Virus record (IMG/VR): IMGVR_UViG_3300022752_003832
Span: 1 to 61,517 of that record
Length of the DNA: 61,517 nucleotides
Origin: a virus
Strand: one strand, 5' to 3'
The translations under genes were made by a program, and so were the position numbers. The notes beneath the pieces are model-generated. The model did not search any database. It was not told the origin of the DNA and saw only the letters and a program-made list of their open reading frames with translations. Positions 1 to 61,517 of the stretch are shown here, one piece after another (position 1 is the stretch's first letter; every line of letters begins with the position of its first letter).

Positions 1-281
1 TTTTTATCTAAATCTTGAAAATTCCATGTTTGTGTAAATTGCATCCAATTTTGATTGGTTATAATTCTATCAATCAAAGGTACTTTTTTTTCATCAACAA
101 CTAATCCCAATTTGTCTTTAACAAAATCTAAAAATCCTCTATCCAAATCGGCATGTAATACTCCTTTGGGTAAAAACGTTCCATGTTTTGTTATGTCTTC
201 AAGCATTTCTTCTCTTCTTTCCACACCAAATTTTTGTGGAATTAAAGGTAAATGTTTTTTTACTTGTTTTGGAAAGGCCAT
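1..281 (-). CDS. Putative virion structural protein, N-terminal part (runs off the window)
   Basis: The minus strand has an open frame from an ATG at 281 to the window edge, giving about 93 residues that begin MAFPKQVKKHLPLIPQKFG and continue through VPLIDRIITNQNWMQFTQTW. It follows the gene ending at 289 by only 7 nt, so both are probably on one mRNA driven by the TATTTATA motif at 808-815. I recognise no named family. The composition and the position beside neck-like genes fit a tail or neck component, but that is inference. The plus-strand frame over the same bases is a low-complexity shadow. The C-terminal part lies outside the window. Confidence 0.6.
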   Translation of the reverse strand, partial: MAFPKQVKKHLPLIPQKFGVERREEMLEDITKHGTFLPKGVLHADLDRGFLDFVKDKLGLVVDEKKVPLIDRIITNQNWMQFTQTWNFQDLDK

Positions 282-288
282 AATTTAA

Positions 289-804
289 TTAAATTCCTTC
301 AAATTCATTATTTGTGACAGGAGTTGCAATAATTGTTCTATAAAATCTTTTATAACCACCATAAGTGTGTTTATTGTCAGTAAACACCCTACCATCATTT
401 ACCACACTATAGTATCTAACTCTATATTCTGTTTCATAATACCCAATGTAATCACCAAACTCTATATCAATTTTTAAATCATCTAAATAATCTTGATAAA
501 CACTAACAGTCAAATTACCTGGTTCTAACTGTTCTAATTTTGTTGAACCATAATCTTGGTTTGCAGGTGCTTCTATTTTAACCAAACCTTTAAATTCTAT
601 TGGTGGTAAAAATTGTATTCCACCTTTTAATGCTTCACCATATACATCGTCGTTGTTTGTTTTTTGCCTATCAACTTTATATAAAACTAAAGTGAAGTTC
701 ATATCCCCCTCTAACCATTCTCTTCCCATTTTTATATCTAAATTAAAGTCTTCTTCTGCAAAAAACTTATTTAATCTTGTTATTGGAACTTTAGGTTGTG
801 TCAT
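289..804 (-). CDS. Putative virion structural protein (tail/neck region), 171 aa
   Basis: Complete 171-residue frame starting MTQPKVPITRLNKFFAEED and rich in beta-prone, aromatic stretches such as YIGYYETEYRVRYYSVV. No signal peptide or membrane segment is visible. I do not recognise a named domain. It is the first gene of a short minus-strand unit, preceded by a TATTTATA motif only 3 nt before the ATG and followed after 7 nt by the next gene. It is divergent from the helicase gene at 861. A structural role is inferred from the late-type promoter motif and the neighbours. Confidence 0.55.
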   Translation of the reverse strand: MTQPKVPITRLNKFFAEEDFNLDIKMGREWLEGDMNFTLVLYKVDRQKTNNDDVYGEALKGGIQFLPPIEFKGLVKIEAPANQDYGSTKLEQLEPGNLTVSVYQDYLDDLKIDIEFGDYIGYYETEYRVRYYSVVNDGRVFTDNKHTYGGYKRFYRTIIATPVTNNEFEGI

Positions 805-807
805 ACC

Positions 808-815
808 TATAAATA
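808..815 (-). promoter_or_regulatory. Late promoter-like motif TATTTATA
   Basis: TATTTATA on the minus strand, ending 3 nt before the ATG at 804. The same octamer precedes most first genes of virion units in this window. If it acts as a -10 element, transcription would begin at or inside the start codon. Confidence 0.5.
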
Positions 816-860
816 CTTTGATTGATTTTTTCTTGAATTTTATTATATTTTATATATACT

Positions 861-3755
861 ATGGAAGATTTTGTGCCAAAAACACCAGAGTCAAAAGCCC
901 TATTAATTTTAGACAATTACGAAGGGTCAAATAACTATATCCTTAATTTAAAACACAAAAAAGAGAATAGTAAGTCTTTCGTACCTACAAGACCGCAGGC
1001 GGATTATATCAATAATTATAACACAACACAACCAAAAGTTGCAAAAAAATGGGTCAAACTTGATTCATATTTTGGTAAAAAACTGATGGAAGATAAGATG
1101 TACACCAAAGAACCATCTGAAATTTATGTTGAAAAGTTGTTGGTTGAAAAAGATAAAGCTTATCACATTTGGGGTAAAATTTTTTCAGGTGAAACTTTAC
1201 ACGACTTTTGGATGCCAAAATCAGCATTACTAAAAGATAATGAAGTTAAAAATATTGTTATAGATTACAGTAAGTATGCTGTCAGACCACCTATGGAACA
1301 CCAAAAGGTAGCTATTGAAAAATTGGTTGGTAATAAAAAGTTTATTTTGGCGGACGATATGGGTTTGGGTAAGTTCTTACCAGTTAATACGCCTGTTTAC
1401 ACACCTAAAGGCACTAAAAAAATTGGTGATATAAAAATTGGTGATAAGGTTATTGGTAGTGATGGTAAATCTCATAACGTAATAGGAGTGTTTCCACAAG
1501 GCATAAAGGAAACCTATAAAATTACATTCAACGATGGATTTTCAATTTTATCTGGGGACGAACATTTATGGTCTGTTTCATCCCCTAATTACGGTAAAAA
1601 TAGAAAAAACGAAAGACTAAAAAAGTTTTTAGTTTTATCAACAAAACAAATGTATGAGGGAGGTAAAATTAAAGTTAAAGGAATTAACCATAATAAAAAT
1701 AAGGAATATGAAATTGAAACTTATTATAAATCACCAAACGGAAATAATAAATGGCAAATCCCAATCGTGAAACCAATACAATTTGAACGAAATGATAATC
1801 TTATGATTGACCCTTATTTGTTAGGACTTGCATTAGGTGATGGTGGTATAACACAAAAAAATATTAATTTTACAACAAAAGACGATGAAATTTTAGGTTA
1901 TATTGAAACCGCATTACCAAAAAATTCACAAATAGTTAAACAAAAAAATTCAAAATACAGTTATAGAATAACTAAAATCGATGGTTACACAAATGAAGTT
2001 ATACAAATTTTAAAAAAGTTAAACTTGATGGGATGTGGGTCAGACACTAAATTTATTCCCGAAATATACAAGTTTTCATCAGTTGAAAATAGATTATCAA
2101 TTTTACAAGGGTTAATGGATACTGACGGGCATTGCATGTATAATGGTACTAATTTTGTTGGGACTGATTATTGTACAACATCAAAACAACTTTGTGATGA
2201 TGTTGTTGAAGTAGTACAAACATTAGGAGGTGTTGCAAGAGTCAAAACTTGTATCCCAACATATACTTATAAGGGTGAAAAAAAGAAAGGTAAGTTAGCT
2301 TATAGAGTTAATATTAAATTACCAAAGGGTATGAATCCGTTCAGATTAAAACGAAAGGCTAACAAATACATTGAACCAAAAAAATACCCCACAGGAAGAT
2401 ATATTAAAAATATTGAAAAAGTTGGTTTTGAAGAAAGTGTTTGTATATCGGTTGACTCCCCTGATAAACTATATGTTACAGAACATTGTATTGTAACACA
2501 TAACACCACTTCCACAATTATCGCTTCTTTAGAAACGGGTGCAAAAAAAATATTAATAATTTGTCCCGCATCTTTAAAAATAAATTGGCAAAGAGAAATT
2601 GCAAATTATTCAGATAGGTCTGTTTATATTGCAGAAGGTAAGAAATTTTCAGACGACCATGATTTTGTTATTGTGAACTACGACATCTTAAAAAATTTCC
2701 ACGACATTAAAGAAAAAGATAAGTCAGAAATTATGAAAATTAATTTTGATTTAGTAATCATGGATGAAGCACATATGATTTCTAATCCACAAGCACAAAG
2801 AACAAAAATTGCCAACGATATTGCAAGTAAATCTAATAGAGTGTGGTTATTATCAGGAACACCTATGACATCTCGACCTATGAATTATTACAATTTATTA
2901 AATCTTGTTGATAGTCCCGTTGCAATGAATTGGATGGCATACGCTAAAAGATATTGTAACGGATTTCAATTTAGTGTTGGAAAAAGAAAGGTGTGGAACG
3001 TTACAGGCGCATCCAATCTTGATGAATTAAGAGAAAGAACCTCAACTCACATTCTAAGAAGATTAAAAGAAGAAGTTTTAGATTTACCTGAAAAAATTAT
3101 CACACCTGTTTATTTAAGACTCAAATCAAAAAACTATGAAGAATTAATGGGTGAATATTTTGATTGGTATGACCGAAACCCTGAAGAATCATCTTCACTT
3201 ACAATTCAGTTTTCAAAACTAATGAAAGTAAGAAAAGTAATTGCACAAGAAAAAATTAATAACACAATTGAGTTAGCAGAAAACATTATAGAACAAGGTA
3301 AAAAGGTTATTATTTTTACAAACTTTACCGATACATTAAATCAAATCTATAATCATTTTGGTAAATCTGCAGTTTATTTAGATGGTAGTTGTTCTAAGTT
3401 CCACAGACAAAATTCGGTTGATGAATTTCAAACCAACGATAAAATCAAAGTATTTGTTGGGAATTTAAAGGCGGCTGGTGTTGGAATTACTTTAACATCT
3501 GCCGAGGCCGTTATTATGAATGATTTATCTTTTGTTCCTGCTGAACATTCACAAGCAGAAGACAGGTCACATAGAATTGGTCAAAAAAATTCAACATCAG
3601 TTTATTACCCTCTTTTTGAAAACACAATAGAAGGAGCAATTTACGACATATTAAATAGAAAAAAGAAAATTATTTCAACAGTAATGGGTGACAATATGTT
3701 TGATGACACATCTACAATAGAAGAAATGTTAAAAATGATTTCTGTCAACCGATGA
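861..3755 (+). CDS. SNF2-type DNA helicase (UvsW/SMARCAL1-like) interrupted by an intein
   Basis: The 964-residue precursor loses a 377-residue intein (residues 172-548) to leave about 587 residues, near the size of T4 UvsW. The extein has SNF2 motifs: Q-like PPMEHQKVAIEKL, Walker A ADDMGLGK joined to TTST after splicing, DEAH box IMDEAHMISN, motif V GVGITLTSAEAV, and motif VI QAEDRSHRIGQ, which is typical of SWI2/SNF2 proteins and not of ordinary DEAD helicases. Proteins of this kind remodel or anneal branched DNA during replication and recombination; in T4, UvsW unwinds R-loops and regresses forks. The active site cannot form until the intein leaves, because the insertion lies between the Lys and Thr of Walker A. 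The gene is divergent from the one at 289-804. Helicase identity is sure; equivalence to UvsW is likely. Confidence 0.93.
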   Translation: MEDFVPKTPESKALLILDNYEGSNNYILNLKHKKENSKSFVPTRPQADYINNYNTTQPKVAKKWVKLDSYFGKKLMEDKMYTKEPSEIYVEKLLVEKDKAYHIWGKIFSGETLHDFWMPKSALLKDNEVKNIVIDYSKYAVRPPMEHQKVAIEKLVGNKKFILADDMGLGKFLPVNTPVYTPKGTKKIGDIKIGDKVIGSDGKSHNVIGVFPQGIKETYKITFNDGFSILSGDEHLWSVSSPNYGKNRKNERLKKFLVLSTKQMYEGGKIKVKGINHNKNKEYEIETYYKSPNGNNKWQIPIVKPIQFERNDNLMIDPYLLGLALGDGGITQKNINFTTKDDEILGYIETALPKNSQIVKQKNSKYSYRITKIDGYTNEVIQILKKLNLMGCGSDTKFIPEIYKFSSVENRLSILQGLMDTDGHCMYNGTNFVGTDYCTTSKQLCDDVVEVVQTLGGVARVKTCIPTYTYKGEKKKGKLAYRVNIKLPKGMNPFRLKRKANKYIEPKKYPTGRYIKNIEKVGFEESVCISVDSPDKLYVTEHCIVTHNTTSTIIASLETGAKKILIICPASLKINWQREIANYSDRSVYIAEGKKFSDDHDFVIVNYDILKNFHDIKEKDKSEIMKINFDLVIMDEAHMISNPQAQRTKIANDIASKSNRVWLLSGTPMTSRPMNYYNLLNLVDSPVAMNWMAYAKRYCNGFQFSVGKRKVWNVTGASNLDELRERTSTHILRRLKEEVLDLPEKIITPVYLRLKSKNYEELMGEYFDWYDRNPEESSSLTIQFSKLMKVRKVIAQEKINNTIELAENIIEQGKKVIIFTNFTDTLNQIYNHFGKSAVYLDGSCSKFHRQNSVDEFQTNDKIKVFVGNLKAAGVGITLTSAEAVIMNDLSFVPAEHSQAEDRSHRIGQKNSTSVYYPLFENTIEGAIYDILNRKKKIISTVMGDNMFDDTSTIEEMLKMISVNR
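1374..2504 (+). mobile_element. Class 3 intein with LAGLIDADG endonuclease in the helicase Walker A motif
   Basis: 377-residue intein bounded by ...MGLGK and TTST.... It begins FLPVNTPVYTPKG, so residue 1 is Phe and not Cys or Ser. It ends CIVTHN and is followed by Thr. Precursor Trp237 in SGDEHLWSV (block B), Cys528 in ESVCISVDSP (block F) and the Thr of VTHN (block G) make up the WCT triplet that defines class 3 inteins. There the block F Cys, not residue 1, attacks the N-terminal junction. Two LAGLIDADG helices are present: LLGLALGDGGIT and LQGLMDTDGHC, each with its acidic residue, so the homing endonuclease looks intact. Boundaries follow from the exact reconstitution of the SNF2 Walker A motif. 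Confidence 0.92.
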
Positions 3756-3763
3756 TATTTATA
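3756..3763 (+). promoter_or_regulatory. Late promoter-like motif TATTTATA
   Basis: TATTTATA ends 4 nt before the ATG at 3768, immediately after the helicase stop codon. This would give a leaderless or nearly leaderless mRNA if used as a -10 element. Confidence 0.5.
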
Positions 3764-3767
3764 TATC

Positions 3768-4853
3768 ATGGAAGTGAATATTAAATATGTTGGTATTAAA
3801 CCAACGGAAAGTGATAAAACATTAATCAATAATTTTGTTTCACAATTAAAAAAAGACTACCCTTTGAAAAAAGATGTAGAAATTTTATTTGTTAGTAAAA
3901 GAACTGGGTATATGACCACAGGTTCAAGAAGCGATAAACACAAACTTAAAATTTTGGTTAAAGACAGATTAAATCGTGATATATTAAGAACACTTTCACA
4001 CGAATGGTCCCACGAATATCAAAAAACCATAGAACACAAAAAAGAAACTAAAAATATTGGTGGCGAAAATGAAAATGTGGCAAACGCGGTTGCCGGAAAA
4101 GAAATAAAAAAATTTGAAAAAGATAACAAAAAATTAAAAAAAATTATATATAATCCATTTATTGAAAGAATAGAAACAATTGAATCTTTTTTACAAATAG
4201 AATCTACAGAAAAACAATCACTGATAAACGAAATAAAAAAAATAAGTGTTGAAAAACTACCTTATGAATATAATTCGTTAGAAGTTTTTATTGATAGTGA
4301 AACAATGAAAACCCATTACAATAAACATTACAAAGGTTATGTTGAAAAGTTAAATAAAGAATTAGAAAAAATAAGTGGTAAAGATTTAAACTTAGAACAA
4401 ATCATATCTGACATTTCAAGTTTTAATACGATAGTTAGAAATAATGGTGGTGGCGCATTTAATCACGCACTATTTTGGAAAATGATGTCGCCTAAAAAAC
4501 AAAAGTTAGACGACCCCATCAAAAGTAAAATAGAAAAGACTTTCGGTTCGTTTGAAAAATTTAAAACAGAATTTGAAGATGCTGCTAAATCTCGTTTTGG
4601 TTCAGGTTGGGTTTGGTTAATTCTTACAGATAAAAATAGATTAAAAATTGTAACCACCGCAAATCAAGACAACCCCCTAATGGATAATCAAGAAGAAAGG
4701 GGTTACCCCTTGTTAGGTCTTGACGTTTGGGAACACGCTTATTATTTAAAATACAAAAATCTAAGAGATAAGTACGTATCTAATTTTTGGAAAGTTGTTA
4801 ATTGGGGGTTTGTTAATGATTTGTATTCTACAAAATCAAAACTAAACAAATAG
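3768..4853 (+). CDS. Zinc metalloprotease-like domain fused to Fe/Mn superoxide dismutase
   Basis: 361 residues in two parts. Residues 1 to about 125 contain SHEWSHEYQ (H78, E79, H82), an HExxH zinc site, followed by ENENVANAVAG, where E100 or E102 could be the third ligand, as in gluzincin-like peptidases. Residues from about 160 to 355 form a complete Fe/Mn superoxide dismutase: first ligand His183 in KTHYNKHY, second His233 in GGAFNHALFW, then Asp319 and His323 in LDVWEHAYYLKY. All four metal ligands are kept, so conversion of superoxide to peroxide is plausible. No signal peptide is seen, suggesting action in the cytoplasm or virion. The gene has its own late-type promoter motif and sits between helicase and neck genes. 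Whether the protease half is active, and what it cleaves, is unknown. The fusion is continuous, with no stop or frame change. Confidence 0.88.
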   Translation: MEVNIKYVGIKPTESDKTLINNFVSQLKKDYPLKKDVEILFVSKRTGYMTTGSRSDKHKLKILVKDRLNRDILRTLSHEWSHEYQKTIEHKKETKNIGGENENVANAVAGKEIKKFEKDNKKLKKIIYNPFIERIETIESFLQIESTEKQSLINEIKKISVEKLPYEYNSLEVFIDSETMKTHYNKHYKGYVEKLNKELEKISGKDLNLEQIISDISSFNTIVRNNGGGAFNHALFWKMMSPKKQKLDDPIKSKIEKTFGSFEKFKTEFEDAAKSRFGSGWVWLILTDKNRLKIVTTANQDNPLMDNQEERGYPLLGLDVWEHAYYLKYKNLRDKYVSNFWKVVNWGFVNDLYSTKSKLNK

Positions 4854-4858
4854 AAAGA

Positions 4859-4866
4859 TATTTATA
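4859..4866 (+). promoter_or_regulatory. Late promoter-like motif TATTTATA
   Basis: TATTTATAAATA begins at 4859, 11 nt before the ATG at 4878. It also contains the T4 late consensus TATAAATA as an overlapping reading. Confidence 0.5.
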
Positions 4867-4877
4867 AATAAAAAGTC

Positions 4878-5999
4878 ATGTCAACTACTATTTTAATTAC
4901 TGAACCAGAAAGAAGTAAATTGTATAAAAGAATAAAAAATCTTTTAGGGGCTCCATTGCGTAGTGTTGAATTAGAGGACGAAATGATGGATTCTTTATTA
5001 GAGTTATCTATTCAGGATTATGCTCAACACGTTAATGATTGGTTGATTGAGGCACAATGGTCTTCATTATATGGATTAAATTTAGATGAACAATCACTAA
5101 CAAGGGCTTTTACAACAAGAAGTTTAGATTGGGAAACACAATATACTTACGCATATTCAAAAATTGTAGGATTACAATCTGGTGGTGATTGGGTCTTAAA
5201 AAAAGACTATATTGATTTAGTACGAAATCAACAAATTTATGAAATACCTGCGGGTCGTGAAATTAATGAAATAATGTGGTTTTCTCGTTCTGAATTGGAT
5301 GCTGCATATTTTGACCCGTTTATGGGTGGTTTTGGTGGATTTGGGGGCATTGGTTTAGGTGGTGGTGCAGGATTTTCTCAAATGGGAACAACAGGAAATT
5401 ATTTTATTACACCGGCTTTTGATATTTTACTTAGAATGGCTGACATTCAAATGAAAAGAAGAATCATAACAGGTGATTTAACTTATAGAATTACAGCACT
5501 TCCTGAAGGAAAAAAAGCATTACATTTAATGAATGTACCTGGAGGAAAATTTGATTTTGGAAACATTAATTACCAACAATATAGAGTATGGTATTGGTAT
5601 TATGACACTTTTGATAGAGATGATTGTTTAGCAAAAAATCCAGATGTTGTTAGACTCCCTTCTGATGTACCAATTGATGAAATGAGATGGGATGAATTAA
5701 ATTCACCTGCAAAAACTTGGGTCAGAAGATGGTTTACCGCATACTGTAAAGAAACTTTGGCAAAAGTAAGAGGTAAGTATAGTGGTAGTTTAAAGACTCC
5801 TGATAGTGAATTAACCATAGAGTGGCAAAGTTTAAATACTGAAGCTAAAGATGAAAAGACAATGTTGTGGGAAGAATTAAAAGCAAGACTTGAAAGATTA
5901 AGACCCGAAAAACAAATGGAGCAAAAAGCCTTACAGGCAGAAAATATGAATAAAGCCTTAAAGTTTAGACCATTTACTAGCCCATATAATGTTATATAA
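4878..5999 (+). CDS. 13: Neck protein, gp13-like
   Basis: 373 residues. The N-terminus (LYKRIKNLLGAPLRSVELED, then DSLLELSIQDYAQHVNDWL) matches my memory of the T4 gp13 start, with its LRRLGAP..NVELT..Q...C...AL.LYGEYH pattern. This pattern is common to neck and head-completion proteins of T4-like phages. The middle has a Gly-rich stretch (FMGGFGGFGGIGLGGGAGF) that is probably a loop. The C-terminus is charged and helical. gp13 joins the filled head to the tail. The gene has its own late-type motif and is followed after 7 nt by a small beta-rich gene. Identification is by eye, so moderate. Confidence 0.6.
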   Translation: MSTTILITEPERSKLYKRIKNLLGAPLRSVELEDEMMDSLLELSIQDYAQHVNDWLIEAQWSSLYGLNLDEQSLTRAFTTRSLDWETQYTYAYSKIVGLQSGGDWVLKKDYIDLVRNQQIYEIPAGREINEIMWFSRSELDAAYFDPFMGGFGGFGGIGLGGGAGFSQMGTTGNYFITPAFDILLRMADIQMKRRIITGDLTYRITALPEGKKALHLMNVPGGKFDFGNINYQQYRVWYWYYDTFDRDDCLAKNPDVVRLPSDVPIDEMRWDELNSPAKTWVRRWFTAYCKETLAKVRGKYSGSLKTPDSELTIEWQSLNTEAKDEKTMLWEELKARLERLRPEKQMEQKALQAENMNKALKFRPFTSPYNVI

Positions 6000-6006
6000 T
6001 TGACAT

Positions 6007-6339
6007 ATGTCAGTATTTAAATCCATTCCTTCAATTAGAATAATTAATGGTAATAAAGTTGAAACATCAGATTCTGCAATAGTTTCAAATTCTTTTTATG
6101 AAACAAGTGGCGAATATGTCATAGTTGTTTCGGGTGTTGATAATTGTGAACTTTTATTAAATTCATCAAACACTGACCATGTTGTTGTAAAATCAATGAC
6201 AAATGTCTTAGTTAAAGGAGACTCATTAATTGATGAGCAATATGATGAAGTTGAATTAACCAAAGGTTCATGCGTTGAGTTTAAAAAAGTTGGAAATTAC
6301 TGGTATATATTATCTTCAGATGGATTAAAAAACTCTTAG
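6007..6339 (+). CDS. Small beta-rich protein of unknown function, 110 aa
   Basis: 110 residues with alternating hydrophobic strands (SGEYVIVVSGVDNCELLL, then VVVKSMTNVLVKG), suggesting a compact beta sandwich or beta helix as in accessory virion proteins. No known domain is recognised. It lies 7 nt after the neck gene and is probably co-transcribed. Its stop codon overlaps that of the convergent polymerase gene by 3 nt. The start codon sits in the perfect 12-nt palindrome TGACATATGTCA (6001-6012). Confidence 0.6.
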   Translation: MSVFKSIPSIRIINGNKVETSDSAIVSNSFYETSGEYVIVVSGVDNCELLLNSSNTDHVVVKSMTNVLVKGDSLIDEQYDEVELTKGSCVEFKKVGNYWYILSSDGLKNS

Positions 6340-6352
6340 TCGAAACTAAGAG
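6325..6352 (-). terminator. Intrinsic terminator of the DNA polymerase gene, inside its coding end
   Basis: Read on the minus strand: CTCTTAGT, loop TTCG, ACTAAGAG (6352-6333), then six T residues (6332-6327). The 8-bp stem is perfect and has a UUCG-type loop. It contains the polymerase stop codon and, on the other strand, the stop of the gene at 6007. There is no T run on the plus side, so it should act for the minus strand. Confidence 0.75.
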
Positions 6353-9164
6353 CCATTAAATCCCCATCCACATCAAATTCAAAGTATTCATCAACATCCA
6401 CCTTTTTTTGTTGTACGACAAATTCTTCCATTAACTTTTTGTTATTTTTAACCCAATCAACATCCACTAAATCAACAGTACCATCTAAATACATATAGTA
6501 AGGGTCAATACCTACATTTTTCCAAAACGTTAATTCCATGTCAGATAAAGTTAATACTTCTTCTAACGTATCTTGATGTGTTTCTTTCATGGGGTAACCA
6601 CGTACTAATTCAGTTTGGGACTTAGTAAAAATAGGTCTATTTTTTGGGTCTTCAATTAAAATGTCTTCTCTAATTTCAGGTTTATAAACAACAAGTAGTG
6701 GTTCAATTCTTTTGTTAAATGCTGCTAAATATCTTGGAACATTATACTCACCTAATAAATCAGGATTCATTTCTATATCACGTTCATCAATCAAATAACA
6801 ATTTAAAACCAATTCATCTTTTTTCTTTTGAACGTCTCCGTGTGATTTTTTTTCACCATTATTAACATAGTAGATAGTATCACCAAGACCAGGATTTTTT
6901 CCTTCTTTAATTAAAAGTTCCATGTGTGCTTGACGGGACATCATATTTCCTGCCTTTGTGGTTTTAGTTATGTGAACTTTGTAATCTTCTACAGATTGTT
7001 TTACACGAGCTTTGTTTGCAATCTTTGCTAAAGGTATTTGTCTGTTATAAAGTTTGTCTACATATTCATAGTAGAAATCTAAAAACTCACCACCTTTACC
7101 GTCCAATAACATTCGAAGACCTTTGTCCAAAAATTCAGCAACATATGTTTGAAGTTTTTTAGATTTAATTGTATTACCTGTAAGTTTCACTTTACCCTTG
7201 TCTGTAAGAAGTGCGTAATTTTTACGAGCAACATTAATCGTAGACGGCCAAATACCATCAATATCTAATCCCATTTCACCTCGTAAAAATAAATCATTGT
7301 ATTCTGCTACATCAGCCTCAGCTCCAACATATTCTTTACCTTCTTTAACAAGACCATTCAAACCTTGACCTATATACTTGTACTCTTGTCTATCTTGTGG
7401 AGTTTCAAAGTTTACACCATCCGTGTCCATTACAAGTGGAACATAACCTCTTTTCATAAAGAACATAATCATTTGACGTAGGTATTGTCTACCAGTACAT
7501 GTAATCTGTTCACCCATATCAATATCACCCCACGGAAAAACTTGTGGTGCCGATAATGAACCAAAGAACGCGTTGATAAAAATTTTAATTGGTAATTGTT
7601 TTCTGTCATAAGAAATTGCAAGTTTTGGGTCAATAGATTTATATTCACTAGCTAAGTTCTTGTATTTGATACGGGTATCACGGAAATACTTTAACATACT
7701 TTTCATCGCACCTGTCACATCACACTTAGGAAACACATCGTGAACCAACTGAATAGATGGGTATAGTGAAGAGTAGTCAAGTTTCAATACGTTTTTAGAA
7801 AACCCAACCTGAACCAAACGAGAAAGACCTCCTGTGAACTTTCTTTTTTCTAATTTTTTTGGTAGTGCCAAATTATGTTTATATGACCATGCGGCCATAA
7901 TCATTTTCCATAATGTCGCAGTTCCCATAGTTGAAAGTCTTTCATATGTTGTTGGCACAAGTTTAGACAACAAAAAATTTGCTTGGTTGAACTGCTCGTC
8001 AACTACCATCGTTTCATAAAGGTCATCATCCAAGTAGTCCTCAATAATTTTTGAACCTGTAACTAACTTATAAACATCATTTCTTCTTTTACAAATCTCA
8101 TCTATTTTCGAATCAAGTCCAACTTTTTTATAAGCTCCGTTTTGTTTGTTCATCCAATATTCAAAATTATCAAAATATATTTTACCAATCTTATCACCTT
8201 CAACATAAACACGATTTGGTTTTTCAGCTTCAATAAATTTGGTAATGTACTTCAAAGACCAACTTTTAATGTCTGAGTTAATTGCTTGAGCTCTACGAAC
8301 TGCGTGTGCAATGTCTACAATATTATACCCCCACATTTGAGTCTGAACATATGGTTCCATTTCGTTTGCTAACTTTAAAATACCATCTTTTTGTTTTAGT
8401 GTGTAATCGGGATGCAAGGTCTTGCAGATTTTTTTGATATTAACTTTTAATATTTCGGCTCTTTTTAAAATGAACGGAAAATCAAAAAAAGCTGAGTTGT
8501 AACCCCCAATCAAAGATGGTTTTAATTCATCAATAGTTTTAAAAAAATTAATAATCATTTGTTTTTCTTCATCTTCATTTTGTGCTGATAATAATTTTAA
8601 AAAACCACGATTGTCTTTCATCCCTATTAAAAATATTTTACTTGTTTTTGGGTCAAGACCTGTGGTTTCAATATCAAAAACAAACCTATGGATTTCATCG
8701 TATTCTTCAAACCCTTTAAAAAGTCTTTTATTTTTTTGAACTAAATACTGTTCAACAGGAGATAAAAGTTGGATTGTATCAACGTTGTCTTTACTCCAAG
8801 GGTCTAACCCGCCAGCTTTAAAAAAATTAATTAAATTTGAATGTGTTTTTGTTGTTTTAACTAAATACCTCAACCCATTTTCTAAACGTTCATCATTGTG
8901 AGTATCAAGTTTTTCTATGATAATACCATTTTCACTCATCGCACGTTTTTGTGCGTGTTTGTCGTTTTTGTAAAAGTTTTTACCTTTTAAATCTCCAACC
9001 CAAGCAAATGGAATAAACGTATCGGGACGTAACAATTTGCCCTTAATTGGGTCTTGAATTATTTTGTAAATTTTAGAAGTTTTGTAATCATATTCTAATG
9101 ATACGATATATTTTTCATCATCTTCGCCTAATAAAAAGCGTTCAATTTCTTCTTGTGGAACCAT
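6336..9164 (-). CDS. 43: Family B DNA polymerase with 3'-5' exonuclease (T4 gp43-like)
   Basis: 942 residues, close to T4 gp43 (898). Exo I is FVFDIETTGLDP (D164, E166), Exo II GGYNSAFFDFPF (about 220-231) and an Exo III-like region lies near 283-300. Polymerase motif A is KLDYSSLYPS (D463), motif B KIFINAFFGS (K527, N531) and motif C LVMDTDGV (D580, D582). Motif B has Phe in place of the usual Tyr before Gly, and motif C ends in Gly in place of Ser; both are tolerated variants. It is the replicative polymerase and should work with a clamp and clamp loader encoded elsewhere. A TATTTATA motif lies about 61 nt upstream of the ATG, and an intrinsic terminator overlaps the stop codon. Confidence 0.97.
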   Translation of the reverse strand: MVPQEEIERFLLGEDDEKYIVSLEYDYKTSKIYKIIQDPIKGKLLRPDTFIPFAWVGDLKGKNFYKNDKHAQKRAMSENGIIIEKLDTHNDERLENGLRYLVKTTKTHSNLINFFKAGGLDPWSKDNVDTIQLLSPVEQYLVQKNKRLFKGFEEYDEIHRFVFDIETTGLDPKTSKIFLIGMKDNRGFLKLLSAQNEDEEKQMIINFFKTIDELKPSLIGGYNSAFFDFPFILKRAEILKVNIKKICKTLHPDYTLKQKDGILKLANEMEPYVQTQMWGYNIVDIAHAVRRAQAINSDIKSWSLKYITKFIEAEKPNRVYVEGDKIGKIYFDNFEYWMNKQNGAYKKVGLDSKIDEICKRRNDVYKLVTGSKIIEDYLDDDLYETMVVDEQFNQANFLLSKLVPTTYERLSTMGTATLWKMIMAAWSYKHNLALPKKLEKRKFTGGLSRLVQVGFSKNVLKLDYSSLYPSIQLVHDVFPKCDVTGAMKSMLKYFRDTRIKYKNLASEYKSIDPKLAISYDRKQLPIKIFINAFFGSLSAPQVFPWGDIDMGEQITCTGRQYLRQMIMFFMKRGYVPLVMDTDGVNFETPQDRQEYKYIGQGLNGLVKEGKEYVGAEADVAEYNDLFLRGEMGLDIDGIWPSTINVARKNYALLTDKGKVKLTGNTIKSKKLQTYVAEFLDKGLRMLLDGKGGEFLDFYYEYVDKLYNRQIPLAKIANKARVKQSVEDYKVHITKTTKAGNMMSRQAHMELLIKEGKNPGLGDTIYYVNNGEKKSHGDVQKKKDELVLNCYLIDERDIEMNPDLLGEYNVPRYLAAFNKRIEPLLVVYKPEIREDILIEDPKNRPIFTKSQTELVRGYPMKETHQDTLEEVLTLSDMELTFWKNVGIDPYYMYLDGTVDLVDVDWVKNNKKLMEEFVVQQKKVDVDEYFEFDVDGDLMALSFD

Positions 9165-9225
9165 ATTTTATATCTTTAATTTTGGGTTATTGTACTCACA
9201 AACTACGTTGTGGTTTCCCTTTTTT

Positions 9226-9233
9226 TATAAATA
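9226..9233 (-). promoter_or_regulatory. Possible late promoter-like motif before the polymerase gene
   Basis: TATTTATA on the minus strand, 61 nt before the polymerase ATG and 22 nt past the end of the gene at 9255. This is farther from its gene than the other copies. The rest of the 90-nt gap (9165-9254) holds nothing clear. Confidence 0.3.
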
Positions 9234-9254
9234 TAAAAATGAGTTGTCTTAATG

Positions 9255-9608
9255 TCAAACAATGTTTATATAAAGATTTTCTCTAATTGGTGAAATTAAT
9301 TCTCCATTTTGTAAAACTATAGAAAATTCACCTATGAACCTACCTTTAGTTTTTGTATCATTTGTTGCCCATTTGTAGTACAGATAATATTCAGTTGGGT
9401 TATCGGGGTTGTTTTTTAGTTTTTCAACAATATATGCTTGGTTCATAAATATTTTATGTATTCCATTTTTTTCGTCAATCATTGAAAACCTAATATTCGC
9501 GTTATCTAAAATTTCTATAATATTTTTATATGCGTCTGTTCTTCCGTCCACAACTGGTTCCATTTTTAAAATTGGTAAAGTTGAGTTTTGATTTATAAAA
9601 AATTCCAT
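9255..9608 (-). CDS. Conserved phage protein, probable tail-fibre-associated, 117 aa
   Basis: 117 residues: MEFFINQNSTLPILKMEPVV, then a predicted mixed alpha/beta body and a C-terminal IGEFSIVLQNGELISPIREN. The layout resembles small proteins I have seen beside tail-fibre genes in marine contractile-tailed phages, but I know no named function. It begins 12 nt after the stop of the 900-residue adhesin-like gene and is probably in its operon, suggesting an assembly or fibre-attachment role (inference). Confidence 0.55.
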   Translation of the reverse strand: MEFFINQNSTLPILKMEPVVDGRTDAYKNIIEILDNANIRFSMIDEKNGIHKIFMNQAYIVEKLKNNPDNPTEYYLYYKWATNDTKTKGRFIGEFSIVLQNGELISPIRENLYINIV

Positions 9609-9620
9609 AATAATTTTTTT

Positions 9621-12323
9621 TTAAGGGCAACTAGTAAAAACTTGCGTAACTACGCCATTTATTTGTCTAAATAATACATATGTGGCACCATTCAATCCAA
9701 TATACCAACCAGACGATTGATAATAATTACAAGTTGTTGTACTACCGTAGAATACTGTTCCTATTTGTATTGTTGGTGTGTCCATATATTGTGGGTCAAC
9801 CGCGCCCGAAGGTAAGCAAGTACCAGAAATTAAACAACTCAAGCTTGCACAGGCCGTAGCATAATTGTTTATTGTAAGACCATAAACGCTAGTTCTAAAG
9901 AAGAGATATGATGATGTATATGAATGATTTTGTAAACAAGGAACCGGTGTAGGTATAGGTGGGCATACTTCACAATCTCCATTTTGACCATAGATTTGAC
10001 CGTTCCATGTTATAGTTTGAGGACCTTGTGATGGTCCCGAAATTGTATAACACTCACCATTGGTAGCTCCTACAACATAGTATAAATCAAGATTTTGATA
10101 TTGAGGAGGTATTGAAATAACTTCATGTTGCAAATTATCAAAACATGACTGAGCAACTGCTAATATAGACGCGGGAGTAGGTGTAGGCGTTGGTGTGGGT
10201 GTTGGTGTTGGTGTAGGAGTAGGAGTAGGCGTTAAAGTAGGTGTTGGAGTAGGAGTTGGAGGTGGCGTTAGGCAGTTTGGACACCAAAAATCAAATAAAT
10301 CAAATTTTTCTTTTAAAATTCTAAAGTTATGTTGAACTTGTGGGCTACTAAATGGCTCAGTGTACATTCTAAATTGAGAAATTCCACCCATAAAAGACCC
10401 CCCAAAATTTTGTTCAACTAAAATATTTGTTGATAAAGAATTCAAAGAAGTTGCTGATAATATTTCATTTGGAAATAATTCTGGGTCTTGTATATAAGGG
10501 CCACCCAAAGGTATATAGTCACCAATAAATGTTAAAGTGCTGGCAGTTGATGCTGACGTAAAGTAAGGTGTTGAACCATACTCCACAGTTATTGTATTTG
10601 ATTGTCCTGTTAAACCTGACAACGTTATTATATTTCCACTACAATTTGTGTAAACTAAATCCGTTTCAATATTTCCAACAGACCAAAACCATTGTTGGCA
10701 AGAATCAAATATCAAATTGTCGTGTAATCCTTGACTACCCCCACCCCAAGAAATGTTAAATGGTACTCCGATTTGTTTTTCTTTTTCACAATTTAATTCT
10801 CTTGGAATTATTTCTTCAAAATTTTCAATAATTGTGAATAAATATCCATTAATATATAATTTTAATCTACCTAATCTGTACCAAGTATCGTCAAACCACT
10901 TATGGTCAAAAACAATTTTATATACTTTATTTTCTTTTGTGTCTCCCGAATGCGTTTCAGGGGGCATTATTAAATTGTAGGAAGTATTATTTAAAATAGA
11001 CTGATAAGTAACTTTTCTAATATCACCTAAACCACCAAGGTTTAATAAATCACATTCTTCGATTGTTGTGTAACGCTCAAACACGGCAGTAACCATTACC
11101 CATCTATCTTCAGTTATTTCACCACAAATATAATCACATACATCATAAATTGGAGGAGTACATACTTCTGTAATTGTATACCCTGTTTGAAAAGTAACAC
11201 CAGTAGTTTCACAAACCCCCGTCGTAACACAATCTCCTGTAATTTTAATGTATTTTACGCATAAACTTGGATTTAAAGGGCAACCACTAAATCTAATTGA
11301 TAATCCATTTGACAATACGTCAAACTTTGGGTCTAAAGGAGGGTTTGGAATTTGTTCAGTACAAGCTCCACAGTTACACCCAATGTTATGATATGCTGTT
11401 GTTGAACTTGTAGGGTATAATTTTACACAATTTGCATTTGTAAATCCTGTTTGATAACAAGTGCAACTACTTAAACTACCCAATCCTATTGTGCTTCTAG
11501 TGTATCCTGAATCAGATTCAGGACTTCCATTTGCGTAATGATAAAATTTGTTCTCAGCTCTTGTTCCAAAATAGAAAAAAGTGCCGGCATTACTTGGGTA
11601 CTTTGTGTTTAAGTATTCTTGTGTCAGGGTGTTGATTCCGTATTCTTCTATATTTCTTGGTTTTATAACCGTTTCCATTGTCCAACCTTTGTTTAACCTT
11701 TCAGGAAAAACTTCATAGTCATAACCAAAAAGTTTATAAAATCCTTGATAAAACCCACCATACAGTTCTTGATAATAACCTACCGTTGGGTCATATTTTG
11801 AAACTATATTGTACATAGATTGTTTAGGCCTTCCTGAAAAAACTTCATTTGGTGGAGTGGTGTAACCTGTGACCATATGCATTTTCATACGTCTATCATA
11901 ATAATAAGGATTAAACTTATAATCGTTCCTTATACCCATAGTGTAGTACAAAGTTTCGCCAGTTAAAGACGTAAATAATCCATTATCTGTACCAACTAAC
12001 CCTACATCACAAGTTCCTGTAAATGCAGATATACAATTTAAATCAACATTGTTTGGATTGTAATAATTTTTACTAACCAATGTTGCATTTGTATAAAAAT
12101 TATTAAAAAACATAGGTAGTTGGGGACAAGTTTCAGAATTACCCAAATCAAACAAAATTGGAAGTCTATTTCCGTCATTGTAAGCAATCAATTCATTAGA
12201 AAATACCACCTCTTCATCGTAGTCTTTTTCGTCTCCGACAAGTGTAAAATCAAAATAATTCGCAAAATTTAATTTTTGTGAATATTTTGGTGTAAAATAT
12301 GAATTAATACTTTGACTTGGCAT
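9621..12323 (-). CDS. Large Cys-rich adhesin/tail-fibre-like protein with a Pro-Thr linker
   Basis: 900 residues. Residues 1 to about 685 are rich in aromatic residues, Asn, Thr and Cys, and include a region resembling a LamG/concanavalin-like jelly roll (YRLGRLKLYINGYLFTI, then a SWGGGSQGLHDNL stretch). A (PT)n linker follows at about 686-718, then a roughly 180-residue C-terminal domain with paired Cys. The plan of a large beta module, stiff Pro-Thr linker and small terminal domain suits a surface-exposed receptor- or polysaccharide-binding protein. No catalytic site is recognised. It has its own late-type motif, is divergent from the gene at 12373, and is followed closely by a 117-residue partner. 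The Cys count is high for a phage protein assembled in the cytoplasm; metal sites or disulfides formed after lysis are possible. Confidence 0.6.
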   Translation of the reverse strand: MPSQSINSYFTPKYSQKLNFANYFDFTLVGDEKDYDEEVVFSNELIAYNDGNRLPILFDLGNSETCPQLPMFFNNFYTNATLVSKNYYNPNNVDLNCISAFTGTCDVGLVGTDNGLFTSLTGETLYYTMGIRNDYKFNPYYYDRRMKMHMVTGYTTPPNEVFSGRPKQSMYNIVSKYDPTVGYYQELYGGFYQGFYKLFGYDYEVFPERLNKGWTMETVIKPRNIEEYGINTLTQEYLNTKYPSNAGTFFYFGTRAENKFYHYANGSPESDSGYTRSTIGLGSLSSCTCYQTGFTNANCVKLYPTSSTTAYHNIGCNCGACTEQIPNPPLDPKFDVLSNGLSIRFSGCPLNPSLCVKYIKITGDCVTTGVCETTGVTFQTGYTITEVCTPPIYDVCDYICGEITEDRWVMVTAVFERYTTIEECDLLNLGGLGDIRKVTYQSILNNTSYNLIMPPETHSGDTKENKVYKIVFDHKWFDDTWYRLGRLKLYINGYLFTIIENFEEIIPRELNCEKEKQIGVPFNISWGGGSQGLHDNLIFDSCQQWFWSVGNIETDLVYTNCSGNIITLSGLTGQSNTITVEYGSTPYFTSASTASTLTFIGDYIPLGGPYIQDPELFPNEILSATSLNSLSTNILVEQNFGGSFMGGISQFRMYTEPFSSPQVQHNFRILKEKFDLFDFWCPNCLTPPPTPTPTPTLTPTPTPTPTPTPTPTPTPTPASILAVAQSCFDNLQHEVISIPPQYQNLDLYYVVGATNGECYTISGPSQGPQTITWNGQIYGQNGDCEVCPPIPTPVPCLQNHSYTSSYLFFRTSVYGLTINNYATACASLSCLISGTCLPSGAVDPQYMDTPTIQIGTVFYGSTTTCNYYQSSGWYIGLNGATYVLFRQINGVVTQVFTSCP
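10173..10268 (-). repeat. Degenerate (Pro-Thr)n coding repeat
   Basis: About 96 bases encode an almost unbroken run of Pro-Thr pairs with one Leu. Codons vary (ggtgta, ggagta and ggcgtt on the plus strand), so selection on the protein, not fresh DNA slippage, seems to keep it. It joins the large N-terminal region to the C-terminal domain of the adhesin-like protein. Confidence 0.85.
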
Positions 12324-12330
12324 TTTTATT

Positions 12331-12338
12331 AATAAATA
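12331..12338 (-). promoter_or_regulatory. Late promoter-like motif TATTTATT
   Basis: TATTTATT on the minus strand, 7 nt before the ATG of the adhesin-like gene, with a plus-strand motif at 12352-12359 back to back. Confidence 0.5.
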
Positions 12339-12351
12339 CTTTAACAGAATA

Positions 12352-12359
12352 TATTTATA
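12352..12359 (+). promoter_or_regulatory. Late promoter-like motif TATTTATA
   Basis: TATTTATA lies 13 nt before the ATG at 12373. It heads the plus-strand cluster of five small genes to 14867 and is divergent from the adhesin unit. Confidence 0.5.
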
Positions 12360-12372
12360 TAAAAAGTATCAA

Positions 12373-13089
12373 ATGAAAACTTATAAATATTCTACAAAAG
12401 AAAGAGCAGAAAGAGTTTCCAAGACTTTGGGGTGTACGGGCTCACACGAACATACAGAAAAAAATAAGAAGATTTTTATGCCTTGTAAGAATCATGAAAT
12501 TTTCACAAAAAAAACAAAAAAATCAGAAGGTGAAGTTACAGAATTGGTTGATGATGATGGCACTTGGAATTCGTCTTCTATTCCAATTTTAAATCCGGCA
12601 ACTACAGGAACAAAAAACAACCCAACAATTACAGATAAAATTGTTTTTATGAGCAAAAACCCAAGAGACCCACTTTTGAGAGGATGGTATGGATACTATG
12701 GAGAAGGTCACGTAAGAGAAATTGACATGTCTAAAGCTTTTGGATTTGAAGACACAAAATTTATGGACGCAGAAGAAACTGAAAAATTTTTTAAAAAAGA
12801 ATTAAAATTAAAGCCACAAAATGCGAAAATACGAACACTAGACCAAGGAAAGAAAAAAGGGTTAGACAAAAAAACACCTCCACAAATAAAAAAGAAAAAA
12901 GGGTTCATAGATAGAGAAATACTAAAAGAATTGGAATTAGACGAAGAAATTTTATTGAATAAGTCAAAAAAAGTTGATGATGAAATTGTTGGAGATTTAA
13001 TTAAAAAAAATGTTAGAGCTTTGAAAAGAATGGCAAAAGACAATAATATACCAATTCAGGAATTAATTTTTATGTTGAAAGATGAATAG
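12373..13089 (+). CDS. Conserved phage protein with N-terminal Cys/His motif, 238 aa
   Basis: The N-terminus has RAERVSKTLGCTGSHEH followed by MPCKNHEIF. Cys21, His25, His27, Cys38 and His41 could form a zinc site. Similar GC(T/S)G.H...MPC..H segments occur in uncharacterised proteins of marine T4-like phages, as I recall. The remainder (about 60-238) is Lys/Glu-rich and helical near the C-terminus (REILKELELDEEILLNK). First gene of a late-type unit; it overlaps the next gene by 8 nt. A virion-associated role is inferred only from context. Confidence 0.6.
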   Translation: MKTYKYSTKERAERVSKTLGCTGSHEHTEKNKKIFMPCKNHEIFTKKTKKSEGEVTELVDDDGTWNSSSIPILNPATTGTKNNPTITDKIVFMSKNPRDPLLRGWYGYYGEGHVREIDMSKAFGFEDTKFMDAEETEKFFKKELKLKPQNAKIRTLDQGKKKGLDKKTPPQIKKKKGFIDREILKELELDEEILLNKSKKVDDEIVGDLIKKNVRALKRMAKDNNIPIQELIFMLKDE

Positions 13090-13546
13090 CTCATTATACG
13101 ATAGAAAAGCAGTTGTACCCGATACGTTGTTAAAACATTTAGAACAATGTTTTAGCTCTACAAACGCTGACGAAAAAACCGAAGGGTATAATAGAAATAA
13201 AGAATTACGTGAAAAGAAGGTGGCAACTTACCAACAAATAAAACGAATAAAAAATTGGTTTGACGGTTACGGTGGAAGAAAAGAAGACGCACCATTTATT
13301 TTAAATGGTGGTGATAGAATGAAATCTTGGTGTGATGAAGTATTAAAAACTTGGAGAAATAGTGTTGAAAATGGTAAAAAAGTTAAGAGTGATACGGGAA
13401 TGCAAAACCAATTTATTGATACTCACGAAAAAAACGGAATCAATTTAATACCAAGTAAAAGACATGAAAAGGGAGGTAATAAATTTGACACAGCAATAAA
13501 AGAAGAAGTTAATAAAATAAACTATTTAATAAATAAAATAATATAA
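13082..13546 (+). CDS. Conserved phage protein of unknown function, 154 aa
   Basis: 154 residues, basic and mostly helical, with YQQIKRIKNWFDGYGGRKED and a segment on a likely surface loop (LNGGDRMKSWCDEVLKTW). No domain is recognised. It overlaps the previous gene by 8 nt and meets the next at a shared base (TAATG), so expression is translationally coupled. The continuous frame and coupling support a real gene. Confidence 0.6.
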   Translation: MNSSLYDRKAVVPDTLLKHLEQCFSSTNADEKTEGYNRNKELREKKVATYQQIKRIKNWFDGYGGRKEDAPFILNGGDRMKSWCDEVLKTWRNSVENGKKVKSDTGMQNQFIDTHEKNGINLIPSKRHEKGGNKFDTAIKEEVNKINYLINKII

Positions 13547-13833
13547 TGCCAGTACAATCAGATAAATTAGATTTTTCACAACCAGACAATGCGTTGTCAA
13601 AAATTGCAGAAGAACAAAGAAAAAAGATGTTTGCTCGAAATGATTTTAAAGAAGTAAATCCATATTCAACTGTTAACCCAGCAGCATTATCAGACGGCGG
13701 AGGAAAAGGTAGTGGTGGGGATTTAGATGTGCATAATCAGAATGTAGGAAGTGCTATTGATAGAATCGAAAGAAAAGACGATTTAAAAATTAACAAATTT
13801 TCAGAAAAAAATCCATATTTTATTCCACAATGA
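13546..13833 (+). CDS. Small Gly-rich protein of unknown function, 95 aa
   Basis: 95 hydrophilic residues with a Gly/Ser-rich centre (SDGGGKGSGGDLDVHNQN) and no hydrophobic core that would suggest a globular fold; it is probably disordered or folds on a partner. Coupled on both sides: TAATG with the gene before and a 4-nt overlap with the gene after. Confidence 0.55.
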   Translation: MPVQSDKLDFSQPDNALSKIAEEQRKKMFARNDFKEVNPYSTVNPAALSDGGGKGSGGDLDVHNQNVGSAIDRIERKDDLKINKFSEKNPYFIPQ

Positions 13834-14219
13834 AACTAGTAAATAACTTAAAAAAGTTAATTACAGAAATTGCCGCGATTTCTGACATGACGGACTCTAT
13901 TAAAAAAAGAAACGTTGTTACGATTTATTATGATGGTAATGACAACGGAGGTAAGGGATATAGAACAATAGAACCAGTATGTTTAGGATTTTCTAAAAGA
14001 GACAATATGGTATTAAGAGCATGGGAAAGGGAAGGAGCGTCATACAGTGCACAAAACAAAGGTAATTTTTTACCAGGATGGAGATTATTTAGAGTGGATA
14101 AAATCTTTACATATAAACCCACCTTTGATAAATTTGATGAAGTAAGACCTGACTATAACTCACAAGGAGATAACTCAATGATAAGAATTTTAGTTAACGC
14201 TAAATTTGATAATGAATAA
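13830..14219 (+). CDS. WYL-like domain protein, 129 aa
   Basis: Residues about 18-100 follow the WYL pattern: an initial basic segment (SIKKRNVVTIYYDG), TIEPVCLGFSKRDNMVLRAW, and GWRLFRVDKIFTY. WYL domains are ligand- or nucleic-acid-sensing modules, usually attached to a DNA-binding domain that is absent here. The N-terminus MKLVNNLKKLITE-IAAIS looks like a capsid-targeting peptide with an I-x-E cleavage site (see findings). It may therefore be packaged into the head and act in the newly infected cell, which is inference. Coupled to its neighbours. Confidence 0.6.
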   Translation: MKLVNNLKKLITEIAAISDMTDSIKKRNVVTIYYDGNDNGGKGYRTIEPVCLGFSKRDNMVLRAWEREGASYSAQNKGNFLPGWRLFRVDKIFTYKPTFDKFDEVRPDYNSQGDNSMIRILVNAKFDNE

Positions 14220-14231
14220 AAAATAAAAAAT

Positions 14232-14867
14232 ATGTCATCAGCAGAAGAAGAATTAATGCAAAGATTGGCGGTGTCCAAAAAAATTATGGACCGTCAGAAT
14301 ACAATCAAAAGAGGCGAAATTCCACAAAATATTAATGCTTTGCCAATGTTAGAAAGTTTCAATACCCCTCAAGCCACGTATAATTTACCTGAAGAATTTC
14401 TTTCGGAAAACACACAAACAAGTCAAAAATCAAATTACGACCCAACAAAACCAATTGAAGAATCAAAAATTTTAAATTCAAAATTACCTGATGAAATTAA
14501 AAAATTAATGATTGAAAGGCCTATAGTTCAACCAAATACAATGTCAAATGCAACTATATCTGATGATATTATTGAAGGGGCACAAAGACTTATGAAAATG
14601 GATAATAATTTTTATCAACAAAAAGAACAATCCCAACAACAAACAACAAAAGAAGTTAAATCTACACCAATACAATCTTCTACAACTTATAATAATAATG
14701 AAATGAAAAAAATGATTAAAGAAGTTGTTAGAGAAGTCATAAGAGAAGAATTACAAAATGCTGGAGTTATTAGTGAATCCACAGAAAACGCTAACGAATC
14801 CATCCAATTCAAAGTAGGAAAGCATGTTTTTTTAGGAAGAGTCACAAAAATTCAAAAAATTAGATAA
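14232..14867 (+). CDS. Virion- or scaffold-associated protein of unknown function, 211 aa
   Basis: Long disordered, Gln/Asn-rich region (1 to about 155), then an amphipathic helix (MKKMIKEVVREVIREELQN, about 156-174) and a compact C-terminal beta segment (IQFKVGKHVFLGRVTKIQKI). The layout recalls small head-associated proteins that bind a partner through the tail. Last gene of the plus-strand cluster, 12 nt after the previous stop. No function recognised. Confidence 0.5.
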   Translation: MSSAEEELMQRLAVSKKIMDRQNTIKRGEIPQNINALPMLESFNTPQATYNLPEEFLSENTQTSQKSNYDPTKPIEESKILNSKLPDEIKKLMIERPIVQPNTMSNATISDDIIEGAQRLMKMDNNFYQQKEQSQQQTTKEVKSTPIQSSTTYNNNEMKKMIKEVVREVIREELQNAGVISESTENANESIQFKVGKHVFLGRVTKIQKIR

Positions 14868-15094
14868 AAGAATTAAATTTAATTTTCAAGTAGAATAGTG
14901 ATGATTATTGCCATCACAACCCAAAAAATCTAACTCATATTATTATCAAAAAGTAAAGAAAAAACAAAATAGTAATTACTATCATATAATAATAATAAAA
15001 TTGACTTAATAAAAATTAATGGTTATTTTTGAAAAAGGATAATATTCTAAGTTAGAATTTAATCTAAATATAATAAATAACTTAATCAAAAAAC
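14868..15094. other. Intergenic region before the glycan operon
   Basis: 227 bases, very AT-rich. It holds a small perfect hairpin (GTGATG 14898-14903, CATCAC 14912-14917, 8-nt loop, no T run) of unknown role, and the Bacteroidota-type promoter at 15001-15031. No TATTTATW late motif was seen, unlike before the virion units. Confidence 0.6.
15001..15031 (+). promoter_or_regulatory. Bacteroidota-type primary promoter for the glycan operon
   Basis: TTG at 15001-15003, a 20-nt spacer, and TATTTTTG at 15024-15031. This fits the -33 TTG / -7 TAnnTTTG pattern of Bacteroidota housekeeping sigma. A start site near 15038 would leave a leader of about 57 nt before the ATG at 15095. Confidence 0.65.
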
Positions 15095-16355
15095 ATGAAT
15101 CAAGAGAGCAATCCAACTCCAGACGTTCGCAGAAAAATTAGGGTCTTATGTGTTCCTAGCGACCGTACTGGAGTTGGCTGAATTAAAAGGAAAATACAGG
15201 TCTGTAGACGCACACGTAATGCTACAAAACAATCACTCAGATGAATTTCACGTAGATATAGATTATGACCCAAAAATTGATGATTATAATTATTGGAAAC
15301 AATATGATATTGTTCACTTTCATAGGTCAATAGGTCAAGATTTTGAAAAGGCTAATGATTTAATTCAAAAATTAAATTCTATTGGTGTAATAACAATTAT
15401 GGATTTGGACGACTACTGGTTACCAACCAAAGAACATCCAATACACCAATTAATAGTACAAAATAAATTAAATCAAAAGATAGTTGCAAATTTAAAAGTT
15501 TCTGCACATGTTACAACGACAACTTCTTTATTTGCGTCTGAAATATCTAAGATTAATAAAAACGTGCATGTTCTTCCAAATGCGATTAATCCAAAAGAGT
15601 CTCAATTTAACCACGAAACAAAACCATCAGACAAACTGCGGTTTGGATGGCTTGGGGGTTCTTCGCATTTACATGATTTAAAATTATTAAACGGTGTCAC
15701 AAATAAATTAAAAGATAGTAAAGACAAGTTTTCATTATATCTATGTGGTTTTGATACAAGAGGAAGTGTTACCGAAATTAATAAAGAAACGGGAGAACAA
15801 AAACAAAGACCAATACGACCAGAAGAAACTGTATGGGCACGTTATGAAGAAATTTTTACTGACAATTATAAGTTAGTTTCTTCTAATCATCTTGAATACT
15901 TGAAAAAATTTGAAGATTCAGAATATATTATAGAGTCTGAACCTTTTTACAATCGAGTTTGGACAAAGCCCGTTACAAGTTATGCTTCAAATTATAGATT
16001 ATTTGACGTTTCATTATCTCCTATTGTAAATCATATTTTTAACCGAGTTAAATCACAATTAAAAGTTATTGAAGCAGGTTTTTATAAAAAAGCAATTATT
16101 GCTTCAAACGTTGGCCCATATACCATTGATTTAAAACACGCATTAAAAAATGGTCAGTTTTCTGACGGAAACGCACTTTTAGTTGATGAAGTAAAAAATC
16201 ATAGTGATTGGGCTAGAAATATGAAAAAATTAATTGATAATCCTAATTTTGCGTATGACTTGGGTCAACGATTATATGAAACTGTAAAAGACACTTACGA
16301 TTTGAATGTGGTCACAAAAAATCGAGCAAATCTATATAAATCTTTATTAAAATGA
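15095..16355 (+). CDS. GT-B glycosyltransferase (GT4-like), reading frame interrupted by a 13-nt gap
   Basis: An ATG at 15095 opens 28 codons ending RRKIRVLCVPSDRTGVG, then TGA at 15179-15181. The rest of the protein is in another frame from about 15189 (KYRSVDAHVMLQ...). Skipping 15179-15191 gives DRTGVG-KYRSVDAHV, the expected first strand and Gly-rich loop of a GT-B enzyme, and a 415-residue protein. The downstream frame alone could start only at a GTG (15150), giving an unrelated leader and no first strand. Later parts include KLRFGWLGGSSHLHDL and VIEAGFYKKAIIASNVGPY, typical of GT4 acceptor/donor lobes. It heads the glycan operon and overlaps the next gene by 4 nt. Whether the gap is bypassed by ribosomes, frameshifted or inactivating is open. 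Confidence 0.8.
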
Positions 16356-17080
16356 TAAACACACCTATTAACAAAATTTTATTTATCGACATTGAAACTG
16401 TTGGTATATGTAAGGATTGGAAAACATGTCAAGAAAATCACCCTAAAATTGCAGAACAATTTGTAAAATACTTTGATTGGTTTTTAAAACGATTTCCTGA
16501 AGATGACATTAAAACAAATGGTCTTGAAGAAGAACTTCAAAAAATGAATGATGTTTATTCTTTAAGGGCGGCACTTGTTCCAGAATTTGCTAAAATTGTT
16601 TGCGTATCAATGGCATTTGTTTTAGAAAATGGTACAGTTAAAAAACAAACTTTTAAAAATAACAACGAAGATGATTTATTGTTGGAAGTTAGAAATTTAT
16701 TAGACCGTTGTCACAAATTAGATTTTTATTTGTGTGGTCATAATTTAAAAAACTTTGACATTCCAATGTTAGCAAAACGTATGATTATAAACAACATTAT
16801 GCCATCAAAAATACTTCCATCATACGACACCAAACCATGGGAAGTAAAAGCCATTGACACAAAAGAAATTTGGCAATACGGAACATACACTTCAATTGGT
16901 TCATTAGATTTAATGTGTTCTTGTTTAGATATACCAACATCAAAAGACGGTGAAGTCAATGGAGGTATGGTTCATCAGGCGTATTGGAATCATAATAGAC
17001 TTAATGAAATTGCACAGTACTGCGAAAAAGATGTTGATGTTCTGATTACAACAATAAAAAAATTAAAAAGTTTAAAATAA
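16352..17080 (+). CDS. DEDDy 3'-5' exonuclease (PolB exo2-like)
   Basis: 242 residues with motif I ILFIDIETVG (D13, E15), motif II CGHNLKNFDIPML and motif III QYCEKDVDV (Tyr...Asp, the DEDDy form). This matches the predicted 3'-5' exonuclease family related to the PolB proofreading domain. It has no polymerase part, so it probably acts on DNA ends in repair or degradation. It lies inside the glycan operon between a glycosyltransferase and dUTPase, coupled by a 4-nt overlap before and TAATG after, so it is made early along with nucleotide metabolism. Confidence 0.85.
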   Translation: MINTPINKILFIDIETVGICKDWKTCQENHPKIAEQFVKYFDWFLKRFPEDDIKTNGLEEELQKMNDVYSLRAALVPEFAKIVCVSMAFVLENGTVKKQTFKNNNEDDLLLEVRNLLDRCHKLDFYLCGHNLKNFDIPMLAKRMIINNIMPSKILPSYDTKPWEVKAIDTKEIWQYGTYTSIGSLDLMCSCLDIPTSKDGEVNGGMVHQAYWNHNRLNEIAQYCEKDVDVLITTIKKLKSLK

Positions 17081-17679
17081 TGTTTGAAAAATTAAAAGAT
17101 ATCAAAAATAGTATGAAGGCGTTAAATGACCTAAAATCACAATTTGGGGATATTGATATGTCTAACCCTGAAAGTATGTTGAAATCTATGGGGATTAATA
17201 CTGATGAATTAAATCAACATTTTGAAGGTCAATTTACATCATCAGTTGATTTAAATTTTGTAAATGATAGCGAAAATCAAAATCCTGTATACTCATACAA
17301 AAGTGATTCGGGGTTTGATTTAAGAGCTTCGGAAGAAAAATTTATTTTTCCAAATTCTAGAGCTTTAATACCTACGGGTTTGAGATTTGACATTCCTGAT
17401 GGTTATGAAATACAAGTAAGGTCCAAAAGCGGTTTAGCATTAAATCAAGGATTATTTGTTTTAAATTCGCCAGGAACGGTTGATAGTGGATACTTAGGTG
17501 AAATACAAGTTATTTTATTTAATACAACAACAGAAAAAGTTAAAATTGAAAAAGGTCAAAAAATCGCACAAGCGGTTCTTTGTCCTGTTGTCAGCGGCAA
17601 ATGGGTTAATTTAACACAAATTTCAAATTTAGGTTCAAAAGACAGAAATAATAATGGATTTGGGAGCACTGGTTTATGA
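17080..17679 (+). CDS. dut: dUTPase with N-terminal extension
   Basis: All five trimeric dUTPase motifs are present: SGFDLRA (about 77-83), RALIPTGL (94-101), RSKSGLALNQG (114-124) with GTVDSGYLGEI (D135), EKGQKIAQAVL (157-167) and the C-terminal RNNNGFGSTG. It hydrolyses dUTP to dUMP, keeping uracil out of phage DNA. Residues 1 to about 66 are an extra helical/acidic extension absent from the usual enzymes of about 150 residues; its role is unknown. Coupled to the exonuclease gene (TAATG) and to the next glycosyltransferase (ATGA). Confidence 0.93.
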   Translation: MFEKLKDIKNSMKALNDLKSQFGDIDMSNPESMLKSMGINTDELNQHFEGQFTSSVDLNFVNDSENQNPVYSYKSDSGFDLRASEEKFIFPNSRALIPTGLRFDIPDGYEIQVRSKSGLALNQGLFVLNSPGTVDSGYLGEIQVILFNTTTEKVKIEKGQKIAQAVLCPVVSGKWVNLTQISNLGSKDRNNNGFGSTGL

Positions 17680-19316
17680 TTACTGTAGGATTTTCAACAA
17701 GAAAAATAGATGACAATTTTGTCTCAATGTTAAAAAAAACATCAGGAGTGAGTAAATTGGAAATAATACCAATTGAAAACAATGGCGTATATTCTCTTAG
17801 TGAAGCTTACAATAAAATTTTAAACGACTCCACTAATGATATTATTGTATTGATGCACGATGACGTTTATTTTGATAGTAAAAATTGGGCGTCAAAAGTT
17901 TTAAATTATTTCAAAAGAAATTCTGACTACGGTATTCTTGGAGTTGCAGGTTCAACATCATTACCTTCATCTGGTAAATGGTGGGAAGATTTTTCAAAAC
18001 TTAAAGGAATTGTTAATCACGAACATGAAGGAAAAAAATGGGAGTCAAAATATTCACCAAGCAAAGGTAATCAGTTGGATGACGTGTTGTTGGTAGATGG
18101 GTTATTTATTGCAATTAATAAAAAAAATATTAAACACAACTTTAACGAAGAAGTTAAAGGGTTTCACTTTTACGATGTAGATTTTTCTTTTAGAAATTAT
18201 TTAGAAGATGTTAAAATAGGTGTTATGTATGATGTTAGAGTCACACATAAATCTATTGGTATGACTAATGAACAATGGGAAAAAAATAGAGAAGATTTTG
18301 CGATAAAATATAAAGATGTTTTACCCGTTAAAATAAAAAGAAATCTAACATTAGAATCACCTTTAAAGGTATTATTATCTTGTTTATTTTTTAAAACTTT
18401 TACAGGTTCAGAAATGTATGTTTATGAATTAGCAAGAGGATTAAAAAAATTAAATTGCGATGTCACGGTACTTTCAGACATTAATGGACCGTTATCTCAA
18501 TTAGCAAAACAACAAGGAATCAAAGTTGTTTCATTTCAAGATGCACCTGGTTATAAACTTGGTGACGGCAAATGGGGATTTAATACACCACAAGGGTTTC
18601 AACCGACACAACCAAATGTAATGTACAAAATTGGCGATGTTAATTATGATATTATACATACCCAACACACACCAGTTTCAAATCAAATGTGTCAGATGTA
18701 TCCAAACATTGATAAAATTTCAACAATACATTCTGAAGTTATTGAGTTAGAAAATCCAATTATTCACGATTCAATTAAAAAATATATTTGCATTCGTCCT
18801 GAGATACAAAACCATATTGTCGAAAAATTTAATATTGATAAAAATAATACTGAAGTAATTTATAATCCAATCGATACAAAAAGATTCAATTCAAACAATA
18901 TTAAAGATGATAATTATGTTTTGTTTGTTGGTACAATTGATTATTTAAGAGAAAATACAATAAGAGATTTAGTTACATACTCTTCTGAAATTAATAAAGA
19001 ATTATGGTTAGTTGGTGAAAATAAATCAAATTACTTGGATGATTTATTAAAAAATCCACACGTAAAACATTTTAACGCAACAAGTAAAGTTGAACAGTAT
19101 GTTAAAAACTGTTCTGAAACTGCAGGTATTCTTTTGGGAAGAACGACTATTGAAGGTTGGATGTGTAATAAACCTGGATGGATTTACAATGTTGAAAATA
19201 GTGGTTATATTTTAAATAAAAAATTATATACTCCACCGACAGATGTTAGTAAATTTAACTCAATTGAAGTAGCGAAAAAAATAAAAGAAGAATATATTAA
19301 AGTTTTAAATGATTAA
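17676..19316 (+). CDS. Two-domain glycosyltransferase (GT-A fused to GT-B/GT4)
   Basis: 546 residues. The N-terminal half (1 to about 225) is GT-A-like, with DIIVLMHDDVYFDSKNW (a DxD-type motif near 60-65) and a later FHFYDVDFSFRNYL that fits an acceptor-binding segment. The C-terminal half (about 240-546) is GT-B: KVLLSCLFFKTFTGSEMYVY, DIIHTQHTPVS, EVIYNPIDTKRF and a donor-lobe EGWMCNKPGW. The fusion would add two sugars in sequence or polymerise a repeat. Coupled by overlaps at both ends (4 and 8 nt). Confidence 0.85.
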   Translation: MITVGFSTRKIDDNFVSMLKKTSGVSKLEIIPIENNGVYSLSEAYNKILNDSTNDIIVLMHDDVYFDSKNWASKVLNYFKRNSDYGILGVAGSTSLPSSGKWWEDFSKLKGIVNHEHEGKKWESKYSPSKGNQLDDVLLVDGLFIAINKKNIKHNFNEEVKGFHFYDVDFSFRNYLEDVKIGVMYDVRVTHKSIGMTNEQWEKNREDFAIKYKDVLPVKIKRNLTLESPLKVLLSCLFFKTFTGSEMYVYELARGLKKLNCDVTVLSDINGPLSQLAKQQGIKVVSFQDAPGYKLGDGKWGFNTPQGFQPTQPNVMYKIGDVNYDIIHTQHTPVSNQMCQMYPNIDKISTIHSEVIELENPIIHDSIKKYICIRPEIQNHIVEKFNIDKNNTEVIYNPIDTKRFNSNNIKDDNYVLFVGTIDYLRENTIRDLVTYSSEINKELWLVGENKSNYLDDLLKNPHVKHFNATSKVEQYVKNCSETAGILLGRTTIEGWMCNKPGWIYNVENSGYILNKKLYTPPTDVSKFNSIEVAKKIKEEYIKVLND

Positions 19317-20046
19317 AGTTGTAAGTTGTTTTTGGAATGTTGAAAACTACATTGAAAAATGTATTAATTCGGTTAAATTTCAAACTTATCGGGACTTTAA
19401 AATGTATTTAATTGATGATATGTCTAATGACAATACAAATCAAATCATAGAAAAATTAATAGAGGGTGATGAAAGATTTATTCATATCAAAAACACTGAA
19501 AAAAAGTTCAAATTAAAAAATTTAGATGACTTATTGATGGATGAATCATTAATTGATGATGAAGATATTATTGTCGAGTTGGATGGTGATGATTGGTTTT
19601 ATAATGAATTAGTTTTACAAAAAATTTTTGATAGATATTCTAAAAACAAAAATCTTTGGATTACTAACGGTAGTTTTATATATTCTGATGGAAGGATGGG
19701 GTTTTCGTCAAAGACGAATCCTAACACAATAAGACGTGACTTATTTGTTTTTTCCCATTTAAGAACTTGGAAAGCACATCTATGGAGAAGTATAGATGAA
19801 GAAATGTTTTTAGATGAAAATAAAAATTATTTTAAATCAGGAGCCGATGTCGCATACTCACTTCCTATGGTTGAAATGTCGGGTGAAAATCATTATGAAT
19901 TTATACCCGACATACTATTAGTTTATAATGAAGAAAACCCATATAATGACCACAAACAAGGTAGTGCTAGTGGTTCCAATCTTGAACAAATAAAAGTATC
20001 AAACATCGTTAGAAATAAACAAAAATTAAATAAGTTAGTTAAATGA
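19309..20046 (+). CDS. Family 2 glycosyltransferase
   Basis: 245 residues with a GT2 N-terminus (IKVVSCFWNVENYIEKCINS, then MYLIDDMSNDNT) and the nucleotide-sugar/metal motif VELDGDDWFY near 92-100. No membrane segment, so a cytoplasmic enzyme. Overlaps the genes before (8 nt) and after (4 nt). Donor and acceptor cannot be read from the sequence. Confidence 0.85.
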   Translation: MIKVVSCFWNVENYIEKCINSVKFQTYRDFKMYLIDDMSNDNTNQIIEKLIEGDERFIHIKNTEKKFKLKNLDDLLMDESLIDDEDIIVELDGDDWFYNELVLQKIFDRYSKNKNLWITNGSFIYSDGRMGFSSKTNPNTIRRDLFVFSHLRTWKAHLWRSIDEEMFLDENKNYFKSGADVAYSLPMVEMSGENHYEFIPDILLVYNEENPYNDHKQGSASGSNLEQIKVSNIVRNKQKLNKLVK

Positions 20047-20852
20047 ATAATTTAATCTCGTGTAATTTAATGGGCGGTTTAGGAAATCAATTATTTCAAG
20101 CTGCTCACGCATTGGCACAAGGAATAAAACACGATAGAGAAGTAGTTTTTGTCCCTAAATCATGGACACCATTACAAGGTAGACAAGCTTCAAACTATAT
20201 TAATAACGTTTTTAGAAATTTAAAGTTTGTTGAGTCTATTGATGGATTTGAAAAAGTCGTTGAAGGTCCTTGGGAATATTCTGAAGTAAATCCAAAAACT
20301 AATAACACTGTCTTTGAAGGGTATTTTCAAAGTAGTAAAAACTTTTTGGGATATGATGAACAAATTAGAAATATTTTTTCCCCGACTGAAGATTTTATAA
20401 ATAAGATGTATGATAAATATCCACAATTAAAACAAGATAATACAGTATCTATACATGTTAGATTTGGGGATTATAAAAATAACCCCCACATACACCCAAG
20501 TGTTTCTAAATCTTATATAAATGAATCACTTAAACAAATAGGACAGTACTCACATATGTTCCTATTTGGTGACGACAAAAAATGGTTAAAAGAAAATTTT
20601 AACGGTAAAAATATTACATTAATTGATGAAGAAGATTATGTTGATATGTGGTTAATGTCACTATGTAATCATAACATAATATCTAACTCAACATTTTCTT
20701 GGTGGGGCAGTTTTTTAAATAAAAATCCACATAAAAAAATAATTGCACCTTCAATTTGGTTCGGTCCTAATGGTCCTAATAATTACAAAGATATATACCA
20801 ATCTGATTGGAAAATAATTGAAGTAAAATACAAAGACGGATGGTTAAGTTAA
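20043..20852 (+). CDS. Alpha-1,2-fucosyltransferase family protein (GT11)
   Basis: 269 residues with the GT11 marks: NLMGGLGNQLFQAAHALAQG at the N-terminus, SIHVRFGDYKNN in the middle (H-x-R-x-G-D-Y, binding the GDP moiety) and ISNSTFSWWGSFLN in the C-terminal lobe. Family members move L-fucose from GDP-fucose to a 2-OH. A GDP-mannose 3,5-epimerase in the same operon (28930) makes GDP-L-galactose likely to be present, which differs from GDP-L-fucose only by the 6-OH, so L-galactose is another possible donor (inference). Confidence 0.9.
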   Translation: MNNLISCNLMGGLGNQLFQAAHALAQGIKHDREVVFVPKSWTPLQGRQASNYINNVFRNLKFVESIDGFEKVVEGPWEYSEVNPKTNNTVFEGYFQSSKNFLGYDEQIRNIFSPTEDFINKMYDKYPQLKQDNTVSIHVRFGDYKNNPHIHPSVSKSYINESLKQIGQYSHMFLFGDDKKWLKENFNGKNITLIDEEDYVDMWLMSLCNHNIISNSTFSWWGSFLNKNPHKKIIAPSIWFGPNGPNNYKDIYQSDWKIIEVKYKDGWLS

Positions 20853-21658
20853 ACATGCTTTCAATTAATTTTGCCCACGACAAAGGGTCCACAGCAAATA
20901 AACCACCAATCAATATTCAGTGGTGTTTTAATAGTTATGAAAACCATATTTCTGTATATTTGGATAATGATTTTTTTAAAGGTATTATCGACCATAAAAA
21001 AGATGGGGGAAGTAAAAAAAAATTTCTATGGTTGTTAGAATCTAAAAAATTTGACAACAATGCGGTCAATAACGTAAAAAATAATTTAGAGCAAGTTTTA
21101 AGTACGTTCGAAGAAATTTGGACACATAACGACGAGTTATTATTATTACACCCAAAATTTAAATGGACTCCGGCTTACGGATGTTACATCAAAGATTTTG
21201 GAATTTATCCAAAAACGAAGTTATTATCGATGATTACTTCAGATAAACAAATAACAGAACAACATCGATTTAGATATAATTTTGCACAAAAAAATAAGAA
21301 CAAATTAGATTTATATGGTAGAGGTTTCAATGAAATTCAAAATAAAGAAGAAGGTTTAAAAGATTACATGTTTTCAATTGTTATTGAAAACGATACTTAC
21401 GACACTTATTTTACGGAAAAAATATTAGACTGTTTTGCTACCGGTACAATTCCGGTTTACATGGGAACAAAAAAAGTTATAAATTATTTTAATCCTGACG
21501 GTATAATTTTTCTTGAGGATACTTTTAACCCTTTACAACTCACTAAAAAACTTTATGATTCTAAAATTAAAGCAATAAAAGATAATTTTGAAAGAGTACA
21601 AAAATATAGTATTCTTGATGATTGGATTTTTGAAAATTATTTAATTAACTATGTCTAA
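20840..21658 (+). CDS. GT10 alpha-1,3/4-fucosyltransferase-like protein
   Basis: The C-terminal half has the GT10 signature: LDLYGRGFN, KDYMFSIVIENDTYDTYFTEK, then ILDCFATGTIPVYMG, which binds GDP-fucose in this family. The start at 20840 overlaps the GT11 gene by 13 nt. A second ATG at 20855, 2 nt past that stop, gives MLSINFAHDKGS and may be the real start. The adjacency of GT11 and GT10 enzymes suggests a doubly fucosylated (or L-galactosylated) glycan. Overlaps the next gene by 8 nt. Confidence 0.85.
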   Translation: MVKLNMLSINFAHDKGSTANKPPINIQWCFNSYENHISVYLDNDFFKGIIDHKKDGGSKKKFLWLLESKKFDNNAVNNVKNNLEQVLSTFEEIWTHNDELLLLHPKFKWTPAYGCYIKDFGIYPKTKLLSMITSDKQITEQHRFRYNFAQKNKNKLDLYGRGFNEIQNKEEGLKDYMFSIVIENDTYDTYFTEKILDCFATGTIPVYMGTKKVINYFNPDGIIFLEDTFNPLQLTKKLYDSKIKAIKDNFERVQKYSILDDWIFENYLINYV

Positions 21659-22358
21659 AATTTGTTTAATCCGACAACCTGCCGGTTTAGGTGATATATT
21701 CTTTTTACAAAAAATCGCAAAACATTATTTATCCCAAGGATATAAAATTTTGTGGCCGGTTATTTCAGAATTTAAATATATTAAAGATTATATAAAAGTT
21801 GAGAATATCACTTTTGTTGACGAAAATGAATCGTTTCCGTACAAAAATATATTCATGAGGGGAGACTCAACACCAATTCAAATAAGTGATTCATTACTTT
21901 ATTTACCTATCCAAAATTTTGATAGAAACTACCCTAATAAATCGGTTATGTATTCAAAATATAATTTATTAGGTATGGAATATCATGATTGGGTAGACTT
22001 CTTTGAGTTTGAAAGAAATTTAGAAAAAGAAAAAAAATTAAAGAATATATTGAATATTAAAGATTTGGAGTATAATCTCGTAAATCGACAATTTGGTTCC
22101 CCTCCTAATTCTCAAAACTGCAGTCATATGGGTCAATATGAAAACTCTATTGAGATGACATATATTGAAGGATATAGTATTTTTGATTGGGTAGGTATTA
22201 TATTAGGAGCCAAACACATATACACAGCAGAAACATCATTACTATATATTTTAACAAAATTAGGTTTAGAGAACGTAACAGTTTACTCAAAACATAACCC
22301 TCCGAATTATTTTCATGTTTTGGAATTATTCCCAAAAAATTGGACTTACATATTATGA
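21651..22358 (+). CDS. GT9/heptosyltransferase-like GT-B protein
   Basis: 235 residues. It starts KICLIRQPAGLGDIFFLQKI, like the Gly-loop N-terminus of heptosyltransferases and other GT-B proteins. Near the C-terminus, WVGIILGAKHIYTAETSLLY resembles the donor-lobe segment where such enzymes test for a sugar nucleotide. It is shorter than typical GT9 enzymes (about 320), with the centre reduced. Ends in an ATGA overlap with the methyltransferase gene. Confidence 0.65.
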   Translation: MSKICLIRQPAGLGDIFFLQKIAKHYLSQGYKILWPVISEFKYIKDYIKVENITFVDENESFPYKNIFMRGDSTPIQISDSLLYLPIQNFDRNYPNKSVMYSKYNLLGMEYHDWVDFFEFERNLEKEKKLKNILNIKDLEYNLVNRQFGSPPNSQNCSHMGQYENSIEMTYIEGYSIFDWVGIILGAKHIYTAETSLLYILTKLGLENVTVYSKHNPPNYFHVLELFPKNWTYIL

Positions 22359-22990
22359 TTGAAAACATTAAAGAAGAATTAAAAAAGTATTTTGAATCTG
22401 AAACTTATTTGGATGATGAAACAGGTTACACTAAAGATGGTAGAGGTGTTGATTGGATGATTGATAACCTTCTACCAAAAATACAACGACTAATTGATAA
22501 AGACATACATAAGAATTGTTTGGATGTTGGTTCCGCCCAAGGGTATTTTACAAGAGTCCTTAAAGAACATTTTTATAATACGTATGGTGTTGACTTTTCT
22601 GAAAATAGAATCTTATACGCAAAAAAATATGAGACAGATAATTTAAAATTTGTTGTTGCGGATTTAACTGAAAGTCTTACACCTAAAATCCCAATCAAAT
22701 TTGATTTTATGTTTACAAACGCTGTAATTCCACATATTCCAGCACAATTTAAATCTGACGTATTTAAAAATTTAGCAGAAATTGCTAACGTTGGGTGTAC
22801 TTTTGTGATTTACGATGGTATGATTGATGATGGAGTTGAGTTAACTTTCAATGAGTGGCAACCGGGACAACACATCAATGTTACTTTTTTTAGTAAAAGT
22901 TGGTTAGAGGAAAACGCAATCGATTGGGAAATTATTGAAATTAATAATATTGGTAATTTAACTGAAGAAATAATATTAAAAAGAAAATAA
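22355..22990 (+). CDS. Class I SAM-dependent methyltransferase
   Basis: 211 residues from the ATG at 22355, chosen because it forms an ATGA overlap with the previous stop; an in-frame TTG lies 15 nt upstream. Motif I is CLDVGSAQGYFTRVL, followed by NTYGVDFSENRI (acidic end of strand 2), FVVADLTES and DFMFTNAVIPHI. Probably methylates a sugar or glycan intermediate, given the neighbours. Followed after 6 nt by a second methyltransferase of a different family. Confidence 0.85.
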   Translation: MIENIKEELKKYFESETYLDDETGYTKDGRGVDWMIDNLLPKIQRLIDKDIHKNCLDVGSAQGYFTRVLKEHFYNTYGVDFSENRILYAKKYETDNLKFVVADLTESLTPKIPIKFDFMFTNAVIPHIPAQFKSDVFKNLAEIANVGCTFVIYDGMIDDGVELTFNEWQPGQHINVTFFSKSWLEENAIDWEIIEINNIGNLTEEIILKRK

Positions 22991-22996
22991 AAAATT

Positions 22997-23650
22997 ATGA
23001 GTTTATTTGGAGCATTTTGGGATAAAGACCCAAATCCGGTAGGGGAAAGTCAATTTGGTAATAATAAGGGTTTATTTTACAATTTACGGTGGTCACCAAA
23101 AGGTGTTTTACATATTGGTGCTTGGGATGCATGGGAGGCAAAACAATACGCCCATTTTTGTGGAAGCAACTCAATATTTTTAGAAGCCAACCCAAATTCA
23201 TACCTTACATTTAAAAATGAAATAGAACGATTTGGTCAGAAAATTTACAATTTAGCTGCGTGGAATGTTGACGATTTAGATATGGATTTATATTGTCCAC
23301 CATCGAATCCTGATTCAAGCTCATTGATTGAAAAAAATGGTATTCCGGTTAAAACAAAAACAATCACTATTAAAACTTTATTTGATAGAGAAAATTTAAA
23401 TTTTAATAATTATGATTTATTAAATATTGACACCGAAGGTGCGGAATTACAAGTGCTTGATGGTATAGGTGAAAATATAAAAAATTTTACATACATTATT
23501 ATTGAAGTAACCGATTTAGATTCTGAATTTGACCATAATATTCAAAAATATATGACAGAAAATGGATTTTTATTAGTCAGAGAAAGTACTCGACATATAA
23601 GTTCGGTTAATGGTAAAATGTTTTGTGATAAATTATATAAAAAAAAATAA
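22997..23650 (+). CDS. FkbM-family methyltransferase
   Basis: 217 residues with GVLHIGAWDAWEAKQYAHFC (modified motif I), IFLEANPNSYLTFKNEI, and the family hallmark DLLNIDTEGAELQVLDGI. FkbM enzymes O-methylate sugars or polyketides, including surface glycans. Coupled to the following gene by a one-base overlap (TAATG). Confidence 0.9.
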   Translation: MSLFGAFWDKDPNPVGESQFGNNKGLFYNLRWSPKGVLHIGAWDAWEAKQYAHFCGSNSIFLEANPNSYLTFKNEIERFGQKIYNLAAWNVDDLDMDLYCPPSNPDSSSLIEKNGIPVKTKTITIKTLFDRENLNFNNYDLLNIDTEGAELQVLDGIGENIKNFTYIIIEVTDLDSEFDHNIQKYMTENGFLLVRESTRHISSVNGKMFCDKLYKKK

Positions 23651-24480
23651 TGAAAAGTTCTGTTGTTTTATCATCCAAAAATGATAATTACGGTGGTAAT
23701 TTATATAAAAGAACCACAATGTCACTCATCTCATTAATTGAGAATCACGATGAAATTGTATTTGTTGATTGGAAAACTGAAAAAGGTAAAGGGGTAATTT
23801 CAAATATAAAACATAATTTACCTCACACCGGTAAATTAAAATATATTCAAGTACCAAAAGAATTATTAAAAGAAAAATACCCTTATTACTACCAATACAA
23901 TATGATAGAATCTATTAGTCGTAATGTAGGTATAAGAAGAACTTCAAATGATTTTATCGTCTCAACAAATATAGATATTGTAACTACACCATTAGACTTT
24001 TCTAAATTAAACGTAAATTCGTTTTATACTGTACCCAGACGAGATGTTGATGAATCACTTCATTTATCTTTTAACAATTTTAATTCTTTATATTCACATC
24101 TAACATTAAATAAAGATTCATTTAGACCTAAAGATAGAGTTAGTAATGAAAACGACAAATGGTCTTTAGTTATTTGTTGTGGTGATTATCAAATAGGACA
24201 TAGAAACACTTGGTTAAAAATGAAAGGGTTTGAAGAATCGGTTCTTTACGGATGCGGTATAGATACTAATGTAATGAAAAAAGCATCGTTTTATTCCGAT
24301 ATAAAAGTTTTAGAACACTATATTTTTCATCTAAACCATGGAAAACAATCAATACTAGATAAAGATGAATACGTACCCCCAATGTCTGACCAAAATTTAA
24401 TAATTAGAGATTTTATACAAACATCAAATACTGAAAATTGGGGAATGCTTAACGAAGATTTACCTATAGAATTAATATGA
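23650..24480 (+). CDS. GT-A-type glycosyltransferase
   Basis: 276 residues. It starts KSSVVLSSKNDNYGGN, then ESISRNVGIRRTSNDFIVST with NIDIV as the likely DxD-type motif. Later GDYQIGHRNTWLKMKGFEES and GCGIDTNVMKK fit the acceptor-binding part of galactosyltransferase-like GT2 enzymes. Coupled by one base before and 4 nt after. Confidence 0.7.
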   Translation: MKSSVVLSSKNDNYGGNLYKRTTMSLISLIENHDEIVFVDWKTEKGKGVISNIKHNLPHTGKLKYIQVPKELLKEKYPYYYQYNMIESISRNVGIRRTSNDFIVSTNIDIVTTPLDFSKLNVNSFYTVPRRDVDESLHLSFNNFNSLYSHLTLNKDSFRPKDRVSNENDKWSLVICCGDYQIGHRNTWLKMKGFEESVLYGCGIDTNVMKKASFYSDIKVLEHYIFHLNHGKQSILDKDEYVPPMSDQNLIIRDFIQTSNTENWGMLNEDLPIELI

Positions 24481-25109
24481 GTGAACCTAAATCTATTTTT
24501 ATCGTTGGTGGTTCAGCAGGTGCAAAAATTGCAACCAACATTTTTAGTCAAACACACCCAGATTATTTACTATATTATGTGGAATGTTTTTCAGATGAAA
24601 TCACAAGTAATATAATTTACCCTACAATAGATAAGGCACTTGACCATTTACGGTCACCCAACATTCAATATTTTATTGCAACCGGTGATAATAAAATGAG
24701 ACAAGAAAATTATGAGTTAATTAAATCTTATACAAAAAAAGAACCTATTAATTGTATTCACCCATCGGCGGTCATATCGACAAAAAAAATTGGTTATGGT
24801 AATTTAATTTGCCCCAACTCTGTCATTCACATTGACGCACATGTAGGAGACTGCACGATAATTAATACGGGAGCAATCGTAGAGCATGATTGTTTTGTTA
24901 GTGACTTTTCTCAAATATCACCTAACGCAACTCTTTGTGGGTATGTTAAAGTCGGTAAAAGGTCTTTTATTTCTGCGGGTTCGACAATAATACCAAAAAT
25001 AATCATAGGTGATGACTCAATAGTTGCTGCAGGTTCAGTTGTTATTAATGATGTAGATTCGAATGTAATGGTTGCGGGAACACCATCAAAAGTTAAAAAA
25101 AAATTATAA
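24477..25109 (+). CDS. NeuD/PglD-type sugar O- or N-acyltransferase
   Basis: 210 residues. The N-terminal Rossmann-like part (SIFIVGGSAGAKIATNI) matches the PglD-N domain. It is followed by a left-handed beta-helix of hexapeptide repeats (IGYGNLICPNSVIHIDAHVG; AIVEHDCFVSDFSQISPNAT; SIVAAGSVVINDV). His in VEHDC is the expected catalytic base. The family acetylates amino sugars or sialic acids with acetyl-CoA. The next gene is an aminotransferase, so the natural pair makes an N-acetylated amino sugar. Confidence 0.9.
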   Translation: MSEPKSIFIVGGSAGAKIATNIFSQTHPDYLLYYVECFSDEITSNIIYPTIDKALDHLRSPNIQYFIATGDNKMRQENYELIKSYTKKEPINCIHPSAVISTKKIGYGNLICPNSVIHIDAHVGDCTIINTGAIVEHDCFVSDFSQISPNATLCGYVKVGKRSFISAGSTIIPKIIIGDDSIVAAGSVVINDVDSNVMVAGTPSKVKKKL

Positions 25110-25111
25110 AC

Positions 25112-26266
25112 ATGAAAAAATATAATATCCCAATTTTCAAATTAAAATTTGATTTAAAATCTAAATTAAAATTCCTTAAAGGTTCTTGGGATATTTTATC
25201 ATCGAATAGACCATTAGGTGAATCAAAATATGTTAAAGAATTTGAAGATAAGTTTGCTAAACTAATTAAATCAAAATATGTTATGTCGTGTTCTAATGGT
25301 ACAACCGCAATTGAATTGGCATTAAAAACAATTGATGTTAGGGGTAAAAAAGTTTTAATTCCGTCTAACACATTTTTTGCAACCAGTGTCGCTGTAACCA
25401 ACTCAGGAGGGATTGTTGAACTATTAGATATGGAATCAGAATCTTTTTCTATTTGCCCAAAAGATTTAGAATCAAAGTTAACTTTAGATGTTGGGGCAGT
25501 TATTATTGTACATATTGGTGGTATAATTTCTCATAAGATTTCTAAGATTGTTGATTTATGTAAGAGAATGGATGTTCCTTTAATTGAAGATGCTGCACAT
25601 GCACAACTTTCATACAGAGGTAAATACAACGCGGGCACCATTGGTGATATAGGGTGTTTTTCTTTTTTCCCGACCAAAGTAATGACAACAGGTGAAGGGG
25701 GAATTGTTTCAACAAATAACAAAAAATATTACGAGAAAATGAAATCGTTAAAAAACTTTGGTCGTGATATTAATGATTATGGTGTAATTGTTAATTCTGA
25801 GGGTAACAATTTTAAAATTAACGAGTTCACAGGATTATTAGGTAGTATTGAATGTAACCGAGTAATAACAAGGATTGAAAAAAGGTCTCAGTTATTAGAA
25901 AGGTATTATAGTAATTTAAAAGAAACTGAATACGTTGTACTTAAACAAAAAGGTGATGGTAGGTGTGCATATTATAAGGCCATAGTTAAAACACCAATCA
26001 ATAGTTCATGGTTGAAGGAATACTGTAAAAAACACAATATTTCATTGACGGGTGAAGTATATAAAATACCAGTTCACCACCAACCTTTATATAAAAAACA
26101 ATTTTCCTATGTAAATTTACCAAATACTGATTATTATTGTAATCACCATATATGCCCTCCATTATATCCAGAATTAACGGTTAAAGAAGTGGATTACATT
26201 TGTGATGTATTAAAACAAGCATTAATTGATTATGAAAAACAAAGTAGCAAAACTAACACAAATTAG
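25112..26266 (+). CDS. DegT/DnrJ/EryC1/StrS-family PLP aminotransferase
   Basis: 384 residues. SCSNGTTAIELALKTI (PLP phosphate loop), VPLIEDAAHAQLSYRGK, and FSFFPTKVMTTGEGG with the PLP-binding Lys. The family transfers an amino group to keto-sugar nucleotides. Together with the preceding acyltransferase it should yield an acylated amino sugar nucleotide; the dehydratase or ketosugar source is not visible here and may come from the host. Starts 2 nt after the previous stop. Confidence 0.92.
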   Translation: MKKYNIPIFKLKFDLKSKLKFLKGSWDILSSNRPLGESKYVKEFEDKFAKLIKSKYVMSCSNGTTAIELALKTIDVRGKKVLIPSNTFFATSVAVTNSGGIVELLDMESESFSICPKDLESKLTLDVGAVIIVHIGGIISHKISKIVDLCKRMDVPLIEDAAHAQLSYRGKYNAGTIGDIGCFSFFPTKVMTTGEGGIVSTNNKKYYEKMKSLKNFGRDINDYGVIVNSEGNNFKINEFTGLLGSIECNRVITRIEKRSQLLERYYSNLKETEYVVLKQKGDGRCAYYKAIVKTPINSSWLKEYCKKHNISLTGEVYKIPVHHQPLYKKQFSYVNLPNTDYYCNHHICPPLYPELTVKEVDYICDVLKQALIDYEKQSSKTNTN

Positions 26267-27260
26267 AAAAATTGAAATTTTTGAAGAAGAAATTCCAAAA
26301 CTTCAGAAAGGTCAAATATTAGTCGCAATGAAATCTGTCGGAATCTGTGGTTCTGACATGCACTATTTTAAAGAAGGCGGTTTGGGTTCGTTTAAGAACC
26401 CTTTACCTATGTATATGGGTCACGAACCATCAGGAATTATTGTAGATTCAAATGGGTCAGATAAATTTAAAGATGGTGACCGAGTTGCGGTTGAACCAGG
26501 AATGCCTTGTGTTACTTCATATTGGGCATTAAAGGGTAAGCACAATCTTTGTGAAAAGGGTACATTTATGGGGGCAAATACTCAAGGAGCCTTTGCGGAT
26601 TATGTTATTGTTGAGGAATTACAACTTGTTAAGATACCTAATTCTATGTCGTTTAACTTAGCAAGTTTGTTAGAACCGTTAGGTGTTTGTCTTCATACTG
26701 CAAATTTAATTGAGCCTAAATTTACTGAATCCGCAACTATTTTTGGGTCTGGTCCTATTGGATTGTGTATGTTTTCAATATTAAAAAAAATGGGGTTAAA
26801 TGATATCTACATGATTGACAAACTACCGTATCGAGTAGATTTCGCTAAAAAGTTTGGGGCATTAAAATCATTCTTATTAACTGATGATTACAATAAAAAA
26901 ATTAAAGAACTCACTAACGGCATGGGAACTACAATTACCGTAGACACTGGTGGTACTGTAGAATCAATTGATGGGTGTATTAATGTTGCTGCGGTTAATG
27001 GTAAAGTCGCTCTGATTGGTATTCCTGAGTCTGATTTTATTTCATATAACCCACACAGAATGAGAACTAAAGAACTAACAATTAAAAATGTTAGAAGGTC
27101 AAATCAAACTTTACATGATTGTGTTAAACAATACTCCGAAGACACTGAAATTGAAAAAATAATTTCTCACGAATTTAAATTTGAGGACATTCAAAAAGCA
27201 TTTAATTTAGTGGCGGATTATAATGACCAAGTATTAAAATGTATTATAACAAATAATTAA
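26232..27260 (+). CDS. Zinc-dependent medium-chain dehydrogenase with degraded structural zinc site
   Basis: 342 residues from the ATG at 26232 (a TTG 6 nt earlier is in frame), overlapping the aminotransferase by 35 nt. Catalytic zinc ligands: Cys in SVGICGSDMHYF and His/Glu in MGHEPSG; the nucleotide loop is IFGSGPIGLCMF. Threonine/sorbitol dehydrogenase-like. The structural zinc lobe normally has four Cys; here PCVTSYWALKGKHNLC keeps the first and last only, with Ser and Ala at the two middle positions. It probably oxidises a sugar hydroxyl to a ketone, possibly supplying the aminotransferase (inference). Confidence 0.88.
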   Translation: MKNKVAKLTQIRKIEIFEEEIPKLQKGQILVAMKSVGICGSDMHYFKEGGLGSFKNPLPMYMGHEPSGIIVDSNGSDKFKDGDRVAVEPGMPCVTSYWALKGKHNLCEKGTFMGANTQGAFADYVIVEELQLVKIPNSMSFNLASLLEPLGVCLHTANLIEPKFTESATIFGSGPIGLCMFSILKKMGLNDIYMIDKLPYRVDFAKKFGALKSFLLTDDYNKKIKELTNGMGTTITVDTGGTVESIDGCINVAAVNGKVALIGIPESDFISYNPHRMRTKELTIKNVRRSNQTLHDCVKQYSEDTEIEKIISHEFKFEDIQKAFNLVADYNDQVLKCIITNN

Positions 27261-27262
27261 AC

Positions 27263-27997
27263 ATGAGCTTAGTACAAATTGTTGATGGTTTTAAATATAA
27301 AACCGAGGAAAGAAATACTGAAATAACTAACGTTATTAAATGGAATTGTAAAATTTTTGATAAGATTCACATTTTATGTGAAAACTTGGAATATTATGAA
27401 TTTTATAAACAGTTTCAATCGGATGTGGTTAATGTTGTTAATTTAGGTAGGGAAAGACTTATTTCTATGCAAGAAATGTTTAACTATATTAATGAAAAAT
27501 CAAATCCTGAAGATATTAAATTTTTATCTAACATTGATGCTATTTATACCAACCAATTTAAAAATCTATATGTTGAGGATGATTGTATATACACATTTAA
27601 CAGTAGACCCTTAAGGAATCCTAACTATTATAATGGTATTGGACATGAAGCTAATATTAGAGAAGAAAATGATGGTTTGGTTTTGTTTAATCGAGACGGC
27701 ATTTTAGACCCTAATTGGTTTATGGGAGATACAGAACTAAATAATGGGTATTGGCAAAAAGGGGTATGTAGTTGGGGGTGGAAAACAATTAAACATTTAT
27801 CAGAATCACACCAAGAGTGTTTTCAATGCTATCCACAGGCGGAACAATGCATGATGTCAGCATTTAGAGAAGTTGGTTATACGCTAAAGGCTGCAGGAAT
27901 AAAGTACCCTAATTACCATAATCATGGTTCTAACGAAAAAACAGAAAACAATAAACATGGAATGCAATTTAACGGAGAAATAACAGAATTATTATGA
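27263..27997 (+). CDS. Probable GT-A-fold glycosyltransferase, 244 aa
   Basis: 244 residues, not firmly recognised. DIKFLSNIDAIYTNQF gives a possible Asp-containing donor motif, and GILDPNWFMGDTELNN could be an acceptor segment. The C-terminus has clustered His and Cys (HQECFQCYPQAEQC; YPNYHNHGSN). Starts 2 nt after the dehydrogenase and overlaps the next gene by 4 nt, so it is part of the glycan operon. A glycosyltransferase role is inferred mainly from context. Confidence 0.5.
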   Translation: MSLVQIVDGFKYKTEERNTEITNVIKWNCKIFDKIHILCENLEYYEFYKQFQSDVVNVVNLGRERLISMQEMFNYINEKSNPEDIKFLSNIDAIYTNQFKNLYVEDDCIYTFNSRPLRNPNYYNGIGHEANIREENDGLVLFNRDGILDPNWFMGDTELNNGYWQKGVCSWGWKTIKHLSESHQECFQCYPQAEQCMMSAFREVGYTLKAAGIKYPNYHNHGSNEKTENNKHGMQFNGEITELL

Positions 27998-28926
27998 AAA
28001 AATACATAGTAACAACAACAATTAACCCAATTACTGAAGCAACATTAAAATTTGCATCAATTGCAGATAAAAAAGATTTTACATTTGTTATAGTTGGAGA
28101 TTTAAAAACTCCACACGAAATGTATGAACAGTTAGTTTCTGTTTGTCAAAATGTGATTTATTTATCACCAGAAAAACAAACAGAGTTATATCCTGAATTA
28201 TCTGAGATTATTGGTTGGAAAACCATCCAAAGAAGAAACATTGGATTTGTCTATGCGTATCAACAAGGTGCTGAAATCATTGCAACAGTAGATGACGATA
28301 ATATCCCTTACGATAGTTGGGGGGATAATATAATGATTGGTCAAGAAGTGGAGGTTGATGAATATGAAAATTTATCGTGCTCTTATTTCGACGCAATTTC
28401 AACTACTGAACATAATGATTTATGGCATAGAGGATTCCCGATTGAACATTTACAAGTTAAAAACAACATTGAATACAAAGGTAAAACAAAAATTACCCCT
28501 TTGGTTCAAGCTGAGTTTTGGGACGGTGACCCTGACATTGATGCAATTTGTAGGTTAAGTAAAAAACCAATAATTAAATTTAAACCATTTGAAGCGTTCA
28601 CGACAAAACAATTATCACCATTTAACTCTCAAAATACATTCTTACATAGAAGTGTGTTAAAACATTATAGTGTATTTCCTTACACAGGTCGAATGGATGA
28701 TATATGGGGTTCATATGTAATGCAACATCATTTCCCCAATTCCGTTATATATACCCAAGCTTCTGTTTACCAAGCAAGAAATCCTCAAGATTTGGTTAAA
28801 AATTTAGAGAATGAAGTTATTGGGTACAGAGGCACTTTACCACTATTAGAAAATTTAAAAAATTATAGGGATTTACTTCCTGAAAAAACTGTCGAATATT
28901 TTGACATATACCAAAAATATTTTTAA
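27994..28926 (+). CDS. STELLO/DUF288-like glycosyltransferase
   Basis: 310 residues. KTIQRRNIGFVYAYQQGAE followed by IIATVDDDNIPYD matches the family typified by plant STELLO proteins and DUF288, in which the DDD segment sits at the nucleotide-sugar site. QAEFWDGDPDIDAICRL and FPYTGRMDDIWGSYVMQ are further family-like segments. No membrane anchor, unlike the plant proteins. It overlaps the previous gene by 4 nt and precedes the epimerase by 3 nt. Confidence 0.78.
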   Translation: MKKYIVTTTINPITEATLKFASIADKKDFTFVIVGDLKTPHEMYEQLVSVCQNVIYLSPEKQTELYPELSEIIGWKTIQRRNIGFVYAYQQGAEIIATVDDDNIPYDSWGDNIMIGQEVEVDEYENLSCSYFDAISTTEHNDLWHRGFPIEHLQVKNNIEYKGKTKITPLVQAEFWDGDPDIDAICRLSKKPIIKFKPFEAFTTKQLSPFNSQNTFLHRSVLKHYSVFPYTGRMDDIWGSYVMQHHFPNSVIYTQASVYQARNPQDLVKNLENEVIGYRGTLPLLENLKNYRDLLPEKTVEYFDIYQKYF

Positions 28927-28929
28927 ATA

Positions 28930-29964
28930 ATGAAAAAAGTAGTAATTTTAGGTGGTGGTGGTTTCATAGGTGGTCACCTCGCAAAACGATTAAAAGAAGA
29001 AGGGAATCACATAAGAATTTGTGATATAAAAAAACACGAATATTTTGCTCATGAAGATATTTGTCATGAGTTTATACTTGGAGATTTAACTGACCCCAAT
29101 GTGGTTAAATTAGTTATTGAAGAAGATGTTGATGAGGTTTACCAATTGGCCGCAGATATGGGTGGAGCGTTATACATTTTTACAGGAGAAAATGACGCAA
29201 ATGTTATGTATAATTCAGCAACAATAAATCTTAATGTTGTGCATGAATGTGTCAGAAAGAAAGTTAAAAAAGTATTTTATTCATCATCCGCATGTATGTA
29301 TCCCGAACATAATCAATTAGACCCATTAAACCCAAATTGTGAAGAATCTTCTGCGTACCCCGCAAACCCTGACTCAGAATACGGGTGGGAAAAATTATTT
29401 TCAGAAAGATTATACTTGGCATTCAATCGAAACTATGGTTTAGATGTGAGAGTTGCAAGGTTCCACAATATTTTTGGACCACAAGGTACATGGAATGGAG
29501 GAAGAGAAAAATCACCAGCAGCCATGTGTAGAAAAGCTGCGGAGACTAAAGAAAACGGTACTATAGAAGTTTGGGGTGATGGCCAACAAACTCGTTCATT
29601 TTTATACGTCGATGAGTGTGTTGAGGCCGTTTTAAAATTAATGGAAAGTGATTTTTTAGGTCCTGTTAATATTGGTTCTGAAGAAATGGTCACTATTAAT
29701 CAATTGGCTCAAATGGCTATTAATATATCAGGTAAAAACATTAGTATCAATAATATTGGAGGTCAAGATTTTTTAGATAAATACGGATTCAAATGCCCTT
29801 TAGGTGTGAAAGGTAGAAACTCAGACAACAAACTATATAAAGAAAAAATTGGATGGGAAGTCAACCAACCACTAATAGTGGGGTTAAAAAAAACTTACGA
29901 ATGGATTGAATACAAAGTAGATGAAGAACTTAAAAAAAAAATACATTCACAAAAGTCTCAGTAA
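28930..29964 (+). CDS. GDP-mannose 3,5-epimerase-like SDR enzyme
   Basis: 344 residues. NAD loop VVILGGGGFIGGHLAK; QLAADMGGALYIF; SSSACMYPE with the Cys used as acid/base in plant GDP-mannose 3,5-epimerase; catalytic SEYGWEK (Tyr and Lys); and RFHNIFGPQGTWNGGREKSP, which includes the second acid/base Lys. The reaction is GDP-D-mannose to GDP-L-galactose (or L-gulose). This suits a supply role for the GT10/GT11 enzymes in the operon. Other extended SDR epimerases are possible, but the specific motifs favour this one. Confidence 0.87.
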   Translation: MKKVVILGGGGFIGGHLAKRLKEEGNHIRICDIKKHEYFAHEDICHEFILGDLTDPNVVKLVIEEDVDEVYQLAADMGGALYIFTGENDANVMYNSATINLNVVHECVRKKVKKVFYSSSACMYPEHNQLDPLNPNCEESSAYPANPDSEYGWEKLFSERLYLAFNRNYGLDVRVARFHNIFGPQGTWNGGREKSPAAMCRKAAETKENGTIEVWGDGQQTRSFLYVDECVEAVLKLMESDFLGPVNIGSEEMVTINQLAQMAINISGKNISINNIGGQDFLDKYGFKCPLGVKGRNSDNKLYKEKIGWEVNQPLIVGLKKTYEWIEYKVDEELKKKIHSQKSQ

Positions 29965-29991
29965 TTATAAAACAACAAAAAAAATTAATAA

Positions 29992-30729
29992 ATGTCTTCA
30001 AGAAAAAAAATAACAACAGAAGAGCCTATAGTACCCCAAACATTTTCCAAAAAAGATTTCATAAATGCAACAATAAAAAGAAAACAAAAAAGTAAATTTT
30101 TATCTGACGAACAAAAACATTATTATGATATATTAATTTCAAATCAAATTACCATTTGTTCAGGTCCCGCAGGTGTTGGTAAAAGCTATATTTCAATGAA
30201 GGCGGCGGTTGACCTTTTGATGGACCCATCTAATTCATATGAAAAAATAATTATTGTAAGACCTGCAGTTGAGGCTGAAGAAAAATTAGGTTCCTTACCG
30301 GGTAATTTAGAAGAAAAATTAGACCCTTATATTTTTCCATCATATTATCTGTTGAATAAAATAATTGGTAAGGACTCCAGAGAAAAACTAAAAGAGGCTG
30401 AAATAATTGAAGTTTTTGCCTTAGCTTATATGAGAGGTATGAATATTGATAATTCTATTTTAATATTTGAGGAAGCTCAAAACGCAACACCAAATCAAAT
30501 TAAATTACTATTGACAAGAATCGGTTTTAATAGTAAATTTTTCATATCTGGCGACTTGGAACAAACTGACAGATATAAAGATAAAAAACAATCAGGACTA
30601 TACGACGCCCTTCAAAGATTTCAAAATGTAAACGATATTGGAATTTATGATTTTAGAAATGCAAAAAACGTAAGAAACCCATTAATTGGTAAAATTTTAG
30701 AGAAATACGATGAAGAAAATAGGAATTGA
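29992..30729 (+). CDS. phoH: PhoH-family ATPase
   Basis: 245 residues with Walker A SGPAGVGKS (57-65), IIIVRPAVEAEEKLGSLPGN, Walker B SILIFEEAQNATP and a SGDLEQTDR sensor. PhoH proteins are common in phages and carry a predicted RNA helicase/ATPase fold; their role in infection is unsettled. Starts 27 nt after the epimerase and overlaps the next gene by 20 nt. Confidence 0.94.
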   Translation: MSSRKKITTEEPIVPQTFSKKDFINATIKRKQKSKFLSDEQKHYYDILISNQITICSGPAGVGKSYISMKAAVDLLMDPSNSYEKIIIVRPAVEAEEKLGSLPGNLEEKLDPYIFPSYYLLNKIIGKDSREKLKEAEIIEVFALAYMRGMNIDNSILIFEEAQNATPNQIKLLLTRIGFNSKFFISGDLEQTDRYKDKKQSGLYDALQRFQNVNDIGIYDFRNAKNVRNPLIGKILEKYDEENRN

Positions 30730-31357
30730 GGTTAACGGTGTACTAAGAAATACCTTGGGTAAAATTCAACAAACATATGAAAAGTTTTTAATTGAAAACA
30801 ATTCAACAGAAAAAACTTATATTTTAAATGAGTTAGGTAATACTGAATCAATTATTCAAGAAGAAGAATTTGGATACGAAATATTAAGTAATGTCGACAG
30901 TCTTAATTTATTAAACCATTTTAAGTTTAAATCTGATGATGAACTTTATGATTTTTTATATCAAGAATTTGCAATGCAAATATTTGGTCATGCCGAATCT
31001 GCAGAAATGCACACATTTCATACTTTAAATGACATTTATTTGAAATATCGAAATACAAATGATATTGTAATTATATCTGATGAAATTGGTAAATCTAAAC
31101 CTGCAACATTATTTTTTCTATCAAAGTTTGGTTGTCAAATCGAAAAAATTAAATTTTATTCAGACACCACTAAAAACTCAATTTGGGATGAAATTGATGT
31201 TTTAGTTAGCGCAAATCCAAGTTTAATTGAAGACCATCCAGAAAACAAAGTTGTTATAAAGTTTAATACTCAATACAACAAAAAAAATAAATCTGAACAC
31301 GAAATCAGTTCACTTAAAGAATTAGATGAATGTTTACAAAAATTAGAAATATGTTAG
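30710..31357 (+). CDS. HAD-like protein with altered catalytic loop, 215 aa
   Basis: The start MKKIGIEVNGVLRNTLGKI resembles the first strand of HAD phosphatases (usually D-x-D-G-V), but the nucleophile Asp is Glu and the second Asp is Asn, so ordinary phosphatase chemistry is unlikely. Later VIISDEIGKSKPATLFFLSKF and IKFYSDTTKNSIWDEIDVLV fit HAD motifs II-IV loosely. Function unknown; it may be a degenerate nucleotidase-like binding protein. Overlaps phoH by 20 nt. Confidence 0.55.
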   Translation: MKKIGIEVNGVLRNTLGKIQQTYEKFLIENNSTEKTYILNELGNTESIIQEEEFGYEILSNVDSLNLLNHFKFKSDDELYDFLYQEFAMQIFGHAESAEMHTFHTLNDIYLKYRNTNDIVIISDEIGKSKPATLFFLSKFGCQIEKIKFYSDTTKNSIWDEIDVLVSANPSLIEDHPENKVVIKFNTQYNKKNKSEHEISSLKELDECLQKLEIC

Positions 31358-31635
31358 AATTTTTAGGTGAAAGATATTATATCGACGTACAGGAAATAGA
31401 AAATAAAATTGCAATGTCTGTTCCCGCTTTGGAATCAACTGAAGGTGATGGTCAAGTTGAACCACACATAAGCGTTTCAAAATGGGAAGTATATAAAAAT
31501 TTAGTAGATGTTATATTATCCGAAAGAGAAGAGCTTGATGAAAATTTAGGTATACATGGTGCCAAAAATTTATCAATTCCTTTTAAATTCGCATTTAACA
31601 CATTATTAATAAACAACATAATAAAAAAGTTATAG
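31351..31635 (+). CDS. Small protein of unknown function, 94 aa
   Basis: Starting at the ATG at 31351 (7-nt overlap with the previous stop) gives MLEFLGERYYIDVQEIENKI. A longer frame begins at an ATG at 31330. No domain recognised. The C-terminal half is hydrophobic-helical (SIPFKFAFNTLLINNIIKKL). Held in the operon between the HAD-like gene and a glycosyltransferase. Confidence 0.55.
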   Translation: MLEFLGERYYIDVQEIENKIAMSVPALESTEGDGQVEPHISVSKWEVYKNLVDVILSEREELDENLGIHGAKNLSIPFKFAFNTLLINNIIKKL

Positions 31636-31639
31636 TAAA

Positions 31640-32704
31640 ATGGAATTAGACAAAATTAAAAAAATTGAAACATCAGTTGAAAGACTTGAAAATAAAACTG
31701 CAAGAATTTATTTTTTGGTTCAAGACACTAAAGGAAACCCCAAGGCAGGTGTTTCTTACATTTATCAAATGGCCATGTCCTTGATAAACAAAGGGTTTAA
31801 CGTAAAAATGATTCACGAAACAACAGATTACCAAGGAGTTAGTGATTGGTTAGGTAAAGAATATATGGAAATTGAGCATATTGCCATTGAAGGTCAAAAT
31901 CTTCCTATTTCACCTGAAGATTTTGTTGTTATTCCTGAATTGTATGCTCACGTTATGGAGCAACTTAAAAATTATCCATGTGGTAAATTAGTTTTGTGTC
32001 AAGCATATGATTATATGTTAGAAACTTTGCCTCCAGGTATTTCATGGGCTAATTATGGATTTTTAAAGAGTATTAGTACTTCTGAATTTCAAAAAGAATA
32101 TATCAAATCAGTTTTTAAAAATGTAAGTGTTGACGTTGTTGAACCTTTGATTTCTGAAGTGTTCAGAAAAAAAGACAAACCATCAAAACCAATTGTTTCT
32201 ATTCACTGTAGAGAACCAAGAGACACCGCAAAAATTATCAAAAGTTTTTATTTAAAATATCCGCAATATCGTTGGTTTACTTTTAGAGACATGAAAAATA
32301 TTAGTCAAACAGATTTTGCGAAATTTTTAAAAGAATCTTTTGTTTCTGTTTGGGTCGATAGAGAATCAGGATTTGGAACATTCCCAATTGAAAGTATGAT
32401 TTCAAATACCCCAGTAATTGGTATAGTGCCTAATTTAAAACCAGATTGGATGAATGAAAATAACGGTATTTGGACATACTCTTTTAATGAAATTATCGAT
32501 ATTTTAGCAAATTTTGCACAAAATTGGTTAGAAGATAACATAAACGAAGATTTGTATGTTAAAATGTCTGAAACAGGTGAAAAATATCAAAATAAAGAAT
32601 TATTTGACAATAAAGTTGAATCATTGTTTGTTGACTATTTTGAAGTTAGGAAAGAAATGTTTAATCAACAATTAGAAAAATTAAAAATAACTGAAGAAAA
32701 ATAA
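31640..32704 (+). CDS. GT-B glycosyltransferase (GT4-like)
   Basis: 354 residues. The N-terminus RIYFLVQDTKGNPKAGVSYI is the GT-B first strand and loop. The donor lobe is PIVSIHCREPRDTAKIIKSF, then WVDRESGFGTFPIESMISNT and PVIGIVPNLKPDWM, with Glu/Ser positions as in GT4 enzymes. C-terminal helices are acidic. Starts 4 nt after the preceding gene and ends 4 nt before the next glycosyltransferase. Confidence 0.8.
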   Translation: MELDKIKKIETSVERLENKTARIYFLVQDTKGNPKAGVSYIYQMAMSLINKGFNVKMIHETTDYQGVSDWLGKEYMEIEHIAIEGQNLPISPEDFVVIPELYAHVMEQLKNYPCGKLVLCQAYDYMLETLPPGISWANYGFLKSISTSEFQKEYIKSVFKNVSVDVVEPLISEVFRKKDKPSKPIVSIHCREPRDTAKIIKSFYLKYPQYRWFTFRDMKNISQTDFAKFLKESFVSVWVDRESGFGTFPIESMISNTPVIGIVPNLKPDWMNENNGIWTYSFNEIIDILANFAQNWLEDNINEDLYVKMSETGEKYQNKELFDNKVESLFVDYFEVRKEMFNQQLEKLKITEEK

Positions 32705-32708
32705 TATT

Positions 32709-33521
32709 ATGGAAAACTTAGAAAAATTAGATGTATCGGTAATTCTACCAATTAATTCAGCAAATAATATCATGTTTGAAGATTTATTCAACAGAGCAAT
32801 TACATCCATTCAAACACAAACTAAACCTATCAATGAACTAGTAATTGTTCATTCAGGTGAAGAGTTATTAAAAAATAAATTAGATAATTATGACTTTAGT
32901 GGTCTAACAGTTACTATGGTCGAAAATGAAAATGACTTTGATTTTTGCACTCAATTAAATATTGGTGTAAAACATGCTAAAAGTACTTGGATTTCTATTT
33001 TAGAATTTGATGATGAATATTCTACAATTTGGTTTAAAAATTTTGACAGATACAGTAAAGCTTATTCTGAAGTGGACGCGTTTTTGCCAATTGTTGTTGA
33101 TACGGATGAAAAAGGAGTTTTTGTTGGGTTTACTAATGAAGCAACATTTGCAGTAAGTATGAATTCAGAAATTGGCTACTTAAATAATGACACTCTTTTG
33201 AATTATCAAAATTTTCAATCAAGTGGAATTGTTATTAAAAAATCAGTTTATGAAGAAAACGGAGGGTTTAAACCAAGTATGAAATTAACATTTGTTTATG
33301 AGTTTTTACTAAGATTAACTTACAATTCTGTTAAAATAATGACAATTCCAAGAATTGGATACAAACATATGAATTTAAGACCAGGTTCTATATTTTGGAA
33401 TTATAAAAATAATGAAAGTAAAATTACAGATGATGAAGTTTTGTTTTGGATTGAATCTGCAAAAAAAGAACATTTTTTTACAACAGATAGGAACATAAAA
33501 TATGAACCACAAAATGTATAA
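32709..33521 (+). CDS. Family 2 glycosyltransferase-like protein
   Basis: 270 residues. LDVSVILPINSANNIMFEDL and IGVKHAKSTWISILEFDDEYS reproduce the GT2 core, with EFDDEY as the DxD equivalent. FQSSGIVIKKSVYEENGGFK matches the acceptor segment. The last glycosyltransferase of the operon; it joins the sigma factor gene through a one-base overlap (TAATG), coupling late-gene control to the operon. Confidence 0.8.
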   Translation: MENLEKLDVSVILPINSANNIMFEDLFNRAITSIQTQTKPINELVIVHSGEELLKNKLDNYDFSGLTVTMVENENDFDFCTQLNIGVKHAKSTWISILEFDDEYSTIWFKNFDRYSKAYSEVDAFLPIVVDTDEKGVFVGFTNEATFAVSMNSEIGYLNNDTLLNYQNFQSSGIVIKKSVYEENGGFKPSMKLTFVYEFLLRLTYNSVKIMTIPRIGYKHMNLRPGSIFWNYKNNESKITDDEVLFWIESAKKEHFFTTDRNIKYEPQNV

Positions 33522-34264
33522 TGTTTTTAGAGGACTCAAACCCTGAAAATTTAGACAAAAATAAAAAGACAGAAAAAAAAAGTAAAAATTATTTTGATGT
33601 AAAAGAGGAAGAGGCGGTGAAAGATTATATAGCCGCCAAAACTCAAATAGAAAAAGAAGAAATTTATAATAAATTTCTTAAAGAACCGTTAGATAAAATG
33701 ATTGAATCAATCATAAGACGATACAAACTATATAGAAAAGATATGGAATATCAAGATTTACATACTGATACACATTCTTTTTTAATGACAAAGGTTGATA
33801 AATTTAAACCAGCCAAAAACAAAAAAGCTTATTCTTACTTTGGTACTATTTGTAAAAACTATCTAATGGGTCAAATACAAAAAGACCAAAAAGAAACAAA
33901 TAGAAAAGTGTCCTATGAAGATATTTCACAAGTGTTGGAAAATAGACCTGACATGATTTATTATTTAGAGTTTGAAAAAATTGACGCAGAAAAAATAATA
34001 GATATATTTTTAAAAGATTTAAAGGAACACGTCAACACAACATCTATGTCGGACGGGGAGTCTAAACTTGGAATTGCTCTAATTGAATTATTTGATAATT
34101 ATGGAAACATTTTTATTGGAAATGATAACAACAAATTTAATAAAAATATAGTTTTACTTTCACTTAGAGAAATGACAAATTTATCCACAAAAGAAATAAG
34201 AACCTATTTAAAAAAATATAAAATTATTTATTTGAATACTATTAAAAGAATACATAATAACTAA
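33521..34264 (+). CDS. 55: Late sigma factor, T4 gp55-like
   Basis: 247 residues. The core IESIIRRYKLYRKDMEYQDL, FLMTKVDKFKPAKNKKAYSY and FGTICKNYLMGQIQKDQKET matches a sigma-70 region 2 of the minimal gp55 type, which recognises the -10 element and binds the core polymerase. The acidic, Lys-rich N-terminus (1 to about 40) is probably flexible. The C-terminal part (LREMTNLSTKEIRTYLKKYK) resembles a small helix-turn-helix. It is translationally coupled to the glycan operon, and the next gene starts with the late-type motif TATTTATT. It is the natural candidate to read the TATTTATW motifs (inference). Confidence 0.82.
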   Translation: MFLEDSNPENLDKNKKTEKKSKNYFDVKEEEAVKDYIAAKTQIEKEEIYNKFLKEPLDKMIESIIRRYKLYRKDMEYQDLHTDTHSFLMTKVDKFKPAKNKKAYSYFGTICKNYLMGQIQKDQKETNRKVSYEDISQVLENRPDMIYYLEFEKIDAEKIIDIFLKDLKEHVNTTSMSDGESKLGIALIELFDNYGNIFIGNDNNKFNKNIVLLSLREMTNLSTKEIRTYLKKYKIIYLNTIKRIHNN

Positions 34265-34272
34265 AATTTATC

Positions 34273-34280
34273 TATTTATT
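34273..34280 (+). promoter_or_regulatory. Late promoter-like motif TATTTATT
   Basis: TATTTATT 4 nt before the ATG at 34285, just after the sigma factor gene; it heads the plus-strand baseplate unit. Confidence 0.5.
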
Positions 34281-34284
34281 AATT

Positions 34285-34653
34285 ATGGATAGAAAAAGAA
34301 AAAAAGAAATTGCGTTAAACAAAGATTCGGTATTAGGATTAATGCAAGAAATATATAACGAATTAGTTGAACAAAGGTCAACAGCAATTAGAATTCAAAA
34401 TAAAATGTTAGCTCTTTTAAAAGATGCTGAAGATATGACAGTTATCGGGCCGGTTATAAAAGAACAACAAAAAATTATCAACGACACTATTGAAAAAAAG
34501 TTAAGTTTATCTAAACTTCAATCTACAATTTGGGAAAAATCTAACAGCTCTAAAGAAGAAAACTTTTCTTTGTCGGACATGGATGAAAGTTTACTGCAAA
34601 ATTTAATTCAAAAAGATATTAATCAAAATAAAGACTCAAATTTTACACTATAA
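34285..34653 (+). CDS. Helical protein of unknown function, 122 aa
   Basis: 122 residues, predicted helical with a coiled-coil-prone centre (LMQEIYNELVEQRSTAIRIQ; VIKEQQKIINDTIEKKLSLS) and an acidic end (SLSDMDESLLQNLI). No known domain. First gene after the late sigma factor, with its own late-type motif; 1 nt separates it from the large structural gene that follows. It could be a tail or baseplate chaperone or a sigma partner, but nothing specific supports either. Confidence 0.55.
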   Translation: MDRKRKKEIALNKDSVLGLMQEIYNELVEQRSTAIRIQNKMLALLKDAEDMTVIGPVIKEQQKIINDTIEKKLSLSKLQSTIWEKSNSSKEENFSLSDMDESLLQNLIQKDINQNKDSNFTL

Positions 34654-34654
34654 A

Positions 34655-36643
34655 ATGGCAAATTTAGATACAAACGAAGGTTATTCAAAAGCTAAAAGTA
34701 AAATTAGCGCATATCAGACTGTAAAACAAAGTAAAGAAGACGAAATAAAACAAAAAAAAGAAAAAACAAAGGCTAGTCTGGATAAGAAAAAAAGCGATGT
34801 TCAAAAAACAATCAATGACTTAAAAAAAGGAAAAAAAGACAAAATAAATGAAATAAAAAATGAAGTAAAAAGTCAACTTGAGCAATTACTTGATTTATTT
34901 AAAGCTACTTTACCAAGCGGAGGTGGTTCATCTTTAAAACTTTTAACTAAAGTTTTTTTACAGGCTGCAGTTAATTCTAAACCATTAATACAAGATGCTT
35001 TAGTTAGTGAAATAGTTTCAACAATTGGTTGTTCAGAAGAACAATCTTACGGTGGAGTTACCAACCAACCAATTTATATTAAAGTTAGTCAAGTTGATTT
35101 GTTTAAGTTATTGAAGAATTCGCCAACAGACGAAGATTTCAAATTTAAATATGAAAAAAATACAACAAGTAATGGTAATATACCTTACTCTATGAATCAA
35201 CAATTATATAAAAGATTACAAAACCCATCGCAATCGTTTTCACAAGATAATTCAGGAGGAAATGGTCAAACGTATTTAGGGGCTTCACAATCACAAATTT
35301 TTAATATACAATATGTACAAAATTATTTAGGCCCGAACAACTTACAAGTTACTGGTGATTTTTTTAAAGTGACATTAAATACTCAATTAAATAATAGAAC
35401 ATCAGTAAGTGATTTTTTACATGATTATTATACAAGTGTTGACATTTTATCTTTTGACGTTTTAGCTGTTAATTTAAAAAATTTATTAACGGGTTCTTTT
35501 GATTTTTCAGCCGGTTTATCAACTGAGCAATTAACGGAACAAAGTAAATTTATGATGATTTTAAAAAGAATCATGGGGATATGTGAGGACCCGAGTAAAA
35601 AAATTGATGTTGCCGGCACATCAAAACTTAGTGACCTTGATGAAATTGACGATTCATTTTTTGATGTTACAAACCAAGAATTGTTAATGATTGAACGTGA
35701 AGTTAATAACACAGTCAATGGTGTAGTAGAATATGAAGGATGTGACGGAATTAAACTACCTGTAAACGTTTTAGCGGATAGAAAATCTTTAGAAGAAATA
35801 ATCAACGAAAATTCTTCTAATTCGAAAATTGAAAAGTTTGAAAAGTCTTTAGATGCTATGGCCAACGACCCAAAGTGGAAATCATTAATACCAGGATTAA
35901 ATTTAGATTTAAATATTTTAGCATCACTTCAAAGTAATATCATATTAGGATTACCAAGAATGATATTTCAAACAATTCTATCACCTAAAGTTATGTTAGG
36001 ATTTTTAATAATGATAAAGGCAATTAAAAACGAAATATCACAAAAACTAGATGACTTATTTGATGATTTAACAAAATTTATGAAAACATTCAAAAAGTTT
36101 GTTCTGAATTTTATGAAAAAAATTACATCTATTTTTGTTGAGCAACTTTTTAACATTTTAAAAAAACAAATTAAAGTTTTAGTCGAAACAATTTTATTAG
36201 AAATTGTTAAGGAAGCGAAAAATAAACAAATTAGTATGTATGCATCAATAGTGTATATTTTATTAGAAGTTGGCCAGGCCGTTGTAGATTTTAGAAATTG
36301 TAAAAGTGTAATTGATGAAATTTTAAAACTTTTAAATTTAGGTCTTTCCCAATTAAATTTAGGGCTACCTCAATTTATTCTAGCAGGGGCTTCATTATTA
36401 GGAGGTGTGTCTGACACTAGAGCGTTTTCAAACATTTTAGAAAATTTACAAAAACAAGGTTTACCTACAGGAGGAGCTCCTGATGGAGGACCTAATTTTA
36501 TGAATATGTCCATGATGTCAATGGTCAAAGGTATGAATCAAGAACAAGCCGACAATGGAAAAACAGAAGTATTTATTCCACCATTAGTAATGACACCTGC
36601 GTTTGTAACATTACCATCTAAAGGAGTTGGAAAATCATGGTAG
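34655..36643 (+). CDS. Large baseplate/tail structural protein, 662 aa
   Basis: The N-terminus is a long charged coiled coil (about 20-80: DEIKQKKEKTKASLDKKKSD and onward). A mixed middle domain follows, then a strongly hydrophobic helical region (about 420-570, for example FLIMIKAIKNEISQKLDDLF; ISMYASIVYILLEVGQAVVD) and a Gly/Pro tail with GGAPDGGPNF. It lies two genes before the gp5-like spike gene. The coiled coil plus hydrophobic helices would fit a hub or tape-associated protein that contacts the membrane, but I cannot name a T4 counterpart. Overlaps the next small gene by 7 nt. Confidence 0.6.
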   Translation: MANLDTNEGYSKAKSKISAYQTVKQSKEDEIKQKKEKTKASLDKKKSDVQKTINDLKKGKKDKINEIKNEVKSQLEQLLDLFKATLPSGGGSSLKLLTKVFLQAAVNSKPLIQDALVSEIVSTIGCSEEQSYGGVTNQPIYIKVSQVDLFKLLKNSPTDEDFKFKYEKNTTSNGNIPYSMNQQLYKRLQNPSQSFSQDNSGGNGQTYLGASQSQIFNIQYVQNYLGPNNLQVTGDFFKVTLNTQLNNRTSVSDFLHDYYTSVDILSFDVLAVNLKNLLTGSFDFSAGLSTEQLTEQSKFMMILKRIMGICEDPSKKIDVAGTSKLSDLDEIDDSFFDVTNQELLMIEREVNNTVNGVVEYEGCDGIKLPVNVLADRKSLEEIINENSSNSKIEKFEKSLDAMANDPKWKSLIPGLNLDLNILASLQSNIILGLPRMIFQTILSPKVMLGFLIMIKAIKNEISQKLDDLFDDLTKFMKTFKKFVLNFMKKITSIFVEQLFNILKKQIKVLVETILLEIVKEAKNKQISMYASIVYILLEVGQAVVDFRNCKSVIDEILKLLNLGLSQLNLGLPQFILAGASLLGGVSDTRAFSNILENLQKQGLPTGGAPDGGPNFMNMSMMSMVKGMNQEQADNGKTEVFIPPLVMTPAFVTLPSKGVGKSW

Positions 36644-36849
36644 AAATGTCAACAGATAAAGTTTTGGAAATTTTATCAGAATATAAAAAAAGACCTAACA
36701 AGGACCTTATTGCTGTTATGAATTTTTTATATGATGATTTTGAAAAAACAAAAGATTTAATACTTAAGTTGACCCATCATTTGGACACCACTGAAAACAG
36801 TTATAATAAAATTCTTGAAGAAATAAACAAAAGAACAAATAATATATAA
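36637..36849 (+). CDS. Small helical protein, 70 aa
   Basis: 70 residues, helical and charged (LIAVMNFLYDDFEKTKDLIL; SYNKILEEINKR). Starts inside the end of the previous gene; an ATG at 36646 just past that stop is an alternative. Shares its last base with the start of the gp5-like gene (TAATG). Probably a baseplate assembly partner; no domain recognised. Confidence 0.55.
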   Translation: MVEMSTDKVLEILSEYKKRPNKDLIAVMNFLYDDFEKTKDLILKLTHHLDTTENSYNKILEEINKRTNNI

Positions 36850-38438
36850 TGTCTGAAAACGACCAAGTTCAGGATAATCAAATAATATTTTTTGGAGTCT
36901 GTGTGGACAACCAAGACCCATTGATGCTTGGTAGAATACGATGTAAACCAATCCAAGAAAATATTCAAGCAATGGAAGGGGCAAAACAAGGTTTTAATGA
37001 AAATAGTAAAAGCACTTTAAATGGGCCTTGGGGTGAAAAAGACCCTTTTATATTTTTACCCTTTTTACCTTATTTTGTTAACCAAGTTCCAAAAGTAGAT
37101 GAAACAGTTATGATTATTTACTTTAACAACAAATTAACAAAAGGTAGAAATAGATTTTATTTGGTTGGTCCATACTCATCACCAACTACAGTTTTTAAAG
37201 AAGATTATAGGTCTTCAAGAACACATACTGACATGGGCAATTCTAACTCAAGGGCAAGTTTACCAAACATTAAAGACCCTTACTCCAAAGCATACCCAAA
37301 CAATAATAATGCGGGAGTATTTCCTGAACCTGAAGATATATCAATTAAAGGTAGAGGAACTTCTGATATGATAATAAAAAATAATGATTTATTATTAAGA
37401 GCAGGAAAACATAAGCAATTCAAAACAGGTGAAATACCAGATTATGATGATAATAGAGCTTTTATTCAATTATCAAAATTTACAAACAAATTAAAATATG
37501 GTGAACCTAAATCTTATTTTAGGCTAGAAAGAAATGAACAACAGATAAAATATCTTTTAGAGTATGATGTATACAACCCCGAAAGCGCTCCACAAGTTTT
37601 TCAAGGAGATGTAACAATTTATCAATTACCAGATAAAGAATCAAAAGCAACAAAAACAAACCAATTTGAGTGGGATACTGAAATAACTGGAACAACTTTA
37701 TCTAAAGTTAGAATTATTAAAATTGATTCACCATTGGGTATTGACGATTTTGCAAAATTTATTTCAGACCAAATAGTCACACTAAAAGATAATCCAAGTA
37801 TTTTAATATCAAACATACCAACTAACGCAAATGTAGGGTCAAATAATAATTCTAGTAACGAAATACAATTCCCTTTTTATTATAGACCTTCAAAAAGAAT
37901 TAGAAATATTATAAAATCACTTCCAAACCAAAATAACATAACTGATTTTACAAATATGAATCAGTTATTATCAAAAGTTTTGATAACTACAACAGATATT
38001 AGTCCAGGATATGGTTTGGTATTAGATAGAAAAGTTAGTCCTGAATTACCATTTTTACCAAAAAGAGAAGTTTTTACACCTATTGAAACCGAAAAAATAG
38101 ATAATACAGTGGGATTAATTGGGGCGTCTCAATTATATTTACTGTCACATAATTCAGAAAATTCACAGGGTAAAATTACTTTATCTGGTTCTGTTGGAGG
38201 TATAAGTCCCGAACAAGTTTTTGATGAAATAGAGCCCAAAACTTCGTCAATGGTAAGAGGAGAAGAATTGTTGGAGCTATTGGAATCTATTGTTGGCTTT
38301 TTGGTTAGTCACGTACACCCCTATCCATTATTACCACCCTCTGGCGTTTCGTATGATGGTACAAGTATAGATGAATTGACCAAAAAAATGTTAGAAGCAT
38401 ATCAAAAAGTTTTAAATAGTAATATTCGAATTAACTAA
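36849..38438 (+). CDS. 5: Baseplate hub/spike protein with gp5-like OB fold
   Basis: 529 residues. Residues about 12-110 (FFGVCVDNQDPLMLGRIRCK ... PFIFLPFLPYFVNQVPKVDE ... TVMIIYFNNK) match the N-terminal OB fold of T4 gp5/VgrG-type spikes, with the characteristic D-P-x-x-x-G-R-[IV]-[RK] and P-x-x-G-[ED] pattern. No lysozyme domain is evident, unlike T4 gp5. The C-terminus has HVHPYPLLPPSG, a His/Pro segment often found near the tip in such proteins. It would sit at the centre of the baseplate and pierce the outer membrane. Confidence 0.75.
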   Translation: MSENDQVQDNQIIFFGVCVDNQDPLMLGRIRCKPIQENIQAMEGAKQGFNENSKSTLNGPWGEKDPFIFLPFLPYFVNQVPKVDETVMIIYFNNKLTKGRNRFYLVGPYSSPTTVFKEDYRSSRTHTDMGNSNSRASLPNIKDPYSKAYPNNNNAGVFPEPEDISIKGRGTSDMIIKNNDLLLRAGKHKQFKTGEIPDYDDNRAFIQLSKFTNKLKYGEPKSYFRLERNEQQIKYLLEYDVYNPESAPQVFQGDVTIYQLPDKESKATKTNQFEWDTEITGTTLSKVRIIKIDSPLGIDDFAKFISDQIVTLKDNPSILISNIPTNANVGSNNNSSNEIQFPFYYRPSKRIRNIIKSLPNQNNITDFTNMNQLLSKVLITTTDISPGYGLVLDRKVSPELPFLPKREVFTPIETEKIDNTVGLIGASQLYLLSHNSENSQGKITLSGSVGGISPEQVFDEIEPKTSSMVRGEELLELLESIVGFLVSHVHPYPLLPPSGVSYDGTSIDELTKKMLEAYQKVLNSNIRIN

Positions 38439-38439
38439 C

Positions 38440-38447
38440 TATTTATA
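38440..38447 (+). promoter_or_regulatory. Late promoter-like motif TATTTATA
   Basis: TATTTATA 14 nt before the ATG at 38462, immediately after the spike gene stop. Confidence 0.5.
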
Positions 38448-38461
38448 TATAAAATAGTTTA

Positions 38462-39943
38462 ATGTCAATTTACAGGTCATATTTCGATAAAAGTAATACT
38501 CTAATACAAAATAGTTACACTAACACAGGTAGAAATCCTATTATTGAGCTGTTCTATGGTCGTGTTGATAATTTTAATGCCCCAATAGGGTTTAGTCGAT
38601 ATATTTTTAATTTAGATTTAACAGATTTACAGTCAAGAATTTCAGATAAAATTATAAGTTCAGGTTGTGGTACAAACTTTACACATACTTTGAAAATGAC
38701 AAATACTTCATATTTTGATGAAAATCTTTTAAATTCAACAACATCACAAGGAAGAAGAAGGGCAACGTCTTTTGACTTAGTTTTATTTAGAATACCAAAA
38801 ACTTTAGGAAACTCAGGTGTCCCTCAAAACTGGGACAGTGGTGTCGGATATGATTACTATGATTATCAAGTAACAACATTAAATGATAGGTCATATTCTC
38901 AAAGAGCCTCCAATTGGTTTGAAACAACAACAGTAAGCGGTTGGAGCATTAGTGGTATATACGATAATACCAACTCACAAATTGGTTCATTATCGGGATT
39001 AAATTATTCGGCATTAACAATTGTAGCAACACAACATTTTGAATTTGGTAATGAAGATATTGAATTTAACATGACAAATGAAATAAATAACATTTTAAAT
39101 GGGACATTAACCGGTGTAACAGGATGGGGGATTGCTTTTTATCCTGATGTTGAAAATATTAGCGGTTTAACTGAAAATTATTCAGTAGGGTTTTTTTCTC
39201 CTCACACTCAAACTTTTTATGAACCATTTTTAGAAACCAATTACAATGATTTGATAGTTGATGATAGAAACAAATTTTATTCAGGTAATAATAATGAATT
39301 GTATTTGTATGTCTATGAAAATGGAAATGCGGTTAATTTAGACAATCTACCAACTGTTGATATATTTAATTTAAATGGTGTTGCGGTATCAGGATTTACG
39401 GGATTATCAACTTGTCAAGTGACAAAAGGAGTCTACAAATGTTCAGTAAACAATCTAACAGCATCAACGACACCTTGTTTATATTATGACGTTTGGAAAG
39501 GATTGTCAGTAAGTTCTACGTCAATTTCTAACGTGACTTTAGAATTTGCATTATTGGCTAAAAACGGAAACTTCCAAATAGGTTCAGTTACTCAACAACC
39601 AAAAATTTATGGTTTTGAATTTAATGGGATTAGACAAAACGAAAAAGTTTTAAATACTGACATAAGAAAAGTTAACGTAATTATAAAACAAGCATACTCT
39701 ACAAATACACCACTAACTACAGTAGAAGCATATTATAGAATTTATGTAAGAGAAGGTGCGAGTACTGAGGTTCAAGTACAAAATTGGACAAGAGTTAATG
39801 AAGTTCCTGATGGGTTTTATTTTATTTTTGACACTACAGATAAAATACCAAATGAATATTTTGTTGATATTAAAGTTGTAAGTGATAGAAATGTAGATAC
39901 TTATAAAAGAGAATTACAGTTTCAAATTGTAAATAAAAAATAA
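38462..39943 (+). CDS. Virion structural protein, probable baseplate or fibre component, 493 aa
   Basis: 493 residues, rich in Asn, Thr, Tyr and beta strands (SIYRSYFDKSNTLIQNSYTN; YDYYDYQVTTLNDRSYSQRA). The C-terminal third (about 375-493) looks like an Ig-like beta sandwich (FEFNGIRQNEKVLNTDIRKV; RVNEVPDGFYFIFDTTDKIP). No named family recognised. Own late-type promoter motif, just after the spike gene, so baseplate wedge or short-fibre roles are reasonable guesses. Confidence 0.55.
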   Translation: MSIYRSYFDKSNTLIQNSYTNTGRNPIIELFYGRVDNFNAPIGFSRYIFNLDLTDLQSRISDKIISSGCGTNFTHTLKMTNTSYFDENLLNSTTSQGRRRATSFDLVLFRIPKTLGNSGVPQNWDSGVGYDYYDYQVTTLNDRSYSQRASNWFETTTVSGWSISGIYDNTNSQIGSLSGLNYSALTIVATQHFEFGNEDIEFNMTNEINNILNGTLTGVTGWGIAFYPDVENISGLTENYSVGFFSPHTQTFYEPFLETNYNDLIVDDRNKFYSGNNNELYLYVYENGNAVNLDNLPTVDIFNLNGVAVSGFTGLSTCQVTKGVYKCSVNNLTASTTPCLYYDVWKGLSVSSTSISNVTLEFALLAKNGNFQIGSVTQQPKIYGFEFNGIRQNEKVLNTDIRKVNVIIKQAYSTNTPLTTVEAYYRIYVREGASTEVQVQNWTRVNEVPDGFYFIFDTTDKIPNEYFVDIKVVSDRNVDTYKRELQFQIVNKK

Positions 39944-39948
39944 ACGTA

Positions 39949-39956
39949 TATTTATA
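39949..39956 (+). promoter_or_regulatory. Late promoter-like motif TATTTATA
   Basis: TATTTATA 7 nt before the ATG at 39964; supports the 60-residue frame there as a real gene. Confidence 0.5.
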
Positions 39957-39963
39957 AAATAAA

Positions 39964-40146
39964 ATGGCAACTACAAGCGCAAATACCGAAGTCACAATAT
40001 GTGAAAATATATGCACAACAGGAGGAACTGGAAGTTCTGTTGTTGTTGTAAAACCACCACATCCTAATTATGGTGATTTTACAGGTGGAACTATTGTTCA
40101 GTTGAATATGGTAACTATTGGCGGTTTTAACGGATTAAATTCTTAA
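39964..40146 (+). CDS. Small protein of unknown function, 60 aa
   Basis: 60 residues: MATTSANTEVTICENICTTG, then VVVVKPPHPNYGDFTGGT. Short, with two Cys close together and a Val-rich strand. Its own late-type motif and the close following gene (4 nt) support translation. Could be a decoration or fibre-tip protein; unknown. Confidence 0.5.
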   Translation: MATTSANTEVTICENICTTGGTGSSVVVVKPPHPNYGDFTGGTIVQLNMVTIGGFNGLNS

Positions 40147-40150
40147 AAAA

Positions 40151-40639
40151 ATGAAAAATTTAAATTATATTATTAAAAAAGTTATCAAAGAAACTTTCGA
40201 AGATAAACCATCATCTCAAGAGATGGGGTCTTCAAGATATATGTTCTTTTCTAATTTAGAACAAATGAAAAGACAATGTGATATGTTGTTAAAAATAGAC
40301 CATTCTATGATTGAACAAATTTTAGAAAATGGTCACGATTGGGCTCAAGACCATATTGCCGAAGCAAAAAACAACATGGACCAAGTATTTGACTTTTTAA
40401 TGAATGAAACTAAAAAAGACAATATGAACACGTCTATGAATTTTGACAACGAAGATATGATGATGTCAGAGAGTGAAATAACTGAAAAACAAAAAAAAAA
40501 TAAACCAACAAATCCTGCTTTATGGAAACAATGTTTAGCGTGGGCAAGACAAAGATATGATGTTTGTCCAAGCGCTTATTGTAATGGAGCGGCAGCAAAA
40601 AGATACAAATCAAAAGGGGGTAAATGGAGAAAAGGATAA
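40151..40639 (+). CDS. Candidate head-packaged protein with conserved C-terminal phage domain, 162 aa
   Basis: The N-terminus MKNLNYIIKKVIKE-TFE resembles a capsid-targeting peptide ending in I-x-E (protease site). The middle is acidic and Met/Asn-rich. The C-terminus NPALWKQCLAWARQRYDVCP then SAYCNGAAAKRYKSKGGKWR is a short basic domain that recurs in marine phage proteins as I remember it (NP.LW....A..KF.VYPSAYAN..A.K.YK..GG.W). Probably enters the head and binds DNA or the portal region (inference). A hairpin with a T run overlaps its stop. Confidence 0.65.
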   Translation: MKNLNYIIKKVIKETFEDKPSSQEMGSSRYMFFSNLEQMKRQCDMLLKIDHSMIEQILENGHDWAQDHIAEAKNNMDQVFDFLMNETKKDNMNTSMNFDNEDMMMSESEITEKQKKNKPTNPALWKQCLAWARQRYDVCPSAYCNGAAAKRYKSKGGKWRKG

Positions 40640-40654
40640 ATAGTCCTTTTTTTT
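40630..40654 (+). terminator. Intrinsic terminator overlapping the stop codon
   Basis: AAAAGGA (40630-40636), loop TAAATAG, TCCTTTT (40644-40650) extending into eight T. The TAA stop lies in the loop. The stem is weak (3 G/C-type pairs), so efficiency is uncertain. Confidence 0.5.
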
Positions 40655-40675
40655 AAATTCAATTGTATACCCATA

Positions 40676-40683
40676 TATTTATA
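40676..40683 (+). promoter_or_regulatory. Late promoter-like motif TATTTATA
   Basis: TATTTATA ends 3 nt before the ATG at 40687 of the HNH gene; would give a leaderless mRNA. Confidence 0.45.
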
Positions 40684-40686
40684 TAT

Positions 40687-41198
40687 ATGGAAACACAGAA
40701 AAAATGTAGTAAATGTAATTTTTTAAAAAATTTAGATGATTTTTATATAACACAAAGAGGTAATAGATGTAAAGAATGTATTCTATTAGGAACAAGAAAT
40801 TATAAAAAAAAAAAAGATAAGACCCTGAGCATAGAAAAAAAGAGAGACTTAAACAAAAAGAAAGAAGAGTTAGATTGTGGCAAAACACGTTATTACATGA
40901 CTCTAAAAACAGAAAATTAGAACATACTTTGACAATTTCTGACATTAATGATATGTTTAATAAACAAAATGGTTTATGTTATTGGTTTAAAATACCCCTT
41001 ATACCATCCAATAAAACAAAACATCCTCAACAACCTTCATTAGACAGGTTAGATAGGACAAAAGGTTATAATAAAGACAATGTAGTCCTTTGTTGTTATT
41101 CGGCAAATATTGGTAGAAACGAAAATAATTTAGATACTTGGACTAAATTTATAAATTTATTGAATAGAACTCAGAATACGATTAATAATAATATCTAA
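40687..41198 (+). CDS. HNH-type endonuclease, coding region split by a -1 frame change
   Basis: Frame 1 (40687-40920) encodes METQKKCSKCNFLKNLDDFY then RCKECIL, a zinc-ribbon found at the start of phage HNH proteins. A second frame, open from 40821 to 41198, encodes LTISDINDMFNKQNGLCYWF and PSLDRLDRTKGYNKDNVVLC, the C-x..-C and SLDR-x-D..KGY..(D/E)N core of the same family. A -1 shift anywhere between about 40818 and 40842 gives one protein. The sequence A AAA AAG at 40836-40842 is a classical -1 slippery heptamer in the right phase. No strong stimulatory structure is seen downstream, so a natural indel or a base-calling error in the A tract is equally possible. Own late-type motif. Probably a free-standing homing endonuclease. 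Confidence 0.7.
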
Positions 41199-41885
41199 GG
41201 ACTCATTTTGGGTCCTTTTATTTTTTGGTTTGTATGAAGTCATAATAGGTTTTTGACCTTTACCTGTTTGTGTATCTTTGGATTCTGCTTTTCTTTTTTG
41301 TTGACAAGCTGCTCTTTTTTCAGAATCAGTCATTTTACCTGCAACTCCTGCGGCTCTACATTTTGGGTATGCTCCTTTATTTGTGTCGGGTCTACCACAA
41401 GGAGGATGTTTACCGTCAACTTTTCTACAAATATTTACCCATGGACCTTTTGGTTGAGATGAACCTTTTGGTTTTTTCTTTTTGCCAAACCAAACGGCTA
41501 AATCTTCATTTAGTGGAATTTTATCTAGTTCCACCCATTCTTTAATTGGTACTATCGTTTTACTTTTACCGGGGTATTGATTTATAATGTTACCATCATC
41601 GTCACTAAATGTTGTAATAGGATAATTTTTAATATAGTTATATATTTTTTTTGCAACTTTTTCTTCCTTTTCAATTTGTTTTTTTGTTCTTTCCATCTTA
41701 CCATCATAAGAATCGTAAGCTAAATCAGGACTTTCGTATTTTGAATCTGAAACTGTAAATGGTGATAACACGTTTTGCTTAAAAAATCTTTCACCTGGTA
41801 ATAAAGGAGCAATATAACTTCCTCTTGACCCAGTACTTGTAGAAGTTGCTTCTTTTAAAATTTTTTTAACAATGTATTCAATCAT
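41157..41885 (-). CDS. Candidate head-packaged basic protein with DUF5872-like C-terminus, 242 aa
   Basis: Start placed at the ATG at 41885, right after the late motif; a TTG 24 nt upstream is in frame. The N-terminus MIEYIVKKILKE-ATSTS has the [I/L]xE targeting/cleavage pattern. The C-terminal part (PWVNICRKVDGKHPPCGRPD, YPKCRAAGVAGKMTDSEKRA) matches the short Cys/Lys-rich phage domain annotated DUF5872. Basic and probably DNA-binding. It is convergent with and overlaps the 3' end of the HNH gene by 42 nt. A head-internal role is inferred. Confidence 0.65.
   Translation of the reverse strand: MIEYIVKKILKEATSTSTGSRGSYIAPLLPGERFFKQNVLSPFTVSDSKYESPDLAYDSYDGKMERTKKQIEKEEKVAKKIYNYIKNYPITTFSDDDGNIINQYPGKSKTIVPIKEWVELDKIPLNEDLAVWFGKKKKPKGSSQPKGPWVNICRKVDGKHPPCGRPDTNKGAYPKCRAAGVAGKMTDSEKRAACQQKRKAESKDTQTGKGQKPIMTSYKPKNKRTQNESLDIIINRILSSIQ
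41196..41226 (+). terminator. Probable intrinsic terminator after the HNH gene
   Basis: AAGGAC (41197-41202), 9-nt loop, GTCCTT (41212-41217), then TTATTTTTT. It begins inside the TAA stop of the HNH gene and lies within the opposite-strand gene's coding end. Confidence 0.5.
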
Positions 41886-41888
41886 ATT

Positions 41889-41896
41889 AATAAATA
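41889..41896 (-). promoter_or_regulatory. Late promoter-like motif TATTTATT
   Basis: TATTTATT on the minus strand, 3 nt before the ATG at 41885. It lies just past the gp23 terminator, so the gene has its own start after gp23 transcription stops. Confidence 0.5.
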
Positions 41897-41907
41897 TCTT
41901 AATAAAC

Positions 41908-41940
41908 AAAAAAAAGGAGACAATTTCTTGTCCCCTTTTT
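41908..41940 (-). terminator. Intrinsic terminator of the gp22-gp23 unit
   Basis: On the minus strand: GGGGACAA (41935-41928), GAAA loop, TTGTCTCC (41923-41916), one mismatch in 8 pairs, extended by five A-T pairs, then an 8-T run (41915-41908). A GAAA tetraloop closes it. The plus side has a shorter T run, so weak bidirectional action is possible. Confidence 0.75.
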
Positions 41941-41960
41941 CTTAACTGATATTTAATTGA

Positions 41961-43805
41961 TTATCTCAATTCTTGTAAGTCAAATGAACGAACTCCATCA
42001 ACTGTAATACGTCCGTAGAAACGGTTGTTAACCATTTTCTTAGCGTATCTTGTCATAATACCTTTGATAGGTGTAAAGTTGAATGGGTTGTACATTGTAG
42101 GTGTTAATTGTAGAGGTACATATGGTGCGTAAACGTAACCAGTATCTAACAATGACGTTCCTTTGTGACCAATCAAAACTTGGTTTGCTGGGAAGTAAGG
42201 GTCACGGTATACTTGGTAACGACCTGCTAAAGTACCAACTCTTTCAATACCCATGTTGTATTGGTCTTGCTCAGGAGATGCATTAGAAACGTGGAAGTAT
42301 TCTAAGTCATCAAAGATTGCAGAAACCTCAGAAGAAACAACAATCCAATTTGCCCCACCTCTCAAAGTAGATTTGTGGATTTGTGCAGACAATTGGTTGA
42401 TTGCTGTTATCAAAGTTTGGTTCCAATCTTTTTGAGTGTAAGAAGTTGTGTTAGACAATCTTCTCCATCCGTTGTAATCCCAACGTAAGTTCCAAGCTGC
42501 TCCTTTACGTAAGTCACGTAAAATTTCACGGTCAATTTCTGCAGCTACTTGCTCAGATAATAAAGCTGTTAATTCAGCTTCAGCATCGATGTTATGAAAT
42601 GCAGAAACGTCTTGTGCTAATTCAGGAGACCATTGTGCTCTTAGTTTTCTTTCTGTAACGGACACAGTTACTGACTCAAGGTCAAAAGAAACCTCACCAA
42701 TTTTGTCTTCAAATTCCAATTCTTGGTATCTTTTGAATGAATACTGAAGAGGTGTACCTGACCAAGCTGCTGTTGTAATTGTCGCTCCTGAGTATCCGTC
42801 GATTGTTGATGCGTTAGTACAAGTAATACATACTGGTGTCTGTGCGTCAACTTCTAAATAAATAATTCCTGTTGGAGAACAAATATTGTTATAAGAACCT
42901 CCACCAGTTGAAGGCCAAGTAGTTGAAGTTTGTGTACCGTAAGAAGCGATTGATTTTGAGTATTGTTGAGTAACAACTCTAAATAATAATGGAGTGAATG
43001 TATTTGTTCCTAATTGTGTTGCAACTGTTGAGTTTGTAGTAAACACTTTTAAATCAGTTAAAAATGCTTCAGTGTCCATTTCTTGACCGTCAGGTCCGAT
43101 AAGTTTTCCAGCTCCTGTTGAAGAAAATCCTGACATTCCCACAATAATTTTTCTAAATTCACCAGCAGTATATGCAGATGCAACTAAATTACCACTTGAC
43201 CATGCTACTGTTTGTACACTTCCTGTGATTGCAGTCCATTGACCTTTTGAATAATCAAATAATCCAGGAGGATTTAATCCTGCTTCAGCCCCTTCATAAA
43301 ACAAATCATAAAGGTTTCTTGTGTAAGATGGGTTATATGAACCATTAGTGTTTGTATAACCATCATTTGCTCCATTTGACCCAGGATAATTACCAGGTGA
43401 ACCAACAGGCCCGTAATGTTCCCCTGAACGACCTGCTTGTGTAGCATCTAAAAAAGTACCACCACTGTATCCTTGGATTTTAGGGATAAAGTAGAACAAT
43501 TTACCGATAGGTAAATTCATTGCTTGTACCGATACTAAATCATTAGCCAATAATTTAGAAAATACACGTCTAACGATAGGAAAAACTACAGTTTCGAAAG
43601 AACCTGAACTATCTGAAGACGCAGCTTCGTTGATTAGGTGAGACGCTTGGTTTTCATATAATTGTGCCATGTTCTCTTTAACGTGTCCTCGTAGACCGTC
43701 TAGGAATCCTAATCTATCCCATTTGTTAATAGTATCTTCTTTGATAACTTTAAGGTGTTTTAAACCAATGTTACCAACAAGACCTGAATCTAATAATGCT
43801 CCCAT
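41961..43805 (-). CDS. 23: Major capsid protein, gp23-like
   Basis: 614 residues, longer than T4 gp23 (521). The N-terminal prodomain ends HLINE-AASSD, so the prohead protease should cut after Glu60 (T4 cuts after Glu65 in a similar L-T-E-A context). Then ETVVFPIVRRVFSKLLANDL, VSVQAMNLPIGKLFYFIP and, at the C-terminus, PTMYNPFNFTPIKGIMTRYA and YGRITVDGVRSFDLQEL fit the HK97-fold T4 capsid family. The mature protein forms the hexamers of the head. It follows gp22 by 27 nt and ends before a strong terminator. Codon usage looks more GC-rich than its neighbours, as expected for a very abundant protein. Confidence 0.95.
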   Translation of the reverse strand: MGALLDSGLVGNIGLKHLKVIKEDTINKWDRLGFLDGLRGHVKENMAQLYENQASHLINEAASSDSSGSFETVVFPIVRRVFSKLLANDLVSVQAMNLPIGKLFYFIPKIQGYSGGTFLDATQAGRSGEHYGPVGSPGNYPGSNGANDGYTNTNGSYNPSYTRNLYDLFYEGAEAGLNPPGLFDYSKGQWTAITGSVQTVAWSSGNLVASAYTAGEFRKIIVGMSGFSSTGAGKLIGPDGQEMDTEAFLTDLKVFTTNSTVATQLGTNTFTPLLFRVVTQQYSKSIASYGTQTSTTWPSTGGGSYNNICSPTGIIYLEVDAQTPVCITCTNASTIDGYSGATITTAAWSGTPLQYSFKRYQELEFEDKIGEVSFDLESVTVSVTERKLRAQWSPELAQDVSAFHNIDAEAELTALLSEQVAAEIDREILRDLRKGAAWNLRWDYNGWRRLSNTTSYTQKDWNQTLITAINQLSAQIHKSTLRGGANWIVVSSEVSAIFDDLEYFHVSNASPEQDQYNMGIERVGTLAGRYQVYRDPYFPANQVLIGHKGTSLLDTGYVYAPYVPLQLTPTMYNPFNFTPIKGIMTRYAKKMVNNRFYGRITVDGVRSFDLQELR

Positions 43806-43832
43806 TTTTTTTAAGTTTTTTTGAGTTTATTT

Positions 43833-45272
43833 TTATTTTATTTTGTTCATTAAATCCTTCATTCTCATGAATTGAGGATTTTCATAAGCTTTAGATTCAA
43901 TCAAATTTGAAGATGAACCATTACTTGGAGTTTTAACAACTTTTTGAGTAATTGATTCGTTCATCATAGAATTTGGTGATTCACCAATTTCTTCTTTGAT
44001 TGTTCTGTAAAGTGATTTTGATTCTTTTAAAGATTCAACAGTGTCAAATCTTCGCAAGATGTTTATTTTTTCTTGTTTTGTTGTTGAGTGTTCTGTAAAC
44101 AATCTAGTAGCGTAAGCCAAATTAGAATTGAAAATTGCAACTTCATTTAATTTATTTCTAAAGAAGTCTAGTGCTTTTCTATACTCTTCATTTTTTTCTC
44201 TTAAAGATTCTAATTCACGAGATTCAAATGTTAAATTTCTATTTGGAGTGATTCCTTTTCTTAAACCTCTACCTTTTTTAGAACCATTTCCGTAAGTTCG
44301 AGCAGCTTCAGTCGCTTCATCTTCATCACCTTCTTCTTCTTCCACCCATCCGTCTGAAATTTCATCATCGTCTGTTTCAGTAACGCCATGTTTCAGTTTG
44401 GAAGGATAAATTTTAGTTTTAAGTTTTCCAATTTTACCTTTTGCTTTAAATGCTTCAACAACATTATCAAGTGATTCTTGGTCGATTTCATAAACTTCTT
44501 CATCCATATAGTCCATTTCATCCATTTCCATTTCATCCATGTCCATATGTTTGTTATAATCCATTTCATCCATGTCCATATGTTTGTTATAATCCATTTC
44601 ATCCATGTAATCCATTTCATCCATGTCCATATGTTTGTCATAGTTTATTTCATTTGCCATCGAATTGTCTTCATAAACCAATTCATATATTGTATTTTCA
44701 GTCATATTTTCGACAGGTTGTTCTTCTGGCATTTCAGGTTCGTCAACTTCCATACTAATAAGATATTCGGTATTTGATTTACCATCTTTCAAGTGAACAT
44801 AATTACCGTCTTTTTTAATAATAAAACCATCTTCATCTCCCATCGCTTTGAAAACTTTCATAACGTCGGACATTGGTGCGGTTGTCATATCAAGAGGGGG
44901 TAATTCTTCAGTTGGTCCTTGAGGTTGCCCATTCATGTCATTATCAGTGTCCGATTCAGGTTCTTGTGTTTCAACTTCCTCTTCATCTTCTACTTCTGTT
45001 TCGTCTTCTTCTTCAGGTGATTGTGGCGCTTGACCATTTTGTGGCGCTTGACCATTTTGTGGCGCTTGACCATTTTGTGGCGCTTGACCACCTTTTGCTT
45101 GTTCTTTTAAAGACCTTTTAGAACCCATTATAGATTCTCTTACTAATTCTCCGATTTCTTGTTTCATAGTTGAAGCAAGTATTCCTTTTGCATTTTCACT
45201 AATCGCCTCTTCAATAGTCTTCATTTGTAATAAAGCCTCTTCAACTAACGATTCTGATTTTTTGTTATTCAT
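43833..45272 (-). CDS. 22: Prohead core scaffold protein, gp22-like, with tandem repeats
   Basis: 479 residues. The C-terminal domain (AIFNSNLAYATRLFTEHSTT, KQEKINILRRFDTVESLKES) matches T4-like prohead core proteins, which fill the head during assembly and are digested by gp21. The centre is extremely acidic, with two repeat tracts: APQNGQ four times (about 62-85) and an 11-residue unit KHMDMDEMDYN about three times (about 210-257). Possible gp21 sites include TIEE-A near residue 22. The late-type motif lies 32 nt upstream; gp23 follows. Confidence 0.85.
   Translation of the reverse strand: MNNKKSESLVEEALLQMKTIEEAISENAKGILASTMKQEIGELVRESIMGSKRSLKEQAKGGQAPQNGQAPQNGQAPQNGQAPQSPEEEDETEVEDEEEVETQEPESDTDNDMNGQPQGPTEELPPLDMTTAPMSDVMKVFKAMGDEDGFIIKKDGNYVHLKDGKSNTEYLISMEVDEPEMPEEQPVENMTENTIYELVYEDNSMANEINYDKHMDMDEMDYMDEMDYNKHMDMDEMDYNKHMDMDEMEMDEMDYMDEEVYEIDQESLDNVVEAFKAKGKIGKLKTKIYPSKLKHGVTETDDDEISDGWVEEEEGDEDEATEAARTYGNGSKKGRGLRKGITPNRNLTFESRELESLREKNEEYRKALDFFRNKLNEVAIFNSNLAYATRLFTEHSTTKQEKINILRRFDTVESLKESKSLYRTIKEEIGESPNSMMNESITQKVVKTPSNGSSSNLIESKAYENPQFMRMKDLMNKIK
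44502..44645 (-). repeat. Tandem repeat coding KHMDMDEMDYN-like units in gp22
   Basis: Roughly three copies of a 33-nt unit plus partial 12-15-nt copies, in frame and nearly identical at the DNA level, so recently expanded. Encodes an acidic Met/Asp stretch of the scaffold. Confidence 0.85.
45018..45089 (-). repeat. Tandem 18-nt repeat coding APQNGQ in gp22
   Basis: Four in-frame copies of an 18-nt unit (GGCGCTTGACCATTTTGT on the plus strand), almost identical, giving a Pro/Gln/Gly linker near residues 62-85. Likely copy-number variable. Confidence 0.85.
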
Positions 45273-45304
45273 TTAAAAGCATATAATTTTGCGTTTATTT
45301 ATAT

Positions 45305-45312
45305 AATAAATA
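45305..45312 (-). promoter_or_regulatory. Late promoter-like motif TATTTATT
   Basis: TATTTATT on the minus strand, 32 nt before the gp22 ATG; it gives the longest leader among the late units and drives the most abundant proteins. Confidence 0.5.
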
Positions 45313-45360
45313 TATCTATAATACAAAAAGTTTGATTTTAACATAAAAAACATTTGAAAA

Positions 45361-45387
45361 TAAAAAAAGGTCCCTTTTGGGGACCTT
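45361..45387 (-). terminator. Intrinsic terminator of the gp21 unit
   Basis: On the minus strand: AAGGTCCC (45387-45380), loop CAAAA, GGGACCTT (45374-45367), then continuing T (45368-45362). Perfect 8-bp stem with a T run. It separates the gp21 unit from the gp22 promoter at 45305. Confidence 0.85.
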
Positions 45388-45410
45388 AATAAAAATGATA
45401 TGAATTTTTA

Positions 45411-45620
45411 TTATTCAATAACTTCGTTAATTTTACTTTCGACTATTGCGGTTATTCTCCATTCCATTGAGTAACTTTCATAAACTTTAGTCACCTTAGA
45501 TTCAACGTCTGTTGGCGAAAAACCTTTAACCAATTTTTCTTCTCTAATTTTTTTAATTTTACCTGTGTTATCATCAACCATATCAGTTGTGATTTTTGCT
45601 ACAAAATACTTTTCGTCCAT
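45411..45620 (-). CDS. DUF4494-like small protein, 69 aa
   Basis: YFVAKITTDMVDDNTGKIKK, then EEKLVKGFSPTDVESKVTKV, follows the DUF4494 pattern (aromatic-V-K-V, D-G-K-x-K, E-x-x-L-V-x-A-x-S-x-T-E-A-E), a family I know only from Bacteroidota and their phages. Function unknown. It follows the prohead protease by 12 nt and precedes a strong terminator, so it is made late with the head genes. Confidence 0.7.
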   Translation of the reverse strand: MDEKYFVAKITTDMVDDNTGKIKKIREEKLVKGFSPTDVESKVTKVYESYSMEWRITAIVESKINEVIE

Positions 45621-45632
45621 AATTTAATTTTT

Positions 45633-46343
45633 TTACTTTCCTAAATAATCCGACAATCTTTTCATTAAGTCAACAGATTTTTCTAAACCATTACCACTAA
45701 CTGAAGAATTATCTTGTTCTGATATTTTTTCTTCATAGTTTGGTCTATCTTCGGCGTTCAAATAAAGATAAGCTCCTGGCGTAGATGGTGAAGATACAAG
45801 GTCAAAACAAATTAATTCAAAATCATCTTGAACTTCATTCTGTTCTCCTTTTTTTACTAGAGAACCAACTCCACGAGAAGATACTCCCATAGTAACTCCT
45901 TGTCTCATAAGATTTGCTGCAACATCTCCCTTAGATGTAACAATCCCTCTTTCATGGAAACCTGGACTTGTTAATAATTTAATTTTACCCATCAATACAT
46001 TTCCCTCCCACCACGTTTCAGTTATAAGGTGAGAAACTCTATCTAAATCCACTAAAGAAGACTCAGGATGGTTTAATTCCGATATGGACATCCCCTTTTT
46101 TATAACATCTTGATATTTTTCAGCTTCCCTTTTTAATATTTTTTCAGGATAGACTCTTCCGTTTCTATTTGGAACTCCCCATTTTTGAAGTGTTGCATAA
46201 AAAATAAAAGGTTTAGAATGGTCTAGTTGTCCGTATGATTCTCTAATTATATTTTGATTTCTTGGTTCATTTGGATTTATAATACCTGCATCCCATTCAA
46301 CTAAAATCCCTTTACCCGTATCTTTTGGTCCTAAAATTTTCAT
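45633..46343 (-). CDS. 21: Prohead core protease, gp21-like
   Basis: 236 residues. ISELNHPESS gives the catalytic His92, and MGVSSRGVGS the Ser155/156 nucleophile region, as in the herpesvirus-like prohead proteases (T4 gp21 His85, Ser140). FDLVSSPSTPGAYL after it is also conserved. It cleaves after [L/I]xE sites in gp22, gp23 and targeted internal proteins, then digests itself. The late-type motif is 12 nt upstream. Confidence 0.93.
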   Translation of the reverse strand: MKILGPKDTGKGILVEWDAGIINPNEPRNQNIIRESYGQLDHSKPFIFYATLQKWGVPNRNGRVYPEKILKREAEKYQDVIKKGMSISELNHPESSLVDLDRVSHLITETWWEGNVLMGKIKLLTSPGFHERGIVTSKGDVAANLMRQGVTMGVSSRGVGSLVKKGEQNEVQDDFELICFDLVSSPSTPGAYLYLNAEDRPNYEEKISEQDNSSVSGNGLEKSVDLMKRLSDYLGK

Positions 46344-46355
46344 AATATTTTTATT

Positions 46356-46363
46356 AATAAATA
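46356..46363 (-). promoter_or_regulatory. Late promoter-like motif TATTTATT
   Basis: TATTTATT on the minus strand, 12 nt before the gp21 ATG and directly abutting the stop codon of the gene at 46364. Confidence 0.5.
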
Positions 46364-46813
46364 TTATATTTCTTTTATTTTTGCTAACTTAGTTTTACTT
46401 AATGTAAAATAAAGTGATTTTTTTAAGTCATCAAGATATATTGATTGGAAAATATTTTTTATTTTTGACCTTAAAATTATTGATTTGAAATTATATGATT
46501 GGTTGTGAATAAACAGTGTTATTTCTAAATTTAAAAAACTTTTTTTATTTTTTTGTAATCCACTTGTTCTTAAATCTAAGTCCACAATATACTTTTTTTC
46601 AAAAATTTTGTGGTCAACAACTTCCAATAATGTGTGTAGTATTTGTCTTTTTATGGTACCCGTAATCGATGCCCAATTACTGTAGTCATCTTTTGGTTCC
46701 ACCCATGTTTGTAAAATTAAATAAATTGATTTAAAATTTTTGGAATCGACTGTTCCGTACTGACATTTTGCATCATCAAAAATACTTAATTTTGATGTTT
46801 TTCCTTTTTTCAT
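46364..46813 (-). CDS. Protein of unknown function between gp21 and bS21 genes, 149 aa
   Basis: 149 residues, basic, with FKSIYLILQTWVEPKDDYSN and a beta-rich middle (KYIVDLDLRTSGLQKNKKSF; LNLEITLFIHNQSYNFKSII). No domain recognised. Divergent from the bS21 gene across a 101-nt AT-rich gap; no TATTTATW motif on its own strand, so its promoter is unclear. Confidence 0.55.
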   Translation of the reverse strand: MKKGKTSKLSIFDDAKCQYGTVDSKNFKSIYLILQTWVEPKDDYSNWASITGTIKRQILHTLLEVVDHKIFEKKYIVDLDLRTSGLQKNKKSFLNLEITLFIHNQSYNFKSIILRSKIKNIFQSIYLDDLKKSLYFTLSKTKLAKIKEI

Positions 46814-46890
46814 TTTTCATATATAATATGTTTATTTTTTTTAAATATAACAATTACGTAATACTTTGTCAAAACATAAAAAAATTTATA

Positions 46891-46898
46891 TATTTATA
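46891..46898 (+). promoter_or_regulatory. Late promoter-like motif TATTTATA before the bS21 gene
   Basis: TATTTATA on the plus strand, 16 nt before the ATG at 46915. A TTTG at 46865-46868 lies 22 nt upstream of it. The leader region is A-rich, with no Shine-Dalgarno. Confidence 0.5.
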
Positions 46899-46914
46899 GT
46901 AAAATTAAAAAAAA

Positions 46915-47106
46915 ATGATTATTATAGAAATAAAAAAAAATAATATTGAACAAGCTTTGAAATTATATAAACTAAAAATATATAAAACAAAACAACTTGA
47001 ACATTTAAGAAATTTACAAGAGTTTGAAAAAAAGTCTGTTAAATTAAGAAAAAAAAGAAAAAAGACAATTCATATACAAAAAAATAAAAATCAGTTTTCT
47101 TCTTGA
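46915..47106 (+). CDS. rpsU: Phage-encoded ribosomal protein bS21
   Basis: 63 residues. MIIIEIKKNNIEQALKLYKL, KIYKTKQLEHLRNLQEFEKK and SVKLRKKRKKTIHIQKNK align along their whole length with bS21 of Bacteroidota type (pattern I-I-V/I...N-I-E-x-A-L-K-x-Y/F-K-x-K...K-T-x..L-R...F-x-K-x-S-V-x-x-R-K). It would bind the 30S platform next to bS18 and bS6. In Flavobacterium ribosomes, bS21 helps hide the anti-Shine-Dalgarno tail. His53 stands where cellular Bacteroidota bS21 has a conserved Tyr (from memory). It is the only plus-strand gene inside the minus-strand head cluster, has a late-type motif, and its last 16 nt overlap the convergent holin-like gene. Confidence 0.85.
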   Translation: MIIIEIKKNNIEQALKLYKLKIYKTKQLEHLRNLQEFEKKSVKLRKKRKKTIHIQKNKNQFSS

Positions 47107-47342
47107 TTCTTATCATCCTTTTTTTTAGTAGAAAAAAAATCTACGGATGTTAACCCTAAACATCCAAACGTTAATAACCCAATTGTTTGTATTAAAAATT
47201 CAGGTGCTTGATATTTTCCACAACTAAATAAAGAAATAAATAAAGACACTATCAAAGAAATTGAACATAATAGACCAATAAATCTTTTGGATGATACGCC
47301 ACCATTGTGACCTTCCATCATTTGTTTAAAAAAATTTTTCAT
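47091..47342 (-). CDS. Two-TM small membrane protein, holin-like, 83 aa
   Basis: 83 residues: a short polar N-terminus (MKNFFKQMMEGHNGGVSSKR), two hydrophobic segments (FIGLLCSISLIVSLFISLFS, about 21-40; APEFLIQTIGLLTFGCLGLT, about 46-65) and a charged tail (STKKKDDKNQEEN). This size and plan fit a phage holin or similar inner-membrane protein; similar VSSKR-x-x-G proteins occur in many large phages. No endolysin gene is seen nearby, so the lysis role is only suggested. Its start overlaps the preceding gene by 4 nt, and its end overlaps bS21. Confidence 0.55.
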   Translation of the reverse strand: MKNFFKQMMEGHNGGVSSKRFIGLLCSISLIVSLFISLFSCGKYQAPEFLIQTIGLLTFGCLGLTSVDFFSTKKKDDKNQEEN

Positions 47343-48076
47343 AAACCTTCTTGTAATTGTTTTAGTTTATAGTAATTGTAAAAATCAACCGGTGAGTTTT
47401 GTATTTTAATTACAGTTTTTTCGATTGTATTTTTTAAATCACTTTCAGTAGATTCATTTATTTTAATTTTTAAGTTATCAATAATAGATTCTTTTAAGTT
47501 TTCTATTCTATTTTCTAACTCAGTTTTAGACAACGAAACTATTTCTTTAATATCATTTTTTTCACTTTCTGACAAATTAGTAATTTCATTATTTAGTTTT
47601 GAATTTGCAACTTTCAACATTGTCTCTAAAGGTAAATTAATAGTTTCCTTAAGATTTGATTCTTTTTTTAATTCTGATAAAGTTTTAGATATTTGTTTTT
47701 TTGATTCTAAAATATTTTCAAGATTTTTAATAGAGTTGTTGTAAATAACATTATCAATTGTTTCGTAAATATTTTTTACGTCCCTATGTAAATTAATACT
47801 ATTAATCCATGAATTAATCCTATTTAATTCTTTATTATTATTTTCAATTAAAATTTGCGAGTATTCTATAGACTCATTAATATAATCATTAACTAAATCT
47901 ATAGACATACCTTTATTTTCTGTCAAATCATTATATATATAGTAAAGTTCCGCAATGTCTTTATTTTCCAAAACAATTTTTTTGAATTGATTGCTGAAAA
48001 ATTTGAATTCTTTTTTACCATATAGGTTAATGAAAGTTTCGTCTATTTTAGTTTTTATTTCACCAAAAGTTGCCAT
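47339..48076 (-). CDS. Helical head-associated protein of unknown function, 245 aa
   Basis: 245 residues, almost entirely helical and charged (coiled-coil-prone: IENNNKELNRINSWINSINL; SKTELENRIENLKESIIDNL). The N-terminus MATFGEIKTKIDE-TF has an I-x-E site in the position expected for a capsid-targeting peptide. It lies between portal and holin-like genes, with its own late-type motif. Could be a second scaffold/core protein or an internal protein; nothing more can be said. Confidence 0.6.
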   Translation of the reverse strand: MATFGEIKTKIDETFINLYGKKEFKFFSNQFKKIVLENKDIAELYYIYNDLTENKGMSIDLVNDYINESIEYSQILIENNNKELNRINSWINSINLHRDVKNIYETIDNVIYNNSIKNLENILESKKQISKTLSELKKESNLKETINLPLETMLKVANSKLNNEITNLSESEKNDIKEIVSLSKTELENRIENLKESIIDNLKIKINESTESDLKNTIEKTVIKIQNSPVDFYNYYKLKQLQEGL

Positions 48077-48089
48077 ATCTATTTTTTTA

Positions 48090-48097
48090 GATAAATA
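48090..48097 (-). promoter_or_regulatory. Late promoter-like motif TATTTATC
   Basis: TATTTATC on the minus strand, 13 nt before the ATG at 48076, in the 22-nt gap after the portal stop. Confidence 0.4.
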
Positions 48098-48098
48098 C

Positions 48099-51000
48099 TT
48101 ACTTGTTTAATAATTTATTTATTTTGTCATCAATTTCATTAATAGATAATCTACCTTTTGATAAATCTAAGGTATTATCTCTATCAAAAAGTGTGTTTTC
48201 CAAAATTAAATTTAAATCATTTCTATTAAAATTTTCAGGAGTCACCCCTCCACCTTCTGCGGGTGGCGGTGGTGCTCCTCCTCCAGCTTCAGGAGGTGCT
48301 CCTCCAGCTTCAGGAGGTGCCCCTCCACCTTCAGGAGGTGCCCCTCCACCTGCGTCAGGTGCTCCACCTGCTGCTTCATCTTTTTTACCGTATAAAGCGT
48401 CTAAAGTATCAAATAAACCTGTTTTAGTAATAACTTCTGCAGTTTTACCAAGTTCAGCAGATACTGCTCTTTCAATTCTTTGTTGTTGTAAATCAAGTCT
48501 AATTTCATCATCAGAAAATCCAAGAATATGTTTTTTGGCCCATGACGCTGATACAGGAGCAACACTATCTTGAATTGGTGCAACCGCATCTTTAAATAAT
48601 GTTATTTTTTCTTTCCATAATTCTATACCTAATAAATCAGATTGTTTAGAAGGATTAGTTAATCCTAATGTAAAATTGGTCAACTCATCTTCAAATCCTA
48701 AAAGAAACAAATGAATGATTGCAATTTTATTTAATTCAGCAATCATAGATTTTTGAATTCTATTAATTGTTCTAGCAAATCTAATATCTAATAGTGATAA
48801 ATTTTTACCGTCACCAACGGCCTCTTCAAATCCTAAATACGCTTTAGGTATTCTTAATGCCGTAACAAGTTTCTTTTGGATATATTCAATATCTGCAATT
48901 TCCGCTAAGTTTTTAGCCCCATCTAATGTTTCAATAGGATTAGTCGCTGCCGGGTCTCTAACAGGAATAAAATAATCTTGGTCTACGGCCATTTGATTAT
49001 ACCTCATATCAACATTTCCTGTTTTTTGGTCTACAATTTGGTCTCTTTTAAATTTATTGGCAACTCTTTGTACGTAAGCATCCACATCTTTGTCATCCAT
49101 ATTACCAACAAATACTTTAAACACCCGTCTTTCAGGAGCTCTTGATACACGGTAAATTAACATCGCATCTTCAGATAAAAGTAATTGTTTCCAAATACGA
49201 CGAGCCTTTTCTAACATTGAATTATGAACTACAATACCATTTGCATAAAAATTGTGATTTTTGTCTTCTACATATATATCATATGTTTCAAAATTACCAA
49301 TTTCTATTAATTTATTAATTGGTTCTAATATATAATTTGATGTTTTTCTATTTGTATTATCATACTTTTTTGTTTGTGATAAAAAAGTATCATAAAAAGT
49401 TAATGAATATGAAGTTGTTGCAGATTTTATATTTCTACCTTCTATTACTATATTTTTTCTTGGTTCTCTTTTTCTAATTGAACCAGATTTGTATCCAATT
49501 TTTTGACACAAAATTTTAACATCTCTAACCAAAGATTCATTACACAATTCTAAATTTAAATGTGTTGACCATTGGTCTTGAGTAATCCAACCATCGGCGT
49601 CTATTAAACCTTCTAACAAAGCTTTTTGAATTTGTATATCAGAATAATATATCCAATCAGGTAGTCTTTTAGTTTTTGCAGAACCAAAAAAACCCATTCT
49701 GTTCATTATTGTTGTCAGACATTTTGACCACACCATACATTGAGTATCTTTTCCATCCACCTCTATTATTTTGACTGGATTTTTAGAATATTTATTTAGA
49801 ATACTTATGTAAAAATCATTTAAATCGTCATACTCTGAAAGCGCAAAATAAACCCCATTATTAGACAACCACCCATCCCCTAACATAAAACCAAAAAATC
49901 TTGCAAATTCCTCATCTACAAAATCAGGAATCAAATTTACACTATTAAACCACCCATTTTTGTTTTCATTTGGTTCTTCTTTATTAATTTTTGTTTTTTT
50001 TGTTTTTGTAACTGTATTATCAATGACTAATAAATCACCAATTTCTAATTCCAAAACATTTTTATATAAAAACTGATTGTTTTTGAAAATTAAAATTTTA
50101 TGCTCTTCGGACGCTTCTACAAAATTATGTTTTGTATGTATTTGAAAACAAGGTTTGACTCCTGATTTAACTGTATCCAAAACTTTTGATAATACTTTTT
50201 CTTCTTTTTCTAAATCAAAAGACCAAACAAAATCTCCTTTTTGTATATCTTTGATTTCTTTTACACCATATTCAGTATCAATTTTAGTGTCAAACTTTAA
50301 ACAAGTACCATACGGTAATTTTCTATCGTCCCCCAAAATTCTAAAATGTGCGATTTCCCATGTGTTGAATTCCATGTTTTTTTCTTTCCATGTGAATTTA
50401 AGAGCATCATTTTCAATTTCTGCTGAATATTTTTCAGGTTGGAATTTCATTCCTTTTTCTAACCTTTCTATTTGAATATTAGGTAATTGTTGACAACCAA
50501 CAACTCCTCTTTCTGGGTCTAATTTTAAATAAACAAAATTATCACCAAACTTACAAGTGTTTCTAATCCACATGGGTAAGTTTGTATTTATATCCAATTT
50601 TATATTAAATAAATCAGTTAATACTGATTTAATTCTTTTTGATTCAGAATATATTTGTAAAATGTGTCCGTCTTTATCGGGCGTTGTTGACTCTTCAGCA
50701 TAAATGTCTAATGCTGCTGAAATTTCGGGAGTATTATGTGAAAATATAGAGTCAGTTGCAAAATTTTTATAACCAGGTACTGTTAAATCATATACAGGTT
50801 CAACACCATAAGGTTCTATCGAAATTATTTTATGATTTAAATTTATTTTATCATTTTTTGATTTTGATGTAGAATAAATTGATTTTTCAATTCCATATGC
50901 AAGTAAAAATGTTTGCCAATCTTTATACCCATTAGAGACAATATCTCTTTGTAATTTACGATATGACACATTCAATTCTTTCGCAGTACTCTTTAAAGTT

Positions 51001-51968
51001 TTGTGTTTTCTAGCTGCTTCGATAATATTATCCCAACCTAAATTAATATATGATGGATTTTTACTACCAATTCTTCTGCCCGACCAAGTAAATTCACCTT
51101 TTCTTTTGGAAACTTCTATCATTTTTTTTCTGAACTCAGCATTAGACCATAATTTTTGATTATTCAATTTAGCGTGATATGCTCTATGTTCAGATATTTT
51201 CATTATTTTTAAGTTTTCAGGTAAGTTATTTTTACCTTCAAAATCAATATGATGAACTTCTTCATCTTTTTGTATTTTTCTTTTATAAAACCATTCTGAT
51301 ATTAATTTATGTTCAGCAATCCACCCATTGTGTCCTTCATTTGAATTACAAGTGTATACCCAATTATATTTTTTATTGTTATAAAATGATTTACGATAAA
51401 AAGGCATCATAGAATCACCAGGTTTAAGATTCATAACACGTTCGAAAGAACCGTCTCTTTTCATAAATTGATGTTCCCAAGTTGCGATTATAAAACTATT
51501 GTCATCAAATGTTATTTTATATGTCATTTCATCACGAGTGTAATGCGCATTTCTTGCCATTGCTGGAACAACTTGTTTTAGGTTGTGGTCATAAGCATAT
51601 GTAATAAATTCATAGTCCCTACCTTTATCTGCCAATTCTTTTATTGTAATAAAACCATTAGGTGTTGCAATTTTTGTATCACCAACAATACAATATTCCA
51701 TCGACTCATAATCATAATATGACGCCATTCTTGTTGGTTCATAATAAACCGCCTGTTGATATAGATTGCTTTCTACTTTTTGCCACTGCTGACCAATATA
51801 CATAGTCTGTTGTGCTTGAAGTTTTTCTTTTTCAAATTCTTGTTTGTTTGGTGTTTTTAATAATTCTTTTTTATCGAATTTAAAAACGGGTGATTGTTGG
51901 TCAATTGTTGAATTAGGCCCAAAAACTCTACCTAACCTTTGCCAAACTGTATATTTTTTTTCTTCCAT
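48099..51968 (-). CDS. 20: Portal protein, gp20-like, containing two inteins
   Basis: 1289-residue precursor; removal of inteins at 93-412 and 556-916 leaves about 608 residues (T4 gp20 is 524). Rejoined extein junctions read YESMEY-TPEISAALDIYAEE and KLPYGT-SMLEKARRIWKQLL, which are conserved T4 portal segments. The remaining core includes GAKNLAEIADIEYIQKKLVT and AYLGFEEAVGDGKNLSLLDI. The portal forms the dodecameric entry ring for DNA and docks the terminase and neck. The C-terminal extension (about 1200-1260) is a Gly/Ala/Pro low-complexity linker. It follows the terminase gene by 33 nt on the same mRNA. Both inteins must splice for a working head. Confidence 0.95.
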   Translation of the reverse strand: MEEKKYTVWQRLGRVFGPNSTIDQQSPVFKFDKKELLKTPNKQEFEKEKLQAQQTMYIGQQWQKVESNLYQQAVYYEPTRMASYYDYESMEYCIVGDTKIATPNGFITIKELADKGRDYEFITYAYDHNLKQVVPAMARNAHYTRDEMTYKITFDDNSFIIATWEHQFMKRDGSFERVMNLKPGDSMMPFYRKSFYNNKKYNWVYTCNSNEGHNGWIAEHKLISEWFYKRKIQKDEEVHHIDFEGKNNLPENLKIMKISEHRAYHAKLNNQKLWSNAEFRKKMIEVSKRKGEFTWSGRRIGSKNPSYINLGWDNIIEAARKHKTLKSTAKELNVSYRKLQRDIVSNGYKDWQTFLLAYGIEKSIYSTSKSKNDKINLNHKIISIEPYGVEPVYDLTVPGYKNFATDSIFSHNTPEISAALDIYAEESTTPDKDGHILQIYSESKRIKSVLTDLFNIKLDINTNLPMWIRNTCKFGDNFVYLKLDPERGVVGCQQLPNIQIERLEKGMKFQPEKYSAEIENDALKFTWKEKNMEFNTWEIAHFRILGDDRKLPYGTCLKFDTKIDTEYGVKEIKDIQKGDFVWSFDLEKEEKVLSKVLDTVKSGVKPCFQIHTKHNFVEASEEHKILIFKNNQFLYKNVLELEIGDLLVIDNTVTKTKKTKINKEEPNENKNGWFNSVNLIPDFVDEEFARFFGFMLGDGWLSNNGVYFALSEYDDLNDFYISILNKYSKNPVKIIEVDGKDTQCMVWSKCLTTIMNRMGFFGSAKTKRLPDWIYYSDIQIQKALLEGLIDADGWITQDQWSTHLNLELCNESLVRDVKILCQKIGYKSGSIRKREPRKNIVIEGRNIKSATTSYSLTFYDTFLSQTKKYDNTNRKTSNYILEPINKLIEIGNFETYDIYVEDKNHNFYANGIVVHNSMLEKARRIWKQLLLSEDAMLIYRVSRAPERRVFKVFVGNMDDKDVDAYVQRVANKFKRDQIVDQKTGNVDMRYNQMAVDQDYFIPVRDPAATNPIETLDGAKNLAEIADIEYIQKKLVTALRIPKAYLGFEEAVGDGKNLSLLDIRFARTINRIQKSMIAELNKIAIIHLFLLGFEDELTNFTLGLTNPSKQSDLLGIELWKEKITLFKDAVAPIQDSVAPVSASWAKKHILGFSDDEIRLDLQQQRIERAVSAELGKTAEVITKTGLFDTLDALYGKKDEAAGGAPDAGGGAPPEGGGAPPEAGGAPPEAGGGAPPPPAEGGGVTPENFNRNDLNLILENTLFDRDNTLDLSKGRLSINEIDDKINKLLNK
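48240..48370 (-). repeat. Gly-Ala-Pro-Glu repeat region coding the portal C-terminal linker
   Basis: About seven degenerate copies of a GGAPPE(A/G)-type unit (roughly 18-21 nt each), in frame. The same GGAP flavour occurs in the protein coded at 54813. Confidence 0.75.
49221..50303 (-). mobile_element. Portal intein 2 (class 1, LAGLIDADG)
   Basis: 361 residues inserted between LPYGT and SMLEKARRIW. Starts CLKFDTKIDTEYG (Cys1), block B FVEASEEHKIL, LAGLIDADG helices FFGFMLGDGWLS and ALLEGLIDADGW, block F ETYDIYVEDKNHNFYANG, ends IVVHN followed by Ser. All splicing residues (Cys1, block B His, penultimate His, terminal Asn, +1 Ser) are present, as are both endonuclease Asp residues, so it appears active in both functions. 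Confidence 0.95.
50733..51692 (-). mobile_element. Portal intein 1 (class 1, HNH endonuclease)
   Basis: 320 residues inserted between YESMEY and TPEISAALDI. Starts CIVGDTKIATPNG (Cys1), block B FIIATWEHQFM (T..H), block F VYDLTVPGYKNFATD, ends SIFSHN followed by Thr. In place of LAGLIDADG it carries an HNH motif: EEVHHIDFEGKNNLPENLKI with ISEHRAYHAKL, plus a C-terminal helix-turn-helix-like segment (STAKELNVSYRKLQRDIVSN) that could bind DNA. Splicing residues are intact. Confidence 0.95.
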
Positions 51969-52001
51969 TTTATTTTTTAAGATAATTCATTTTATAATAT
52001 T

Positions 52002-53777
52002 TTAAACTCTTCTTCCGCCAAATAACCAAGAATAATTTTCATAATCATTTTTAGTTGGTCCATTATATGTTCTATTACTATACATATCGTTTTGAATTGG
52101 AATCGCAGGATTAAAATTTTGTGACGAATCTTTGAACATAGTTTTGTCTGTTGTCCAAGATTCAATCATTGCTTTTGCTTGTTCTGTTGCTTTTTCCAGT
52201 TTAGAAAAAGATGATTCACCTACATAAATAGCCATAGCCAGCGCCATAATTAAATCGTCGTGTTGACCTTTTTGATGGTCAGGTCTTCCGTTTACATAAA
52301 CAAAAGTATTTAGTTCATTAAACAGTCTTTGAGACCTAACTCCGAACCCAAACCTTAACGCCTCTTCAAACGCTTGAACAATTAAAACTCTTTTTGAGTT
52401 AAAATTTATTCCTGGTATTTTATCTTCTTGTTTTGGGTCCCACTTCCATTTGTCTGCTGGATTTACGCCATCAACATACAAATTCTTATATCCAAGTTCT
52501 TGAAGTTTTCTAGAAGTTGCAACACCCATACCACCTGTAATATCGGTTACAATAAATGCATTATACATTATTGCCCATTTATATGCAACTTCCGCCACAA
52601 TATCAGGTGGAACTTTTGCAATATATTCTAAGACTTGTTCTCTTTCATCAAAATCAATTATAGTAAAAGTTGTAAAATCTTCACTGTCTCCTCTTGAAAC
52701 ATCCATGCCCATAATATATCTATGACCTACAATTGGTTCTTTCCATTGCCAAAGAACCCCACCTATAAATTTGTTTTCAGGCTCTCTAATATGGTTTTCT
52801 TTTATTTTTTTCATAGTTTCAGCAGGTATTACGTTGTCCCCTGACCCTAGAAAGTTACATTCTAACTCTTGTGATATTTTACGCTTATCAAATTTTAATT
52901 TTTTTGACATTGATTCAAACCACGATGAATATGCTTTGTACCCGCTACCTATCTTTTCTTTAATTTCTTCGAAATCTCTGTCTGATACTTTTATATTCGA
53001 GTAATCAATAGTTATTTCATCATCCTTATAGTCTTTTCTATTTAACATGTAATGTATTATATCATCACACTTAATTAGTTTTAAGTCTTTAGAGTATCTA
53101 GGGTCTCTAAACCAATACATTTCAGTAATTTTGAAATCATTCATTCCCTTTATAGCTTGAGCATATATTGAATAGTAAATTTGGTCAAATCCATTTGGTG
53201 TTGAAATGACAATAACTTTACCTCCGGTTGACAAAGATGCCATACAAGCTGACCAAAAATCTTCATCGGCTTCAATATATGCTGCTTCGTCAAAAATAAG
53301 AATGGTTGGCGTATACCCCCGAAGAGCATCTTTAGATGTTGCAACGGCCTTAACTTCACAACCATTTGTTAATTTGAAATGTCTTGCAGCATTTTTTTCT
53401 GATGAAAATGTTACACCTAACCAAGAAGGCCATTGCTCAACAAATGAACGAACTTTGTTTGCCATTTCAACAGCGGTATCAAGTTTGTTTGCAATAATTA
53501 GAATTTTTTCAGGTTTTGATTTTTTTGCAAAAACTAATCTTTTTGAAGCCCATGCAGATGTCACCGTTGAAACGCCCGCCTGTCTATATTTTAAAGCGAT
53601 ATTTTCTTCAGCAGTATCATAGTCTTTTACCAAAGTAACTTGGTCATTGAATAATTCTAATGGAACGTATTTTGATTGGGTGTTGTCGTAAGTTTGCAAA
53701 TATGTTTTTAAAGCATATGGAGTATCATTGATACATTTAGCATATTCTAATAATATTTGTTCTTTTGAAAGTGACAT
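52002..53777 (-). CDS. 17: Terminase large subunit, gp17-like
   Basis: 591 residues (T4 gp17: 610). The ATPase domain has a variant Walker A KYRQAGVST (63-71), Walker B TILIFDEAAYIE (Asp163, Glu164) and coupling motif VISTPNG. The nuclease domain has IMGMDVSRGDSEDF, FIVTDITGGMG and KGQHDDLIMALAMA, which supply the metal-binding acids. It cuts the concatemer and drives DNA through the portal, whose gene follows 33 nt downstream. It begins 6 nt after the DUF3008 gene. Confidence 0.96.
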   Translation of the reverse strand: MSLSKEQILLEYAKCINDTPYALKTYLQTYDNTQSKYVPLELFNDQVTLVKDYDTAEENIALKYRQAGVSTVTSAWASKRLVFAKKSKPEKILIIANKLDTAVEMANKVRSFVEQWPSWLGVTFSSEKNAARHFKLTNGCEVKAVATSKDALRGYTPTILIFDEAAYIEADEDFWSACMASLSTGGKVIVISTPNGFDQIYYSIYAQAIKGMNDFKITEMYWFRDPRYSKDLKLIKCDDIIHYMLNRKDYKDDEITIDYSNIKVSDRDFEEIKEKIGSGYKAYSSWFESMSKKLKFDKRKISQELECNFLGSGDNVIPAETMKKIKENHIREPENKFIGGVLWQWKEPIVGHRYIMGMDVSRGDSEDFTTFTIIDFDEREQVLEYIAKVPPDIVAEVAYKWAIMYNAFIVTDITGGMGVATSRKLQELGYKNLYVDGVNPADKWKWDPKQEDKIPGINFNSKRVLIVQAFEEALRFGFGVRSQRLFNELNTFVYVNGRPDHQKGQHDDLIMALAMAIYVGESSFSKLEKATEQAKAMIESWTTDKTMFKDSSQNFNPAIPIQNDMYSNRTYNGPTKNDYENYSWLFGGRRV

Positions 53778-53783
53778 TCATTT

Positions 53784-54416
53784 TTAAATTCTACTTCTAA
53801 AACTTTTTAAAAATTCTCCTTTTGTAAAATGAGTTGGTATATGTTTTTGTATAATTGATAAAATACTTTCTTCTAATTTTTTTACATCGTCTTCTTCGAC
53901 TTTTTTTGGCAAACCTTTGTGTTTTGTTGATGCAAAATCTTCTAATTCTTTTTTTGTCATTTCTTTTGCCATATTTCTAACGTTTTTAGAAACTTTCGAT
54001 TTTGGTGTATTTCCTTTTTTTACTGAAAGAGCTAATCCCATAATTTTTTGTTGTTGTCGTGAAACCGCCTTTTCTTCAATTTCTCCTTCATTTGACATAC
54101 CGTCATATTCATCACCAAACCCGTCATCTGAACTAGGCCCATAGTAATTATCACCTGTTTCATATGGGTCATTTTTGGTCATTCTATTTAAAGCAAAGTC
54201 ATCTTCTTCAAGTTCTTCTTCATAAGTAACAAATGATTTACCAGAGGCCTTAGCTTTCAATTCTTCGGGAGACCCTTTTTTAACATTAAGAGTTCCTTCT
54301 TGCTCCATAATTCTACGGTATAAAGAAGATAGTTGACTTTCTGATAGATTTTCTAAAGTTTTAATAGAAAAACCTTCATGAAGTAATTTTTGAAGTTTAT
54401 AATTCATGTGTTTCAT
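53784..54416 (-). CDS. Candidate head-packaged protein with DUF3008 domain, 210 aa
   Basis: Starts MKHMNYKLQKLLHE-GFS (a second ATG at 54407 is possible), with an L-x-E site in the capsid-targeting position. The middle is acidic and disordered (DDFALNRMTKNDPYETGDNY). The C-terminal part QQQKIMGLALSVKKGNTPKS, MAKEMTKKELEDFASTKHKG and LPKK matches the DUF3008 phage domain. Overlaps the upstream gene by 20 nt and precedes terminase by 6 nt. Its place beside terminase and portal suggests packaging-related function; head-internal location is inferred. Confidence 0.7.
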   Translation of the reverse strand: MKHMNYKLQKLLHEGFSIKTLENLSESQLSSLYRRIMEQEGTLNVKKGSPEELKAKASGKSFVTYEEELEEDDFALNRMTKNDPYETGDNYYGPSSDDGFGDEYDGMSNEGEIEEKAVSRQQQKIMGLALSVKKGNTPKSKVSKNVRNMAKEMTKKELEDFASTKHKGLPKKVEEDDVKKLEESILSIIQKHIPTHFTKGEFLKSFRSRI

Positions 54417-54816
54417 TTAGCATCAAATTTTTTTCCCAATTTAATACGACATCTCTTTCGTATAGTTTACCTTCAACATTTTCAATACTATCTCCGTATT
54501 GAAAAACTAATCGTTTCTTTTTATATACAATTATTTCATCTGAATCGGACTTTTCCCAACCTAATGAAATAACACCATCAACGGAATCATAAACACAAAA
54601 AAAATCTGAATTCTGAACAAGTTCTAATTGTATGTCTGAGTTTTTCAAAATCCCAACTTTTTTTATAAATTCAATTTTTGGTGGTTGTGGTCTGCCGGAT
54701 GCCGGCTCAATATCCCAATCTTCACCATATGCATCATCAACATCTGAAAAAATAAATTCATAGATGTTGTCTCCTCGAAAATTTGGGCCAAGTTCGTTTA
54801 TGTAAATTAAAGTCAT
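54397..54816 (-). CDS. Conserved phage protein of unknown function, 139 aa
   Basis: 139 residues. The N-terminus TLIYINELGPNFRGDNIYEF, then GEDWDIEPASGRPQPPKI, is a pattern I have seen in T4-like phages of marine bacteria, in the same position upstream of terminase. Beta-rich; no catalytic motif. Coupled both ways: 4-nt overlap with the gene before, 20-nt overlap with the gene after. Confidence 0.6.
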   Translation of the reverse strand: MTLIYINELGPNFRGDNIYEFIFSDVDDAYGEDWDIEPASGRPQPPKIEFIKKVGILKNSDIQLELVQNSDFFCVYDSVDGVISLGWEKSDSDEIIVYKKKRLVFQYGDSIENVEGKLYERDVVLNWEKNLMLNETHEL

Positions 54817-56210
54817 ATAATATCCCCGTAAGTATTAATTTTAATTTCTATACCGTTTTTATTAAAAATTAAATTATTCATATTAGTTTTACCAATAAAT
54901 TTAGCCCCTTCATTTATAAGATGCTGACCAACTTGTAACTGGTATTTAGTTTCGAATAAGTCGTATAACTCTTTTTTTTGTTTAATTGTGTTTAATTTAT
55001 TTTTAATATAATTTTTTTGTTTTTTTTCTTCTAATAATGGTAATTCTTTTTTATTAATTTTGAAATAATTTTTCAAAACATTTTCAACTCTTGATTCTCC
55101 AAAAACATTTTCTGTTGGTTCTTGTGGCATCGGATTTTCATTACCCATAGGAGCTCCTCCCGTTGGTTCTTCGTCAAATCCTTGGTCACCAAAGTTAGAA
55201 TCTTCTTCGCCACTAAAATCTAAACTTTCAGGGCCTTCATCTCCATACATATCAGTTTCTTCAAACTTAGATAAAATGTCTTCTTTATCATCCTCATCCA
55301 ATTTTTCTAAATCTAACGCCGATAAAACCATATTTATTACATATTTAATGTCTTGTGAATCCAATCCGTCTTCATCTTGATTGTTATATGCTCTTAATTT
55401 TTGTGATAATTTACCTGTAAGTCTCTGTATGGTTTTAAAATTACCACCTTCATCTTCATTTCCACCCATATCTGAAGAAGGGGTCCCACCCATATCGGGA
55501 GCGCCTTCCATATCGGGAGCGCCTTCCATATCGGGAGCGCCTTCCATATCAGGAGCACCTTCCATATCGGGAGCGCCACCCATATTGGAAGAAGGGGCTC
55601 CACCCATATCAGGAGCACCGCCCATATCAGGAGCACCGCCCATATCAGGAGCACCGCCCATATCGGAAGAAGGGGCTCCACCCATATCAGGAGCACCGCC
55701 CATATCGGAAGAAGGAGATGGAGCAGGTGGTGGCGATGGTGCAGCGGCGTCAGGAGCAGGTGGTGGCGATGGTGCAACGGCGTCAGGAGCAGGTGCAGTG
55801 TCAGATGAAGGATTTGATTTAGGAGATTTTAAAACGAATTTTTTTTTTGAAGTTGCTTGCTCTCCGATTAAAGGAATTTCTTCTTCATTTTCATAAATAC
55901 GATTCAATTCTTTAGCGTGAAGATTTAATTTTTTCATAGCTTGAGAATACGAATCAAAATATTTTCTTTGTCTAATTGGGTCTGAATAGTCTAGAATAGA
56001 TTCATTAATTCCTTTTTTTATTATATATCCTAACTTTTCTTTAACAATACCGTAAGTATAACCATCAGCTAATTTAATGGTATAGTTCAAAGTTTCATTT
56101 TCGTTAAGTTGTGATTTTGGTTTTTCATTATAATGCGCAATTTCTAAGATACGTCTAATTTTGTCCATACCTTCTAATTTTTCACTTCCAAGTGGTTTCA
56201 AATCTGCCAT
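54813..56210 (-). CDS. Head-associated protein with long GGAPDM repeat, 465 aa
   Basis: Helical N-terminal region (1-120, with IRRILEIAHYNEKPKSQLNE), a Pro/Ala/Ser linker, then a repeat of GGAPDM/EGAPDM units (168-250), an acidic segment (DDKEDILSKFEETDMYGDEG), and a C-terminal domain (NVLKNYFKINKKELPLLEEK; KYQLQVGQHLINEGAKFIGK). The C-terminal part is likely the folded, conserved portion. First gene of the terminase-portal unit; two TATTTATW motifs lie upstream. Function unknown; the repeat is probably a flexible spacer inside or on the head. Confidence 0.6.
   Translation of the reverse strand: MADLKPLGSEKLEGMDKIRRILEIAHYNEKPKSQLNENETLNYTIKLADGYTYGIVKEKLGYIIKKGINESILDYSDPIRQRKYFDSYSQAMKKLNLHAKELNRIYENEEEIPLIGEQATSKKKFVLKSPKSNPSSDTAPAPDAVAPSPPPAPDAAAPSPPPAPSPSSDMGGAPDMGGAPSSDMGGAPDMGGAPDMGGAPDMGGAPSSNMGGAPDMEGAPDMEGAPDMEGAPDMEGAPDMGGTPSSDMGGNEDEGGNFKTIQRLTGKLSQKLRAYNNQDEDGLDSQDIKYVINMVLSALDLEKLDEDDKEDILSKFEETDMYGDEGPESLDFSGEEDSNFGDQGFDEEPTGGAPMGNENPMPQEPTENVFGESRVENVLKNYFKINKKELPLLEEKKQKNYIKNKLNTIKQKKELYDLFETKYQLQVGQHLINEGAKFIGKTNMNNLIFNKNGIEIKINTYGDII
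55461..55709 (-). repeat. Tandem 18-nt repeat coding GGAPDM/EGAPDM
   Basis: About a dozen in-frame 18-nt units in two sub-families: plus-strand CCATATCAGGAGCACCGC-like and CCATATCGGGAGCGCCTT-like, with SSDM/SSNM interruptions. The near identity within each sub-family implies recent expansion and probable length variation. Confidence 0.9.
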
Positions 56211-56241
56211 TTTTTTGTTTTTATTATTATGTTATTTATAA

Positions 56242-56249
56242 TATAAATA
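56242..56249 (-). promoter_or_regulatory. Late promoter-like motif TATTTATA (second copy at 56274-56281)
   Basis: TATTTATA on the minus strand, 31 nt before the ATG at 56210; a TATTTATT copy lies 32 nt further upstream. Heads the unit that runs through terminase and portal. Confidence 0.45.
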
Positions 56250-56306
56250 TCCAACAGGATAGTTTAACTCAATAATAAATATATTGTTAATATATAAATT
56301 GATTAA

Positions 56307-57080
56307 TTATTCAATATTTAAGTTTTCTAATGATAATTTTTTATCAGTAATCTTGTTTTTAAAGTCTTCAAGTTTTTTTATATAACCTGTTCTTCTTAAA
56401 AATTTAAACACCAAATTTTCATATGAATACTCCCCTTCTTTTGTTAATCCACAAGTTCTGTATTTTCTTAACTTTTCTTTATATTTTTTAACAAGTTCAA
56501 TTGCATCTTTTAAATCTTCATTTTTTGCATTTTCCAAAACACCATCTATAATATCCATCCATTGTTGTGCCTTATCTTTAATTTTTTTTTCATCAACTTT
56601 AAATTTTTCTTTTTCAGGTTTTCTAATCCATGTATCAGAAACCAAAGAATAAGACCCCATACTTTTTTCTTTTTCGTTCGAGTCTTGAATAAAAACTTCA
56701 ACTTCATAACCTTTAATTCTAATGTCATGTGATGCGTTAAACAACGTTTTTTTTAGGTGAAAAAGTTCTTCATATAATTCTTTATTTTCACCAGCTTCAT
56801 TAAAATTATATAATAAGTGAAGGTCAAAGTCAGAAAACTCGGACCAGTTATAACCAGTCAAAGAACCAATTAGTATAATGTCTTGAATGAAAATATCTTG
56901 GTCTATTGTTTTTAAAAAAACGTCAGCAACTTGTAAGAGTTTTTTTCTAATTTCAGGTTTTAATTTATAAAATTGCGCGTTTTTAATCGATATAGTTTTT
57001 TCATTAGGAGAATCCCAAACTTCAGGATTAAGTGTATCTTGTAAATAAAAACTATTTATAACTTTTTCGAATTCCTTCAT
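56307..57080 (-). CDS. Nucleotidyltransferase-fold protein, 257 aa
   Basis: IILIGSLTGYNWSEFSDFDL then HLL is the G-S...D-x-D signature of the Pol-beta-like nucleotidyltransferase fold (Gly-Ser near 69-70, Asp-x-Asp near 80-82). The third acid position is Glu in YEVEVFIQD, as in several minimal nucleotidyltransferases. The C-terminal half is helical (AQQWMDIIDGVLENAKNEDL). Such proteins occur widely in large phages; substrate unknown (small molecule, RNA or protein). TATTTATT 3 nt before the ATG. Confidence 0.75.
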   Translation of the reverse strand: MKEFEKVINSFYLQDTLNPEVWDSPNEKTISIKNAQFYKLKPEIRKKLLQVADVFLKTIDQDIFIQDIILIGSLTGYNWSEFSDFDLHLLYNFNEAGENKELYEELFHLKKTLFNASHDIRIKGYEVEVFIQDSNEKEKSMGSYSLVSDTWIRKPEKEKFKVDEKKIKDKAQQWMDIIDGVLENAKNEDLKDAIELVKKYKEKLRKYRTCGLTKEGEYSYENLVFKFLRRTGYIKKLEDFKNKITDKKLSLENLNIE

Positions 57081-57083
57081 ATT

Positions 57084-57091
57084 AATAAATA
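57084..57091 (-). promoter_or_regulatory. Late promoter-like motif TATTTATT
   Basis: TATTTATT on the minus strand ending 3 nt before the ATG at 57080; would give a leaderless mRNA. Confidence 0.5.
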
Positions 57092-57108
57092 CATTATCAA
57101 TATGATTT

Positions 57109-57351
57109 TCAAAGTTTTTTATAATTGAATTTTTTTGCTATGTTTTGATTAAAATATTTTCCTTGAGAATCGGATAATCTAAATTGAGAATATATTGAGT
57201 GAGGAACTTCTTCATATTCATATAACATTTCGTTATTGAAAGTAATTTTTAATGTTTTTTTTTCAACATCATACTCACTTTTTTTTAAATTAGAAGATTT
57301 TATTTCACAAATAATTTTGTTTCCTTCTATGTCTGTTCTAGTAATTGCCAT
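57109..57351 (-). CDS. KTSC-domain protein, 80 aa
   Basis: SSNLKKSEYDVEKKTLKITF, then EMLYEYEEVPHSIYSQFRLS and DSQGKYFNQNIAKKFNYKKL, matches the KTSC domain along its length (S-x-x-L...Y-D...L-x-I-x-F...Y-x-Y...V-P...S-x-G-x-Y-F). The domain is small and often found near lysyl-tRNA synthetase-like or phage genes; its role is unknown. No late motif at its own start. Confidence 0.85.
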   Translation of the reverse strand: MAITRTDIEGNKIICEIKSSNLKKSEYDVEKKTLKITFNNEMLYEYEEVPHSIYSQFRLSDSQGKYFNQNIAKKFNYKKL

Positions 57352-57408
57352 GTTAATATTTTTTTCGATAAAAAATAGTAAAAATTATAAAAGTAGTAAA
57401 GACACAAA

Positions 57409-57434
57409 TAAAAAATCCACCCGAAGGTGGATTT
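57409..57434 (-). terminator. Intrinsic terminator of dnaK with C(UUCG)G loop
   Basis: On the minus strand: AAATCCACC (57434-57426), TTCG loop, GGTGGATTT (57421-57413), then T run into TTTATTTG. Perfect 9-bp stem closed by C-G around UUCG, the extra-stable tetraloop also favoured in T4 terminators. Confidence 0.88.
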
Positions 57435-57455
57435 AAAATTTATAATCTTGGGAGA

Positions 57456-59312
57456 TTATTTTACTTCTTCGAAATCTACATTTGTGACTTCTTCTTCATT
57501 ATCAGAATTTTTTGAAGCTTGGTTATACAAATTTTGACTTATTTTTTGAAACTCGTTATTTACCTCATCCATTAACGATTTAATATTTTCAATATTTTTT
57601 TCGTTATAGGCGGTTTTTAGATTTTCGATTTTAGAAGTGATATTTTCTTTATCTTCATTTGAAATTTTATCTTTCAAATCTTCTAAAGATTTTGAAATTT
57701 GAAAAATCATAGAATCTGCAGAATTTAATGTATCGGCATCTTCTTTTAATTTTTTGTCAATTTCGGCATTTTGTTCTGCGTCCATTTTCATTTTTTCAAT
57801 TTCTTCTTTGGATAATCCTGATGAAGACTCAATTCTAATTGATTGAGTTTTATTTGTTGCTTTATCTAAAGCTGATACATTTATAATACCATTAGCATCA
57901 ATGTCAAAAGTAACTTCAATTTGAGGAACGCCTCTTCTTGATGGTGGTAATCCGTCCAAATGGAACTTTCCAATAGTTTTATTGTCTTTAGCCATGGACC
58001 TTTCTCCTTGTAGGACATGAATTTCTACAGAAGGTTGGTTATCGGATGCTGTTGAAAATACTTCAGATTTTTTTGTTGGTATTGTTGTGTTTGCACTTAT
58101 TAGTTTTGTGAACACTCCACCCATAGTTTCAATACCCAAAGATAGTGGTGTTACGTCCAATAATAATACATCTGTCACATCACCACCTAAAACACCACCT
58201 TGGATTGCTGCTCCTAATGCAACCACCTCATCAGGGTTTACACCTTTTGATGGGTCTTTACCGAAAAATTTCTTAACAGCCTCTTGAATTGCAGGAATTC
58301 TAGTTGAGCCACCAACTAAAATAATTTCATCAATATCTGAAGGTTTTAATCCAGCGTTTTTAAGTGCAGATTCACATGGTTTAATAGTACGCTTTACTAA
58401 ATCTTCAGTTAATTGGTCAAATTTAGATTTTGTAATTTTTAAAACTAAATGTTTTGGTCCTGTTGAATCGGCAGTAAGATAAGGTAAATTGATGTCAGTT
58501 GAAGGTGAAGATGACAACTCAATTTTAGCCTTTTCTGCCGACTCTTTTAGTCTTTGAATCGCAATTGGGTCTTTTGTAATATCAATACTTGTTTCGTTTT
58601 TAAATTCATTAACCATGTAATCAATTAACACTTGGTCAAAATCATCACCTCCTAAATGTGTATCACCGTCTGTAGATAAAACTTCAAAAACACCATCTCC
58701 AAGTTCCAAAATTGAAACGTCGTGAGTTCCACCTCCACAGTCAAAAACTACAATTTTCATGTCCTTTGACATTTTATCTAATCCATACGCTAATGCGGCC
58801 GCAGTTGGTTCATTTATAATTCTTTTGACAGTCAATCCGGCAATTTCACCCGCTTCTTTTGTTGCTTGTCTTTGTGCGTCATTAAAATATGCTGGCACTG
58901 TAATTACCGCCTCGGTTACTTTTTCACCTAAGTAGTCTTCGGCCGTTTGTTTCATTTTTTGTAAAATAGTTGCTGAAATTTCTTGAGGTGAAAATTTCTT
59001 ATCGTCAATAACTACTCTTGGGTTATTTTTTTCACTTACAACTTTGTAAGGTACTTTTTGGATTTCATTTTTTGTTTCATCAAAACTTGCACCCATAAAC
59101 CTTTTGATTGAGTATACTGTTTTTTCGGGATTTGTAACCGCCTGTCTTTTTGCAGGGTCTCCAATTTTTCTTTCACCATCTTTGACAAATCCAACAACTG
59201 ATGGTGTTGTTCTTTTTCCTTCGCTGTTTGTAATTACTACCGGCTCACGACCTTCCATTACTGCTACACAAGAATTAGTCGTTCCTAAGTCTATACCAAT
59301 AATTTTTCCCAT
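57456..59312 (-). CDS. dnaK: Hsp70 chaperone DnaK
   Basis: 618 residues, full length. [20 protein letters not shown], phosphate loops [20 protein letters not shown] and [18 protein letters not shown], linker [16 protein letters not shown], and the substrate-binding domain with [20 protein letters not shown]. The C-terminus is acidic ([17 protein letters not shown]), ending close to the usual EEVD-like tail region. No DnaJ or GrpE is in the window, so host cochaperones may be used. Divergent from the ClpC-type gene over a 167-nt gap with a candidate double operator. Confidence 0.97.
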
Positions 59313-59479
59313 TTTTTGTTTAACATTTTTTATAGTTTATTTTGTTGTTTATTTTATATAAACAAATTTGTGCCACAATTAAAAGTATGACAAAATGTCA
59401 GTATTTTAAGACATATTGTCAAAAATGTATTTTTTAATTGATTATTAATAAAGTTAGTTATATTTTTTAAAAAAACAAT
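59313..59479. promoter_or_regulatory. Divergent dnaK/clp control region with two GACA-N3-TGTC palindromes
   Basis: Two dyads: GACA-AAA-TGTC at 59389-59399 (inside TGACAAAATGTCA) and GACA-TAT-TGTC at 59410-59420. Centres are 21 bp apart, two helical turns, so a dimer pair could bind one face of the DNA. They lie 77 nt and 60 nt from the dnaK and clp start codons. No TATTTATW late motif occurs. This is not a CIRCE element. Confidence 0.55.
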
Positions 59480-61516
59480 ATGATTGAATCAGCAGACAAC
59501 AACGAAAAAGACAAAGGAAAAAAAACTGAAACTACGGGTAAAACACCTGTGTTGGATAATTTTTCAAGAGACTTAATAAAAGCGGCAGAAGAGGGTAAAT
59601 TAGACCCTATTATTGGAAGAGAACAAGAAATTAATAGAATTGCACAAATTCTATCAAGAAGAAAAAAGAATAACCCAATTATTATTGGCGAACCAGGTTG
59701 TGGAAAAACTGCAATTGTAGAAGGATTGGCCAAAAAAATATTTGAAGGAGATTGTCCTCAAAATTTAGTTAATAAAAGAATTGTTTCTTTAGATTTAACT
59801 TCTGTTGTGGCAGGAACAAAATATAGAGGTCAATTTGAAGAAAGAATGAAAGTTATAATTGAAGAATTGTACGCCAATCCTGACATCATTATTTTTATAG
59901 ATGAAATCCACACTATGATTGGCGCCGGAAACGCGTCAGGTTCTATGGACGCTTCAAATATATTTAAACCTGCGTTGTCAAGAGGAGATATTCAATGCAT
60001 AGGAGCAACCACATTAGAAGAATATAGAAAAAACATTGAAAAAGACGGGGCTCTTGAAAGAAGATTTCAGAAAGTTGTTGTAGACCCATCTACTAAAGAA
60101 GAAACTTTAGAAATACTAAAAAAATCTAAAGACCGATATGAAAAACACCATAAAGTTAAATATAGTGAAGATATTTTAAAATTATGTGTTGAATTAGCAG
60201 ATAGATATATTACAGATAGAGAATTTCCTGACAAGGCCTTTGATATACTTGATGAAGTTGGGGCAAGAAGTCAGGTAGAAATGAAATTACCTGAATCTAT
60301 TGAAAAATTAAAAAAAGAAGCTCAAGAAATAAAAGAACAAAAAATAGAAGTAATTAATAAACAAAGATACGAGGAGGCCGCAAATTTAAGAGATAGAGAA
60401 AGAAAAGTTTTATCAGAACTTCAAAAAGAAAAAGAAGACTTTGAAAAAAACAGAGACCTTTACCGAAAAGAAGTTACAGAAGAAATTGTTTATAATGTTA
60501 CTTCTTTGATTACAAAAATTCCTATTAATAAAATCACAACTGATGAATCAGTTCAATTAGCATCATTACATGAAGTATTAAATACAAGAGTAATTGGTCA
60601 AAATGAAGCGGTTTCCAAAATTGCAAGAGCAATACAAAGAAATAAAGTTGGTTTAAATGACCCTAAAAAACCAATATTTAGTGGATTATTGATTGGTAAT
60701 TCAGGTGTAGGTAAAACTGAATTGGCAAAACAATTGGCAAAACACATGTTTAATAGTGAAGAGGCTCTTATTAGATTGGATATGAGTGAATTTTCAGATA
60801 AAGTTGCAACGTCAAAATTAACAGGAACATCACCAGGATATGTTGGGTATGAAGATGGTTCACCATTTTTAAACAAAATTAAAAACAAACCTTATTCTGT
60901 TATTTTATTAGATGAAATAGAAAAGGCTCATCCCGAAATTTTTAATGTATTTTTACAAATGTTAGATGAAGGGTTTCTAACCGATGGACACGGTAGAAAA
61001 ATTAACTTTAAAAATTGTATTATTCTTATGACCTCGAATGTTGGAACAAGAGTGGTTCAACAATTTGGTACAGGTGTTGGGTTTTCAACATCACATAAAG
61101 AAGAAACAAAAGATGAAGAAATTAAATCGGTATTAGAAAAAGAACTTTTCAAAAAGTTTGCACCTGAGTTTATCAACAGATTTGATGATATTGTATACTT
61201 TAAAGACTTGAATGACAATGATTTAATGAAGATTTTAAATTTAGAACTTGAAAAATTATATACAAGAGTTTCAAATCTTGAATTTAATGTTGAAGTTGAT
61301 GAATCACTAAAAAATCACTTAATTAAAGTGGGTACGGACACTAGATTTGGAGCTCGTATTTTGAAAAGAACAGTTCAAAAATGGGTAGATGATGCAATTA
61401 CAGAAAAAGTACTTTCAGATAAGCCAGAAAAAAACTCTACATTCTTACTGTCGTATGATGAAAAAAACAATAAAACAGAAGTTAAATTAAAAAAACCAAC
61501 AAAAAGAAAAAAATAA
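59480..61516 (+). CDS. ClpC-type AAA+ unfoldase lacking the N-terminal Clp repeat domain
   Basis: 678 residues. D1 Walker A GEPGCGKT (70-77) and Walker B IIFIDEIHTMIG; a UVR-like middle segment (NKQRYEEAANLRDRERKVLS) typical of ClpC and UvrB-type proteins; D2 Walker A GNSGVGKT and Walker B VILLDEIEKAHP; C-terminal FAPEFINRFDDIVYF. The N-terminal adaptor/substrate domain of about 140 residues is missing, and a 25-residue Lys-rich leader takes its place. The tripeptide VGF in QQFGTGVGFSTSH sits where ClpA/ClpC carry the loop that docks to ClpP, so it may feed a host or phage peptidase. Divergent from dnaK. Confidence 0.92.
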   Translation: MIESADNNEKDKGKKTETTGKTPVLDNFSRDLIKAAEEGKLDPIIGREQEINRIAQILSRRKKNNPIIIGEPGCGKTAIVEGLAKKIFEGDCPQNLVNKRIVSLDLTSVVAGTKYRGQFEERMKVIIEELYANPDIIIFIDEIHTMIGAGNASGSMDASNIFKPALSRGDIQCIGATTLEEYRKNIEKDGALERRFQKVVVDPSTKEETLEILKKSKDRYEKHHKVKYSEDILKLCVELADRYITDREFPDKAFDILDEVGARSQVEMKLPESIEKLKKEAQEIKEQKIEVINKQRYEEAANLRDRERKVLSELQKEKEDFEKNRDLYRKEVTEEIVYNVTSLITKIPINKITTDESVQLASLHEVLNTRVIGQNEAVSKIARAIQRNKVGLNDPKKPIFSGLLIGNSGVGKTELAKQLAKHMFNSEEALIRLDMSEFSDKVATSKLTGTSPGYVGYEDGSPFLNKIKNKPYSVILLDEIEKAHPEIFNVFLQMLDEGFLTDGHGRKINFKNCIILMTSNVGTRVVQQFGTGVGFSTSHKEETKDEEIKSVLEKELFKKFAPEFINRFDDIVYFKDLNDNDLMKILNLELEKLYTRVSNLEFNVEVDESLKNHLIKVGTDTRFGARILKRTVQKWVDDAITEKVLSDKPEKNSTFLLSYDEKNNKTEVKLKKPTKRKK

Positions 61517-61517
61517 T

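Follow-up and report, generated by a model that had tools for sequence, protein, structure and literature searches.

Structure of the interrupted gene

The window, by which we mean the whole 61.5-kb stretch of viral DNA that we analyzed, contains matches to T4-like head-protein, terminase, and helicase. On its forward strand lies a glycosyltransferase gene that is broken after 28 codons by a TGA stop codon. The features of the locus are as follows; the labels "take-off," "bypassed," and "landing" anticipate the inferred function.

14920..15138, +, decayed endonuclease remnant, C-terminal part, found by tblastn with the L040 endonuclease; overlaps the glycosyltransferase start
15095..15178, +, ORF1, the N-terminal 28 codons of the glycosyltransferase (direct reading; N-terminal purifying selection)
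15113..15122, +, stem-loop 5' arm, CCAACTCCAG, a 10-bp perfect complement of 15168-15177, with compensatory changes in relatives
15168..15177, +, stem-loop 3' arm, CTGGAGTTGG, which takes in the first two bases of the putative take-off codon
15176..15178, +, putative take-off Gly codon GGC (GGY or AGY stands directly before the stop in 49/49 interrupted copies)
15179..15188, +, putative bypassed gap, TGAATTAAAA, TGA stop first; missing from uninterrupted relatives (gap of 2 to 10 nt in the family)
15189..15191, +, putative landing Gly codon GGA, the same codon as in uninterrupted L004
15192..16355, +, ORF2, the other 387 codons of the GT-B glycosyltransferase, with the stop codon (dN/dS of 0.048 versus L001)

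ORF1 encodes MNQESNPTPDVRRKIRVLCVPSDRTGVG, whose terminal residues are VPSDRTGVG, and is followed by TGA at 15179-15181. It provides the first GT-B strand and the nucleotide-binding loop, and it ends at the take-off codon, GGC. ORF2 begins with AAA at 15192 (KYRSVDAHV...), is in a frame other than that of ORF1, and is open to 16355. An alternative genetic code was set aside because the remainder of the gene has no in-frame TGA. No tRNA genes were found in the window.

The original prediction, made from this sequence alone, had described a 28-codon ORF that runs into TGA with the enzyme continuing in another frame, and direct reading gave exactly its coordinates. It had also proposed that removal of 13 nt would restore the expected enzyme. 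Deleting 15179-15191 (equivalently, one Gly codon plus TGAATTAAAA) does produce the uninterrupted enzyme of the relatives, and the nearest uninterrupted relative, L004 (94% identical), agrees: it reads GGAGTT-GGAAAATTTAGG with no insert, and relative to it the window and L001 each have exactly 13 additional nt. Whether homologues share these nucleotides had been left to an alignment; the 13 nt are missing in L004, and the same 13-nt class is present in L001/L106, L040, L133, and L140, which are contigs from other metagenomes.

Recurrence of the interruption at one codon

A query with ORF2 alone returned 80 glycosyltransferase relatives, most of them uninterrupted and several broken at the same codon in differing ways. 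Pattern, glycosyltransferase, and endonuclease searches together brought the totals to 49 distinct genes with the interruption and 108 without it. The interruption is not a chance event, for it recurs at the exact codon in 49 distinct sequences. Sequences from related phages are not independent. Well-supported branches of the gene tree carry at least 19 changes of interruption state, and the near-identical pairs L254/L255 and window/L004 each have one interrupted and one uninterrupted member. No relatives were found in bacterial genome contigs. A pattern with a gap of 17 to 47 nt matched two stretches, neither of which passed the filter, and a KYSRMD class of pattern matches was discarded as unrelated sequence.

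The take-off codon was GGC, GGT, AGC, or AGT, with a stop codon immediately after it, in 49/49 interrupted copies (TGA in 28, TAA in 20, and TAG in 1). The landing codon begins 2 to 10 nt past the take-off codon and lies directly 5' of the conserved [KYF][FY]RS. Gap sizes of 2, 3, 4, 5, 6, 8, 9, and 10 nt occurred, giving net frames (gap modulo 3) of 0, +1, and +2 in 32, 6, and 11 of the 49 copies, respectively. An RF2-type +1 frameshift or readthrough would require the two ORFs to stand in one fixed frame relation, which they do not, and either one as a single mechanism was rejected because spacers occur in all frames.

Take-off and landing codons specify the same amino acid in 48/49 copies (Gly/Gly in 40, Ser/Ser in 8), and 48/49 landing codons share their first two bases with the take-off codon. 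Examples with Gly are GGC-TGA-GGT, GGT-TAA-GGT, GGT-TAACTAAA-GGT, and GGT-TAACCAACA-GGT; examples with Ser are AGC-TGACTA-AGC, AGC-TGACA-AGC, and AGC-TGAA-AGC. The landing codon can even overlap the stop codon, as in AGT-TG-AGC and GGT-TA-GGT. The script that classified the copies imposed no landing-codon condition. Part of the loci were retrieved by means of a pattern fixing Gly or Ser; those retrieved with protein queries obey the matching rule as well, L185 excepted. L185 (3965-3973) has the sole mismatched pair, with AGT for take-off and GGC for landing. This pair would require U-G pairing at the first codon position and may be either a natural test of the landing rule or a decaying copy.

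Uninterrupted relatives have Gly or Ser at the same position, encoded by varied codons (GGN, AGY, and TCN). Thus, the protein accounts for the Gly or Ser but not for the repeated codon. Three frames together with a repeated codon cannot be explained by frameshifting, readthrough, or both, whereas re-pairing of the peptidyl-tRNA at a matching codon suffices.

A hairpin that ends at the take-off codon

When the region from -66 to +2 was folded, the median energy was -29.4 kcal/mol for the 49 interrupted copies (range, -23 to -35; weakest, -23.1) and -6.9 kcal/mol for the 108 uninterrupted genes (range, -2 to -13; strongest, -12.9). The two sets had zero overlap (U = 0, P ≈ 1e-23): a strong 5' hairpin was present in 49/49 interrupted copies and in no uninterrupted copy. 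Swapping the arms among 29 arm pairs reduced the summed helix score from 622 for a copy's own helix to 463 ± 18, and 0 of 20,000 permutations reached 622. In the three groups with a common register, double-sided changes numbered 18, 6, and 8, against 5.4, 2.3, and 2.9 in shuffles, and were higher than in all shuffles. Sliding the partner dropped the paired cells from 85 to 97% to 24 to 56%. This last control is favorably biased because the structures were partly derived from the same sequences; the energy contrast and the arm swap are free of that bias.

RNAalifold found no consensus structure for the undivided 29-sequence Gly group, because the register of the stem slides by 1 to 2 nt between subgroups; the stem that it missed was recovered when pairs were counted within the main register groups. 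In every interrupted copy the paired region ends between -2 and +1 of the take-off codon, and 10 to 15 pairs lie in the portion of the stem expected to be still inside the ribosome. Gap length was correlated with the energy gained on stem completion (Spearman's coefficient, -0.45), which is suggestive only, as the copies are related. The stem is still present in copies without the endonuclease described below.

We scanned both strands of all the collected loci (5.4 Mb) for the full signature: an open frame, a stop codon, a matched codon within ≤12 nt, an open frame, and a hairpin. The scan returned 55 sites, 48 in the glycosyltransferase and 7 elsewhere, and no convincing case in any other gene was found in these 5.4 Mb. 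The loci had been collected around the glycosyltransferase gene; the scan therefore demonstrates specificity but not absence from genes elsewhere.

Conventional recoding of a kind that differs from copy to copy could be proposed instead of bypassing: a +1 frameshift at GGC-TGA in the window, adding ELKG, with readthrough in the in-frame copies and a -1/+2 shift elsewhere. The RF2-like +1 shift that had been raised as an option for the window agrees with its net frame, which is +1, but does not extend to the family, where gaps of 2, 3, 5, 6, 8, and 9 nt require other shifts; readthrough is formally possible in the 32 of 49 copies that are in frame. Taken together, three mechanisms would be required at one codon under one hairpin architecture, residues would be added to a loop whose length is constant in uninterrupted relatives, and the match between landing and take-off codons, as well as the Gly-Ser covariation, would be left without a reason. 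We regard such recoding as improbable.

Selection on both parts of the gene

For the window compared with L001, another interrupted copy, dS was 0.63 and dN/dS was 0.048, and the ratio was equally low against uninterrupted L004. Within ORF1, these two interrupted copies differ by four synonymous changes and one nonsynonymous change. Across the family, ORF1 and the beginning of ORF2 are under purifying selection, with a pN/pS of 0.26 for ORF1. As judged by these substitution patterns, the interrupted gene is used, and the purifying selection on its two parts speaks, though only indirectly, for one joined protein. The predicted structure of the L004 protein is a GT-B fold of two domains (pLDDT, 91.6), with GlgM, MshA, and BshA as the best PDB matches, in which the part equivalent to ORF1 forms strand 1 and the loop preceding helix 1. 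The match to Pfam Glyco_trans_1_4 was below the cutoff.

These data bear on two further explanations. In the first, ORF1 is dispensable and the enzyme begins 3' of the stop codon, or two separate chains complement each other. The window does have an in-frame ATG at ORF2 codon 10, but a start there would lose strand 1 and the GVG loop; many copies lack a later start codon able to stand in for ORF1, and in several (L110, L121, L082, and L083) there is no in-frame ATG for 98 to 266 codons; and ORF1 is conserved at the protein level as the N terminus of the enzyme itself. We consider this explanation slightly weaker still than copy-specific recoding. The second, an inactivating insertion that left a pseudogene, had been kept as a possibility in the original prediction. 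It could draw on the decay of the endonuclease linked to the window's gene and on the Ala that replaces the near-invariant P24 there, but it is contradicted by a dN/dS of about 0.05, which at this dS between two interrupted copies is the same as in uninterrupted pairs, and the invariant positions of ORF2 are all unchanged in the window. An error of assembly is countered by the reappearance of the insert in independent metagenomes. We give very little weight to either of these last two.

A linked homing endonuclease

Directly upstream of many interrupted copies is a gene of about 300 codons that overlaps the glycosyltransferase start. Its product has a helix-turn-helix (HTH), a Cys-rich region, a NUMOD3 motif (above the Pfam cutoff), and a Vsr-like catalytic domain. 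The top PDB matches of its predicted structure were Vsr and I-Bth0305I, with a modest E of ~0.01, and a profile matched I-TevI (chain 1i3j) across the zinc-finger/NUMOD3 region. On these features, we take the gene to encode a Vsr-like/NUMOD3 homing endonuclease; that it cleaves the target is an inference. No full-length relative of it was found in phage records, where coverage was ≤30%.

Among genes found by glycosyltransferase queries, which constitute an unbiased sample, the endonuclease or a remnant was upstream of 15/19 interrupted versus 3/95 uninterrupted genes (P = 1e-12). Its distribution beside the target is sporadic and empty alleles exist, with window-L004 and L254-L255 as occupied/empty pairs. 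The remnant in the window corresponds to residues 242 to 315 of the intact L040 protein (50% identity across 74 amino acids; E of ~2e-10 to 2e-13) and contains three in-frame stops. The endonuclease occurs without the interruption (L163, L168, L172, and L177), and the interruption occurs without a recognizable endonuclease in eight relatives; thus, the insert and the endonuclease are separable.

The notion that the hairpin and matched codons are merely DNA-level leftovers of endonuclease insertion (a target duplication and an inverted repeat), with expression by some unknown route such as removal at the RNA level, takes support from the insert's travel with the endonuclease and from the identity of the landing codon with the original L004 codon, but we find it the least credible of all, because duplication predicts identity, yet the pairs differ at the third base and agree at the first and second (GGC/GGT, GGC/GGA, and AGT/AGC), the stem is retained after the endonuclease is lost, and we know of no RNA excision that acts on such short inserts.

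Proposed programmed bypassing

We observed an insert that recurs at one codon, covariation of both the codons and the hairpin, linkage to an endonuclease, and selection on both parts of the putatively joined protein. Our interpretation, to which we assign a probability of roughly 0.88, is programmed ribosomal bypassing, in the form of a short stop-hop, within a mobile homing-endonuclease cassette. The hop itself is inferred; there are no peptide, ribosome profiling, or reporter data. The bypass like that of T4 gene 60 suggested in the original prediction thus gains strong support from the codon covariation, the spacers in all frames, the covarying stem-loop, and the linked endonuclease. Its caveat about the nonidentity of GGC and GGA still applies to the window copy, which matches at 2/3 bases; most relatives have GGY/GGT or AGY/AGY.

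We propose the following sequence of events. The ribosome would translate ORF1 up to GGC, at which point TGA would occupy the A site and the upper part of the hairpin would already be outside the ribosome. The lower 10 to 15 bp would then be completed, the 3' arm covering the first two bases of the take-off codon. Completion of the stem would drag the mRNA backwards, disrupt the pairing of the peptidyl-tRNA, and move the ribosome forward. The peptidyl-tRNA-Gly would re-pair at GGA past the ten-nucleotide gap, and translation would restart at AAA, giving a product of 28 + 387 amino acids with zero added residues at the junction. The 10- to 15-nt stroke of the stem is about the length of the hop (2 to 10 nt plus a codon). 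That completion of the hairpin, acting as a zipper, both breaks the P-site pairing and advances the ribosome is inferred, and neither its efficiency nor a role for the nascent peptide has been shown. The insert would have come with the upstream endonuclease and probably broke its recognition site, so that the carrier would be protected; the window's endonuclease would have decayed after the insert arrived. Cleavage at the insertion site is likewise an inference.

Comparison with known bypassing systems

Until now, the case for bypassing has come, to our knowledge, from a single well-studied phage gene, T4 gene 60, and from yeast mitochondria. We found no prior description of the interrupted glycosyltransferase family in the literature searched, which excluded most subscription journals. 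T4 gene 60 has a 5' stem-loop motor, matched codons, and a linked endonuclease (PMC5009743, PMC11194080, PMC3014915), and its 5' stem-loop has been proposed to exert a pull on the mRNA after the take-off codon has been released (PMC5009743, PMC11194080). Like gene 60/mobA, the glycosyltransferase family has a stop codon directly after a Gly take-off codon, a matched Gly landing codon, an upstream 5' stem-loop, an upstream homing endonuclease, uninterrupted relatives, and a T4-like phage setting.

The differences are also clear. The gap is 2 to 10 nt rather than 50 nt, too short for the take-off hairpin with the stop inside that gene 60 has; the KKYK nascent-peptide motif of gene 60 was not seen in the glycosyltransferase copies; the 5' stem-loop sits nearer to the take-off codon, and its 3' arm terminates within that codon; Ser is used besides Gly; the nuclease is Vsr-like with NUMOD3 instead of HNH, and the target is a glycosyltransferase; and the family is found in dozens of phage contigs, not in a single phage. 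Interrupted copies do have a common basic N-terminal extension (e.g., NGRERIRVL), which may merely reflect the stem. The glycosyltransferase element would operate in the manner of gene 60 without duplicating its element.

Synthetic stop-hops between matched codons around a stop have been reviewed (PMC5009743). The family shares their codon-stop-codon geometry, in which nine nucleotides yield one residue, but it is natural and conserved and is accompanied by a dedicated hairpin and by linkage to a mobile gene. In mitochondria of Magnusiomyces capitatus, byp elements have been described that do not depend on mRNA context (PMC5009743). The family resembles them in having many inserts, here putatively bypassed, and in tolerating imperfect codon matching, but every interrupted copy of the glycosyltransferase has a structured hairpin and a stop codon. 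The predicted catalytic fold of the endonuclease is like that of I-Bth0305I, a Vsr-like homing endonuclease, and the profile match of its DNA-binding region is like I-TevI; unlike either, it is free-standing beside its presumed target and has an HTH and a Cys-rich region.

Short-distance, matched-codon counterparts of gene 60 have long been presumed to exist (2016 review, PMC5009743), and the question of bypassing in other genes of T4-related phages has been raised (PMC3014915). The family offers dozens of natural variants, which differ in the length and frame of the gap, in the codon, and in the stem, and so makes the rules of take-off and landing testable by comparison. This would be a second link between recoding and homing, with a different nuclease and gene, and suggests a general route by which mobile elements enter needed coding sequence. 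A more specific model, toward which we lean with considerable reservation, is that a recoding module of ~80 nt, made up of the hairpin, GGY/AGY-stop, a short gap, and the matched codon, is portable and spreads from phage to phage with the homing endonuclease; that refolding of the hairpin alone, without the take-off hairpin or KKYK of gene 60, drives the 2- to 10-nt hop of peptidyl-tRNA-Gly or -Ser; and that the insert immunizes the host gene against the endonuclease.

Additional observations

In L163, L164, L168, L172-L175, L177-L179, and L187, the gene immediately downstream of the endonuclease is an uninterrupted glycosyltransferase. Protection at these loci, if it exists, must come about in some other way; in several of them the middle region of the nuclease is incomplete. 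At the insertion site, uninterrupted L007 and L032 (~2985-3001) have GVF-KFRSGDPH in place of GVG-KFRSVDPH and may be alleles in which the endonuclease site was changed by substitution, not by the insert. In L203-L205, distant relatives of the endonuclease are followed by apparent intein (Hint) segments, an arrangement that recalls split inteins in fractured genes.

In the window, the interrupted gene is the first of about 20 genes on the same strand (15095-34264). Several of these visibly encode glycosyltransferases, and early in the run there are one exonuclease-like and one dUTPase-like gene. On the opposite strand, 9621-12323 encodes a 900-amino-acid protein with an extended linker of PTPTPT repeats; the protein may be a tail or surface component.
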